A DNA stretch of 46,464 nucleotides, from positions 170,972 through 217,435 of the forward strand of contig NZ_JASISQ010000007.1 of the NCBI RefSeq assembly GCF_030063205.1, in the 5' to 3' direction. Shown piece after piece: positions 1 through 46,464 of this stretch (position 1 is its first letter; each line of letters opens with the position of its first letter). The notes beneath the pieces were generated by a model, which saw nothing but the letters and a program-made list of their open reading frames with translations, was not told the DNA's origin and made no database searches. The stretch comes from Arthrobacter antibioticus. Its GTDB lineage: Bacteria; Actinomycetota; Actinomycetes; Actinomycetales; Micrococcaceae. The position numbers and the translations under genes were made by a program.

Positions 1-30
1 GGGCACAAAGGCTTTGAGTTCGATTTCGTC

Positions 31-202
31 TTAATTGCTATCCCACCGGCCGATAAACAAATCATCGCTACGATCCACAGCCTCCGCCGCGGCTTTTTCG
101 ATCCGATGCCGGGCCGCCGCATGGGCCGCGTGTGCGAGGTGGGGCTTATGTGCGGGGCACCACCAACGTCGTGCCGTGGGGGTGTGGCCGCCTCGCCACG
201 AC
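31..202 (-). other. possible 3' remnant of an unidentified gene
   Basis: Downstream of the res-like gene one minus-strand frame stays open to a stop near 31. It reads a coherent-looking peptide with WWCPAHKP, an Ala/His/Arg-rich helix and the end FIGRWDSN. The frame runs back into the 3' end of the res-like gene, so no independent start is visible. It could be the tail of a gene whose 5' part was lost when the defence operon was inserted, or chance coding in GC-rich DNA. I do not recognise a family. Confidence 0.2.
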
Positions 203-2800
203 TTAATGGAACCCTTCGAATTCGACGGCAAAGTCCGATCTGTAAAATTCCATGGCAGGCTTGTCCTCGTAGAGCACTCCGTCACGGACAGCGGGAATCG
301 TCATGTCTAGAACCCGCATCGAGCTCCCCGCCATGGCGACAGCCTCAATCCGGTGAAATGCATCGCCGAAATCCTTCGCGAACTCTGCGAGGGCCTTCAG
401 TTTGATTACCGCATCGTCGAGATGCGTTCCGTGTGGGTCTACGATCGATGCCTTCACCTCTCCGCGGACCTCGTGGAAGAACACGAAGTCGGGGTGCATG
501 CTACGCCAGTTACCTTGTGGGTCACGGTAGGCAATTCCGAGCGAATCTACCGCCGAACGCGGAGGGTTTCTGTACCAGGCAAGGGCCCCTGGCCGCTTGA
601 GCTCGACGTCCACCACTTTCCGTTCCCACGCATTGAGGGACGACAATGGAAACAACCCCTCTTCGTCCGACATTAGGTGAAGGGTTGCAAGAGGCGCCAA
701 AGCGATTTGGTCATCAGAATCGAGTGTCTGATAATCCTCCATTCGAGAACGAGGCCTCCCCAATTCGCCCTTCTGAGGCAGAATTGTCATGGCTCGGATC
801 TCTTCATAGTCCTGCTGGCGTACGTCGGGCAGGGACTTGATCGATACACGATGCTGCGCAAACCATCGGTCGACCAGCTGGCTGGCCTCAATATCGACTT
901 TCTCGCGGATCTCTTTGATCATGCTTAGCGCCGCGGTCTTGACGTATGCGTCCCGCAATCCGTCGTCGTCCGTCTCGTCAGTGCCCGCAAGGTGATTAAC
1001 ATATGACTGGGCGATATCGGCACCGAACGCCTTCTTAGCCTCCTCAAAGGCCGAGCGAATAGCTCGGTCGTCGGCGCGCATCGAGAAGTCACGATAACTA
1101 AGCTTGGTAGACCCTGAGGTGCCCGAGATCTGCTGCACGTTGACTCGCCACACGTCGTCGATCTGCTTGTCGAGTAGTTGTTGGTATCGAGCAGAATAGC
1201 CGTCGAGCACTGAGTGCATCTCCTCCTCCGCGTCAGCTAAGGCACGGTGTTGAACACCGTCCATCGCCAAGGCTTGCGCGAGAGCGACCATTCGCTTCAC
1301 TGGGCGAGCACCGCGCTTCGGAAGCGTCTGCGTCGGCAGGGTGTCCCAGACCTCCCAGACAGCCTCCGGGATATCTTGGTTCGGTCGCAGCTCTCGCCCG
1401 TCGAGCAAGATCTTCTTGCCTCCGACACCGCCGGGCATCTCCTCGAGTTGTCCCGTCAGGTACCGAACAACTTGGCCGGCGGTCGTGCGGTCGAAGAACG
1501 GGAGGATGCATTCCACTGAGTTGAGTGCCTCGTCTCCAGGCACACGACGGGCCAGCGGGCTTCGCACCATTCTGCCTAGGAGCTGCGTGATGTGAGTACT
1601 GTCTTTCGCTGGACGGAACGACACCATCACCTCTGCACGGGGGCAGTCCCACCCAGTCGAAATCGCGTCTTTCGCGATAAGCACACGGATGGAAGACGTA
1701 TCCTGTACGCGCTGCGGCTCGATCCATTCAACGTCCCAGCCTCCGAAGTGTTGACGGGTGTGCTCGCCAAACACGTGGGAGACGTTGCCGCTATATAGGT
1801 CGGGCATGACTTCAGCTATGGTATCGAGCGCCCGACCGATCGCTTCATGGTCAGGAGTATTCGGTGTCTGAAGTACGAGCAACGGAATGACTCTTTCGGT
1901 GAGGCCCTGAGCCTGCGCATAGTCGGCCCACCGATCGGCTGAAGCAACTAACTTCTGTGCCGCAAGCTTCACGAGCGTTGTGTCGAAATTTCCTGCTTCG
2001 TTGGGGATGTCAAGACTGACAACGTCTTTGACGAGCCCAGACTCCTGCACTCGGACTGGATCCACCATGACTGCGGGGAAAGCACGCCGATCCTTGGAAG
2101 CGTCAGCTTCCCCCATTGCCCTGTTGAAGCGCTCGATGGTCGCCGAAATTCCCCACACGATAGGGACAGATGGATAGCCTGAATGCCCCTGAACGAGGCG
2201 ACGCACGAGGGTAGTCTTGTCACGACTGGTAGTGGTATTGAACCCACGATGCGCCTCATCGAGCACGAGATAGAGGGTGAGATCATCGTCCTGGATTGTG
2301 TTGGAGATCGTTTCCCAGAGCGTGTAACCCTGCAGATCTGGAACTCCGACCGCCGAGATATCAGTTTGATTCTCATCTGTAACAATGTGGCCGCGTGTGA
2401 GCTTCGAAGTCTTCGACAATTTTTGCGTGTTGAGGAAGTACACGCGGCCTGGATCCAACTTAGGCTTGGAGAACGGCGGCTCGATGGTAACGAGGTCGGA
2501 GGAGGTGAACTTCTCCGATGCGTCCATTAGCCGCATTCTGGTCTGGTCGTTCAGGTTCGGGTCGTCCGAAAACCAAATGACCACGGCTCCTTCGTCTTGC
2601 TCGATGTTGAACTTTTCAGATCCATAAAACAGGGCCTCAATCACCGCGGCCGCTATTACGGTCTTGCCCGCACCTGTTGGAGCAGTAAGCGCCAACGACG
2701 TTTCGATTCCGTCACGCTGCCAAGAGGTACGCGCTCGTTCGAGGGAGGTCAGCAAGTCATCAACGGCGTCTTCTTGATAATCTTTTAGGGTAAATTTCAC
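203..2800 (-). CDS. type III-like restriction subunit Res (SF2 helicase-nuclease)
   Basis: 865 residues from a GTG start. The N-terminal half is an SF2 DEAD/DEAH translocase: Walker A APTGAGKT at about 40-47, DEAH at 181-184, and QLLGRMVR as motif VI. Near the C-terminus a PD at about 770-771 followed by EVK at 781-783 fits the PD-(D/E)XK endonuclease domain of type III Res subunits. The length is near the family norm of about 900-1000. Known Res proteins cut DNA only in complex with Mod, using ATP. The GTG start overlaps the stop of the methyltransferase gene by four bases (GTGA), so the two are translationally coupled. It is the last gene of the four-gene operon. The domain call is firm. 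Whether the system acts as classical type III restriction or as part of a larger complex with the two upstream genes is open. Confidence 0.88.
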   Translation of the reverse strand: MKFTLKDYQEDAVDDLLTSLERARTSWQRDGIETSLALTAPTGAGKTVIAAAVIEALFYGSEKFNIEQDEGAVVIWFSDDPNLNDQTRMRLMDASEKFTSSDLVTIEPPFSKPKLDPGRVYFLNTQKLSKTSKLTRGHIVTDENQTDISAVGVPDLQGYTLWETISNTIQDDDLTLYLVLDEAHRGFNTTTSRDKTTLVRRLVQGHSGYPSVPIVWGISATIERFNRAMGEADASKDRRAFPAVMVDPVRVQESGLVKDVVSLDIPNEAGNFDTTLVKLAAQKLVASADRWADYAQAQGLTERVIPLLVLQTPNTPDHEAIGRALDTIAEVMPDLYSGNVSHVFGEHTRQHFGGWDVEWIEPQRVQDTSSIRVLIAKDAISTGWDCPRAEVMVSFRPAKDSTHITQLLGRMVRSPLARRVPGDEALNSVECILPFFDRTTAGQVVRYLTGQLEEMPGGVGGKKILLDGRELRPNQDIPEAVWEVWDTLPTQTLPKRGARPVKRMVALAQALAMDGVQHRALADAEEEMHSVLDGYSARYQQLLDKQIDDVWRVNVQQISGTSGSTKLSYRDFSMRADDRAIRSAFEEAKKAFGADIAQSYVNHLAGTDETDDDGLRDAYVKTAALSMIKEIREKVDIEASQLVDRWFAQHRVSIKSLPDVRQQDYEEIRAMTILPQKGELGRPRSRMEDYQTLDSDDQIALAPLATLHLMSDEEGLFPLSSLNAWERKVVDVELKRPGALAWYRNPPRSAVDSLGIAYRDPQGNWRSMHPDFVFFHEVRGEVKASIVDPHGTHLDDAVIKLKALAEFAKDFGDAFHRIEAVAMAGSSMRVLDMTIPAVRDGVLYEDKPAMEFYRSDFAVEFEGFH

Positions 2801-4938
2801 AGCGCGCTCCTGCTGGTCTCGATCTCGAAGTTTTGCAGGTAAGCCTCATACATTCGCACCGGTTCGACGCCATCAGGCAGTTCGCGCACCACTGATTCAA
2901 ACAAACGATCCTCGTCCGTCACGATAAAGGCAATCCGGATCCCCTCCAGTTTTGCGATGGCCTGGAGGAATGCTCCCGCCTGGTTTAAATCGACAATGAC
3001 GCCATAGGTATCTGTGACTTCCCATCCGGAGGAGATGTCGTCGATGCGACGACCTTCGGCGCCCGCCCTCAACCAGAGCAGAGGTGCGATTTTCGCGAAC
3101 TCGCGATTGGAGGAAACACGTAGCGGCGCCTCGTATGTAAGAGTGAAGAACTCGACGTTTTCTTCGAATCCGTCAGCCATCGGGAACTCGTCCGTGAATG
3201 TGTAGTCACCTTGGATCGGATTCCCAGACGGAGTCGTGCCCGTGACTGCGGCAGCGACTCGGGGTTTTGTTATGTAATCGCAGATACCCCACTGTTCCCA
3301 CTCATCGTCACCGGGCCGAAATCCTTCACGCCGGAGCCGTAGCTCTTCACTCTCACTTGCCTCATTGTTTGTGATACTAATAGAACGCCTCCTGCCACTA
3401 TCCTGCCGGTTAAGACGCGCGACCGCGTGCGCCGTCGTCCCGGAACCTGCGAAGAAGTCGACGACAATTGCGTCGGGCTTGTCTCCCACGTACAAACGCA
3501 AGGCATCTTCAACTGCGTACAATGACTTCGCAAAATCGAATGCGACTCCGGGGAGCAACTTGGCAAGAATCCCGGTGCCATGTTCACTCGCACTGTGAGC
3601 TGCACGGTGCCACAATGTGCGGGGGGCTGATTTCTTGTTGGTAGCGTCTGACCATTCAACAATCATTGCCCCCTGCGAATCCCGCCCAGTCTCAACAATT
3701 TCACCATTCTTGAGCTTTTCTAACATCGGTTCGGTGAGATACCAGAGAGGGAACTCTCCCCGTTCAATTCTTACCCGTCCAGTCTTGACGGCACCTTGTG
3801 AAAATAGTTCGTCAAACGATTCTTTGATAACTGACCAGCGGCCGGGCGTTCCGTTGGGGCGAGGAGTCGGCCAAACGGCGACAGTGCCGGCCGGAGCAAC
3901 AATGTCAAGCCCGTCGTCACCGTCAGGAGGAACTTCACCCGAACTATGAATACTTCCGTCAGCTGTACTTATGAATATCGGATAGTACGCTCCGGGCGAC
4001 TTTGAACGAACGCCGTTTGCCCCCGTTCGAGTCAAGCCTCTCCAACGCACACGAACGCTATCGGTCGCAGGAGGCTCACCAAGCATCGGATCAAATACAC
4101 GCGCGGGCGCGGCATCACCAAATGCGACGAAGATGAGGTATTCATCAACTCTCGCGAACCCATTTTCCGGAGTTCCTTTTGGATTAATCGACACAGAAAT
4201 CGTCGATATTCGACCTTCCGGGAAGAGCTGTTCTATTAATAACAAGAGCCTAGGGAACTCGTTCTCGTCGATCGCAACTATCAACACAGAATCGAGGGGG
4301 TTCAGAAGCCCTTTTGCCAGATGCAGCCGCCGCTCCATGAACGCCAACCATCGAGAATGGCGGTATAGATCCTCACTGTCAACGTAGTCGTTGTTATACT
4401 TCCAGTCCTTCGCTCCTGTGTTGTATGGCGGGTCGATATAGATTGCGTCAACCTTTGCACGATGAGTAAAGAGAAGTGTCTGGAGAGCATGGTAGTTCTC
4501 AGCATTAATGACAACCTGGTAGGGCTTGTTTCCGCCTCGCTCCACCTTGCCAGTCGAGACGAGGCCTGGATAGATGGGATCCCGAAATTCTGCGACCACT
4601 ACCAGATCCTCAACTAGTTCTTCTTTGAGTTCCGCTGTGCCGTCAATCGATTGGAGAGACGCAGTGCGGAGGTCCCCGCCATCTTTCAAGATTGCAAGGA
4701 CACGCCACAACGTACCGTCGCCCGAACTCGCCTTCGATCCGCGTGGAGGGAGGATGCGCACCTTGTCGCCGCGCCGTACGGGTCGTCCTGGGAGTTGAAC
4801 AGCTTCTGGCACATGGCGCTCGAAATTCAGTCCAAACGCGCGTCGCCCGGCGAGGGCGTCTACCTCGCGCTTCAAATCTTTTGCGAGGGCGGGGTCGCTG
4901 TTTTCGAGCCGCCTCAGCAGATCATTTAGCCGGGACAC
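2797..4938 (-). CDS. type III-like adenine-specific DNA methyltransferase (Mod)
   Basis: 713 residues. The catalytic motif DPPYNTG lies at 169-175 and the SAM-binding motif FAGSGTT at 496-502. This order marks a beta-class N6-adenine methyltransferase, as in type III Mod subunits. Residues 1-120 form an extra N-terminal region with a basic GDKVRILPPRG stretch. The central part (about 240-450) should hold target recognition. The GTG start at 4938 has AAGGAG five bases upstream. The gene overlaps the Res-like gene by four bases and follows the SF1 helicase gene by about 54 bp. In type III systems Mod supplies specificity and methylates one strand, protecting host DNA. It could instead be the modification arm of a Hma-like or DISARM/BREX-like system. 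The recognition site cannot be read from the sequence. Confidence 0.9.
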   Translation of the reverse strand: MSRLNDLLRRLENSDPALAKDLKREVDALAGRRAFGLNFERHVPEAVQLPGRPVRRGDKVRILPPRGSKASSGDGTLWRVLAILKDGGDLRTASLQSIDGTAELKEELVEDLVVVAEFRDPIYPGLVSTGKVERGGNKPYQVVINAENYHALQTLLFTHRAKVDAIYIDPPYNTGAKDWKYNNDYVDSEDLYRHSRWLAFMERRLHLAKGLLNPLDSVLIVAIDENEFPRLLLLIEQLFPEGRISTISVSINPKGTPENGFARVDEYLIFVAFGDAAPARVFDPMLGEPPATDSVRVRWRGLTRTGANGVRSKSPGAYYPIFISTADGSIHSSGEVPPDGDDGLDIVAPAGTVAVWPTPRPNGTPGRWSVIKESFDELFSQGAVKTGRVRIERGEFPLWYLTEPMLEKLKNGEIVETGRDSQGAMIVEWSDATNKKSAPRTLWHRAAHSASEHGTGILAKLLPGVAFDFAKSLYAVEDALRLYVGDKPDAIVVDFFAGSGTTAHAVARLNRQDSGRRRSISITNNEASESEELRLRREGFRPGDDEWEQWGICDYITKPRVAAAVTGTTPSGNPIQGDYTFTDEFPMADGFEENVEFFTLTYEAPLRVSSNREFAKIAPLLWLRAGAEGRRIDDISSGWEVTDTYGVIVDLNQAGAFLQAIAKLEGIRIAFIVTDEDRLFESVVRELPDGVEPVRMYEAYLQNFEIETSRSAL

Positions 4939-4992
4939 GGCTCTCCTTCATCGGGAACGGATTTGGTTTTAATTCTTCCAGCTGGAGGCCTA

Positions 4993-6519
4993 TCACTCGT
5001 CATCCGACACATCAATTGTGCTACGCGCAAATGTCGCGAGGATACGTGCGTGAGTCTGCCGCGGCAGTTGCCTAGTGCCCGGCTCGCCGAAAGGTGTACC
5101 CGGACGCGCGGGCGCCGCGGCCAGCAATTGATCGAGCCCCGGTCGTGTCACTATCAACAGCCCATGTGTGGCCCTCGTACACGTTACGGCGAGGCGCCCG
5201 AAGGCCGAGTTGAAAGCATCTAGGTCAGTCGCGCCGTTGAGGGGGTGAATTGCGACAGTGATGCCGTTCGTCTGGCCCTGCCAAGAGTCGACCGTCGATG
5301 CGACGATGTCCCGGTCGGTCAGATCGTATTTTTTCTGGAGACGCTCGACTGCCTCAATAGCATCGTCTACCGATTGGTTCCGCGTCGCCAGGATCGTGAC
5401 CATCGGGTCCATGTGCTCCCCACGGGGGCGTGTGGTCTCCCATGTTCCAGTCGAACGCCCGGAGACATCGTTGTCGTAAACAGCCGATATAAGCGATGCT
5501 TCAGCCGCAAAGAACTCCTCCAGCAGAGCCTCCACGAGACCCATCAACGGAAGGTCGATGTCGGCGGCTTCTGGTTGGGGCAGTCCATCGACTTCGAGCA
5601 GGGTCGGCACGCCTGTGCCCACCTGCTGCCATATCGCGGCTGGGTCTTCGTCCATCGAGCCGATGTCAATCGATCGATCGCCCGGTCCCGCGACGCAGTC
5701 GAGCGACTCCCATTCCGGGTAGAAGGCCCTCCATAACGCGAGATGTCCGACCGCTGGGCGCCATACGGCCGGCAGTTCCTTGGACCAAGTACGCGGATCT
5801 TTGTTGTAGTCGGTGGGCCAGGCGCGATATGGGTTGTACCCGGGGTCGCCACGCCAGGGATTTTCGCCGATTTCGAGTGGAGGCAGCTGTCCGACGTCGC
5901 CCACACCCACCCAAAGCGGCGCAAGCTTCGTTACCTTGTCGAAGAGATGGTGTGCGATCTGCCAGGCCTCGTCAACGAACAACAAGCCAAAGGGATTGGC
6001 TCCGTACGTTGCCGCGCCAAAGTGGTCACGCAAGCGTTTGATCTCTCCCATCGCGCCAAAGCGCGCAACAGTAGCAATCACAACCTTCACAGTATTTGGC
6101 AAGTCCTTTGTGGAGGTCACTACTGTTGCGGATTCGAGCACCTCAGCCGGCATTTCATCGTATGCAGCTTTACTTGCCAAGAGAGCCACCGCGTTCTTGC
6201 CTAGCGACTCCCCCAGTGAGATAGCGAGCGGCCGCACTTGTTTGTTCGTGAACGCCGTGACCGCGATGCGTTCATCTCGCGGATGCTGTGCTGCCTCGAC
6301 CACCAGTCGCTTGAGCGCATACGACTTGCCAGCGCCGGCCGCTGCCTTGAGCAGCATGCGTTCCATCGGCGATACGCCCGACAGCATGTCTGCCAATTCG
6401 ACACTAGCTTCATCGGCAACACGGCTGTTGAGGACCGCGGCTTCTTCGTGGTGCACGCTGCTGTTAGCGACAACTAGCGGGTCAGCGAAGTGGCTCGCCT
6501 CTTTATGTTCCACAGTCAC
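4993..6519 (-). CDS. SF1 superfamily DNA/RNA helicase of a defence operon
   Basis: 508 residues, GTG start. It carries the main SF1 helicase motifs: Walker A AAAGAGKS at about 59-66, Ia TAFTNKQ near 88-94, DEAW as Walker B at 183-186, motif III GDVGQLPP at 207-214, motif V around STVDSWQGQ and motif VI TCTRAT near 446-451. It is compact, with no recognisable extra domain. Its start overlaps the stop of the nuclease gene by four bases (GTGA), which implies coupled translation and a likely helicase-nuclease pair in the manner of AddAB-like enzymes. It lies directly upstream of the Mod and Res genes on the same strand. The helicase assignment is strong. The role in antiphage defence is inferred from context. 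Confidence 0.8.
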   Translation of the reverse strand: MTVEHKEASHFADPLVVANSSVHHEEAAVLNSRVADEASVELADMLSGVSPMERMLLKAAAGAGKSYALKRLVVEAAQHPRDERIAVTAFTNKQVRPLAISLGESLGKNAVALLASKAAYDEMPAEVLESATVVTSTKDLPNTVKVVIATVARFGAMGEIKRLRDHFGAATYGANPFGLLFVDEAWQIAHHLFDKVTKLAPLWVGVGDVGQLPPLEIGENPWRGDPGYNPYRAWPTDYNKDPRTWSKELPAVWRPAVGHLALWRAFYPEWESLDCVAGPGDRSIDIGSMDEDPAAIWQQVGTGVPTLLEVDGLPQPEAADIDLPLMGLVEALLEEFFAAEASLISAVYDNDVSGRSTGTWETTRPRGEHMDPMVTILATRNQSVDDAIEAVERLQKKYDLTDRDIVASTVDSWQGQTNGITVAIHPLNGATDLDAFNSAFGRLAVTCTRATHGLLIVTRPGLDQLLAAAPARPGTPFGEPGTRQLPRQTHARILATFARSTIDVSDDE

Positions 6520-9248
6520 TCCAAGTCGTCAATCGTCAGGTCAATTGGCACAGGGAGCGGGCCCAGTTCGAATGGGTTTCCGGCCGCGTCGCCGTCCGAC
6601 GAGACCTCGAACCCGTCGTCGTCTCGTACCGGTGGCCACGTCTCGGGATTAAGTTCACCCCGTGCCCGTCTGTCGGCGAGCAGATCTGCGAACTCGGCCT
6701 CACGGTCCTCATGCGGACGACAACACCACAGGTGCGCCTGAGGTTCGTCGCCGTAAGATTCCGGTAGACAATCGCCCTTCGGCGCCGCCGTCATGTCTGG
6801 CAGCGGTTTTTGCACAGAAAGCCACCTGTTTCCCTTCAACGCGGAAAACCACGCAAAGTCTGCAACCACCAATTCATCGCCCCTCGCCACCACGGGAACG
6901 ACTTGCGGATCCCAGCACAGTCGCTTCGGGAAGTTATCGTCGATTAATTCAAGCGGCCCTATCGCAAGACCATCAATCTTGAAGGTTCCACGCCCTTTCG
7001 AATCGACTGAAATGCCGGGCATTTCAGCGCACGCCTCGCCATTGTGGGCAAGTAGCACCACACGTGATTCGGCAGTGATGCGACGTGAATCTACGTCGAT
7101 CACCAGCGGGTTGACAGACACAACCTTTGCAAAGGAAACGAAGCGGTTGCCAGCGTCGGACGCGAGGTCGCGTGCCGCTTGTGGATTCGACAGCGCAAAT
7201 AGCTGAGAGGCGCAGGTTCCGTCGCTCTCGATCATCGGCACGAGAGAGTTGCGCCAGGGTCGATATGTACGGCCAAAGCGCACTAGATCAGACGCATGCA
7301 GCGTAAGACGCCGCCGCCACACCACCTGCGCATCGGACTCAATCGCACGGTATACCGCGCGCAACGTGGACGATTGAAACCCCTCGAGAGAGTCCAGTGC
7401 CCGTTCAAGGATCTGTGCCTTGTACTCCAGTTCCTCGGTTACAAGGTCCTTGTACCGCACGGGATAAGCGGCGGGTGCGTCGTTCGACTTGCCAGAACGA
7501 CCCACGAGCGCGTTGTGGATCGCATCGGACGCCGCGGTCGTCAACCTGCCTCCTGCAGTGTGCACAGACTCCTCGATCTCATCAGCGAAAGACCGATGTT
7601 CAATCGGCGCCTCTCCCCGAGCCTCGGCCCAACCGACGAGATAGTCGAGGCGACCCGAGTTCATACTCGGCCCGCCGGCGACGATTCGATGTGCGAGGAC
7701 CTTTCGCAGATCGATGACAGTCGATCGCAGCTGGAACGCACGGGCACGGTCTTCTTCGAGCAGCAATGCGATGGCAGTACGCTCTACTTCGGAAATCGCA
7801 CGCGGGACCGTTGCTGGATCGCCATCGTAGGTCAAGACCGGACGTCCCTGTTCCTTGTCGCGTTGCCATCGTAGGCGGCTCAGTTCAATGCCCGCGAGGT
7901 TGTCCGCTATGGATACAAGTACGTCCGCCGTGTCACTGTCAGGCACTAAGAGGTGCACAGAATCGGGTATTCCGTTCCCTGCAGCCTTACGCTGATCACG
8001 CATGGAGTGGTTCAGCGCGTTACCGACGCGCCTCACGATCAATCGGCGCGCTTCGAGCGACTGAGGGTTATCGAAGATCGTGTATTCCCACTCTCCTCGT
8101 CCATCGTCTGAGACGCGCTGCACGCCGATACCGTGAACATCGAGCGGTGCAGAATCTGATTTGACGATCACGACGTTGACTGTTCCCGGCATCCCGGCCT
8201 GGTCGACGCGTCGTTGTCCCGTCAAGTGCGCCACGCCTGTTAGGGTTGCTGCAATATTCGCTGCCGTGGATGCCGGAACGCGACCAACCTCGGTGACACC
8301 GTCGATGAGACCCAACGCCTGGCCACGCATGTCGCGGCCGACGCCAATCTCAATCAACAGGTCTGAGGGGTTTTGCGAGCTGCGCAATTCATTGCGACAG
8401 TAGGAGAATAGCGTGCAGCTCGTACACGAAGCTGGGTCGAATGTCGCCTCGAGATGTTCAACAAGCGACCGTACGTCCTGGCCAGGTTCGTGACCGGATT
8501 CATTAGCTTCGCGGCGACGTTCCTCGATGCGCAACCTTACTTCTTCTTGGTAGTCGTGCAGGTTTTCTACTACCGGTTCAGGCTGGAAGAACGCATTTTT
8601 AGGCACTACGAGAACACCGAAAGTGTGCACCCCCATGCCTTTGGGAAGGCGCGACCACACTCGGGCTGACTCCGCTCCAACTGCGACCTGTAGGAATCCT
8701 TTGAGCATGCGCTCGTCATTGATGCGTGACCGTATACGTTCATAGTCTTTTGCATCGCCCATCACTAGCCAAGATGAGGTCTTGTCACCTAGCGCTGGTG
8801 CAACGATTGCGAAGTCGGGCATCACATCAGTTGCTCGCGTCCCTTCGAACCCGACGAACGGCACCGCCAGCTGGAATACGAGAGTGGCTGCGCCAGTCTT
8901 GATGGCACGGTCGTGCGCTGCTTCGAGCACTCGTGCCGTCCGGTCAACTTGTGAGTTGGCGTCCACGGTGACGACCTCAGTCGGGCGGTCGAGAGACAGT
9001 GCGCCTACGGTACGTGTTGCAATCTGCCCGGCAAATTTTTCATTGCGAACCATCCGTTCGAACGTCATCGCACGCATCCATCGCGCCTGTGGAATCGTTC
9101 CCATAGTATCTGCGACGCCCACCGACTTCGCAAGCTTACGACGAGTCATCCCGGTAACTAGTGGATCGGTGCCACGAAACCGTCCACACGCCGCATGAGT
9201 TGATGACGCAACAGCGCCAGAGCCACCTCCCACAACTTCGAGCGCCAT
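6516..9248 (-). CDS. large RecB/Cas4-like nuclease with probable Fe-S cluster
   Basis: About 910 residues. Near the N-terminus P144-D145 is followed by D165-A-K167, the spacing of a PD-(D/E)XK nuclease. One early cysteine (C21) plus a later C-x2-C-x5-C (275, 278, 284) matches the four-cysteine iron-sulphur staple of AddB, Cas4 and related RecB-family nucleases. The remaining roughly 600 residues are unassigned. I chose ATG 9248 because GAAAGG lies six bases upstream. A GTG at 9266 would add six residues but has no Shine-Dalgarno sequence. It is the first gene of the defence operon and overlaps the helicase gene by four bases. Likely role: DNA cleavage together with that helicase. The nuclease assignment rests on motif reading by eye, so it is moderate. 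Confidence 0.65.
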   Translation of the reverse strand: MALEVVGGGSGAVASSTHAACGRFRGTDPLVTGMTRRKLAKSVGVADTMGTIPQARWMRAMTFERMVRNEKFAGQIATRTVGALSLDRPTEVVTVDANSQVDRTARVLEAAHDRAIKTGAATLVFQLAVPFVGFEGTRATDVMPDFAIVAPALGDKTSSWLVMGDAKDYERIRSRINDERMLKGFLQVAVGAESARVWSRLPKGMGVHTFGVLVVPKNAFFQPEPVVENLHDYQEEVRLRIEERRREANESGHEPGQDVRSLVEHLEATFDPASCTSCTLFSYCRNELRSSQNPSDLLIEIGVGRDMRGQALGLIDGVTEVGRVPASTAANIAATLTGVAHLTGQRRVDQAGMPGTVNVVIVKSDSAPLDVHGIGVQRVSDDGRGEWEYTIFDNPQSLEARRLIVRRVGNALNHSMRDQRKAAGNGIPDSVHLLVPDSDTADVLVSIADNLAGIELSRLRWQRDKEQGRPVLTYDGDPATVPRAISEVERTAIALLLEEDRARAFQLRSTVIDLRKVLAHRIVAGGPSMNSGRLDYLVGWAEARGEAPIEHRSFADEIEESVHTAGGRLTTAASDAIHNALVGRSGKSNDAPAAYPVRYKDLVTEELEYKAQILERALDSLEGFQSSTLRAVYRAIESDAQVVWRRRLTLHASDLVRFGRTYRPWRNSLVPMIESDGTCASQLFALSNPQAARDLASDAGNRFVSFAKVVSVNPLVIDVDSRRITAESRVVLLAHNGEACAEMPGISVDSKGRGTFKIDGLAIGPLELIDDNFPKRLCWDPQVVPVVARGDELVVADFAWFSALKGNRWLSVQKPLPDMTAAPKGDCLPESYGDEPQAHLWCCRPHEDREAEFADLLADRRARGELNPETWPPVRDDDGFEVSSDGDAAGNPFELGPLPVPIDLTIDDLE

Positions 9249-9877
9249 CCCCAACCTTTCGCTCACGGCGCCAAGCGGCCGCCACTGATTCTTTGGTGTT
9301 TCCTCAACATCAAGTGAAACAGTCCTCTGATTATGCGGGCGTGGCTTAGAGAAGCAAAATCCACGGCTGACCTTTCACGGCGACCAATTACGCCACAGTC
9401 GCCGGAGGGGCTTGGATCCCCCAATGAGAGGTAGCGGTCCACGGCATACCTGCCGTCTACCACTCCAACGCAACCGCACTCCGAAGACTGCACGGTTGGA
9501 GGCTCCTGTCAGCAGACAGTCACAGTATCCACCACGAATAGGGCCCGAATCCATTGACCACCATAATCGGTCAGGATTCAACTCCAACGAAACGAAGTGG
9601 ATTCGGATCGTCATCCGATGAATCATCCCCAACAGGAGTTCCCGCACCGCATGAGAACTTCATGCAGCACTCCCCTACGCCACCACCATCTCCCTTTCCC
9701 AACACCGCTACAGCCATATGCCATCAATGCCAGTCCTCTCAGTAAATTCGCTCAAACTACCCTAATGCTGTCGAAACCAAAATATCCTTCACACGTCTGG
9801 CATCCAAGGTCCTGGCCGTCGGTTTTCGGCACGACGGTCAAGCACGTCGTTGATCCCCTTTTGCCCCATGAACTGGC
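9249..9877. promoter_or_regulatory. divergent intergenic region with candidate oriT
   Basis: About 630 bp lie between the divergent nuclease gene and the relaxase operon, and no convincing gene is seen. It should hold promoters for both directions. The clearest structure is an inverted repeat with arms GAATCC-at-TGACC (9547-9559) and GGTCA-GGATTC (9569-9579) around a 9-base loop. A second repeat follows, TCGGAT/ATCCGA (9603-9618), with GGATTC and GAATC on its flanks. Repeated GGATTC elements directly upstream of a MobF relaxase and its zinc-finger partner fit an origin of transfer. The nic site cannot be named from sequence alone. Confidence 0.45.
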
Positions 9878-10435
9878 ATGGAAACTACAACTTGCAGGCT
9901 CTGCGGAATCGCCTTTGAGCCGCGTCGCACAACTCAGAAATACTGTTCACCCACTTGCTCACGCCGGCACCGAGATCGAGAGTGGCGAAACCGGCACCAC
10001 GCCGACACTACCCAGACACTGCGAGCGCAGCTTGAATCTGCAGTCATCGAGAACCGCGTCATCCTGGAAGTAACGATGGCCAAGTTTCAGATGCAGCTGG
10101 ATGCGGCAGAACGGAAGGCTCGGGACCGACTCACATTTCAGGCCAACCGGAATGAGCGTGAGACCGATGTTCTACGCACCCGATTGCGCGACCTTGCGTC
10201 AATCAATGTCGAAATCGCCTGTGAAGTCCCGGAACTGAAGGCCCAGATCACCGAGCTGCAGCTGGAGAATGCTCGCCTGATCCATGGCCAGCGCGCCGAC
10301 TTTCAGGAGCTCACGCAGATTGCAGGTCGGCTGATGGAGCTGTGCTCGCGGCTGGGTCTCCCTCTGGACAAGGCTACGAAGGAGATCTTTCAGCGTCGTG
10401 GTTGGCAGACCAGCATTCTGGTACCCGAGCAATGA
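9878..10435 (+). CDS. zinc-finger/coiled-coil protein upstream of relaxase
   Basis: 185 residues. The N-terminus has C-R-L-C and, 13 residues on, C-S-P-T-C, a small treble-clef zinc finger of the type that binds DNA. From about residue 45 to 150 the sequence is rich in Gln, Glu, Leu, Arg and Ala with few helix breakers, which suggests a long coiled coil. Its stop overlaps the relaxase start by four bases (ATGA), so the two are co-translated. By position it could be a relaxosome accessory protein that recognises oriT or recruits the relaxase. I do not recognise a named family. No clear Shine-Dalgarno precedes the ATG, so the start is moderately sure. Confidence 0.65.
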   Translation: METTTCRLCGIAFEPRRTTQKYCSPTCSRRHRDREWRNRHHADTTQTLRAQLESAVIENRVILEVTMAKFQMQLDAAERKARDRLTFQANRNERETDVLRTRLRDLASINVEIACEVPELKAQITELQLENARLIHGQRADFQELTQIAGRLMELCSRLGLPLDKATKEIFQRRGWQTSILVPEQ

Positions 10436-13400
10436 CTGTCTCCATGTCGCGACTTACGGCAGCTGCTGGGCTGAAGTATCTGTTGAAGACGACTATGCAG
10501 GACGACCTGGTCAAGCCACTCAATGACGCCACCAGCTATTACGTCAAAGCTGGGACACCGCCAGGCAAATGGCTCGGGCAGGGTCTAGCTGGCATCGATC
10601 GCAGTCCGCATCAAGTTGTGACTGGAGCTGATGCCAAAGCGGTGTTCTCACTCGCGGAGCATCCCGACAGACAAGTGGTACTTGGCCGCGCCCATGGCCA
10701 AACCACGGTCGCCTACCGGAATGGCGAAGAACAACAGCGCCATGCCGTGGCTGGGTTTGACCTGACGTTCAGCGTCCCCAAATCTGTCTCTGTTTTATGG
10801 GCTCTCGCGGACAAGGATATCAAGCAGCAAGTCGTAGCTGCGCACCACCGTGCGGTGGAGTCCGTGCTTGCCTGGCTTGAGAATGAGGTCATCCACACAA
10901 GGACTGGGCGGAACGGGGTGGCTCACGTTGGTACAACAGGTGCCGTTGCTGCGGCATTCGATCATTGGGAGTCCCGGGCTGGCGATCCACAACTTCACAC
11001 TCATCTTGTCATTGCCAATCGCGTTCAACGCAGTACTGACGGTGCATGGACTACCGTCGACTCCCGAACGCTCTATAAGGCGGTCGTCGCAGCAAGCGAA
11101 CACTACAACGGACTGCTTCTGGACGAACTCCAGCGGGTTCTGGGCACAGTGACAGACTTTCGCTCCCCCACTAACGTAGAGCGCAATTCGGGTCTCGAAT
11201 TGACCGGAATCGATCGTGAGCTCATCAAGGAGTTTTCCAACCGGAGCAGACTCATCGATGCTGAAACAGACAGGCTCACACTGCTCTGGACTGCCGATCA
11301 CGGCAAACGACCCAGCTCCACCACCGTCGTCAGGCTCCGCCAAATTGCCACGTTGACGACACGACAACCTAAGGACGAATCCCCACGACCGTTGACAGAA
11401 CTTCGCGCAAGCTGGCAACAGCGTGCCATCGCCACAGGAAAAACTCCCAGGGCCGTCGTCGAGAATACGATTCAACGCTCCAGACAACGGCCTGTCAGAT
11501 ATTCAGACGTCTCTTTGGAATGGAATGATGCGGTCGCGACCATGGTCAGGGCTGGAGTCGCCCAGCGTCGGGCCACGTGGAACCGCTGGAATCTCCTCGC
11601 AGAATCCGAGCGTGTCTGCGCCGGCATCCGTTGCCAGTCCCCCGCCGACCGCCGGCTCCTGATCGACTCAGTCACTACTGCTGCAGAATCCCAATCAGTA
11701 CCACTCAACAACACCCGTTACGGCCTTCCTGTGACTGCTGCAGATGATCTGAAATACGCTGGTCACTCCGTCTTTGACTTCCCCGGAGCTCGTCTCTACA
11801 CGGATGCCAGCACCCTAGCCAGTGAGCAATTTGTCGTGGAAGCCCGGAGCACACCAGATGGGCCTACTGTCCGTGTTGCTGCAGCATGCGATCAACTCCT
11901 CAACTACCGCCACACGGCCGGCTACGGGTTAGCCCCAGACCAACTCGCCGCTGCGGAAAACGTGCTGTGTAGCGGCAACAAGCTTGACGCCATTGTGGGC
12001 CCTGCCGGATCCGGGAAAACCACCACTATGGCTGCCATCAAGGTCGTGTGGGAAAACACCCATGGTGAGGGCAGCGTCGTCGGACTTGCCCCAGCCGCAG
12101 CCAGCGCCGAAGTTCTTGGCAAAGAGCTCGGCATTGCGGCAGAAAACGTCGCCAAGTGGCTCTATGAAAGCGCAGGACAAGGAGCAAACAACCGTGCCGA
12201 CCGGTTCCACGCTCTGGAATCAATGCCACGAACCAGCCATACAGCTGTTGCAGCACAACTGGCAGCGTTGTCACTCCAACAGTCCATCTGGGGCTTCAGG
12301 AAGGACCAGCTCGTCATCATCGACGAAGCGTCCATGATCTCCACTATCCAACTCGCCGGTCTGGTCCACCAAGCCCAAGATGCAGGTGCCAAACTCCTAC
12401 TAGTAGGCGATCCCGCTCAGCTCGACGCAATTGACGCCGGTGGAATGCTCGGGTGGTTGCACCGTGACGGCAAAGCCGTGGAACTCACCACCATTCACCG
12501 CTTCACCCACAGCTGGGAGGGCCCGGCGTCGCTTCAACTGCGCGAAGGTAACATCGACGCCGTCGACCTTTACTCTGCTCACGAGCGCATCCGGTACGGC
12601 GATTACACGGACATGGTTGAAAATGCCTACCGGAGCTGGTCTGCCGATCTGGGCTCGGGTAGTTCTTCCATCCTGATCGCCCCGGACAACGATACCGTTA
12701 CCACCCTGAACGAGCGCGCTCACGCCGAGCTCGTTGAATCGGGTCGCGTCGATGCCGAGCACACCGTCGCCCTCGCCGATGGTCTAGCTGCAGGCCGCGG
12801 CGACACCATCATCGCCCGAAAAAACAACCGCACGTTGATTGACAGCCACGGCGAATATCTCCGCAATGGCACTCTCCTGCGGATCACCAAGCGTCCATGC
12901 AGGGACGGAACCGTCGCCGCCCGGCGTACGGACACCGGCGCCAAGATCATGCTCAGCTCCGTGTATCTCGGCACCTCCGCCGAGCTCGGCTACGCAACCA
13001 CCGCCCACCGCTCCCAGGGCATCACCGTGGACACCAGCCACATCGTCCTGACACAAGGCTGCCTCACCCGCGAGCTGTTCTACGTCGGGATGACTCGCGG
13101 CCGCAACAGCAACACCGTCTACGTATGCGAGTCCGACCCCGCCCTCGACGAACCACAGCCGGGTGGCCCAACCGCCAGTTGGCGACAGATCCTCGGCGAA
13201 GTCCTAGCCGCTGAGGGAGCCGAGCGTTCTGCGCACGAAGTTCAAGCTACGGAAATTGCCAAGGGCGACACCCTCCAGCGACTTGCGGCCGAGTACGACT
13301 ACCTTGCCCAGCTAGCCGCCGCCGAAAACCTGACCCTGGCTATCTCAAAGGTGATGCCCGGCGTCGTCACTCACATTCAGGAATCGCCGTCTTGGGGCGC

Positions 13401-13983
13401 TGGGGTAGCCGCCTGGCGACGAGCAATGTCTATCAATCCAGCTGCTGCTCAAAGAGTTCTGGAACGTGCCCTGAGGCATCCTAGCGATGCTCAGGATCAA
13501 ATGGCAGTCCTTCATGCACGCCTTCGCCAGACAGCCAGCAATAGCCCCTCGGAAGCTTCTCCGGATGTCCTTGACGAGCCGCTATTCACCGAGCGCGCGG
13601 ACCTTGCAGACTTGATCGGCCAGGTACGCGCCCGCACGATCAAACGCCGTGACCGAGTGGCTAGGGAAGCACTCAGCGTTGGATTTCCGTGGGTCCACGC
13701 GCTGGAAACAATTCTCGGAACTACGGTAAACCCGGAGCATCGGGCTGAGACTGTCAGTGAGGTTGCGGCATTCCGCGACCGCTGGGAGATTGCCACCTCC
13801 ACAGATCCGCTTGGTGCAGTTCCCGCCAACTATGAGTGGGAACAGTCAGCCCAGCGAGAGTCCCTGCAGCGGCGGATTCAATCGCTGAACGAACACGCAC
13901 CTCGTTCGTTGGGGCAACGTGCGGCCGGACTGCCAGCACCGATTGTGCACCAACCCTTTATCCCTGTCGGACCCACGCTCTAA
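10432..13983 (+). CDS. MobF-family relaxase/helicase (TraI/TrwC-like)
   Basis: 1183 residues from the ATG that overlaps the preceding stop. An earlier in-frame ATG would overlap that gene by about 90 bp and is less likely. The N-terminal relaxase domain has Y16 and the pair Y36-Y37, as in TraI/TrwC, and the three-histidine metal site in the LHTH segment. The C-terminal half is an SF1B helicase with Walker A GPAGSGKT near 523-530, a DEAS Walker B and GDPAQLDA as motif III. The final part (about 930-1180) is helical and of uncertain role. The enzyme nicks oriT, stays linked to the 5' end and unwinds the strand for transfer through the coupling protein. Length and order are typical for MobF proteins of actinobacterial plasmids and ICEs. 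Confidence 0.93.
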   Translation: MTVSMSRLTAAAGLKYLLKTTMQDDLVKPLNDATSYYVKAGTPPGKWLGQGLAGIDRSPHQVVTGADAKAVFSLAEHPDRQVVLGRAHGQTTVAYRNGEEQQRHAVAGFDLTFSVPKSVSVLWALADKDIKQQVVAAHHRAVESVLAWLENEVIHTRTGRNGVAHVGTTGAVAAAFDHWESRAGDPQLHTHLVIANRVQRSTDGAWTTVDSRTLYKAVVAASEHYNGLLLDELQRVLGTVTDFRSPTNVERNSGLELTGIDRELIKEFSNRSRLIDAETDRLTLLWTADHGKRPSSTTVVRLRQIATLTTRQPKDESPRPLTELRASWQQRAIATGKTPRAVVENTIQRSRQRPVRYSDVSLEWNDAVATMVRAGVAQRRATWNRWNLLAESERVCAGIRCQSPADRRLLIDSVTTAAESQSVPLNNTRYGLPVTAADDLKYAGHSVFDFPGARLYTDASTLASEQFVVEARSTPDGPTVRVAAACDQLLNYRHTAGYGLAPDQLAAAENVLCSGNKLDAIVGPAGSGKTTTMAAIKVVWENTHGEGSVVGLAPAAASAEVLGKELGIAAENVAKWLYESAGQGANNRADRFHALESMPRTSHTAVAAQLAALSLQQSIWGFRKDQLVIIDEASMISTIQLAGLVHQAQDAGAKLLLVGDPAQLDAIDAGGMLGWLHRDGKAVELTTIHRFTHSWEGPASLQLREGNIDAVDLYSAHERIRYGDYTDMVENAYRSWSADLGSGSSSILIAPDNDTVTTLNERAHAELVESGRVDAEHTVALADGLAAGRGDTIIARKNNRTLIDSHGEYLRNGTLLRITKRPCRDGTVAARRTDTGAKIMLSSVYLGTSAELGYATTAHRSQGITVDTSHIVLTQGCLTRELFYVGMTRGRNSNTVYVCESDPALDEPQPGGPTASWRQILGEVLAAEGAERSAHEVQATEIAKGDTLQRLAAEYDYLAQLAAAENLTLAISKVMPGVVTHIQESPSWGAGVAAWRRAMSINPAAAQRVLERALRHPSDAQDQMAVLHARLRQTASNSPSEASPDVLDEPLFTERADLADLIGQVRARTIKRRDRVAREALSVGFPWVHALETILGTTVNPEHRAETVSEVAAFRDRWEIATSTDPLGAVPANYEWEQSAQRESLQRRIQSLNEHAPRSLGQRAAGLPAPIVHQPFIPVGPTL

Positions 13984-14012
13984 ACTGGAAGTCGAAAGGA
14001 AGTCGTGCGGTC

Positions 14013-14528
14013 ATGAACCCAATGATCAGACCAACAGTTCCCTCGACGTCACTCGTCATGTGGAGCGTCGCCATTGGCCTGTGCACGCTCTACTTGGTGC
14101 CAGCAACACTCGCGAACTGGCCAGCACCACCATGGCTGATAACCATCACCACGTTGCTTGCAGGTTTCTCGGTGGCGCTGGCACTTCGCTGGGCGCTCAA
14201 AGTACGCCGTGCCCGGGCTTGGGATGTGAGTGCTCAGTTGCTTTGGCAGCAGTTTGAGGCTGCCCGTCTTGCCGGCGGAACGACAACCGAGGTCACAGTC
14301 CTCAGCGTCCAAGAAGTCCAGCCCACTGGTGCTTGGGTGACCATAAACTGGGACCAGTTCGGATATACACAGCCAGCATGGATTGAAGGGAGGGGCGGAA
14401 CATACTGGCCCGGCTCAGTCGTTCTCATTACCCCCGACCCAATGCAGGTGCACGTCGGCCAGCCCTGGCCACCGACGTATAGAATCGCCGAAAACGACTG
14501 CCGCGCTATAGCCCCTTTGTTGAGATAA
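14013..14528 (+). CDS. small membrane protein downstream of relaxase
   Basis: 171 residues. Two hydrophobic segments lie near residues 12-32 and 38-56. A soluble tail follows, with repeated Trp and Pro and no catalytic motif I recognise. ATG 14013 has GAAAGGAAG upstream at 13994-14002. It begins 29 bp after the relaxase stop on the same strand and so probably shares its transcript. By position it may assist conjugation at the membrane, but this is only inference. A longer frame starting at 13836 overlaps the relaxase and is rejected. Confidence 0.6.
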   Translation: MNPMIRPTVPSTSLVMWSVAIGLCTLYLVPATLANWPAPPWLITITTLLAGFSVALALRWALKVRRARAWDVSAQLLWQQFEAARLAGGTTTEVTVLSVQEVQPTGAWVTINWDQFGYTQPAWIEGRGGTYWPGSVVLITPDPMQVHVGQPWPPTYRIAENDCRAIAPLLR

Positions 14529-14641
14529 CTGCCGAATTTCTCAGAGTCTCGGACGGCTCGATAAGAACCTATCGATCCAGTACGGCCACCGCTTCGAAGC
14601 ACTCGCCTGCTTCGATAGAAGCGAACATGTGGAGTCGTGGA

Positions 14642-15490
14642 TCATTCCTTCACAGTTGCGGCAGGAGGCTCGTCAAAACTAGCCTCCTCAAGTAACCAAA
14701 AGGGACTCTCGTCGAAGTCGCACTCGCATGAAAGCAGTTGACCGCTACAACGAGGGCACTCTTCCTTGTCGCAGCTCGGTCCATGAAACTCGCCGATGGC
14801 TGCGGCGCAATCAGGGCAGTAGTCAAGCGGGGAATCGTGCTCCATCCACGTAGACCAATGTATCTCCGCGCTCCAACAAAGCCGTGAGAAATCGGAATTC
14901 TGATACTCGAACTTCGTAGTTGACTGGGCGGCAATCAAACGCCCCGGCCATCTCCGATGCATTCGACGCCCGCGGAACTCAATGAATTCCTTCTTGAAGG
15001 ATTCAACCAGCGCCATCGCAGTCTTCACGTGGGCATCACTGATTCGTTCGGAAAGCGATCCGTCGAAATGCTGATCGTGGAAGCTATCGAGAAACTCAAA
15101 AATGAGGAGGTAGTTCTGTCTTACCTCTTCGGCGATGAGATCTACTTCATAGTGGGTTATGTTATTCCGCCATCGAATCGCAGTCTTGATGGCGTCCATT
15201 TCCCACTGCTGAACACCCACCCGTATGTTGGACAAACGGGTGAGTGCCGTGTCCAGCGAAGCAGTCTTGCCCGGCCGATCAACGTTCTCCCAAATTAACA
15301 GGTCGTGCTCATCGCGCAGGCGCTGCTTGATCACCAACTCCACCGCGTGAACGAGATTGAGGACAGCAAACTTCCATCTTTTGGGGTCTGCCGATGCGGC
15401 CTCTACATAGGCTAAGGACTCATTAAGGGAATCATAAGCATTCTCAATCAGGGACAAACGGAGTTGTGCCCGCTCACGGCTGTCGTTCAT
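14642..15490 (-). CDS. HEPN-like protein with C-terminal zinc ribbon
   Basis: 282 residues. The first about 170 residues are predicted all-helical and contain R108-N-N-I-T-H113, the R-x4-H motif of HEPN RNases and HEPN toxins. The C-terminal part has CPDC, then a C-x4-C-x2-C cluster and CEC, consistent with a zinc-binding module of two knuckles. HEPN domains often cleave RNA in abortive-infection and toxin-antitoxin systems. Here the gene lies directly downstream of the Mokosh-like pair on the same strand, with a 172-bp gap that may carry its own promoter. It could be an accessory effector or an unrelated cargo gene. The HEPN assignment comes from one motif and helical context, so it is moderate. 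No antitoxin partner is visible beside it. Confidence 0.6.
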   Translation of the reverse strand: MNDSRERAQLRLSLIENAYDSLNESLAYVEAASADPKRWKFAVLNLVHAVELVIKQRLRDEHDLLIWENVDRPGKTASLDTALTRLSNIRVGVQQWEMDAIKTAIRWRNNITHYEVDLIAEEVRQNYLLIFEFLDSFHDQHFDGSLSERISDAHVKTAMALVESFKKEFIEFRGRRMHRRWPGRLIAAQSTTKFEYQNSDFSRLCWSAEIHWSTWMEHDSPLDYCPDCAAAIGEFHGPSCDKEECPRCSGQLLSCECDFDESPFWLLEEASFDEPPAATVKE

Positions 15491-15662
15491 GGCAACTTTC
15501 TAGTAGGACTGGTGCAGTGAAGAAGCCCCTATTAACGATTGGGACAACGGCCGATCCCTGTCGGAACAATTTTGGATCGAGAAAGAAATCTACTCTTTTA
15601 ACACTCGTAGTGGAATTTCCCCAAAGTAGCACACCGTGATTCCGGGCTAAACTGTGCACATG

Positions 15663-16991
15663 TTAGGAGGAACGCTGAGCATCGATAAGTTCAAGATATC
15701 GCTTGTACTCTTTCTCGACACGATCGGGGATACCCACAAGTGTCCCCTCCTCCATGCGATATGTCCGTCCTGAATCTCCCCGGAAGGACAGCCAATTGAA
15801 ACTAGTACTGACCCAGATATCATCGAATATGAGTATTTTGGCGTGGGTGTTTCTAACGCGCACAAATGTAAATTTTTCATATCTGCCTGCCAGATTGGTT
15901 AACCTCTTGAGGGCAAATTCGTCAGAGCCACTGTCATCGTCACCATATCCGTGTGCAATAGTCACCGTTACTCCAGCGCGGAGCCGTTGCTCTAGTTTCG
16001 CGACGAAATCGGTGTTGACCACAGCTTGACGTACCCATGGCGCAATTAATAGGATCCGCTGCTTGGCTGTCGATAGAGCATCGGCCAGCAGATCGGCGTG
16101 CTCGAAGACGCTAACACTCCTAACGAGGGCGGTGGGCGAGCTATCGATGCCTGTACGATCCATGCCAAGCAGTTCTTCTTGGGTGCCGTTGTTGCTAGGT
16201 TCAGTTCTCAGGGCCTCCAACTCTGGCTCCAACATTGGCCGTTCGGCCGGCTGTCCAAACGACAAACCCAGCCTTTCAACGGCACCGATACTGTCAAGGG
16301 CTAGTCCGTGGGCAGTCGCCAAGTCGTCTTCGATGCAAATCGCGAGTTCAAGTTCTTGACGGTTTTCATCCGCATAAACCAGCATCTTTACGGGGAGGTA
16401 TCGATGCTTCTTTGCTGCCACCTTGTGAATCCTGAGTACTTGAAGTCGGTCGCCCTTGAAGAGTGCATTAAAACTTGAAGGACTCACATCGTCGATTCCA
16501 ATGTGAGCGTTTCTAGCCGCTGGAAGGATTGTCATGCCCTTCTCCTGGGCGTCTTTTTTCTCGATCAAGTCGCGTTCTTGGTAATCAGCAAGAGTCCAAG
16601 ACAAACGATCGAATGCAACTGGCAGCTGCTTCAAGACGGGCTGGGTTGCAGCCAGCTCACGGACAACGTCAGCTCCAATTGGCGTCAACGCCAGCCGCCC
16701 GTCTCTGTCTCGCCGCCGCAGATGGCCTTCACCTAGCTGCGCAGCAGCTGCTTCTAGGACGTGTATAGTTTCCAATCCCAGATATGCGGCTATGTCATCT
16801 GGGTTGTCGACACCCAATTTAACGAACCGCATAGTAAATGCTTCTGTTATGAGTAGCTCCTTCTTCTCCTGCGCAAGTACGTCGGATCGCAGAACAGTGA
16901 CTGGAATGGCGGCATTCTCGACAGCAATGAGCTGCAAGCCTGGCCTCGCGTCACCAAATCGACGTTGAAGTATTTGAAATTGTCTAGTCAC
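15663..16991 (-). CDS. mkoB: phospholipase D-like protein, Mokosh type I MkoB-like
   Basis: 442 residues, GTG start. The C-terminal third carries one HKD-type motif, H383-A-K385 followed by D and S-F-N near 399, then strands typical of the PLD fold. The N-terminal part has winged-helix character and no second HKD motif, so the active enzyme is probably a dimer or the domain is a variant. The start overlaps the stop of the kinase-helicase gene by eight bases. In type I Mokosh systems a kinase-helicase gene (mkoA) is paired with a PLD nuclease gene (mkoB), which is the arrangement here. The predicted role is nucleic-acid cleavage once the helicase partner senses phage. The name is given by architecture, without a profile search. 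Confidence 0.75.
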   Translation of the reverse strand: MTRQFQILQRRFGDARPGLQLIAVENAAIPVTVLRSDVLAQEKKELLITEAFTMRFVKLGVDNPDDIAAYLGLETIHVLEAAAAQLGEGHLRRRDRDGRLALTPIGADVVRELAATQPVLKQLPVAFDRLSWTLADYQERDLIEKKDAQEKGMTILPAARNAHIGIDDVSPSSFNALFKGDRLQVLRIHKVAAKKHRYLPVKMLVYADENRQELELAICIEDDLATAHGLALDSIGAVERLGLSFGQPAERPMLEPELEALRTEPSNNGTQEELLGMDRTGIDSSPTALVRSVSVFEHADLLADALSTAKQRILLIAPWVRQAVVNTDFVAKLEQRLRAGVTVTIAHGYGDDDSGSDEFALKRLTNLAGRYEKFTFVRVRNTHAKILIFDDIWVSTSFNWLSFRGDSGRTYRMEEGTLVGIPDRVEKEYKRYLELIDAQRSS

Positions 16992-19900
16992 GGTCGGCCG
17001 CCCTTACTATGCAGTCAGCGGGGTGCTTCTCGATATACTCCAAAACAGTGCGCAAGGCACCGCTGGTTCCTCTGATGAACTCAGCATCACCGATGATTGT
17101 TAGACCGTATCGGGCGCGAGATAGTGCAACGTTTATGCGGCGCCAGTAGTCGGCACCAAGAAATCCAAGTTTCCCATTTTGATTACTACGGGTAAGCGAC
17201 AGGAGCACTAGATCGGCTTCACGTCCTTGGACGGCATCGACTGACATGACTGCAGTCGTTAAGTATTTGAATGTCTTGGGAGCCAGCCTGCGCCTTAATT
17301 CTTCGACCTGCCGTTTATATGGAGCGATAACAAGCACCTCGAGTTGCCCTTGATCCGGCGGTTTAATAAGTCCGAAGTCCACGGCCTTGTCGATTGCTTC
17401 CAATTGTGAAACGAGGAGCTGCGCTTCTGCTCGGTTTGCAAAACTTTCTGTGCCACTCTCATGCCTATGCGTTCCGAGAGTGCCGGTGTCAATCCAAGTT
17501 ACTGGTCGACCGACCACCTCTTCATATCCAGGCAGACCTTCCGTCTTCGGTGATCGGAGACGACCGTCATAGAAGCAGGTTGAAATGAGATCACCGATTG
17601 GTCGCACCATGCGGTATTGCTCTTCGAGCATGACTTGGGAATGTTTGGGTAGATAATCGACCAGTCGCTGGAATAGCGTTTCAGTAACGTCATCTTTTGA
17701 GAGTTCGTGTTCCGTGAGCAGTTTTGAGGACCGAAGAAGGTCCTCATCAGTTGGGGGAAGCTGGCGAGTATCGCCAACCAGAATCCACCTCTTTGCTCGC
17801 GACATCGGGACCAGCACCTCGGTTAGGGTCGCCTTTGAGGCCTCGTCGACGATACAAAGATCAAATTCGAGCTGGCCCACAGCTTTGTTACGCAGGAATC
17901 CCGTGCATGTCCCTGCAACGACTGACGTTCCTGAAAGGAAAATGGAGGTCAGGCTATCCTCGGCACCGATGGCTTCAAGCCAAGCTGCTTGGAGCTTCAA
18001 TCGATCTAGCAATTCGAAGGCTCGCGGACTCTTTCCTAGGAGTGCATCAATGGCATTTTGTGCCTCTGCGCTCTTGATATTGTTCGGAATCGTTAAGTCG
18101 CCAGCCAGATCGGCTTGGGCGGTTGCAACAAGCTCTGTTCGCCTATCGTTAAGCTGATCGAGTCTTGCTTGAAGCCGGTCAGTTGGGTTTTCGTCCTCAA
18201 TGGCCGTGGCAAGGTCTGAAGCGTTTCTTGATTGAGACGCTATGAGATCGGCGACGTGCTGCTCCACGGTTTCAAGTTCTCTCGAAACGGCTGCCAACTG
18301 CTCCAAGGTCAGTGCGGCGCGCAGGTGATTAGCATCAATGCCCAGCTCATGGGCGCGATTGGAAATATTCTTTTCGGCTCTTGAACGGACATCTTCGACC
18401 CACCGGCGCGTCTGGGTATCTAGAAGTAGTTCTCTGACGCCTGGTTCAACGACCGAATCATCGACTCCAGCCAGTCGGACCAGCCCTCGCACACCGGCAT
18501 TATGAAGTCGTTCTACGGCATTGTCGACGGCCACGTGAGTCTGCGAGGCGATGAGAACTCGGGCGTCTGGCTGATGCCTCAGGAACTGAGTCACCGTTTC
18601 CGTGATGAAACGAGTTTTTCCCGTTCCTGGTGGGCCCTGGATTGCAAGAATTTCTTTCGTACCGAGTGCCAGCTGCACGGCGTGCTTCTTGATGGGGTCC
18701 AACTCGCTGGCCCATTCGGTGATGTCTGGGACTGATGGTTCAGCATTTGAAGTTGGGTCGATAAGTATGTTGCGCAAGTCGGGGCTCGGTGTTGTCCCAC
18801 TCTTTACAGCGAGTACGGCATTTCGCTGGCGGTTTATTGAAATGGCGGATGGCCGGTCGTAAGGAACTAGAGTAGCAAACGAAGGAAGACCACTAAGTGT
18901 ACGAAGCGATAATACGGTCAATTGATCCGCGTTTTGATCGATTATTTCACCGTGCCCGAATTTCCTGCCCGAGTGTTGGTCTACAATTTCCCAATCGGTA
19001 CCGACTAGTTCCTTTTCATGAGGTTCAGCCAATGTAAAGTAAGTGCGGCGTCCATCGGAACGAAATTTCTTGTAGGTTAGTGGCTTATGCTCGCCTCGTG
19101 CTAAGTCTTCTCTCGCATCGAGAATACGTAGCCATAGATCAAAAAGCTCATCACCAGCTTGTTGAGATGGTTCGTTGTGTGACGCATCTTTACGGTCATA
19201 GAAGTCCTCTATCAGTTGGATGAGGGATTGGCTGGCGTGGTCGCTCAGAGAACGGTTTACAGGTTGGCGAACCGTCCAACTGAAGATTGGTGGCAGGCTG
19301 AGGCTGTGACGCCGACCGCCTTCGAGCACCTCAAGCTCCAATGCCGGAGCTGCTGTGACCTTATAGCAATTTCTAGAATAATCACGGCGAACCGTATATC
19401 GATGTTCCGAGCCAAATATAAAGATGATGTTTCGGTCGCGTTTCCCAGTTTCCCTGTCCAGCCCGAACGAAGCGAACACTTCACCAGAAAGATCCCTCTG
19501 GAGTTGTTCAGCAGCCCTTTCCCTGTCGACCGGTTCGCCAGCTAGTTGCTCTTGAGCCGAACGGGTCAAGTCGAGCCAGATTGGATTCCGGGGCTTTTCT
19601 TGCTGAGCAATACGCTGTCCGGCCAGTTTTCGAAATTCTGAGGCTAACTCGCTACCGTTCGCAGGCCGTTCGGTCGGGTCAGGACTAACACACAATTCAA
19701 GAAGTGCACGAATCTCCATTGGTACATCGATGGACTCAAGCGCCGTCTTGACATCCGGAAAGTCGCGAATCAGCGATTCACTCAAACACTGAATTAGAAC
19801 TACGCCAAGACTGTAGACATCACGAACATAGGGGACAGTAGCTTCTAGCTCCGGTGGCGCATAGGGCCCAGACCGGAAGTGCTGGACGGTTAGTTCACTG

Positions 19901-20382
19901 TGGAGTTGGTCGCCACGAATTTTGGCTATGCCGAAGTCGGCGAGTAGCGGAGCGCCGCTGGCATCAATCAAGATATTTGCTGGCTTTATGTCGCGATGTT
20001 CGAATTGTTTCAGATGGGCGTATGCGAGCGCATCAATGAGCGGCCGCCCAATTGTTGCATATAGCTCATCCCAGCCTTGCCAAGGTCGCTCCTTTAGCAA
20101 GTCAGCAAGATTGCGGTCGACCCAATCCAACACGAGATAATAGGTACCCGTGTCGTCTATTCCGGCTTCGCGGAACTTGACGATATTGATGTGGCTGAGG
20201 TTTCGCAGGGCTCGAGTTTCACGCTCAAAAACCTTCTTTGAGAGTTCGTCATTCGGACCGCTGACAAACTTTACGGCGACGAGCGAAGCGTCTCTCGTAT
20301 CGAAGCCACGGCGGACCGTTGATAGTCCTCCCACGCGCTGCTCGCCATTGACCAACACAAAATGTTTGCCTACTTGTTCCAC
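16984..20382 (-). CDS. mkoA: Ser/Thr kinase-UPF1-like helicase fusion, Mokosh type I MkoA-like
   Basis: 1132 residues from a GTG with AGGGGA five bases upstream. Residues 1-255 form a eukaryotic-type protein kinase: VAVK with K38, HRDIKPAN at 129-136 and DFG at 149-151, all intact. A linker of about 300 residues follows. From about 560 there is a COG1112/UPF1-like SF1 helicase with Walker A GPPGTGKT at 583-590, VDEAS, GDTRQLPP and a VQGREAD motif before the final NVALSRAR. A kinase fused to such a helicase, next to a PLD gene, is the signature of type I Mokosh antiphage systems. The N-terminal GLSTVRRG loop is a degenerate glycine-rich loop. There is a 262-bp space upstream for the promoter. 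The domain calls are firm and the system name likely. Confidence 0.82.
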   Translation of the reverse strand: MEQVGKHFVLVNGEQRVGGLSTVRRGFDTRDASLVAVKFVSGPNDELSKKVFERETRALRNLSHINIVKFREAGIDDTGTYYLVLDWVDRNLADLLKERPWQGWDELYATIGRPLIDALAYAHLKQFEHRDIKPANILIDASGAPLLADFGIAKIRGDQLHSELTVQHFRSGPYAPPELEATVPYVRDVYSLGVVLIQCLSESLIRDFPDVKTALESIDVPMEIRALLELCVSPDPTERPANGSELASEFRKLAGQRIAQQEKPRNPIWLDLTRSAQEQLAGEPVDRERAAEQLQRDLSGEVFASFGLDRETGKRDRNIIFIFGSEHRYTVRRDYSRNCYKVTAAPALELEVLEGGRRHSLSLPPIFSWTVRQPVNRSLSDHASQSLIQLIEDFYDRKDASHNEPSQQAGDELFDLWLRILDAREDLARGEHKPLTYKKFRSDGRRTYFTLAEPHEKELVGTDWEIVDQHSGRKFGHGEIIDQNADQLTVLSLRTLSGLPSFATLVPYDRPSAISINRQRNAVLAVKSGTTPSPDLRNILIDPTSNAEPSVPDITEWASELDPIKKHAVQLALGTKEILAIQGPPGTGKTRFITETVTQFLRHQPDARVLIASQTHVAVDNAVERLHNAGVRGLVRLAGVDDSVVEPGVRELLLDTQTRRWVEDVRSRAEKNISNRAHELGIDANHLRAALTLEQLAAVSRELETVEQHVADLIASQSRNASDLATAIEDENPTDRLQARLDQLNDRRTELVATAQADLAGDLTIPNNIKSAEAQNAIDALLGKSPRAFELLDRLKLQAAWLEAIGAEDSLTSIFLSGTSVVAGTCTGFLRNKAVGQLEFDLCIVDEASKATLTEVLVPMSRAKRWILVGDTRQLPPTDEDLLRSSKLLTEHELSKDDVTETLFQRLVDYLPKHSQVMLEEQYRMVRPIGDLISTCFYDGRLRSPKTEGLPGYEEVVGRPVTWIDTGTLGTHRHESGTESFANRAEAQLLVSQLEAIDKAVDFGLIKPPDQGQLEVLVIAPYKRQVEELRRRLAPKTFKYLTTAVMSVDAVQGREADLVLLSLTRSNQNGKLGFLGADYWRRINVALSRARYGLTIIGDAEFIRGTSGALRTVLEYIEKHPADCIVRAADRD

Positions 20383-20644
20383 TCGGTCCCCTGTCGCGAT
20401 GGTGCCAGTTGTGATCGGACCCTACCCACAGTCATTCGTGAATTGAGTCACCAAAGAGCTTACGCTGGCGTCACCCCGCGCAGTACCAACGCGCATCAAG
20501 TCACTGTGTGCGAATCACCGCCCATGTCGAATGCCTCAGCGCGGCTAATCCGCCTCATTCGAGTGTAGCCATAGAGGCACCATTGGCTGCCTGAGCGACA
20601 CGAAGAGAGCTGCAATTGGAGTGCCGAAGCCGCGTTTCAGCTGG

Positions 20645-21808
20645 TCAGCCCAAAGCAGGTCGATGTTGGAATGTCCATTCCAACGATCTCACCGGTGAAA
20701 CGTACTTCTCTCCATTTCTGATTAGAAAATTCGTAGTGAGAGCCGGCAACCGTCCACCAACAGCGGAATCGTCCAAGTGGTCCAGAATATTCCTACAAGT
20801 GGTTGCTACGCGTGCCAGTACGGACTTGGCGATGTCGGTCCGGGACAACAGCTTGCAGCCAGCTGTTGGCGAAACTATGGAGTCGGCTTCAGCTGCGATG
20901 ACGGCATCTGCCCACCCCGCAAGATAACTTGAGGACTGCGGCCCACGGTCAATGCCGTGGGCGTTCAGCACGGTGTACGCAACCGATTCGGCTTCGACTT
21001 CCGCCAGGCCTCGGTGTTCAGCGCTGCTGCCGTAGAGCTGACCGAGAGCGTCATCAGGACCGTGGAGCATGACATGGCCAAGTTCGTGAGCAAGCACGGC
21101 AAGTCTGTCGTCGGCATCGAGCCATTCCCCAATGCTGATCTGGTGCGAAGTGAAGTTCGTGTAACCGCTGGCCAGAGAATGTTGGCTGTCAGAAAGGTCC
21201 ACGGCAAATCCGCGGCCGCTTGCGATATCAACCAATGATGCCCACAGCGCATCGTGGGCGATATTCGCCTCTGCCGTAGGTTCGGCATTGTCACGTGGAA
21301 CCAGCAGTGGTTCACCCTCAGTTTGCGAAACGTCGAAGACGGACTGCCCCCTCCATCCAACAATGCGGGTCCGGCTGTGGCCCGCCAGGTCATCTGGCGC
21401 GTTGAAGGTTTGCTTCATTGCCACCTCACCTTCTTCGTTTGAGTCTGCACGGGCAGTCATTGGCGCAATCACCCAGAGCGCATGCTCACCCTTGAGCACG
21501 TATCGACCGTGCCGTTGCCATTCTTTGTAGCCGGCAACCAATGTGGGCGGCTCCTTGCCACGTTCCTGCATCTGCGCCATGAGCATGGCTGCGTTTCCGC
21601 CGGAGTATCGCCACAAGGTGGCTGAGTTGTCGAGAAGCTTTTGCCATCGCCATGGCTCATTGACGGCTTGGTCCAGCAGGTCAACGAGCCCCTGTGTCAG
21701 CGCTTCAACTCGTTCTGCCGGTGCCATATGACTTGGTGGTGGCGCTATATGGGGCTCCACAACTGCATTTCCAAGCTCAGGAATGGATTCCAACGATTCT
21801 GCACTCAT
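20645..21808 (-). CDS. ArdC-like antirestriction protein with zincin domain
   Basis: 387 residues from the ATG at 21808, chosen because GGAGGT lies seven bases upstream. A GTG at 21829 is possible but lacks this site. The N-terminal half resembles the ArdC single-stranded-DNA-binding domain, with a W-R-W-Q start and a GYKEWQRHGRYVLKGEHA stretch. The C-terminal half has H-E-L-G-H with a downstream E-A-E-S-V-A, a zinc metallopeptidase site like that of ArdC and ImmA/IrrE proteins. ArdC proteins shield entering plasmid DNA from host restriction. The gene ends the transfer operon and faces the defence island. It shows how an element that brings restriction genes can also evade them. Confidence 0.75.
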   Translation of the reverse strand: MSAESLESIPELGNAVVEPHIAPPPSHMAPAERVEALTQGLVDLLDQAVNEPWRWQKLLDNSATLWRYSGGNAAMLMAQMQERGKEPPTLVAGYKEWQRHGRYVLKGEHALWVIAPMTARADSNEEGEVAMKQTFNAPDDLAGHSRTRIVGWRGQSVFDVSQTEGEPLLVPRDNAEPTAEANIAHDALWASLVDIASGRGFAVDLSDSQHSLASGYTNFTSHQISIGEWLDADDRLAVLAHELGHVMLHGPDDALGQLYGSSAEHRGLAEVEAESVAYTVLNAHGIDRGPQSSSYLAGWADAVIAAEADSIVSPTAGCKLLSRTDIAKSVLARVATTCRNILDHLDDSAVGGRLPALTTNFLIRNGEKYVSPVRSLEWTFQHRPALG

Positions 21809-21899
21809 TGCCACTACCTCCACAATCACACCCTTAAGGCGTTAACACCGGATACTTGTTCATGGTGATCTGAGCGCTTAACGGCATGTTGAATCCTCA

Positions 21900-22382
21900 T
21901 CAGTCCGATTCAGGAGCCCAGCTGGGATTTCCAGGGCCATCCGGCGGCAATGTCCTGCGCGCAGGCACCCTGTGGGCTTGCAGACCCACGCACCCTGCAG
22001 TCCGGGTATGTTCACGCATTCGCTCAATACCGGACGTCAGCCGTTCGTGGAATGTGATGGGGCCGAAGCCACCGTCGTCCTCGGTGTAGGAGGCCTGCTC
22101 CGCGCGTTGAAGTCCGTAGAGTTCGGCAACCATGTCACTGTGCTTCCACCAGCAGTCTGGAACCACCGAGGTTGGCAGGTGATATGTGTCATTGAGCCAT
22201 TGGACCCACTGGCCAAGATGCTTCCAAACGGCTTCGGCAGTGCGCGGATCCATGTCACGCCAGCGGTACGTCACGGGGATTCGGTTGGAGCGCCTGCCTT
22301 CGGTGGAACCGAACAGCATCGCAGCAAACTCATCCTCTGCTCCTCCACCCACCGTGTATTCAAAAGACTCTTCCTCGTCCAT
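21900..22382 (-). CDS. DUF4913-like protein of conjugative elements
   Basis: 160 residues. The central region (about 35-110) is Trp-rich (YRWRDMD, VWKHLGQWVQWL, CWWKHSDMVAEL) and matches my memory of DUF4913 proteins, which are found almost only in actinobacterial plasmids and ICEs. AGGAG lies seven bases before the ATG. It starts 12 bp after the coupling protein gene and is therefore in the same operon. No enzymatic motif is visible. The function is unknown, and a role in transfer or element maintenance is implied only by co-occurrence. Confidence 0.75.
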   Translation of the reverse strand: MDEEESFEYTVGGGAEDEFAAMLFGSTEGRRSNRIPVTYRWRDMDPRTAEAVWKHLGQWVQWLNDTYHLPTSVVPDCWWKHSDMVAELYGLQRAEQASYTEDDGGFGPITFHERLTSGIERMREHTRTAGCVGLQAHRVPARRTLPPDGPGNPSWAPESD

Positions 22383-22394
22383 GGTTTTCTCCTC

Positions 22395-24206
22395 TCAACT
22401 TTCTTCTTCGGTGTTCACGCTTGCTGACTGCCTCAGCCGGTGACCGGCCGCGAGCTCACGTTCTGTTTCTTCCTTCGAGGCGCCCAACTGAGCAGCGTCC
22501 TTACGCTTATGCCATTCCGTTAGATCCAGCAGAATTGGGCGGGTGCGCCTCCCCAGCATGATCGCCGTTCCGGCAGGAAGCCTTCGGATCTCGTGTAGAG
22601 GGATGACCGGCGATTCTCTGATTTGTTCGCCGTCCTGCCGTCCTTGAGATGACCATGACCGGGTGTTGACAGTGGTGCTTCGTTCACCAATTAGGCCGGC
22701 CAAGGCACGCAGGTCTCGTTCGTCGGATCCGCCGCCGAAGATCACTTTGATGATGGCGGCATCCCATATGGTTGCGGCCTCATCGATCGACCACCCAGAA
22801 CGTGCCTGGGACAGTGACTGGAGCACCACAATGGTGGAGATGCCAATCCCACCACCGTCAGAAAGCACCACAGGTAGTCCGGGCCACGGCGACAGGTTCG
22901 CAATCTCATCCAGAATCAGCGACAGCGGTGGATCCAGCCGGCCTCCTGCCGCGACGAAGGCCATCTCCCTTGCTGCATAGTCGATGTCATCAATCAATGC
23001 CGAAAGGTACGGTCCAGCCGCCGCGGCGCCTGATTTCGTGCCAATCAGGTATAGAGTTCCCCGTTGGCGGATGAACTCCTTGGGCTCAAACTGCTCTGCT
23101 TCACCGTGCGGGTCAAGTGCCGCCAAAACCTTCGGAGACGACAGCGGCGCGACGGCGGCGCTGACGCCGATCCACGAGTTGGAAGTATTGCGGGGGTCGT
23201 CGTCGATGATGCCCAAGAGGTCGGCTTGCCAGCCAAGCGCGGCCTCAGGCCGTTCCAGGAATGCAAGCGCTTCCTTCGCCAGAATCGGGCTAGACGACCA
23301 CCGGCGAAAAGCCCTCACACCGTCACCCGACAGGGCGGCGGCATGCAGGAGGCATTGCAGGACAATCACAGCTCGTTTCTGCCACGCGGCGTTTTCACCC
23401 TTGAATTCCGTGTCGGCCGTGATCACCAGTGCCCGCCGGGTGGCAATATCGGGGTCTTCGCAGCCCCGAACTGGAGACCATCTGAGCGTTGTTGGGAGCC
23501 CCGACATTCCTTGTGGATCAAACACCGTCACTGGTCGGCCGCCAGAAGCTCGTGCCTTCATGGTCACCACCAAGTTGTCTGCCCTCGTCGACGTTGTGAC
23601 GACCGCCCCTGGAGCGTCCAAAATGGCATTGATGATCACGTACAGGCCCTTGCCGGAACGTGGCGCCCCCTGAATGACCATGGATTCCTCAGCGGATACA
23701 TGGACCGTCACACCCCGGGACCGACCAACTGTCCAGGAAACTTCGTCCACACGTGGTTTTGCCAGCCCAGGGCGAGTGTATTTCCCTCTTTTCACGACAG
23801 CCCGCGCACCAAAGTCTCGGACCACCTCCGCCCGCCGGGCAACACCGTCACGGCTGAGAATGTCCTTTCGCAGCCAAGCCCCGGACTGCCGCCAAACACG
23901 CCACAGGAAATACCCGGCTACCAAAAGAATCAGCAAGACTGCGAGCGCGGGACCAACTATCCACCACACAGCCCCGGTACCAATGGCGCATTGAGCGGGT
24001 GAGGCAACGATCCATCTCATCTGCCCTGCGAACAACCCCACGCCAGCGGAGGGACTGAATGTCCAGGATGCCGCCATGTGGCAGCCCCAACCGACAACTG
24101 CAGCTGCGGCTAGCTGAACGAAGAAGCAGAATCCCAAATACGCGGCAACGGCAATCAACGCGGCGTTCAGCAGAGGGTTTCCATCATCGAATCGGCGAGA
24201 CATCAT
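22395..24206 (-). CDS. type IV coupling protein (TraG/VirD4-like ATPase)
   Basis: 603 residues. Two N-terminal hydrophobic regions (about 12-40 and 75-105) anchor it in the membrane. The ATPase domain has Walker A GAPRSGKG near 180 and Walker B LSLILDEIANL near 410, followed by GGSDERDLRALAGL, as in TraG/VirD4 proteins. It would dock the relaxase-DNA complex and hand it to the secretion channel. The start overlaps the VirB4-like stop by four bases; two consecutive ATG codons (24206 and 24203) could serve. The C-terminal tail is charged and rich in Glu and Arg, which is common in these proteins. Confidence 0.88.
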   Translation of the reverse strand: MMSRRFDDGNPLLNAALIAVAAYLGFCFFVQLAAAAVVGWGCHMAASWTFSPSAGVGLFAGQMRWIVASPAQCAIGTGAVWWIVGPALAVLLILLVAGYFLWRVWRQSGAWLRKDILSRDGVARRAEVVRDFGARAVVKRGKYTRPGLAKPRVDEVSWTVGRSRGVTVHVSAEESMVIQGAPRSGKGLYVIINAILDAPGAVVTTSTRADNLVVTMKARASGGRPVTVFDPQGMSGLPTTLRWSPVRGCEDPDIATRRALVITADTEFKGENAAWQKRAVIVLQCLLHAAALSGDGVRAFRRWSSSPILAKEALAFLERPEAALGWQADLLGIIDDDPRNTSNSWIGVSAAVAPLSSPKVLAALDPHGEAEQFEPKEFIRQRGTLYLIGTKSGAAAAGPYLSALIDDIDYAAREMAFVAAGGRLDPPLSLILDEIANLSPWPGLPVVLSDGGGIGISTIVVLQSLSQARSGWSIDEAATIWDAAIIKVIFGGGSDERDLRALAGLIGERSTTVNTRSWSSQGRQDGEQIRESPVIPLHEIRRLPAGTAIMLGRRTRPILLDLTEWHKRKDAAQLGASKEETERELAAGHRLRQSASVNTEEES

Positions 24207-25660
24207 CGCATCCCCTCGTCAGTGCCGAAGACGGCCATCTCATCTGTGGTGATGCGGTTGGCGACAATGAACGAACGGTTGCCCACCTTCCACAGCCCCA
24301 TGCCCTTGGGCAGGTTCTCGACGTGCTCGCACTCGGCCTCGGTGAGACCCAAGGCTTCCTTGGTCAGGCGCATGGCGTCGTGCTTTTGTCGGTAGATGAT
24401 ACGGGTGTCTGCCTCCGTCAGTAGGCCCAGCGCCTTTTGCCGCAGTCCACTGTTGCCATCACCAATCTCATTGAGGTCTGCAACCTTGTGCATGATCAGC
24501 AGGTTGGCGATCCCATAAGTGCGCGCCAGCCGCCATTGCTCGCTCATTTTGGCGAGCATGTACGGGTCCGAGAGCATCCGCCAACCCTCGTCATAGACGA
24601 CGATCCGTTTGGCGCCGTCGGGGTTCGTCACGGCCGCTTCCAGCCATGTGGCTCCGCAGGCAGCGGCTAGGGATAGTGCCTGTTCGGAGGCGCCGATCAG
24701 GGCTGAGGTGTCCATGACCATGATGGGTGCATCCGCGTCAAAGGCAACGGTTGAGGGTGCATCGAACATCCCTTCAAGGTCGCCCGCCACGGTGCGCCGC
24801 AGTGAATGTCCGACGCCGGTCCCGCCGTCGCGTCCGACCAGCGCCACTGTTTCCGGGGTTGGGTCGAGCAAGTACTTCAGTACCATGGGCAACGTTGGTG
24901 TGCTGTTGGCGGCCACTGCATCGGTGAGCGCCATGTCCAGCGCGGTATGTTCCACCGGGCTCATCGGCTGGCCTTGACGCATTAGTGACACCAAAGCGAC
25001 CAATAGGTGCCGGCGTCGCTGCCGGACAACCGCCAGCCACTGCTCATCCGAGAGCAGGAGTGACCTCGGACCGGCATCAAGCGGATTGACTCTGGCTGGC
25101 TTCCCCGGGCCCACTGAAATGACCTTGCCACCAAGCGCTTCAGCAAGCGGAACCCACTCCCCTTTGGGGTCGGAGGCCACGGCCGCTTTGCGGCCAAGTG
25201 TCACTGACCGGGCCACCAGAGACTTGCCGCACATGGACTTCCCCGTGCCAACAGTCCCAATCACCACGATGGAGGGCCCGCTGATCACACCCTTTTCGTA
25301 GAGAATCCAAGGATCGTAGGAAAACGCGCCGGAACCGAACACATCCGTGCCGATGTACGTACCCTCGTGTCCCAATCCGGACTCCGTCAGGAACGGATAG
25401 GCAGCAGCAAAGGTCATGGTCGACGCTCTGTGCGGTGCGAGCCGCAACCGATGCGGTCCACGCATCGACGCAGGATCGTGGCTCCCCCAGTCACCCTGCG
25501 AGCGCTTCTGTGAACCATCTCCTGCCGGATGTGCGAACCGGTCCCACAGTGAAGCGCGTGGCGAGTTGGACAGCGAACGTTCGTTCCGCCGTCGTGCTTC
25601 CCTCTCAAAACGGGATTCACCCGCCGGAACGAAGCTGACATGCTGATCGTGCTTGCTCAT
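24203..25660 (-). CDS. VirB4-like conjugation ATPase
   Basis: 485 residues from ATG 25660, which overlaps the previous stop (ATGA) and has AAGGGG upstream. A start at 25708 would intrude into the neighbour. The protein corresponds to the C-terminal ATPase half of VirB4/TraE-like proteins: Walker A GTVGTGKS, Walker B RIVVYDEGWRML, and a motif near QKHDAMRL-KEALGL. In actinobacterial elements the N-terminal half is a separate gene, here the preceding SCO6880-like protein. It energises assembly of the mating channel. It sits in a tightly coupled cluster with the coupling protein. Confidence 0.85.
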   Translation of the reverse strand: MSKHDQHVSFVPAGESRFEREARRRNERSLSNSPRASLWDRFAHPAGDGSQKRSQGDWGSHDPASMRGPHRLRLAPHRASTMTFAAAYPFLTESGLGHEGTYIGTDVFGSGAFSYDPWILYEKGVISGPSIVVIGTVGTGKSMCGKSLVARSVTLGRKAAVASDPKGEWVPLAEALGGKVISVGPGKPARVNPLDAGPRSLLLSDEQWLAVVRQRRRHLLVALVSLMRQGQPMSPVEHTALDMALTDAVAANSTPTLPMVLKYLLDPTPETVALVGRDGGTGVGHSLRRTVAGDLEGMFDAPSTVAFDADAPIMVMDTSALIGASEQALSLAAACGATWLEAAVTNPDGAKRIVVYDEGWRMLSDPYMLAKMSEQWRLARTYGIANLLIMHKVADLNEIGDGNSGLRQKALGLLTEADTRIIYRQKHDAMRLTKEALGLTEAECEHVENLPKGMGLWKVGNRSFIVANRITTDEMAVFGTDEGMR

Positions 25661-27120
25661 TTCAATCCCCTTCCCAGCGGCAGCGCCCCGGCGACGAACG
25701 CCGGCCACTGCTGCCCGGCCAGTAATCGCAGCTCAACAAATGCGCCGGCCGCCGCCGATTCAAGTTCTTGACGATAGCGAGCAAGGTCATCGAGAGTGTC
25801 CGCGGTGATGGTGATGTAGGCAGCGGGGCGCACATCGCCATGACCAGCAACGATCTCGTCCTCACGCTCGGCCACCTCTTCTTCCTCGGCGCGTTGCTCG
25901 CGCGTGAGTGGCCGGTCGAAGCGGGCGTTGATACGACGGCGAGTGTCGTGGGCTTCGTGCGCCGAACGGATGTCGCGCAATGCCTGGTCGCTGGGGATTG
26001 CTCGGATGACTTCCGTGACTGTGTGCCGGAAGTTGCCCACATAGACCACGGGGTGAAGAAACCCGGGAAAAACCTGCTGCCGCGGCCACTCGGCGATCCA
26101 GAATGTCTGGTGAAAACCGGAGTCTGTGCGCAGGTAAGACCAGTGTTCCTCCACGGCCATGGGGCCAGCAGTCAACGGCGCAGCCTCGGTGCCTTGCTCC
26201 AAAGCGGCAAGTCGGGTGACAGCTTCAGGGTCAAAGGCGCCCCGCATGACGGCTGTTAGCTTGGTGCCGGGCAACCATTCATCCACGGTGACGCCATGTG
26301 ACTTCAGCCCTGTGGTGAGTGCTTCCACTTCCGAGGCAACCACATGCTCCATCCCCACCAACGATCCACCGGCATCCCGTATGCGCCGCCGTGCCTTGGC
26401 CGTGTCGATGACCAGACAGACGAAGAGCTCGTGGATCATGGTCGAACCAGCAGCCGCTATCAAGTCCAGATAGGACTTGTCACCCCACCGCACGTCTTCG
26501 ATGCGCGTCGGAGCTTTCGCCCGGTCATAGAATTCACGAAGCGCGGTGGACGGATATGGGACCGTGTAGTCCTGGATCGCCAACCGTGCGACGGCGGGCC
26601 GCTGTGCCATTGCTGTTTGCACCCGGGACCATGCCTGTACTGCATAGGCCTTGTCGTCATCGTCGAGCAGGGCAAACGACGTTGTAGTGCACCGCAGGAC
26701 AGCTATTGCTTCGTGGCCCTGGCGGTCGACGACGAATGCGGCACCTTCCTGGGTCTGCCGGAGTTCAAGACTGCCCAGTCCTCCGGGGAGGGCCAAGTGT
26801 CCGGCTGGCCGTGGCTGTTCTGGTTTAGCCAGGAATTTGGTTTGACCCAGTTGTTGGCGCAACAGAAAGATGGTTGCTGCGGAGGCCCAAACGGGATAGG
26901 GAATCCTTTGGTACTGCAGCACACCAAAGAGGATGAGCCCCAGCCATATGGGCATCGTCAATATCAGTGCGGGAGGTCCACCCGTTGCGGAGGCAATGGT
27001 TCCTGCCAGAACACCGATAGCTACGAGCCCCAGTTGGTACCACTGAAATCCCATGAACAATCCATGCCGTTCATACCGGGGGAACTTCACCGGCTGCAAT
27101 GTGCGCGTATTCTCAGACAT
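25657..27120 (-). CDS. SCO6880-family conjugation protein (VirB3/VirB4 N-terminal-like)
   Basis: 487 residues. Two close transmembrane segments lie near residues 28-45 and 50-68, followed by a large cytoplasmic domain without a Walker motif. It matches the actinobacterial SCO6880 family as I know it, a PrgI/VirB3-like membrane part joined to the N-terminal region of VirB4. ATG 27120 has GGGAG just upstream and overlaps the end of the TrbL-like gene by eight bases. It probably pairs with the following VirB4-like ATPase to make the full functional unit. Confidence 0.82.
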   Translation of the reverse strand: MSENTRTLQPVKFPRYERHGLFMGFQWYQLGLVAIGVLAGTIASATGGPPALILTMPIWLGLILFGVLQYQRIPYPVWASAATIFLLRQQLGQTKFLAKPEQPRPAGHLALPGGLGSLELRQTQEGAAFVVDRQGHEAIAVLRCTTTSFALLDDDDKAYAVQAWSRVQTAMAQRPAVARLAIQDYTVPYPSTALREFYDRAKAPTRIEDVRWGDKSYLDLIAAAGSTMIHELFVCLVIDTAKARRRIRDAGGSLVGMEHVVASEVEALTTGLKSHGVTVDEWLPGTKLTAVMRGAFDPEAVTRLAALEQGTEAAPLTAGPMAVEEHWSYLRTDSGFHQTFWIAEWPRQQVFPGFLHPVVYVGNFRHTVTEVIRAIPSDQALRDIRSAHEAHDTRRRINARFDRPLTREQRAEEEEVAEREDEIVAGHGDVRPAAYITITADTLDDLARYRQELESAAAGAFVELRLLAGQQWPAFVAGALPLGRGLK

Positions 27121-28624
27121 CTTTCTCCCTTTCCGGGTTGATTCTTGGTGGCCGCGGGGCCGGGGGCGCTTGTGGTGCGCTTAGTGGCGCTGCAGGCGGG
27201 TGTGGCTTGGGTGCCTCGGCTGCCGTAGATGCCGGTGCCACAGGTCTTGGGACTGGTGTACCTGCCCGTTGTCCGCCTGCGGCAACACCGTTCTGTTTCG
27301 ACGGGGAAGGCTCCGAGACGGCGCTTACTGGCGTTGTCAGTGGCCCGGAATCAGACCTGGGCTGCCTGCTTGGAGTCGGTGTAGTGGGGTCCCGATGCGG
27401 TGTGCCAGCGCGTTTGATGTACGGCTGCCCGTAGGTCTTGGTTTCCGACCCCGGCGGTTGGCTACCTCCGCTGGGAACTGGCTGGCCGCCGTCGTTCTTC
27501 ATATTCTGTTGGCCGCTCACCTTCCCCACTTTCTGGAGCTGTTTCAGGTTCGGTTCTGCACCGGACTTGACCGTGGGTTCGGCACTGGATGGGACAAGGG
27601 TCGGTTTCTGGGACCCCAGGCTAGACAGCGAGAGCTTGCCCCCGGCTTGCCTGCTGATTTGCCGGGCGGCGAAACTTCCGCTGCGCGATAAGACATGGCC
27701 ACCGCCAGCAACTTGAGCGGCTCCTGCGAGCTCGCCTCCGGCAAAACTGACGAGCCGCAACGCCATCAGCGGCGCCGCCCAGGCCAGAAGCATGCCCACC
27801 GCGCCGGAAGCTAGACCCGCGAACGATGTCGAGTTGGCAAACAGTTTGACCGCCACCGCAAGCACTGTGGCAGCCAAGGGTTTGGCGATCAGCAGCGCCA
27901 CGACGGTTTCGCACCAGCGCCGCGTCCACGACATCGTGTGTTCCCACGGCATGAGCATGAGGGCGACAGGTGCTGTAGCGGCTAGAACAAGAAGCGCGAA
28001 GGAGCGGAAGATCATTGAGCACATAAGAACGAACGCGAGCACCCAAACCAGGGCCACTGCTACCACCGTCACAATAATCGGTCCTGTGGGGCCGGACGTT
28101 CCCGGGCTGGTCATGGAAATGAGGTCCCATTCGTGTCCGCTGCCTGCCGGCGCCCGAGTGAACCCAAAGAGCCGCATGAACACGACGTATGGATCTGATC
28201 CCAGCGTCTGCAGGACTGCACTGGAAGCAGAATCAGTGAACTGGGTGAGCTTCTGCATGAGGCTCACAGCACCAATGACGACGGGGACGGCAATTCCGCC
28301 AGCAATAACGGCGCGTACGATCCGGCGAGGCTGCTGGCTGATCATTCCACTCAAGAGCTGCAAGATCATAACCACCACGAGCGGGGTCATCATCACCACG
28401 ATCCACCAGTTGGTCACACCGCTCACGGCTGTCCAGTCAGATGGCCCGAGGTCGGAGACACCAAATGCACCTGAGATGAACGACCACATCCACGACGCCA
28501 TGCTCTCCAGAATGCCAGCGAACATGTTCGTAATGGTTTGGGTTGCAGCGTCTTGGGTTTGGGAGATGAGTCCGCATCCGGGCGGCCACCACCCATTGGC
28601 CTGGCATTTGATCATGGGCAACAT
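27113..28624 (-). CDS. TrbL/VirB6-like polytopic membrane protein (SCO6881-like)
   Basis: 503 residues. Residues about 30-330 contain six or more hydrophobic segments; one stretch has ALVWVLAFVLMCSMIF. The last about 150 residues are a disordered tail rich in Pro, Ser, Gln and Ala. This layout is typical of TrbL/VirB6 proteins, the inner-membrane channel component of type IV secretion. It lies nine bases after the two-TM VirB2-like gene and overlaps the SCO6880-like gene. Function is assigned from topology and neighbours more than from motifs. Confidence 0.8.
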   Translation of the reverse strand: MLPMIKCQANGWWPPGCGLISQTQDAATQTITNMFAGILESMASWMWSFISGAFGVSDLGPSDWTAVSGVTNWWIVVMMTPLVVVMILQLLSGMISQQPRRIVRAVIAGGIAVPVVIGAVSLMQKLTQFTDSASSAVLQTLGSDPYVVFMRLFGFTRAPAGSGHEWDLISMTSPGTSGPTGPIIVTVVAVALVWVLAFVLMCSMIFRSFALLVLAATAPVALMLMPWEHTMSWTRRWCETVVALLIAKPLAATVLAVAVKLFANSTSFAGLASGAVGMLLAWAAPLMALRLVSFAGGELAGAAQVAGGGHVLSRSGSFAARQISRQAGGKLSLSSLGSQKPTLVPSSAEPTVKSGAEPNLKQLQKVGKVSGQQNMKNDGGQPVPSGGSQPPGSETKTYGQPYIKRAGTPHRDPTTPTPSRQPRSDSGPLTTPVSAVSEPSPSKQNGVAAGGQRAGTPVPRPVAPASTAAEAPKPHPPAAPLSAPQAPPAPRPPRINPEREKDV

Positions 28625-28633
28625 GGTGCATGC

Positions 28634-28924
28634 CTAAAAGCCGAGATGAAAGGCCGTCTGGGACCAAAGGATGTAACCGTTGATGCCGCCGAGGATGGCG
28701 GCCACGGGGCCTGTCCAGAGCAAGATCATGCCGCCGCCTGAGGCCAGCCTGGAGGACTGGCTCAACTTGCCGGCGAGCAACATTGCTGCACCAAGAATGG
28801 CAACGATAGCAATGATGATGAAGGCACCAACAAGGATGCCGCCGCCGATCTCCTTCAGCGATTCAAGGAACGGGAAGGTTGTGTTTGGTGTAATGCCGGG
28901 ATCCACCGGCGCTGCTAGGAACAT
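28634..28924 (-). CDS. two-TM small protein, DUF6112/VirB2-like
   Basis: 96 residues with two hydrophobic helices (about 27-52 and 63-88), a Gly-rich turn, and an N-terminal leader-like segment of small residues. This fits VirB2-like pilin or channel subunits, and the position beside SCO6881/SCO6880-like genes is that of the DUF6112 proteins in actinobacterial elements. AGGAG lies six to seven bases before the ATG. It may form the extracellular or envelope-spanning part of the mating channel, but no pilus is known for most Gram-positive systems. Confidence 0.72.
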   Translation of the reverse strand: MFLAAPVDPGITPNTTFPFLESLKEIGGGILVGAFIIIAIVAILGAAMLLAGKLSQSSRLASGGGMILLWTGPVAAILGGINGYILWSQTAFHLGF

Positions 28925-29150
28925 CGTGATCTCCTATCGAGACCTTCCATCGTTTGAAGGAAGGGTTCACGATGTTCATGGTGGATGGAGAGTTACACGA
29001 CGTGGGGAGATACACCCTGCCAGTTGCGAGAGTTCGGGTAACAGTCACGATAGTGGTCGCAGAGCCTCGAACAGGCCGCCTGAGTACTCGTCGGCGAGTC
29101 AGCACCCACTCGAAGGTGGGACAGTGCAAACTAAAGTATGGAGCTTGGAT

Positions 29151-30170
29151 ATGAATGACGATTCCTCGGAAGATTCAGCATCGTCGACAACCGGTGGACT
29201 CGCGGCTTTCATTGTCCGTATTCTCGAACAACTTAGTCTCAGCGCGTGGCTTCCTGCGGGCCTGCTGTCAGCATCAGTGACTCTACTTGTCTGCTTTCGT
29301 CAGGAAAGGAGCATTAATTTAGTTGCCGCCATCGGCAGAATCACAGACAATCCTTGGGGAATAGTCTTGCTTGCCGTCCCACTTCTCTTGGTTGCAACGA
29401 TGATCACTCAAGCGTTCTCCTACATTGCGATCCGAGTATTAGAAGGCTACTGGAGCCGGGGAGGTCTCGTTTCGGTTTGTCGTTCTCTACTCATTCGTTG
29501 TCAACTGAGAAGGCGATCAACGCTCATGAAACAACGAAAGAAGGCCGTCGAGAATGCATTTGGACTTGCTCGACCTAAAATGCTGGAAGCCGGTTGGACG
29601 AGACTCGTGGTAATGAGATTTGAACAAATTGCATTAGGAATCGATCCAGATGCAACCGGAGAGCGGAGCATCGAGGAAGATCAACTTTCAGACGAAGAAC
29701 TGCGGATCCTGAAACATGCCAGTTGGCGAACTTTCTGCGAACCTTGGAGACTGGCGCGAATTGACTCTTTAGGAAACGAGTATCTTCGCTACCCGGAGCC
29801 GTTACGAATGATGCCCACTAGGCTTGGAAATGTGCTTCGCGCATCAGAAGACACCCTTGAAATGACTGAAGGCAACCTCCAAAGCTTCGTAATGAGGAAT
29901 AAGCAGCTTCTACCTCTTAGGCTTCAGCATGACCACGATCACTACAGAACTCGACTAGACATGTATGCGATGTTCGTATTCATTGGCGCGTTCCTTGCCG
30001 TATTATCACCACTGATGCTCGCAGGGAAAGTCTGTGACTCGTGGGCCATTGCAACAATTTCAGGGTTCTTCATTGCACTTTGTATAGCGGGTTATCAGGC
30101 GGCCATTGCAAGCGCCGAGGCCTACTGTGGCATCTTGAAAGAACTTGACAGGATCGTCAAGTCTTCCTAG
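29151..30170 (+). CDS. four-TM membrane protein, cargo of unknown function
   Basis: 339 residues. Hydrophobic segments lie near 32-50 and 68-92, and a second pair near 277-297 and 303-325. They flank a soluble, charged middle of about 180 residues with an RRRSTLMKQRKK stretch and an acidic region after it. ATG 29151 has GGAG seven bases upstream. It is the only plus-strand gene within the minus-strand transfer operon, and its G+C content looks clearly lower than that of its neighbours, so it is probably a later insertion. I recognise no family. Membrane proteins of this shape occur as effectors in abortive infection and as channel-like accessory proteins, but the sequence does not decide. Confidence 0.65.
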   Translation: MNDDSSEDSASSTTGGLAAFIVRILEQLSLSAWLPAGLLSASVTLLVCFRQERSINLVAAIGRITDNPWGIVLLAVPLLLVATMITQAFSYIAIRVLEGYWSRGGLVSVCRSLLIRCQLRRRSTLMKQRKKAVENAFGLARPKMLEAGWTRLVVMRFEQIALGIDPDATGERSIEEDQLSDEELRILKHASWRTFCEPWRLARIDSLGNEYLRYPEPLRMMPTRLGNVLRASEDTLEMTEGNLQSFVMRNKQLLPLRLQHDHDHYRTRLDMYAMFVFIGAFLAVLSPLMLAGKVCDSWAIATISGFFIALCIAGYQAAIASAEAYCGILKELDRIVKSS

Positions 30171-30176
30171 TTCAGA

Positions 30177-30323
30177 CTACCTTCCAGGGACACTTACCAT
30201 CTTGATATGATCTCTTGGGCAATTCGGCGCCCCGGTCTCGGAACCTAGTCGCCTGCCACAAATTGGACATTCAAATGCTCTCTGCTGGGGTTTATCGTTA
30301 CCCGGAACTCTATCGTCGCCCAT
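30177..30323 (-). CDS. small zinc-ribbon protein
   Basis: 48 residues from ATG 30323; an upstream TTG start at 30359 would give 60. It contains C-P-I-C-G and, ten residues on, N-C-P-R-D-H, a compact zinc-ribbon pattern. It lies just downstream of the NlpC/P60 gene on the same strand, and its end converges with the four-TM gene. No good Shine-Dalgarno is seen for either start, so it may be a remnant. Function unknown. Confidence 0.4.
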   Translation of the reverse strand: MGDDRVPGNDKPQQRAFECPICGRRLGSETGAPNCPRDHIKMVSVPGR

Positions 30324-30399
30324 GTTCAACACTGTCCGCCTTTCACCATCGCGAGTCAAGAGGAGGTCGGCTGATTTCTGGCAGATGGTCCCTTGGCCG

Positions 30400-31533
30400 C
30401 TACACGCCCCTAGAAATCAACGTGAAGTACTCCGTCCTAACGTTCCAAGCAACTGGATGCAGCAACGTCCCAGCCGTCGGGTTCAGCGCACTGTACATCA
30501 TGCCGTTTCCTGCGTAGATCCCGACATGTCCCCAGTGGTTGGGTCCGTCGGGGTTTTGCACAACCAAGTCGCCAGGCTGCGGCGTCGACGTCAGTTTGCC
30601 GGCAATCCACTGCTCTGTCCGCGGCAGGTTAATCCCAACCTGTGCGTAGATCCATTGCACGTAGCCGGAACAGTCCCACGCCTTGAACGCGGTTCCACCC
30701 CAAATGTAGGTGCCCCCGACGCCTTCCTGCGCATAGTGGATGATGTCGCGTCTCAGCTCGCTAAGATTGGCGGGCACGTCCGGTGCGCTAGTGACTCCGG
30801 GATCTGGAGAACATGCATCCACGGCTGAGCCTGATTTCAGCGCTGCAACGATCGACGTGGCTTCCTCTTCCCACTGGTCATAGAGCTCAGGGAAAGCAGA
30901 TACTTGGACGGCCTGCGCTGCCTCACCCTTGCTCATAGACGCCCAGCCGGGTACATCCAGCAGTCCGCGTGGCGATCCGTGATTTGGCCCGGTTGTGCCA
31001 CCAAAGAATGCCTGGGCATCGTACCCAGGATTCATCAGCTCTTCCACACTCCCCCATCCAGCTGATGCTCGTTGTTGGGCGGAGCCAACCGAATCGTGAT
31101 CCGAGCCGACACCGTCGTGGGCAAAGGCCATCGATGATGGCACCGAGCTGTTGGCCAGCATGCGAAGCCCAGACTCCTGCAACCCAACCATGATCGCAAT
31201 CTGCAGCCCGGCATCCGACACCGATAGCTGCTTGCCTACCCCAATGAGCGCCTGAGCAACTTTCACTTGCGCAGCAGACAGCACAATCGGTGTTCCACCA
31301 GCGGATGAAATCGACAGCCCCGCGCTCGTTGCCGGCTGGGCCCCGGTGTTCGCGACGGTCGATACATCGGTGAGGCACGACGTCGTACTTTCCTGGGTGG
31401 CCGAAGCCACCAGTGCCAATCCCCCACACATGGCCATGATCAGCACTGGCACCATGACACCGACGACTGTTGAAACAATCCGCAGCAACGCACGCCGTTT
31501 GACCACGGCGAGCAGCACTGCCGGGACAGGCAT
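30400..31533 (-). CDS. lytic transglycosylase-like / NlpC-P60 peptidase (VirB1-like)
   Basis: 377 residues from ATG 31533, which overlaps the previous stop by four bases (ATGA). An N-terminal membrane segment (about 15-37) is followed by a lysozyme-like region with GLQESGLRML and S-V-G-S-A-Q-Q-R. The C-terminal domain is NlpC/P60: C288 in WDCSGY and H336 in HWGHVGIY, with PGDLVV between. Such two-domain wall hydrolases open peptidoglycan locally so that the mating channel can cross it, and they serve as VirB1 equivalents in Gram-positive type IV systems. It is co-translated with the VirB8-like gene. Confidence 0.85.
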   Translation of the reverse strand: MPVPAVLLAVVKRRALLRIVSTVVGVMVPVLIMAMCGGLALVASATQESTTSCLTDVSTVANTGAQPATSAGLSISSAGGTPIVLSAAQVKVAQALIGVGKQLSVSDAGLQIAIMVGLQESGLRMLANSSVPSSMAFAHDGVGSDHDSVGSAQQRASAGWGSVEELMNPGYDAQAFFGGTTGPNHGSPRGLLDVPGWASMSKGEAAQAVQVSAFPELYDQWEEEATSIVAALKSGSAVDACSPDPGVTSAPDVPANLSELRRDIIHYAQEGVGGTYIWGGTAFKAWDCSGYVQWIYAQVGINLPRTEQWIAGKLTSTPQPGDLVVQNPDGPNHWGHVGIYAGNGMMYSALNPTAGTLLHPVAWNVRTEYFTLISRGV

Positions 31534-32243
31534 CAGTAAACGATTCGATCGGGCGAGGCGTAGAACCCCACCATGACACACCGGTCGGCCGGCGCATTGG
31601 CAGCTGGCGGGCAGTTGACCATGACACTCACGGGCGCACTATAAGAATTGCCGCCACCAATCTGATGTTCCGTCACCTTCAACGTGAACGTGCAGACGTG
31701 CAGCCCCACCCACGGGGCAGGTTGGGTCTTCACCTGTGCCAGCTGGCCATCACAAGCCGAACTGACGACGGTGGCCGTGCGGTAGGCATGCATGCCGGAT
31801 AGCGAGGCGAACGACGCCGCAGTCACCCCGGTGGCCTGAAACTCCTGAGCCAGTACCGTCAATGGATTGGACCCATCCGGCAGCACATCCCACCACGACC
31901 GCACCCTCTCATAGACCGCTGAGAACGTAGAGTTCCTAGCATCCCATGTATAGATCATCTCCGCAGCAGCCTTAGCTAGGGTCTTGTAGTCCGCTGTTTT
32001 GGGCTCATCTTGGGCCAATACAGGTTCGGATTCCTGCGTTGGATGGGCGACGGCGGGACTCACGGTTGCATGCGTCGCCGCCATTGGCGTGGCGGGCGAA
32101 GGGGACGCCAATGACTCAGGAGCCGTCGGTCTGGTTGCAAAAGCAACCACGGTAGCGACGATCAGCGTGGCTATGACGGCGACAAGTAGAAGCAACTTGC
32201 GGCGTCGAGCCAACCATCGGGCAGTTCTGGCAAATCGGGACAT
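31533..32243 (-). CDS. single-pass membrane protein, VirB8/TcpC-like position
   Basis: 236 residues. A basic N-terminus and one transmembrane helix (about 16-36) are followed by a Pro/Ala/Ser-rich linker and an extracytoplasmic domain of about 150 residues with three or four cysteines that could form disulphides. AGAGGGG precedes the ATG. The topology and place in the operon are those of VirB8/TcpC-type scaffold proteins of conjugation channels. No sequence motif proves this. The cysteines suggest a folded exported domain. Confidence 0.65.
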   Translation of the reverse strand: MSRFARTARWLARRRKLLLLVAVIATLIVATVVAFATRPTAPESLASPSPATPMAATHATVSPAVAHPTQESEPVLAQDEPKTADYKTLAKAAAEMIYTWDARNSTFSAVYERVRSWWDVLPDGSNPLTVLAQEFQATGVTAASFASLSGMHAYRTATVVSSACDGQLAQVKTQPAPWVGLHVCTFTLKVTEHQIGGGNSYSAPVSVMVNCPPAANAPADRCVMVGFYASPDRIVY

Positions 32244-32283
32244 GAGTAACCCCTCTCACCGTATTCATGGTTGAGGAACGGAA

Positions 32284-33213
32284 CTACGACATGAGCTGAG
32301 GACCTACCGAAGCCAACGTGTTGGAATTTGCAGGTCCAGATGTGGGCTGTTTGGCCACGGCGCGCTCCAACACGTCCAAGGCGGCGGCATACAGCTTGCG
32401 GGCGTAGCTAATCCGGCCTTCGAGGTAATTTGCCCTGAGCCCAGTCTCCGCTGACAGCTCGGCGACCTTGGCAGCCCTGTCAGCTCCGCGAACTCCCGTC
32501 AGTACCAGCCGTTCTGCGACGACCTGCAGGAGAACTGTTGGCAAGCAACACACGGCGGTGGCAATCACTGTTGCTGCATCGCAGAGTGCCGCTGGCTCCA
32601 CGTCCATGGCTGCGCGGACGGTCACTGCCGTGTGGCGGAGCGTTGTGACAGCCTGCCAACCCTTCCGCTCTTCCCACCCAGACTCGTGCCCCGGGTGGCG
32701 CTCTCGGGGCGCAGTCAGGCACTCCACCGCCAGTTCCCACGTTTCCGCCGTCACATGTTCACGAACCGTCGTGAGCACCTCGACCGCCCATTCGTGCTCA
32801 GCAACGCGTTCACCGCTCTCTGTCGCAGCGAAGTCGACGGGTGCCACGGGAGAAACTTCGGGATCTGCGTTCAGGGACATCCATGGGTGGGCAAGGGTGC
32901 GGCGAATGTGGTCAGCGCACAGGTGCACTGCGATCCCTTGGACCCACGCCCCGAAGGTAATGCCAGGCAATTGACGGTATCGCTGCTTGACTAGTCCTTC
33001 CCAGGCGGCGACACGGACATCTTGCATAACGTCATCGACGTCGTCAACGTGTCCGATACGCAAAAGTCGCGACCGCACAAAGGGCCGGACGTTTTCAACC
33101 GCAGTCATGAGCTGGTCAATGGGGATTTCTGGAACTGGAGGGTGTTCCAGTGAGACGTCAATGCTGGTGTTTCGGAATTCTGGCTGTGATTCTCTGGACT
33201 TGATGCCCATCAT
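32284..33213 (-). CDS. sigma-70 (ECF-like) factor of the conjugative element
   Basis: 309 residues from ATG 33213, with 33210 equally possible; a start at 33297 would add 28 residues lacking support. Residues about 40-110 show sigma region 2 features (F-V-R-S-R-L-L, DDVMQDVRVAAW, then GAWVQGIAVHLCADHIRR). The C-terminal 100 residues are helical and may contain a diverged region 4. It is the first gene of the transfer operon, so it could switch on the element's own promoters. The long middle insertion and weak region 4 are unusual for ECF factors. The regulator role is inferred. Confidence 0.65.
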   Translation of the reverse strand: MMGIKSRESQPEFRNTSIDVSLEHPPVPEIPIDQLMTAVENVRPFVRSRLLRIGHVDDVDDVMQDVRVAAWEGLVKQRYRQLPGITFGAWVQGIAVHLCADHIRRTLAHPWMSLNADPEVSPVAPVDFAATESGERVAEHEWAVEVLTTVREHVTAETWELAVECLTAPRERHPGHESGWEERKGWQAVTTLRHTAVTVRAAMDVEPAALCDAATVIATAVCCLPTVLLQVVAERLVLTGVRGADRAAKVAELSAETGLRANYLEGRISYARKLYAAALDVLERAVAKQPTSGPANSNTLASVGPQLMS

Positions 33214-33395
33214 CTTCACCGTTCTCGTGCTTTTTGGTGATGGTCGACGAGCGGCGTCGAGGCTGGCGCCGTTGGTGGTGCTTTCAGCAGCTCGCACTGG
33301 GAGATGGGGAAAGCGAACTGGTATCCCAATTCAGAGGCAGCCCGATGAATATCTGGAGGCCGCCCCGGCATGTTGTTATCCCTCCATTGTTAGAG

Positions 33396-33429
33396 TGACC
33401 ATAGTTATTGTCAAGATGCATATGTTCAC
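33396..33429. promoter_or_regulatory. imperfect inverted repeat, possible operator
   Basis: GTGACCATA near 33396 and TATGTTCAC near 33421 form an inverted repeat with one mismatch in nine bases. It lies in an AT-richer stretch just upstream of the winged-helix gene at 33460 and between divergent transcription units. It could be the binding site of that regulator and control both directions. Confidence 0.35.
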
Positions 33430-33459
33430 TTGTGGATATCTTTGGGGCAGAATGGTGCC

Positions 33460-33783
33460 ATGCCGCACATTACGCAACCAGCTGACGATGACTGGTCACC
33501 TGAGATCGAGGCTGCTGTTGCCACTTTCGGAAACCGGGCACGCAATGAGATCCTGCGCTATTTAGCGCACCATTCGCCTGCCACGAGGGGCGACATTGTT
33601 GCGGCAGTCAGTTCAGAGGCGCCCAGCGTTGCCAAACACCTCATTATTCTGGAAGAAGCAGGCGTCATTACTGCTGACCGCGAACCCGGGCAAAGGCACG
33701 GGCGGGCCCCTCGCTATTCAACGAACAAGGCCCGAATCAGGGAGCTAATGGCTGCCCATCGCCGCTATCTTCTGGATCAGTAG
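33460..33783 (+). CDS. ArsR-like winged-helix regulator
   Basis: 107 residues. It begins with a disordered acidic leader and then a winged helix: FGNRARNEILRYLAHHS, the recognition helix in SVAKHLIILEEAG, and a wing ending RHGRAPRYS. The fold resembles ArsR/MarR-type regulators, without metal-binding cysteines. GGGGCAG lies about nine bases before the ATG. It is divergent from the sigma-factor operon and is a good candidate for its repressor. The last 47 bases overlap the 3' end of the convergent XRE-like gene. Confidence 0.7.
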   Translation: MPHITQPADDDWSPEIEAAVATFGNRARNEILRYLAHHSPATRGDIVAAVSSEAPSVAKHLIILEEAGVITADREPGQRHGRAPRYSTNKARIRELMAAHRRYLLDQ

Positions 33784-34237
33784 CATCTGTTTTAGCTTGG
33801 TGCAGCCTGATGTCGTTGTTCAGAAGCTCGGTGATGGCACGCAGAGTTTCGGGAGACACTTCCCCGAGCGCCCGTGCGGCGAACGACTTCACCTTTGCAG
33901 CTCTCAACGCTTTAAGAAATTCAAGCCGCGAGTCAATCTGCTCGGGAAGGCCTGATTCCCCATCCCCGCGCAGGTAGGAAGGGTCAACGCCGAAGATTTC
34001 ACTGATGGCGGTCAGTAGTCTCGGGTCCGAAACCAGGCGGTCAGTTCCATCCTTCATGTACGACCAACGGGCCCGCGAAAGTTTCACACCTCGATCAGAT
34101 AATTTTTGCTGCAGTTCCAGAAAGGTCATAGGTGATCCACGTTCGGCTATGACGACGTCAAGCAAGAGATTTAGCCGACGTGCTAGAACGAACTGGGCGG
34201 ATTGCTCAACGTCCGAGTCGCCACGATCATCAGTCAA
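33737..34237 (-). CDS. XRE/EspR-like helix-turn-helix protein
   Basis: 166 residues from a TTG at 34237 with AGGAG eight bases upstream. An ATG at 34345 would overlap the preceding gene by about 90 bp. Residues about 25-90 form a helix-turn-helix region (TFLELQQKL, then SYMKDGTDR and LTAISEIFGVDPSYL), as in EspR-type nucleoid or regulator proteins of actinobacteria. The C-terminal part is helical and may dimerise. It starts 16 bp after the small unknown gene, probably as one operon. The TTG start makes the N-terminus less sure. Confidence 0.62.
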   Translation of the reverse strand: MTDDRGDSDVEQSAQFVLARRLNLLLDVVIAERGSPMTFLELQQKLSDRGVKLSRARWSYMKDGTDRLVSDPRLLTAISEIFGVDPSYLRGDGESGLPEQIDSRLEFLKALRAAKVKSFAARALGEVSPETLRAITELLNNDIRLHQAKTDATDPEDSGDGQPLAP

Positions 34238-34253
34238 GGCTTGCTCCTGCCAG

Positions 34254-34610
34254 TCATATCTGGGGCGGAACCATCCTTCCGCCAGGCGCGGTAGGCCTGA
34301 CACCAGTATTTCTCGCTGTGGTGCCTGTCGCAAGCAATCGTTCAATCGCGCGGTCCAGTGCCGCCATCAAAAGCAATTCAGCACTACCATGCCCGATGCC
34401 TCCTTCTATTCCTGCGGTACGTTCGTATGCTGCCAGACCAGGTGGCTCCAATGCCTGCATCGCATCCAAATGGTAGGAAACCTCCCTCAGCAAGGGCATA
34501 AACGTTCTCAGAAACTCCAATTCCTCAGCCTCATTGCGCGCCCAGTACCGCTCATCGTAGAGTATGCCCGCGGCCCGGTGGAAGGCTGCAATTTGTGGAT
34601 GTTCGGACAT
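34254..34610 (-). CDS. small protein of unknown function in control region
   Basis: 118 residues. ATG 34610 has AGGAG eight bases upstream, a strong start. The protein is mostly helical and has no metal-binding cysteines or known motif; FMPLLREVSYHLDAM and LLLMAALDRAIERLL look like amphipathic helices. It precedes the XRE-like gene in an apparent two-gene operon divergent from the winged-helix gene at 34776. I do not recognise a family. A role as partner of the regulator is possible. Confidence 0.6.
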   Translation of the reverse strand: MSEHPQIAAFHRAAGILYDERYWARNEAEELEFLRTFMPLLREVSYHLDAMQALEPPGLAAYERTAGIEGGIGHGSAELLLMAALDRAIERLLATGTTARNTGVRPTAPGGRMVPPQI

Positions 34611-34775
34611 GTCGCACGCTCCTGAGATTGGCCTCGATCCCGCGCCGTGACGGCGCAGGAATCCAATTGCCTTTTAATGGTTCCCAATCGCTCTTCCGAC
34701 GTGCGGCCCAAGAGGCGTAAGCTTACGATTTGGACATGTACAACAGATCCCCCTTGCCGAGGGAGGTGGCAGAAG

Positions 34776-35057
34776 ATGGTTCCTGTCATGTCGAAAACGC
34801 TGTTCACGCCAGCTAACACCAGGCTGTTGCACCTATTGAAAGTAAGCTGCCCGCTCGACGTGCGGAGTATCAGCTGGGCCTTGGCCGCGCGGCCAAGCCT
34901 TGTCCGCCACCAATTGTGGGAGTTGCGACGGCTTCGCCTCGTCAGCCGGTCGAGACCCAAATCTGAACTTCAGCCCGACCGTTTCACTGTGAATACTCGG
35001 CAGTTGCAGAACGCACTGGCCGTTGCAGCGCAGGAACTGGGAGTCGCAGAAGAGTAG
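34776..35057 (+). CDS. small winged-helix DNA-binding protein
   Basis: 93 residues from ATG 34776, preceded by GGGAGG at about nine bases; ATG 34788 is a second option. The core follows a winged-helix pattern (ANTRLLHLL, DVRSISWAL, SLVRHQLWELRRLRLV) with a wing-like segment rich in Ser, Arg and Lys. It is similar in plan to the regulator at 33460, and the two may be distant paralogues. It is divergent from the 34610 gene and probably controls it. Function inferred. Confidence 0.55.
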   Translation: MVPVMSKTLFTPANTRLLHLLKVSCPLDVRSISWALAARPSLVRHQLWELRRLRLVSRSRPKSELQPDRFTVNTRQLQNALAVAAQELGVAEE

Positions 35058-35165
35058 CTGGTGACGACCACGTTGTGCGGAGGACGATTCCCCATGAACA
35101 GCTAAAGCTGGCATCAAGCCACGCCGCCGCGTCACCAGGCTAGCCATCATAAAGGAGAACCCGCA

Positions 35166-35414
35166 ATGACCATCGACCGTGCTTCCGAATCCACCACGTC
35201 ACTTGCAGCCCACCGCTGGCTCTCGCCGCAAGAGGTCTGCGACGAATTGCGTATCCCTAAGCAAACCTTCTACCAGTGGCGCGCCCGCCACGTTGCGCCG
35301 CCAGCATATCGGTTCGGCAAGCTGCTCAGGATTGACCGGAACGAATTCGACGAGTGGCTGTCGGACCACGGCGAAAGCTTCGGGTCAAGAGATGAAGCAC
35401 ACGGAGCTCGATGA
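35166..35414 (+). CDS. AlpA/excisionase-like helix-turn-helix protein (first copy)
   Basis: 82 residues. WLSPQEVCDELRIPKQTFYQW is a MerR-type helix-turn-helix of the AlpA/Xis family, followed by a short wing (YRFGKLLRI) and the helix EFDEWL. AAAGGAGAAC lies just upstream of the ATG. It is a clear paralogue of the protein at 36637. Such proteins act as recombination directionality factors or as small activators of integrative elements. Being 1.7 kb from the integrase, it is less likely than the second copy to be the excisionase itself. Confidence 0.78.
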   Translation: MTIDRASESTTSLAAHRWLSPQEVCDELRIPKQTFYQWRARHVAPPAYRFGKLLRIDRNEFDEWLSDHGESFGSRDEAHGAR

Positions 35415-35689
35415 ATTCTTGCTTTTCCTCACATCAACGTCAATGTGAGGCGCCGGTCCTTGTCGAGGCAAATTCTCGGGGCACGTAACTGATGGCGATG
35501 AGGCAACTGCTAAAGCCCACGTCTCCAAGTAAATAATGACCCGCGCCGTTCGCGCATCACCCCAACGGAAGTTCGGTACCCAGCGGTCCACGGAGTTATT
35601 CCAGATCACCGACGTCCTCCGGAAAGTTGGGACGGATGAGGTCGAAATGCTCTACGATCCATATAGCTCCGAAAGCCTTGAAATGCTGA

Positions 35690-35944
35690 CTAGGCTTCGG
35701 CTGGTAGCTCGTTGCACTCGGGACAGCGTGGCACCATGCCCTGCACGAGACCGCCATTTCCGTAGACGCGCCAAATGTGCGCACTCGGGCACGCCCAATC
35801 TCGGTAGTCACTGGTCTCGTCCCCGTTTGTGCCGCACGCCGGGCAAGGGGGGCGGCCATACCCGTCGAACAAGCCGTCTTCGTCGGCTTCCATAACCCAC
35901 GTATGCCCGCAGTCCCGTCGCGGGCAAACAAAATTGGTCGTCAT
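35690..35944 (-). CDS. small zinc-ribbon protein
   Basis: 84 residues from ATG 35944; ATG 35956 would add four. It has eight cysteines in pairs (CPRRDC, CPAC, a single C with a nearby His, and CPEC near the end), suggesting two zinc ribbons, with acidic linkers between. It lies alone on the minus strand between the two AlpA-like genes. No Shine-Dalgarno is clear. Similar small zinc-ribbon proteins are common in mobile elements, with unknown roles. It is probably real because the cysteine spacing is so regular. Confidence 0.5.
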   Translation of the reverse strand: MTTNFVCPRRDCGHTWVMEADEDGLFDGYGRPPCPACGTNGDETSDYRDWACPSAHIWRVYGNGGLVQGMVPRCPECNELPAEA

Positions 35945-36636
35945 AATCACGATCATACTTCTTGGCCGGAGACTCTTTCCCCGATCGTGTGTCATCGATT
36001 GCATCAGTGTATCCGCCAGCAACGTCGCCGGCAGTTTGTGGTGGCAGGCACGGACGTCCAGCCGGGCTTGGTGACCAACTTTCCGTTGCCAAATGCGCAG
36101 GACTGCCGACTGTCGGACAGGCTTGCCAGCAACTGTCCGTCTCGATGTACTTTCCGTCGAACAAGCACCGCATCAAGAATGCCATGGCCGGCCGGTCAGG
36201 CCCGTGCCCCGCGCTCAGTCACAGCGATCAGATCGACACATGATCAATTTAGAAAGACAGACACCAATAAAGATGACATGCATCCAAATCAGCATGGACC
36301 AGCTAATGTCGCCACCAAGTACGGGCGCCTCAGGCGAAGGGAAGACATGCGGCCATACGAAACTAGGCACGGACTTGATCAAGTAAGACGTTGAGCTCTT
36401 CATGTCAGGAAACATGCGTAGAACTTCTCGAAGACCCCGCCAAACCTGATTCGACGCGAATTGAGCCTTGAATGTATCTACGCACACATGACGCGTTGCT
36501 TCTACCTACAGCACCACAAGCGGCCCCGCATCAGTTTGTAGGGGCAATCAGCCCATACGTCCGAACCCGGTCACGTAGTAAATCAAGGCAACCACCATGA
36601 AGTAGGTGTAAGTACCCACAACTCACGGAGGACATC
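35945..36636. other. gene-poor control region with palindromes
   Basis: About 690 bp without a gene I can support. Frames here are short and have no known motifs. Visible structures are a perfect 12-base palindrome ACTTGATCAAGT (36373-36384), CATGT/ACATG arms close after 36400, and CCGAC-T-GTCGG at 36106-36116. The region lies before the second AlpA-like gene and the integrase, so it could hold operators or accessory Int/Xis sites. Confidence 0.35.
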
Positions 36637-36852
36637 ATGGACAAGCAGGAACTTCCCGTCATTACTATGCCGGAGACAGCTTTAGACTGGCTCTCTCCGT
36701 CAGAGATCTGCCACGAATTGCAGATTCCTCTGCAGACCTTCTACCAGTGGAGGTCGCGGGGCGTTGGACCTCATGCTTACCGGATCGGCAAGCATTTGAG
36801 AGTCAGCCGTGCTGACCTCGAGTCCTGGCTTGAGCTCCGTTCCGATCCCTGA
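36637..36852 (+). CDS. AlpA/excisionase-like helix-turn-helix protein beside integrase
   Basis: 71 residues. WLSPSEICHELQIPLQTFYQW and YRIGKHLRVSRADLESWL show the same MerR-type helix-turn-helix and wing as the protein at 35166. GGAGGA lies just before the ATG. It is 23 bp upstream of the integrase reading frame on the same strand, the standard place of Xis in actinobacterial integrative elements such as pSAM2 relatives. It likely promotes excision with the integrase. Confidence 0.82.
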   Translation: MDKQELPVITMPETALDWLSPSEICHELQIPLQTFYQWRSRGVGPHAYRIGKHLRVSRADLESWLELRSDP

Positions 36853-36875
36853 ACGCCCACGTTAAGGAACCAGAA

Positions 36876-37097
36876 ATGGCCAGGGAACCACTGCCACTTG
36901 GCACGTGGGGTCAGATCAAAGTCAGCCGAAGCACGTCTGGCGCGTGGAACGCACGCGCCAAATACCGCGACATGGACGGCAAAGTACGGATAGTCGAGGC
37001 ACGGGGCACCTCGGCCGCATCGGCTCGCCGAAACCTGCTGCAAAAGTTTGCCGATCGTAAAACACCGCGATATGGACTGGTGAATCCGAGAAGTAAG
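36876..37097 (+). pseudogene. N-terminal arm-binding part of integrase, out of frame
   Basis: The frame from ATG 36876 (AAGGA eight bases upstream) gives the N-terminal segment expected in integrases of this class: a Trp-rich beta start, KYRDMDGKVRIVEARG and a helix ending LLQKFADRK. Near 37092-37098 the homology passes to another frame, which begins DHQLIEVFLVEM and runs into the catalytic frame. One missing base in the aagtaagatc stretch would explain this. It may be a true mutation, a sequencing error or a rare frameshift site. Restoring the frame gives about 433 residues, normal for the family. Confidence 0.65.
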
Positions 37098-37129
37098 ATC
37101 ACCAGCTCATCGAGGTTTTTCTCGTTGAA

Positions 37130-38176
37130 ATGCAGTCGTCAGACAGGGCGGACCGCACCAAGGACAAGTACGAATACTGCATCAAGAAGTACATCGCACC
37201 CGCCATTGGAGAAGTACGTGTCAGTGAGGCCACTTCCGGCGTCATCGACAACTTCATCCGTAAGCTTGTTGAAGACGTCGGCCCCTCAACGGCCAGGAGC
37301 TGCGGTGCCGTCATGTCTTGGATGTTCAAAGTCGCCCTTCGCCACGATGCCATCACCGTCAATCCTGTCATCGGTGTTTCGATTCCGAGGAACAAGACCA
37401 CCAAACCGCAGGCTCTGGATGCCGCGCAATACCAAGATCTACGGGACAAGCTCATTTCGTGGGAAACGGCCCCAGCCCTCGGACGGCCCCGCACCCAGGA
37501 ATTGCATGAAATCGCCGATTGCCTCATCGCGACTGGGGCACGGCCAGGTGAGCTCTTTGCGCTCACTTGGGATGACATTGCCTTGGAGGCTGAACCGCCG
37601 ACAGTTTTCATCAACGCCACGGTCATCCGAACCAGCGCCGGTGGAGTTCGGATCCAAGACCATCCCAAATCCCAGCACGGTATACGCCACGTCACCGTTC
37701 CAGACTTTCTGGTGGAACAGCTGCGGGAACGCAAGCAGCGTCAAATAGAATCTGGGGTGCCAAATCCACAGAACCTGGTATTTCCGTCGTCAACCGGCAC
37801 GGTTTGCGACGCCAACAACATTGGCAAGCTGTGGCGCAAGGTTGCGGACTCACTGGGATACGAGTGGGTGACTTTGAAAACCTTTAGAAAGGCCAATGCC
37901 ACCCTCATCGCCAGAGCCTTCGGTCCAGAGGCTGCGGCCTATCAAGCCGGCCACTCCAAGGTCTCCATGACCCAGGAGCATTATATTGAGGAGCTTCGCG
38001 AGGCGCTCGACACCAGGTCTGTCGTGGATGCGTTCAAACCGAAGGACAGGGCCGGACAAGCTCACCCAGAGGAGGATGAAGTGTCTCCTACACCGGAAAC
38101 GCAGGAGCCTGAACAAGCTCTACCAGACGAGGAGGACAAGACAGAAAATGATGAAAAGGATGACCCAAAAGTATGA
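37130..38176 (+). CDS. tyrosine integrase, catalytic frame (5' part frameshifted)
   Basis: 348 residues from ATG 37130, though the true protein probably starts at 36876 in another frame. It contains the core-binding domain (1-95) and the catalytic domain with R138, K180, the box K250-T-F-R253, H275 in AGHSKVS and the nucleophile Y285 in EHYIE. The usual His of the HxxR box is Lys here, a change tolerated in some recombinases. The last 45 residues are very acidic. It ends about 80 bp from the tRNA-Thr gene, so it is the element's own integrase for that site. If only the truncated form is made, arm-site binding would be lost and activity doubtful. Confidence 0.8.
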   Translation: MQSSDRADRTKDKYEYCIKKYIAPAIGEVRVSEATSGVIDNFIRKLVEDVGPSTARSCGAVMSWMFKVALRHDAITVNPVIGVSIPRNKTTKPQALDAAQYQDLRDKLISWETAPALGRPRTQELHEIADCLIATGARPGELFALTWDDIALEAEPPTVFINATVIRTSAGGVRIQDHPKSQHGIRHVTVPDFLVEQLRERKQRQIESGVPNPQNLVFPSSTGTVCDANNIGKLWRKVADSLGYEWVTLKTFRKANATLIARAFGPEAAAYQAGHSKVSMTQEHYIEELREALDTRSVVDAFKPKDRAGQAHPEEDEVSPTPETQEPEQALPDEEDKTENDEKDDPKV

Positions 38177-38192
38177 GTTAAGTATGAGTTAA
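38171..38192 (+). repeat. tandem 11-bp repeat at the integrase stop
   Basis: GTATGAGTTAA occurs twice in a row, covering the integrase stop codon. It lies between the integrase and the tRNA attachment site and could be part of attP arm DNA or chance duplication. Confidence 0.4.
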
Positions 38193-38200
38193 GCCGAAAA

Positions 38201-38218
38201 TGGCCCCTTTCGGGGCCA
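38201..38218 (-). terminator. hairpin with T-run on minus strand
   Basis: TGGCCCC and GGGGCCA form a perfect 7-bp stem with a 4-base loop. On the minus strand it is followed by TTTT, so it could end transcription of the tRNA-Thr gene. It could also act for the integrase from the other side, but there is no T-run on the plus strand. Confidence 0.55.
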
Positions 38219-38256
38219 CTCTCACATCCAAAATCCCTGTAAATCCGGGCTTTTTG

Positions 38257-38330
38257 GGCCCCCTGTCGGATTCGAACCGACGACCCCCGCTTTACAAGAG
38301 CGGTGCTCTGGCCAGCTGAGCTAAGGAGGC
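38257..38330 (-). tRNA. tRNA-Thr (anticodon TGT), integration site of the element
   Basis: A full cloverleaf is visible on the minus strand: acceptor GCCTCCT pairs with AGGGGGC, the anticodon loop is CTTGTAA (TGT, threonine ACA codons) and the T-arm is GTCGG-TTCGAAT-CCGAC. No CCA is encoded. The 3' end faces the integrase, as when an element inserts into the 3' part of a tRNA and restores it. The matching copy of the tRNA end at the far boundary is not in the window. Confidence 0.95.
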
Positions 38331-38539
38331 AAACGCAATCAAGCGCTAGACAAGGCTACCGTACGCCTTGCTGAAAATGAAAATCCGCACCCTCTGCACA
38401 GGATCAGCCTAGAACAGGAAGTTGCGCAGAGTCAGCTCAAACCGCCGCAAAAACAAGGTGCCGCGCCCGCACCCGGCGAGCGCAGCACCTAGCTAAACCC
38501 AAAACAGAAACCCAAAACAGAACTTAAGACAGAACCAAC

Positions 38540-39445
38540 CTACTTCTTGGCGTCCAGCACCTTCGTTGTGAAAGCTGCAAAGTCCTTATCGGTCTCCGGC
38601 ATCCACTGCTGGCCGTCAACAAAGACGGTCGGTGTGGCACTGACACCGGCGGCTCCGGCAACTGCTCCGGCGTAGGCAACGAACGGGCGGAACGTCTTCT
38701 CGCTAATGCAGCTGCTGATATCGGCCGCACCAGCTTCGGTAGCCAGCTTCTCCAGCTTGGCGTTATCCAGGCCCTTGCTGTTTTCAGCAGGCTGGTTGGT
38801 GAAGAGGGAATCGACAAACGCCTTGTACTTATCCGGGGACTGATCAACCACGCATGACGCAGCGGCCGCAGAGCGTGAGGAGTAGTTGGTGCCGGAAGAG
38901 AAACGGTCCAGGAACGGCAAGGCCCGGTATTCCACGTTCACCTTGTCTGTACTGCGCAGCTCATCAAGTCCGGGGCCGTAGTTCTGCTCAAAGCCGTTGC
39001 ACGCGGGGCACATGAAGTCCAAGTACACCACTACCTGCGCAGGCTTACCGGATGCGGATGCCTTGATGCCAATCGCGGCAGGATCGGCCACGGTGGTAGG
39101 CCGCTCAGCAGGCTGCTCAGGAACTGAAGTGATATCAACAGTCTTTTCAGTGGTGGTCGGGGCAACAATGGCCCCGTCCTTGCTCACCGTGACACCACCG
39201 TAAACGTTGGCGTTGGCAGGCACCGCGCCGGCATCTGCCACAGGCTCATTGGCCTTGGTGGTGTTGATAACGATCAAGGCAATGATGATGATGACCGCAA
39301 TGACGCCCAACAAAACGCCACCACGAATCAGCCAACTGTTGCGCTTTTGGTTTTTCAGCTGTGCATCACGAATAACTTTTGCCTTTTCACGGGCAGCTGC
39401 CGTGCGCTGAGCATTTGTCATCCGCGGTTCGTTTTTAGAGCTCAT
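38540..39445 (-). CDS. membrane-anchored DsbA-like thiol-disulphide protein
   Basis: 301 residues. A charged cytoplasmic N-terminus and one transmembrane helix (about 39-61) precede a linker and a DsbA-type thioredoxin domain with C146-P-A-C149. The C-terminal part carries VSATPTVFVDG, the cis-proline loop (TP) of the fold, and a further pair of cysteines that may form a structural disulphide. It belongs to the actinobacterial thioredoxin-domain proteins that act outside the membrane in disulphide formation or repair. It is divergent from otsA and is the first chromosomal protein gene beyond the tRNA. Confidence 0.88.
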   Translation of the reverse strand: MSSKNEPRMTNAQRTAAAREKAKVIRDAQLKNQKRNSWLIRGGVLLGVIAVIIIIALIVINTTKANEPVADAGAVPANANVYGGVTVSKDGAIVAPTTTEKTVDITSVPEQPAERPTTVADPAAIGIKASASGKPAQVVVYLDFMCPACNGFEQNYGPGLDELRSTDKVNVEYRALPFLDRFSSGTNYSSRSAAAASCVVDQSPDKYKAFVDSLFTNQPAENSKGLDNAKLEKLATEAGAADISSCISEKTFRPFVAYAGAVAGAAGVSATPTVFVDGQQWMPETDKDFAAFTTKVLDAKK

Positions 39446-39679
39446 AGTTCCTCAAGTCTTTGGGCATGAAAAAGGCCGTTCAACGGCAAGTCCTCCATCA
39501 TCCTAAATGAATAACCTTGGAAGTAGCCGTATAGAACCGTCACGCCCACCACAGGCACGAACAAACCACAAACAAGACACGAACAAAGCCAGCACAACCA
39601 CAAGTCATTAGACACAGGACCGATTTCTTACCACACGCTAAACTGGACCAAAGTGTAGATCTACTTATGGGAGTTGCAC

Positions 39680-41131
39680 GTGCCAGTCGATTCGATCAGT
39701 AATCCTGTCCACCATCCGGGCAGTTCCGACTTCATTGTCGTCTCAAACCGACTGCCCGTGGACAGGGTCCCGGCTGAAGAGTCAGAGGACGGCTGGCGGC
39801 GCTCCCCTGGAGGCCTTGTCACCGCCCTTGCCCCCGTCATGGCTACCCGCGATGGCGCATGGGTTGGTTGGCATGGCGCTCCGGATGAAACTCTTGAGCC
39901 CTTCCACCACGGCAATATGGACCTGGTTCCGGTGCCTTTGTCCGAAGAAGAAGTGGAGCTCTACTATGAGGGCTTCTCCAACTCCACGCTCTGGCCGCTC
40001 TACCACGACGTTATTGCCCCACCGGAATTTCACCGCACCTGGTGGGATGCCTACCGAACGGTCAATCACCGCTTCGCCCAGGCCGCTGCGGACACCGCCG
40101 CACCCAACGCCACCGTGTGGGTGCAGGATTACCAACTTCAGCTGGTTCCGCGCTATCTGCGCCAGCTGCGCCCCGATCTACGCATTGGCTTCTTCAACCA
40201 CATCCCATTCCCTCCCCCGGAGATCTTTGCCCAGCTTCCTTGGCGCAAGGAAATCATCACTGGATTATTGGATGCTGACCTCATCGGTTTCCAGCGCGCC
40301 AGCGATTCAGCGAACTTCCTGCGCTCAGCCCGGCGTTTTGTTGGTGCCGGCGTCAAGGCTGCCCAGGTCCAGATCAAGGACAATGACGGCAAGGTGGTGC
40401 ACATTTCCCGTGCCGCACCGTTCCCCATCTCCATTGACGTGGGTCAGATCAAGGCACTTGCGGCTAAACCTGAGGTCATTGCCCGTGCCAAGCAAATCCG
40501 CGAGGATATGGGCAATCCAAAGACTATTCTGCTCGGCGTGGACAGGCTCGATTACACCAAGGGCATCACCCACCGGCTCAAGGCTTATGGCGAACTCCTT
40601 GCCGAGGGGACCATCAAAGTCCAGGATGCCGCACTGATTCAGGTGGCCAGTCCCAGCCGCGAGAGGGTGGAATCCTACCGCCTGCTCCGTGAGGAAGTTG
40701 ATGGCATGGTGGGCCGGATGAACGGCCAGTTCGACACCATCTTGAACACCGCCATCCGCTACCTGCACCACAGCTACCCTGTGGAGGAAATGGTTGCCCT
40801 GTACCTGGCTGCCGACGTCATGCTTGTCACCTCTCTGCGTGATGGCATGAACCTGGTGGCCAAGGAGTACGTTGCCGCCCGCAGCGACAACACCGGCGCC
40901 CTGGTGCTCAGTGAGTTCACCGGCGCCGCTGACCAGCTCAAGTCAGCCCTCTTAGTGAACCCGCATGACATTGACGGTCTCAAGGGCGCCATTGTGCGGG
41001 CCATGAACCTCTCCCCCGCCGATTCCAGCCGCCGCATGCGTGCCATGCGCCGGCAGATCCTCTCGCACGACGTCCAGCGCTGGAGCGAGGAATTCCTAGC
41101 CACCCTCCAAACGGATGCCGTTCAGGTATGA
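39680..41131 (+). CDS. otsA: trehalose-6-phosphate synthase OtsA
   Basis: 483 residues from GTG 39680, with GGGAG six bases upstream; a TTG two codons earlier directly abuts that site. It is a GT20 glycosyltransferase: SNRLPVD near the N-terminus, WVQDYQLQLVP, HIPFPPPE, GVDRLDYTKGI and the SLRDGMNLVAKEY nucleotide-sugar site are all intact. It makes trehalose 6-phosphate from UDP- or GDP-glucose and glucose 6-phosphate. Its stop overlaps the otsB start (ATGA), so the two steps are translationally coupled. In actinobacteria the product serves in stress protection and as a compatible solute. Confidence 0.97.
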   Translation: MPVDSISNPVHHPGSSDFIVVSNRLPVDRVPAEESEDGWRRSPGGLVTALAPVMATRDGAWVGWHGAPDETLEPFHHGNMDLVPVPLSEEEVELYYEGFSNSTLWPLYHDVIAPPEFHRTWWDAYRTVNHRFAQAAADTAAPNATVWVQDYQLQLVPRYLRQLRPDLRIGFFNHIPFPPPEIFAQLPWRKEIITGLLDADLIGFQRASDSANFLRSARRFVGAGVKAAQVQIKDNDGKVVHISRAAPFPISIDVGQIKALAAKPEVIARAKQIREDMGNPKTILLGVDRLDYTKGITHRLKAYGELLAEGTIKVQDAALIQVASPSRERVESYRLLREEVDGMVGRMNGQFDTILNTAIRYLHHSYPVEEMVALYLAADVMLVTSLRDGMNLVAKEYVAARSDNTGALVLSEFTGAADQLKSALLVNPHDIDGLKGAIVRAMNLSPADSSRRMRAMRRQILSHDVQRWSEEFLATLQTDAVQV

Positions 41132-41970
41132 GTCTGCCCACCGATCTGCGCGAGGCCGTCCTCACCCTTGCCCAAACCCCGCACCTGCTCCTTGCCCTGG
41201 ACTTTGACGGCACCATGGCCCCTCTCGTCAGCCGAGCCCAGGACGCCCGCCCACTCCCTGGCTCTGCCGCAGCCTTTGCCGCACTAGCCACTTTGGAAGG
41301 TACGACGACGGCACTCATCTCAGGCCGGGCACTGGCAAGTTTGCGTCTGGTTGCCTCCCCTCCGCCACCAACATTGTTGGTTGGCAGTCACGGCGCGGAA
41401 ACCTGGTGGGGGCCCAACTCTCCTGCCCTGGAACTCGCCCCAGCCCAGGAAGAGGCGTTGGCGCATGCCCGCGCCGCGGTTGCCAGCGCCGTCAGTAGCT
41501 TTCCCGGCACCGTCGCGGAACAAAAGCCGGCCGGCGTCGTCCTGCATTACAGGCTGGCCAGCGACACCGATGGGCAGGCCGCCGTCCACCGCGTCAGGAC
41601 AGCACTGGATGGTGACCCCGCGTTCCACATCACCACCGGGAAAATGGTGTTGGAAATTTCGGTACTCAACGCCAACAAGGGTGAGAGTCTTACCGCACTG
41701 CGCACCTTTAGCGGTGCAACGGCAACCTTCTTCGCCGGCGATGACGTCACGGATGAGCACGCCTTTGCCGCACTGCAACCCGGAGACCTGGGTGTGAAAG
41801 TGGGCCCCGGGGACACCTCAGCCGCCTTCCGCATCCCGGATGAGAGCGCACTGCCTGAGCTCTTGGAACTACTCCTGGAAACCCGCTCACGCACACATCC
41901 GGCACAGTACCCAAACACAAACGTCAGCACAAACGCCAGCGCAAACCCCAGCGGATTCCCGGGCGGCTAA
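41128..41970 (+). CDS. otsB: trehalose-6-phosphate phosphatase OtsB
   Basis: 280 residues. HAD-type phosphatase with DFDGTMAPL near the N-terminus (nucleophile Asp) and GDDVTDEHAF near the C-terminus (Mg2+ binding). KGESLTALR carries the conserved Lys. It removes phosphate from trehalose 6-phosphate to release trehalose. It is co-translated with otsA. The last 25 residues are Asn/Ser/Pro-rich and look disordered. Confidence 0.95.
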   Translation: MSLPTDLREAVLTLAQTPHLLLALDFDGTMAPLVSRAQDARPLPGSAAAFAALATLEGTTTALISGRALASLRLVASPPPPTLLVGSHGAETWWGPNSPALELAPAQEEALAHARAAVASAVSSFPGTVAEQKPAGVVLHYRLASDTDGQAAVHRVRTALDGDPAFHITTGKMVLEISVLNANKGESLTALRTFSGATATFFAGDDVTDEHAFAALQPGDLGVKVGPGDTSAAFRIPDESALPELLELLLETRSRTHPAQYPNTNVSTNASANPSGFPGG

Positions 41971-42136
41971 CCCTAATCACACCAACGTGACGCCCGCCAT
42001 GGGGAACTGGGCGCAAATGTGTCATACTTCATATGTTGGCTTATGCGCTGCCTTGTCAGTGCGCGGCTAATGCTTTGAAAAACCATTCACTTGAGGATCG
42101 TTCGGCACGTACCTGCCGATGAAGGGATTTATTGCT

Positions 42137-43240
<1,104 letters not shown>

Positions 43241-43270
43241 TCGCTACCCGCTCCTTTGGGGCAAGAATTT

Positions 43271-43324
43271 GCGGCGCGGTTGCCTCCTGGATTTTTTCCA
43301 GCAGGCAGCCGCGTCGCTCCTTTT
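43271..43324 (+). terminator. rho-independent terminator after ABC ATPase gene
   Basis: A long imperfect stem joins 43271-43291 to about 43297-43317 across a short T-rich loop and is followed by CCTTTT. It ends the ATPase transcript before the DUF4032 gene. Confidence 0.8.
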
Positions 43325-43340
43325 AAGAGAGACTTAAGTT

Positions 43341-44708
43341 ATGACTGAGCATCCCGGCGCCAATTGGAACAACGAACCCACAGACTTTGAGCAGATTGGT
43401 AAGTTGCCGCGTAAGAGTGTGCCGCCGGCACAGGTGATGGGTTCACTGAACATCACCGCGGCCACCACGGATCCAGGTCTGCTTGATCTGCCCTGGCATA
43501 TCAAATTAGAGGAATGGCCGGCCGCGAACTTGGCTGCCCTGCCCCGCGGCATTTCCCGGCACGTGGTCCGCTTTGCCCACCTTGACGGCTCCGTCATTGC
43601 CATTAAGGAAACCTCGGAGCACGTAGCCAAGCATGAATACCACATGCTGCGTAAACTGGCCCGGCTGGATGTGCCCTGCGTGGAGCCTGTCGCTGTGATC
43701 AGTGGGCGCACCACCCCCAACGGTTCACCGCTTGATCCGGTGCTAGTTACCCGGCACTTGAAGTTCTCCATGCCCTACCGCGCTTTGTTCTCACAGAAGC
43801 TGCGCCGGGATACCCTCACCCGTTTGATCGATGCCCAGGCCCTGCTGTTGGTGCGTCTGCACCTGGTGGGTTTCTACTGGGGAGACGTTTCCCTCTCCAA
43901 CACCTTGTTCCGCCGCGACGCTGGCGCCTTCGCCGCTTACCTGGTGGATGCCGAGACGGGCGAGCTCTACCCCGATCTCTCCACTGGACAGCGTGAATAC
44001 GATCTTGAAATTGCCCGCGTGAACATTGCCGGGGAGCTGATGGATCTACTCGAAGGGGGGCTCATTGAGGAGAAGGTGGATCCGGTGGCCACCAGCGAGC
44101 TGATCATGGACAGCTACCGCCGCCTGTGGGCAGAGTTGACGGAGAAGGAGTCCTTTGAGCTCGGGGACCGTTGGCGTGTGGGCGCCCGCATCCGTCGCCT
44201 GAATGATCTGGGCTTTGATGTTGAGGAGTACGCCATTAAAACAACTCCTGACGGCTCTACTATTCAGCTCCAGCCTAAAGTGGTCGACGCCGGGCACCAC
44301 CAGCGCCGCTTGCTGCGCCTGACCGGTCTGGACGCCCAACAAAACCAGGCACGCCGTCTGCTCAATGACATGGACTCATTCCGCAATGATGTTTCCCCGG
44401 ATAAGGATGAGGAGATCAGCGCCCACGAGTGGGTCAGCACCATCTTTGAGCCCATAGTCCGCTCTATTCCGCGTGAGCTGGGCGGGAAGCTGGAACCAGC
44501 CGAGGTGGTTCATGAGGTCCTGGAGCACCGCTGGTACAAGTCTCAGCAGGAGGAGCGCAACGTGCCCCTGGCCGAGGCTGTGCAGTCTTATGTGGATGAC
44601 ATCTTGCGTTTCCGCCGGGATGAGGATGCCATCATGCTCAGCGATGATACGGCCACCATCAAAATGCTAGAAGGCGGTGTCCTCCCCGACGCCGACTTCG
44701 AAGACTAA
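43341..44708 (+). CDS. DUF4032 protein, kinase-like fold
   Basis: 455 residues. The N-terminal about 250 residues resemble a lipopolysaccharide-kinase/aminoglycoside-phosphotransferase fold: AIKETSEHVAKHEY holds the ATP-site Lys and Glu, YWGDVSLSNTLF is a variant catalytic loop with Asp and Asn, and YLVDAETGEL supplies the metal-binding Asp. The C-terminal part is the actinobacteria-specific DUF4032. The protein is common in Micrococcaceae and substrate is unknown. It stands alone between a terminator and the convergent oxidase gene, with its own weak AGAGAG start signal. Confidence 0.85.
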   Translation: MTEHPGANWNNEPTDFEQIGKLPRKSVPPAQVMGSLNITAATTDPGLLDLPWHIKLEEWPAANLAALPRGISRHVVRFAHLDGSVIAIKETSEHVAKHEYHMLRKLARLDVPCVEPVAVISGRTTPNGSPLDPVLVTRHLKFSMPYRALFSQKLRRDTLTRLIDAQALLLVRLHLVGFYWGDVSLSNTLFRRDAGAFAAYLVDAETGELYPDLSTGQREYDLEIARVNIAGELMDLLEGGLIEEKVDPVATSELIMDSYRRLWAELTEKESFELGDRWRVGARIRRLNDLGFDVEEYAIKTTPDGSTIQLQPKVVDAGHHQRRLLRLTGLDAQQNQARRLLNDMDSFRNDVSPDKDEEISAHEWVSTIFEPIVRSIPRELGGKLEPAEVVHEVLEHRWYKSQQEERNVPLAEAVQSYVDDILRFRRDEDAIMLSDDTATIKMLEGGVLPDADFED

Positions 44709-44710
44709 CC

Positions 44711-44857
44711 CGACGCTCGCTCACTCCACGTCGCCTTTTTCTCGACGCTCGCTCACTCCACGTCCACAAATGACGAACGCTCCTGCAGTGACTGCTTTCA
44801 CAAGCGCAGTTACTGCAGGACCGTTCGTATAAACACGACGTGGAGTGAGCGAGGGTC
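44711..44857. repeat. nested palindromic intergenic repeat
   Basis: The spacer between two convergent genes holds two direct copies of CGACGCTCGCTCACTCCACG plus two further bases (44711-44732 and 44743-44764), an inverted copy with one mismatch (44837-44857), and an inner imperfect inverted repeat (44772-44795 with 44803-44828, ACGAACG ... CGTTCGT). The second copy, inner repeat and inverted copy fold into a hairpin of more than 100 bases. It may act as a bidirectional terminator or belong to a REP/MITE-type family in this genome. Confidence 0.75.
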
Positions 44858-46242
44858 TAGGGGATGGCCTTGCCAGGATTCAAGATGCCTTGCGGGTCTA
44901 AGAGCGCCTTGATGCTGCGTTGCAGCTCCAGCACCTCCGCCGACTGTTCCAGGGGCAGCCACCGCAGTTTGTACTGGCCGATCCCGTGTTCACCTGTAAT
45001 GGTGCCGCCTAATTCAAGCGCCTTATCGATCGATTCATCCAACGCATCGTTGAGGGCCTTGATACTCGCAGCATCCATCCCTGGCACCGAGAACGTGGGG
45101 TGCAGGTTGCCATCACCGGCGTGGGCAATCACGTGCAATTGAACACCGTGGCGGTCAGCCATCTCTTCAAGGGCAGTGATGTAGTGCACCAGCTGTGACC
45201 GCGGAACAGCAACGTCTTCTCCCACACGATTTTCCGCGTCCACATCTAGCCCGCGGTTATTCCGTCTCAAGTCAACGAGACGTTGCGCCTCCATGGGGTC
45301 CTCCCGGCTGACCATGCCACCGATTTCTTCAAGGACTTCTGCAGCTACGGATTCCTCTAGTTCAGCCGCTAGACCGTCGAATTGAATCAGTAATAATGCT
45401 GTGCCGCGGCTGGAGAGCTTTGTCCCGTTGCGGAAATCTAGTTCCTTGAGAGACGGCCCGTCCAGGAGTTCAAGAATGCACGGCTGCACGCGGGCTGTCC
45501 CCAGAGCCAAAACACCTGCAGCCGCCGACTGTACATCCGGGAAGAATACGGCCAGTGTCCGCACAATGCTTGGGAGGTACTTCAGCCGGAGGGTTGCACC
45601 AACAACAATGCCCAGCGTACCTTCAGAACCTACGAAGAGACTGGTCAGATCGTAACCCGCAACACCTTTGAACGTCCTGTGACCTGTATGGATCAGGGAC
45701 CCGTCTGCCAGCACCACGTCAAGTGCCAGCACAGCGTCACGCGTAACCCCGTACTTGGCGCAGCGCAGACCACCTGCATTGGTGGCAATGTTCCCCCCGA
45801 TGGTGGAGATCTTGTAGCTAGCCGGATCTGGTGCAAACATCAGCCCAAATTCGCTCACCGCCGCATTCAAGTCTCCGTTGATCACCCCGGGTTCAACACG
45901 AGCGATCTCATCGGCCGCATTGACCTCTAGAATCGTATTCATCCGCGTCAGGTTCAACACCACTGAGCCGGAGGTGGCGTGAGCTCCGCCAGAGACACCG
46001 GTGCCGGCGCCCCGTGTCACCAACGGGACATTATGGGCTGCAGCAGCCCGCACTACGACTTGGACATCGGCCACGTTTTCCGCCCAGATAACAGCAACTG
46101 GTTCTTGGTAGTCCGTTACGGGCCCCTGGTCGACGGCGTATGTCTGCAGGTCCGCTGTGGCCACGCTAAGTTGATTCTCGCGGAGGGACTCTCGCAGCGC
46201 AGCTGCAAACTCTTCATTTAAGTGATGTTCCTGTACAGCCAT
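44857..46242 (-). CDS. FAD-linked oxidase, GlcD/D-2-hydroxyacid dehydrogenase family
   Basis: 461 residues. The N-terminal FAD-binding domain shows TRGAGTGVSGGA and IGGNIATNAGG, then SEGTLGIV. The C-terminal substrate domain has HAGDGNLHP (metal/substrate His) and GEHGIGQYK. This is the vanillyl-alcohol-oxidase-type fold of glycolate oxidase subunit GlcD and of D-lactate or D-2-hydroxyglutarate dehydrogenases, which oxidise 2-hydroxy acids to 2-oxo acids. No GlcE or GlcF gene is adjacent, so it is probably a stand-alone dehydrogenase. The exact substrate cannot be told. ATG 46242 has AGGAC close upstream. Confidence 0.92.
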   Translation of the reverse strand: MAVQEHHLNEEFAAALRESLRENQLSVATADLQTYAVDQGPVTDYQEPVAVIWAENVADVQVVVRAAAAHNVPLVTRGAGTGVSGGAHATSGSVVLNLTRMNTILEVNAADEIARVEPGVINGDLNAAVSEFGLMFAPDPASYKISTIGGNIATNAGGLRCAKYGVTRDAVLALDVVLADGSLIHTGHRTFKGVAGYDLTSLFVGSEGTLGIVVGATLRLKYLPSIVRTLAVFFPDVQSAAAGVLALGTARVQPCILELLDGPSLKELDFRNGTKLSSRGTALLLIQFDGLAAELEESVAAEVLEEIGGMVSREDPMEAQRLVDLRRNNRGLDVDAENRVGEDVAVPRSQLVHYITALEEMADRHGVQLHVIAHAGDGNLHPTFSVPGMDAASIKALNDALDESIDKALELGGTITGEHGIGQYKLRWLPLEQSAEVLELQRSIKALLDPQGILNPGKAIP

Positions 46243-46342
46243 GTCCTGCAGAGCCTTCTTTCAACGCCGGTGTGTGCCATTTTAGTTGAGGCTGTTCATT
46301 CTCTGCACACTGTGCTCTTTTGTGGAGGGGTGTTAAATGAGG

Positions 46343-46381
46343 GAGGCCCCGCACCGTGTGGTGTGGGGCCTCGACCTTTTT
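46343..46381. terminator. terminator between 5S rRNA and FAD oxidase
   Basis: GAGGCCCCGCACC and GGTGTGGGGCCTC form a 13-bp stem (one G-T pair) around a GTGT loop, with TTTTT on the plus-strand side. On the minus strand it lies just after the 5S gene and very likely ends the rRNA operon transcript. Confidence 0.8.
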
Positions 46382-46387
46382 ATGTGT

Positions 46388-46464
46388 TGTCCGGCGGTGT
46401 CCTACTCTCCCACATCCTCACGAATGCAGTACCATCGGCGCTGTGGGTCTTAGCTTCCGGGTTC
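46388..46464 (-). rRNA. rrf: 5S rRNA, 3' part, cut by window end
   Basis: The minus strand reads the conserved 3' two thirds of 5S rRNA, from GAACCCGGAAGCTAAG through GGTACTGCA to GAGAGTAGGACACCGCCGG. The 5' part, and presumably 23S and 16S, lie beyond the right end. It points leftward into the terminator at 46343. Confidence 0.95.

Follow-up and report, generated by a model that had tools for sequence, protein, structure and literature searches.

The four genes at 203–9248 of the window (the whole 46,464-nucleotide stretch analysed here, positions 170972–217435 of its contig in a host genome of 3.79 Mb) are best read as a type III-like restriction–modification (R-M) system with a dedicated helicase–nuclease of the Dna2/'Bad' type that is split over two genes. 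Mod–Res would recognise unmethylated DNA and the helicase–nuclease pair, P1–P2, would degrade it; our confidence in this reading stands about midway between doubt and acceptance. It builds on computed domain assignments, invariant catalytic residues, a conserved operon and a lineage-specific association. The closest described idea that we saw, in the accessible text of the paper on Bad, is the proposal of a new class of restriction enzyme, drawn from a single Mod neighbour, that would unwind and degrade DNA at once (PMC7430649). By that text, what Dna2-like enzymes do physiologically in bacteria is still an open question (PMC7430649). The locus makes this question testable, adding a case in which Mod, Res and both catalytic halves are on separate genes, and a lineage that has mostly kept the four genes together. 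Natural controls are at hand in the two-gene Mod/Res relatives and in the same pair beside type ISP enzymes or beside neither.

An ORF check of the window confirmed the one-strand layout with two four-base overlaps that had been described from the letters alone: the genes for nuclease (P1), helicase (P2), Mod (P3) and Res (P4) are all on the minus strand (Table 1), with a four-base overlap between P1 and P2, a gap of 54 bases between P2 and P3 and a four-base overlap between P3 and P4. P1 starts at an ATG; an alternative GTG at 9266 would give 916 residues. A survey of the gene order in other genomes, proposed in the earlier note, recovered the full set of four in unchanged order in 14 of the 57 loci found by a genome-wide search with P1, and again on two Rhodococcus plasmids, so the arrangement is not a chance one. 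The P3-to-P4 junction is −4 in all 15 tabulated relatives, and the P1-to-P2 junction lies between −4 and +4 in all 14 four-gene relatives in which it is measurable. A scan of the locus for promoters and terminators gave signal at chance level.

Table 1. Genes of the locus and regions within their products, in window coordinates.
Feature	Position	Strand	Description
P1	6516..9248	-	910 aa; predicted Fe–S-type PD-(D/E)XK nuclease, large central region and beta-barrel
P2	4993..6519	-	508 aa; predicted SF1B Upf1/Dna2-type helicase
P3 (Mod)	2797..4938	-	713 aa; predicted beta-class N6/N4 methyltransferase
P4 (Res)	203..2800	-	865 aa; predicted SF2 helicase-like ATPase with a C-terminal PDF...DPH motif
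P1 residues 1–300, nuclease domain	8349..9248	-	C21; P144-D145; D165-A-K167; Q187; C275, C278, C284; boundary as read here
P1 residues 301–815, central region	6804..8348	-	secondary structure from the model; strands 704–813 read as a beta-barrel; domain reading inferred
Mod residues 241–440, hypervariable stretch	3619..4218	-	presumed target recognition domain
Res residues 770–790, PDF-x15-DPH	431..493	-	encloses a non-conserved 'EVK'

P1 bears the motif set of a RecB/Cas4-like nuclease with four cysteines, as had been noticed from the sequence: C21, C275, C278, C284, P144, D145, K167 and Q187 are invariant in all 56 aligned rows, and D165 is present in 55. One cysteine lies ahead of the PD...DxK core and three behind it, which we take to be the layout of Cas4, AddB and Dna2 nucleases. 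No Pfam, PADLOC or NCBIfam model matched P1 at E ≤ 0.1, the Cas4 family model PF01930 being among those without a match, and profile comparison with the PDB gave no chain at E ≤ 1, Dna2 included. The AlphaFold2 model (mean pLDDT 88.8, from a 54-row alignment) was matched by Foldseek to MGME1 first (E 0.009, probability 0.98) and also to Cas4, lambda exonuclease and RecE, all weakly, with nothing in the PDB at E ≤ 0.001. The nuclease fold for which a check had been proposed is thus seen weakly in the model, as an MGME1/Cas4-type fold, and P1 has no sequence match to solved nucleases. The description of P1 as a 910-residue nuclease holds for one part of it: a resemblance to nucleases is confined to about the first 300 residues, and the remainder, which is not nuclease-like, looks in the model like a central region ending in an apparent beta-barrel. 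Among viral models, that of an 892-residue Yasminevirus protein matched over 778 columns (E 3e-8, TM 0.35). By P1, the closest named relative found is Paeniglutamicibacter quisquiliarum (87%).

P2 is, on profile and model matches, a predicted SF1B helicase of the Upf1/Dna2 type. Pfam returned AAA_30 and AAA_19, and a 51-row profile matched DNA2 chains (E 0.0017) and 9kwf_B, a putative deoxyribonuclease (1e-5). The AlphaFold2 model (pLDDT 84.1) was matched strongly to the SF1B helicases IGHMBP2 (4.4e-15), Dna2 (1.3e-14) and Upf1 (4.9e-14), and G62/G64/K65, D183-E184, D208, Q211, R254, D411, Q414 and R449 are conserved in all 51 rows. The DNA2 profile match and the Upf1/Dna2 structural matches bear out the full SF1 helicase reported earlier. 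Because P1 has the nuclease motifs and P2 the Dna2-type helicase matches, the two together look like a split Dna2/Bad-type helicase–nuclease, one enzyme in two pieces.

Eukaryotic Dna2 shares with the locus the helicase fold and profile match of P2 and, we presume, the one-plus-three placement of its nuclease cysteines. It differs in that P1 and P2 are separate, that P1 has an extra central region and that P1 shows no sequence match to it. Dna2 and Bad each combine nuclease and helicase in one chain; the window and its relatives encode them in two ORFs. According to the accessible text on Bad, this DNA2-like helicase–nuclease has a 5′–3′ motor and an Fe–S nuclease and prefers 5′ overhangs, and in Geobacilli its gene adjoins a type III M gene (PMC7430649). 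Likened by these descriptions, the locus resembles Bad in its four-cysteine Fe–S-type nuclease and SF1 helicase, in the adjoining type III Mod-like gene and in a large central domain of unknown fold, as in P1. By contrast, Bad is a single polypeptide and P1 and P2 are two genes, a Res is present at the locus, and Bad comes from Geobacillus whereas every P1 locus found belongs to Actinomycetota. P2 also matches the helicase half of TM0106/TIGR03491-type proteins (HHalign probability 96.3, E 1.8e-9); however, these are single chains, and P1 compared with their nucleases gave a probability of 0.8% and E 0.073, which is not significant. With no NCBIfam match of P1 at E ≤ 0.1 either, membership of that family was set aside: P2 is related to it, and no significant relation was seen for P1. 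A separate TM0106-type protein is encoded elsewhere in the same genome.

A relation to Hma, which the earlier note had considered, was discarded. The accessible parts of the two sources define Hma as a helicase, an m5C methyltransferase and an ATPase, the latter called DUF499 in the later paper (PMC8565338, PMC12839542); the locus shares with it a helicase and a methyltransferase in one operon, but differs from it in those other parts. No Hma model (HmaA, HmaB or HmaC) is among the PADLOC matches listed for the four proteins (none for P1, seven for P2, five for Res and the best 25 of 32 for Mod). A literature search by titles and abstract openings, with limited coverage of subscription journals and preprints, found no description of the four-gene set among the papers listed.

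P3 and P4 are, by sequence, a type III-like Mod/Res pair. Mod was matched by PF01555 (2.9e-17) and, across residues 1–706, by the PADLOC MTase_III model PDLC03645 (6e-249), and its DPPY at 169 precedes an FxGxG-type motif at 494, in agreement with the beta-class assignment made at first sight. Res was matched by PF04851 (5.3e-12) and weakly by the PADLOC REase_III model (1.7e-9), and its SF2 motifs GxGKT, DEAH, STGWD and QLLGR(M) are kept in all or nearly all of 29 rows. Adjacent mod-then-res genes overlapping by four bases, a beta-class Mod with a variable middle and an SF2 Res are as in type III R-M systems; two extra upstream genes and a non-canonical, conserved C-terminal motif in Res set the locus apart from them. 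Compared with the relative at locus L018, Mod is 80% identical over residues 1–240, 32% over residues 241–440 and 75% beyond, and Res is evenly 90% identical (87–92% across the same three parts), a pattern presumably left by exchange of the recognition domain.

The P1–P2 pair is a separable module, shared with other restriction systems. The 57 loci from the P1 search of genome contigs are all from Actinomycetota by their titles, and those in the tree also by their ranks. Both genes are whole in 52 (L029, L054, L072, L073 and L074, where the pair was not seen whole, were left out of the count). Next to these 52 pairs are a window-type Mod/Res in 14, a type ISP enzyme in 12, another Mod/Res in two (MTase_III matched at 5.6e-241 and REase_III weakly) and, within the available flank, no type III or ISP partner in 24. 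Thus 38 of the 52 lack a window-type Mod/Res, counting L068, whose contig ends inside Mod and which was labelled type III in the P1 tree, and L035, which keeps a 71-residue Mod piece; it is on this ground that the pair is called a shared module, and a fixed four-gene system as the only form was rejected. Of the 38, 14 adjoin another ATP-dependent restriction system. Type ISP enzymes are single-chain R-M enzymes (Type_ISP_C, ISP_coupler and Mrr_cat_2 domains in one representative), and none was matched in the window's own genome. Mapping the partner labels onto the P1 tree takes 12 changes against a shuffled mean of 26.1, with at least five gains or losses for type ISP and at least two for type III on the starred branches. 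In the type ISP tree, enzymes with and without the pair are intermixed, with at least four gains or losses of the pair; here 'without' rests mostly on 1.5-kb flanks, and L160 and L181 are duplicate entries of one locus. Whole P1 is rare and patchy, occurring in 5 of 297 genomes of the order sample and 7 of 394 of the class sample (a fragment with stops in G433 was not counted). Among plasmids, P1 matched only the two from Rhodococcus, and viral contigs held no relative, on which ground viral carriage of P1 was rejected.

Since 24 of the 52 whole pairs show neither a type III nor an ISP partner, such a partner is probably dispensable for the pair, and P1–P2 could be an independent anti-phage helicase–nuclease with its own trigger (ends, flaps or replication intermediates) for which restriction systems are only defence-island neighbours. 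This main rival is possible but on balance doubtful. The neighbourhoods of the unpartnered pairs fit it: among 79 of their 134 neighbour proteins, from 22 of the 24 loci (L049, L068 and L013 were left out of the scan), no PADLOC or Pfam family among the first 25 occurred in more than three loci. GmrSD-like proteins recurred in three (three of the 24 unpartnered pairs adjoin one), SMC/AAA-like in two and TPR in two, the other neighbours being mostly single and unrelated. A hidden common restriction partner was rejected on the same scan, since nothing else recurred in the 79 proteins. Genes of Zac, a separate PADLOC system, lie near 9 of the 57 P1 loci, which also favours independence. An AspBHI-type restriction domain was a single match at the unpartnered loci. 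Against independence stand the tight operon with Mod/Res, kept while P1 identity falls to about 50%, the pairing, in several lineages, with enzymes that are mechanistically alike (type III and type ISP) and the almost exclusive link of the pair to a single Res clade.

This last association is with one Res lineage and is, within type III, a single long-lived one. A Res tree of 16 four-gene and 13 two-gene loci split cleanly between the two (SH-aLRT 100), and the Mod tree showed the same split (support 92); in a second Res tree, with five more Res added and L138 dropped for its long branch, the clade was supported at 100/100 and included one member without the pair. Since the four-gene rows came mostly from the P1 search, full-length Res loci found by Res alone were also taken, from the 297-genome order sample, the 394-genome class sample and plasmids. 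P1–P2 adjoins six of seven clade members (G000, G249, G491, G626 and the two Rhodococcus plasmids) against none of the 15 outside loci examined (Fisher p 9e-5, or 1e-3 without the window's own genome and one of the two near-identical plasmids). G249 is the same locus as L022, and L156 (G626) has the same Res as L030. The 15 outsiders comprise six loci from the order sample, two from the class sample and seven from plasmids, these being seven of 26 other plasmid Res with at least 80% coverage and 36–49% identity; at L139 the contig ends about 1.1 kb upstream of Mod, and the order sample has P1 in five genomes only. The clade member lacking the pair, G352, has in its place a transposase-like gene, beside a UvrD-type helicase gene. 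Matches that were weak, partial or below 42% identity were left out, including G141 and the nearly full-length G276 (34%) and G180 (30%). G141 holds a clade-like Res remnant (70–80% identity) with neither Mod nor pair; if it is taken as an eighth member, the association becomes slightly weaker (p 2.8e-4, or 2.5e-3 with the same exclusions). In the class sample, whole P1 occurs in seven genomes, the clade Res in five and both in four (p 1.8e-7; 8e-6 with the own genome excluded); four of the seven have P1 beside the clade Res, two beside a type ISP enzyme and one (G050) beside neither. The claim that helicase and nuclease belong to one system with Mod/Res is therefore partly supported: the contrast of 6/7 with 0/15 links the pair to this clade, but under the refuting condition named in the earlier note most pairs occur away from a window-type Mod/Res.

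On the preferred reading of a type III-like system with a dedicated split helicase–nuclease, Mod would methylate self DNA, its variable recognition stretch determining the sites. Mod–Res would find unmethylated sites and, after ATP-driven sliding or translocation, cut or nick, as type III enzymes generally do. P1–P2 would then load onto the freed strand, P2 moving along single-stranded DNA, in the expected 5′–3′ direction, and unwinding it, and the Fe–S nuclease of P1 would cut the displaced strand, so that cut DNA would be destroyed and not re-ligated. We infer a complex of these proteins, this polarity and order of action, and a role in defence. In the accessible literature, type III enzymes use ATP and then slide away from unmethylated sites, and those of type ISP translocate. 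Both cut unmethylated DNA and so make ends that could admit a Dna2-like enzyme and let it degrade the DNA. The tight P1-to-P2 junctions, the presence of both genes whole in 52 of 57 loci, the invariant catalytic residues in both proteins, the folds (weak for the nuclease, strong for the helicase), the clade-linked Res, the recurrent ISP pairing and the precedent of Bad speak for this reading; against it speak the unpartnered pairs, G352, G141, the weak fold matches of P1 to solved nucleases, with none by sequence, and the non-significant TM0106 alignment.

A second rival shares these parts and assigns the cutting otherwise: P1 would be the main cutter and Res mostly a switch or motor delivering P1–P2, together a methylation-guided unwinding nuclease. 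It arises because the PDF...DPH motif of Res is non-canonical, with H where K is expected. The SF2 Res of the earlier note is upheld by its motifs, and the PD-EVK site assigned to it is not: the D of PDF (770–772) and DPH (788–790) are invariant in 29 of 29 rows, whereas E/D-x-K at 781–783 occurs in 13 of the 29, that is, in 13 of 16 four-gene and none of 13 two-gene Res. The site of P1, by contrast, is canonical and nearly invariant, and the simultaneous unwinding and degradation proposed by the authors of Bad, in the accessible text, is in keeping with such an enzyme (PMC7430649). Yet two-gene members with the same DPH persist both on plasmids and on chromosomes, so that Res probably cuts by itself, and E-x-K could be the site of the 13 four-gene Res that have it; we consider this rival unlikely. 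More improbable still is a repair or self-protection factor that clears restriction damage on the host or element and attacks nothing: Dna2-like enzymes do work in end processing and flap removal, according to the accessible text (PMC7430649), but the pair is rare and patchy in both samples and is also carried on two plasmids.

More broadly, and with considerable reservation, the loci could represent a modular class of restriction systems in Actinomycetota. Unmethylated DNA would be recognised by an SF2 restriction enzyme, of type III or type ISP, and passed on for unwinding and degradation to a split motor–nuclease of the Dna2 type that these systems share; in the type III branch the pair would be a long-lived part, and P1, not Res, would do most of the cutting.

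A fifth component may exist. On the contig to the left of the window, convergent with Res and before a 10-base N gap, is a gene for a UvrD helicase fused to a PD-(D/E)XK nuclease; such a gene lies near 11 of 28 loci partnered by type III or ISP enzymes against none of 24 unpartnered ones (p 3.6e-4), or 12 of 30 against none of 22 in a variant count that includes the window. To the right is a conjugative element with a MobF relaxase.

The gene set around the nuclease–helicase pair (the 910-residue Fe–S-type nuclease P1 and the SF1B helicase P2) may extend to a fifth component, a protein fusing a UvrD helicase to a PD-(D/E)XK nuclease. Its gene lies to the left of the window on the same contig (locus L016), and such fusions also occur at L018, L020, L021, L023, L031, L033, L036, L046, L057, L061 and L070, being convergent with the restriction genes at most of these loci (L016 and the 11 others). 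Among loci with a whole P1–P2 pair, the fusion gene is near 11 of the 28 that adjoin a type III or type ISP enzyme, versus none of the 24 that adjoin neither. The left edge of the window, directly after a 10-N assembly gap, apparently repeats the C-terminal end of this gene in degenerate form, possibly as an assembly artefact.

Coordinates of features discussed in the text
Feature	Position	Strand or location
UvrD helicase–PD-(D/E)XK nuclease fusion	L016:7854-10760	same contig, left of window
Apparent degenerate repeat	window 1-170	
MobF relaxase, ArdC-like anti-restriction protein, TraG/TraD-like and TrbL-like genes	window 10342-28624	
1132-aa protein kinase domain–AAA_11/AAA_12 helicase fusion, overlapping 442-aa protein	window 15663-20382	minus
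P1–Res joined frame	L073:9623-11521	
Transposase-like gene	L154:5823-7154	
Res remnant (G141)	L183:8693-9650	

The four-gene locus lies beside or on a conjugative element, as the relaxase, anti-restriction and transfer-type genes in the window indicate. The kinase–helicase fusion and the 442-residue protein, which has a sub-threshold PLD-like match, could form a second defence module.

At L073, a P1 fragment from the N-terminal side and a Res fragment from the C-terminal side share a single open frame, apparently a deletion relic of a four-gene locus. In the one locus of the four-gene Res clade that has no P1–P2, a gene read from sequence alone as transposase-like lies upstream of Mod/Res (L154). 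Genome G141 retains a Res remnant (residues 545–863, 70–80% identity), beside which Mod, P1 and P2 are absent; a UvrD–nuclease remnant lies nearby.

Elsewhere, Zac genes (ZacA/B/C, PADLOC) neighbour P1–P2 at L013, L022, L030, L041, L043, L044, L045, L049, L069 and L073, that is, at 9 of the 57 loci from the P1 search plus L013, and GmrSD-type restriction proteins (cluster c10) do so at L051, L053, L035, L031 and L070. Yasminevirus has an uncharacterised protein, close to P1 in length, that the AlphaFold2 model of P1 (mbc23bf63cd94) matches over 778 columns (TM 0.35, E 3e-8).
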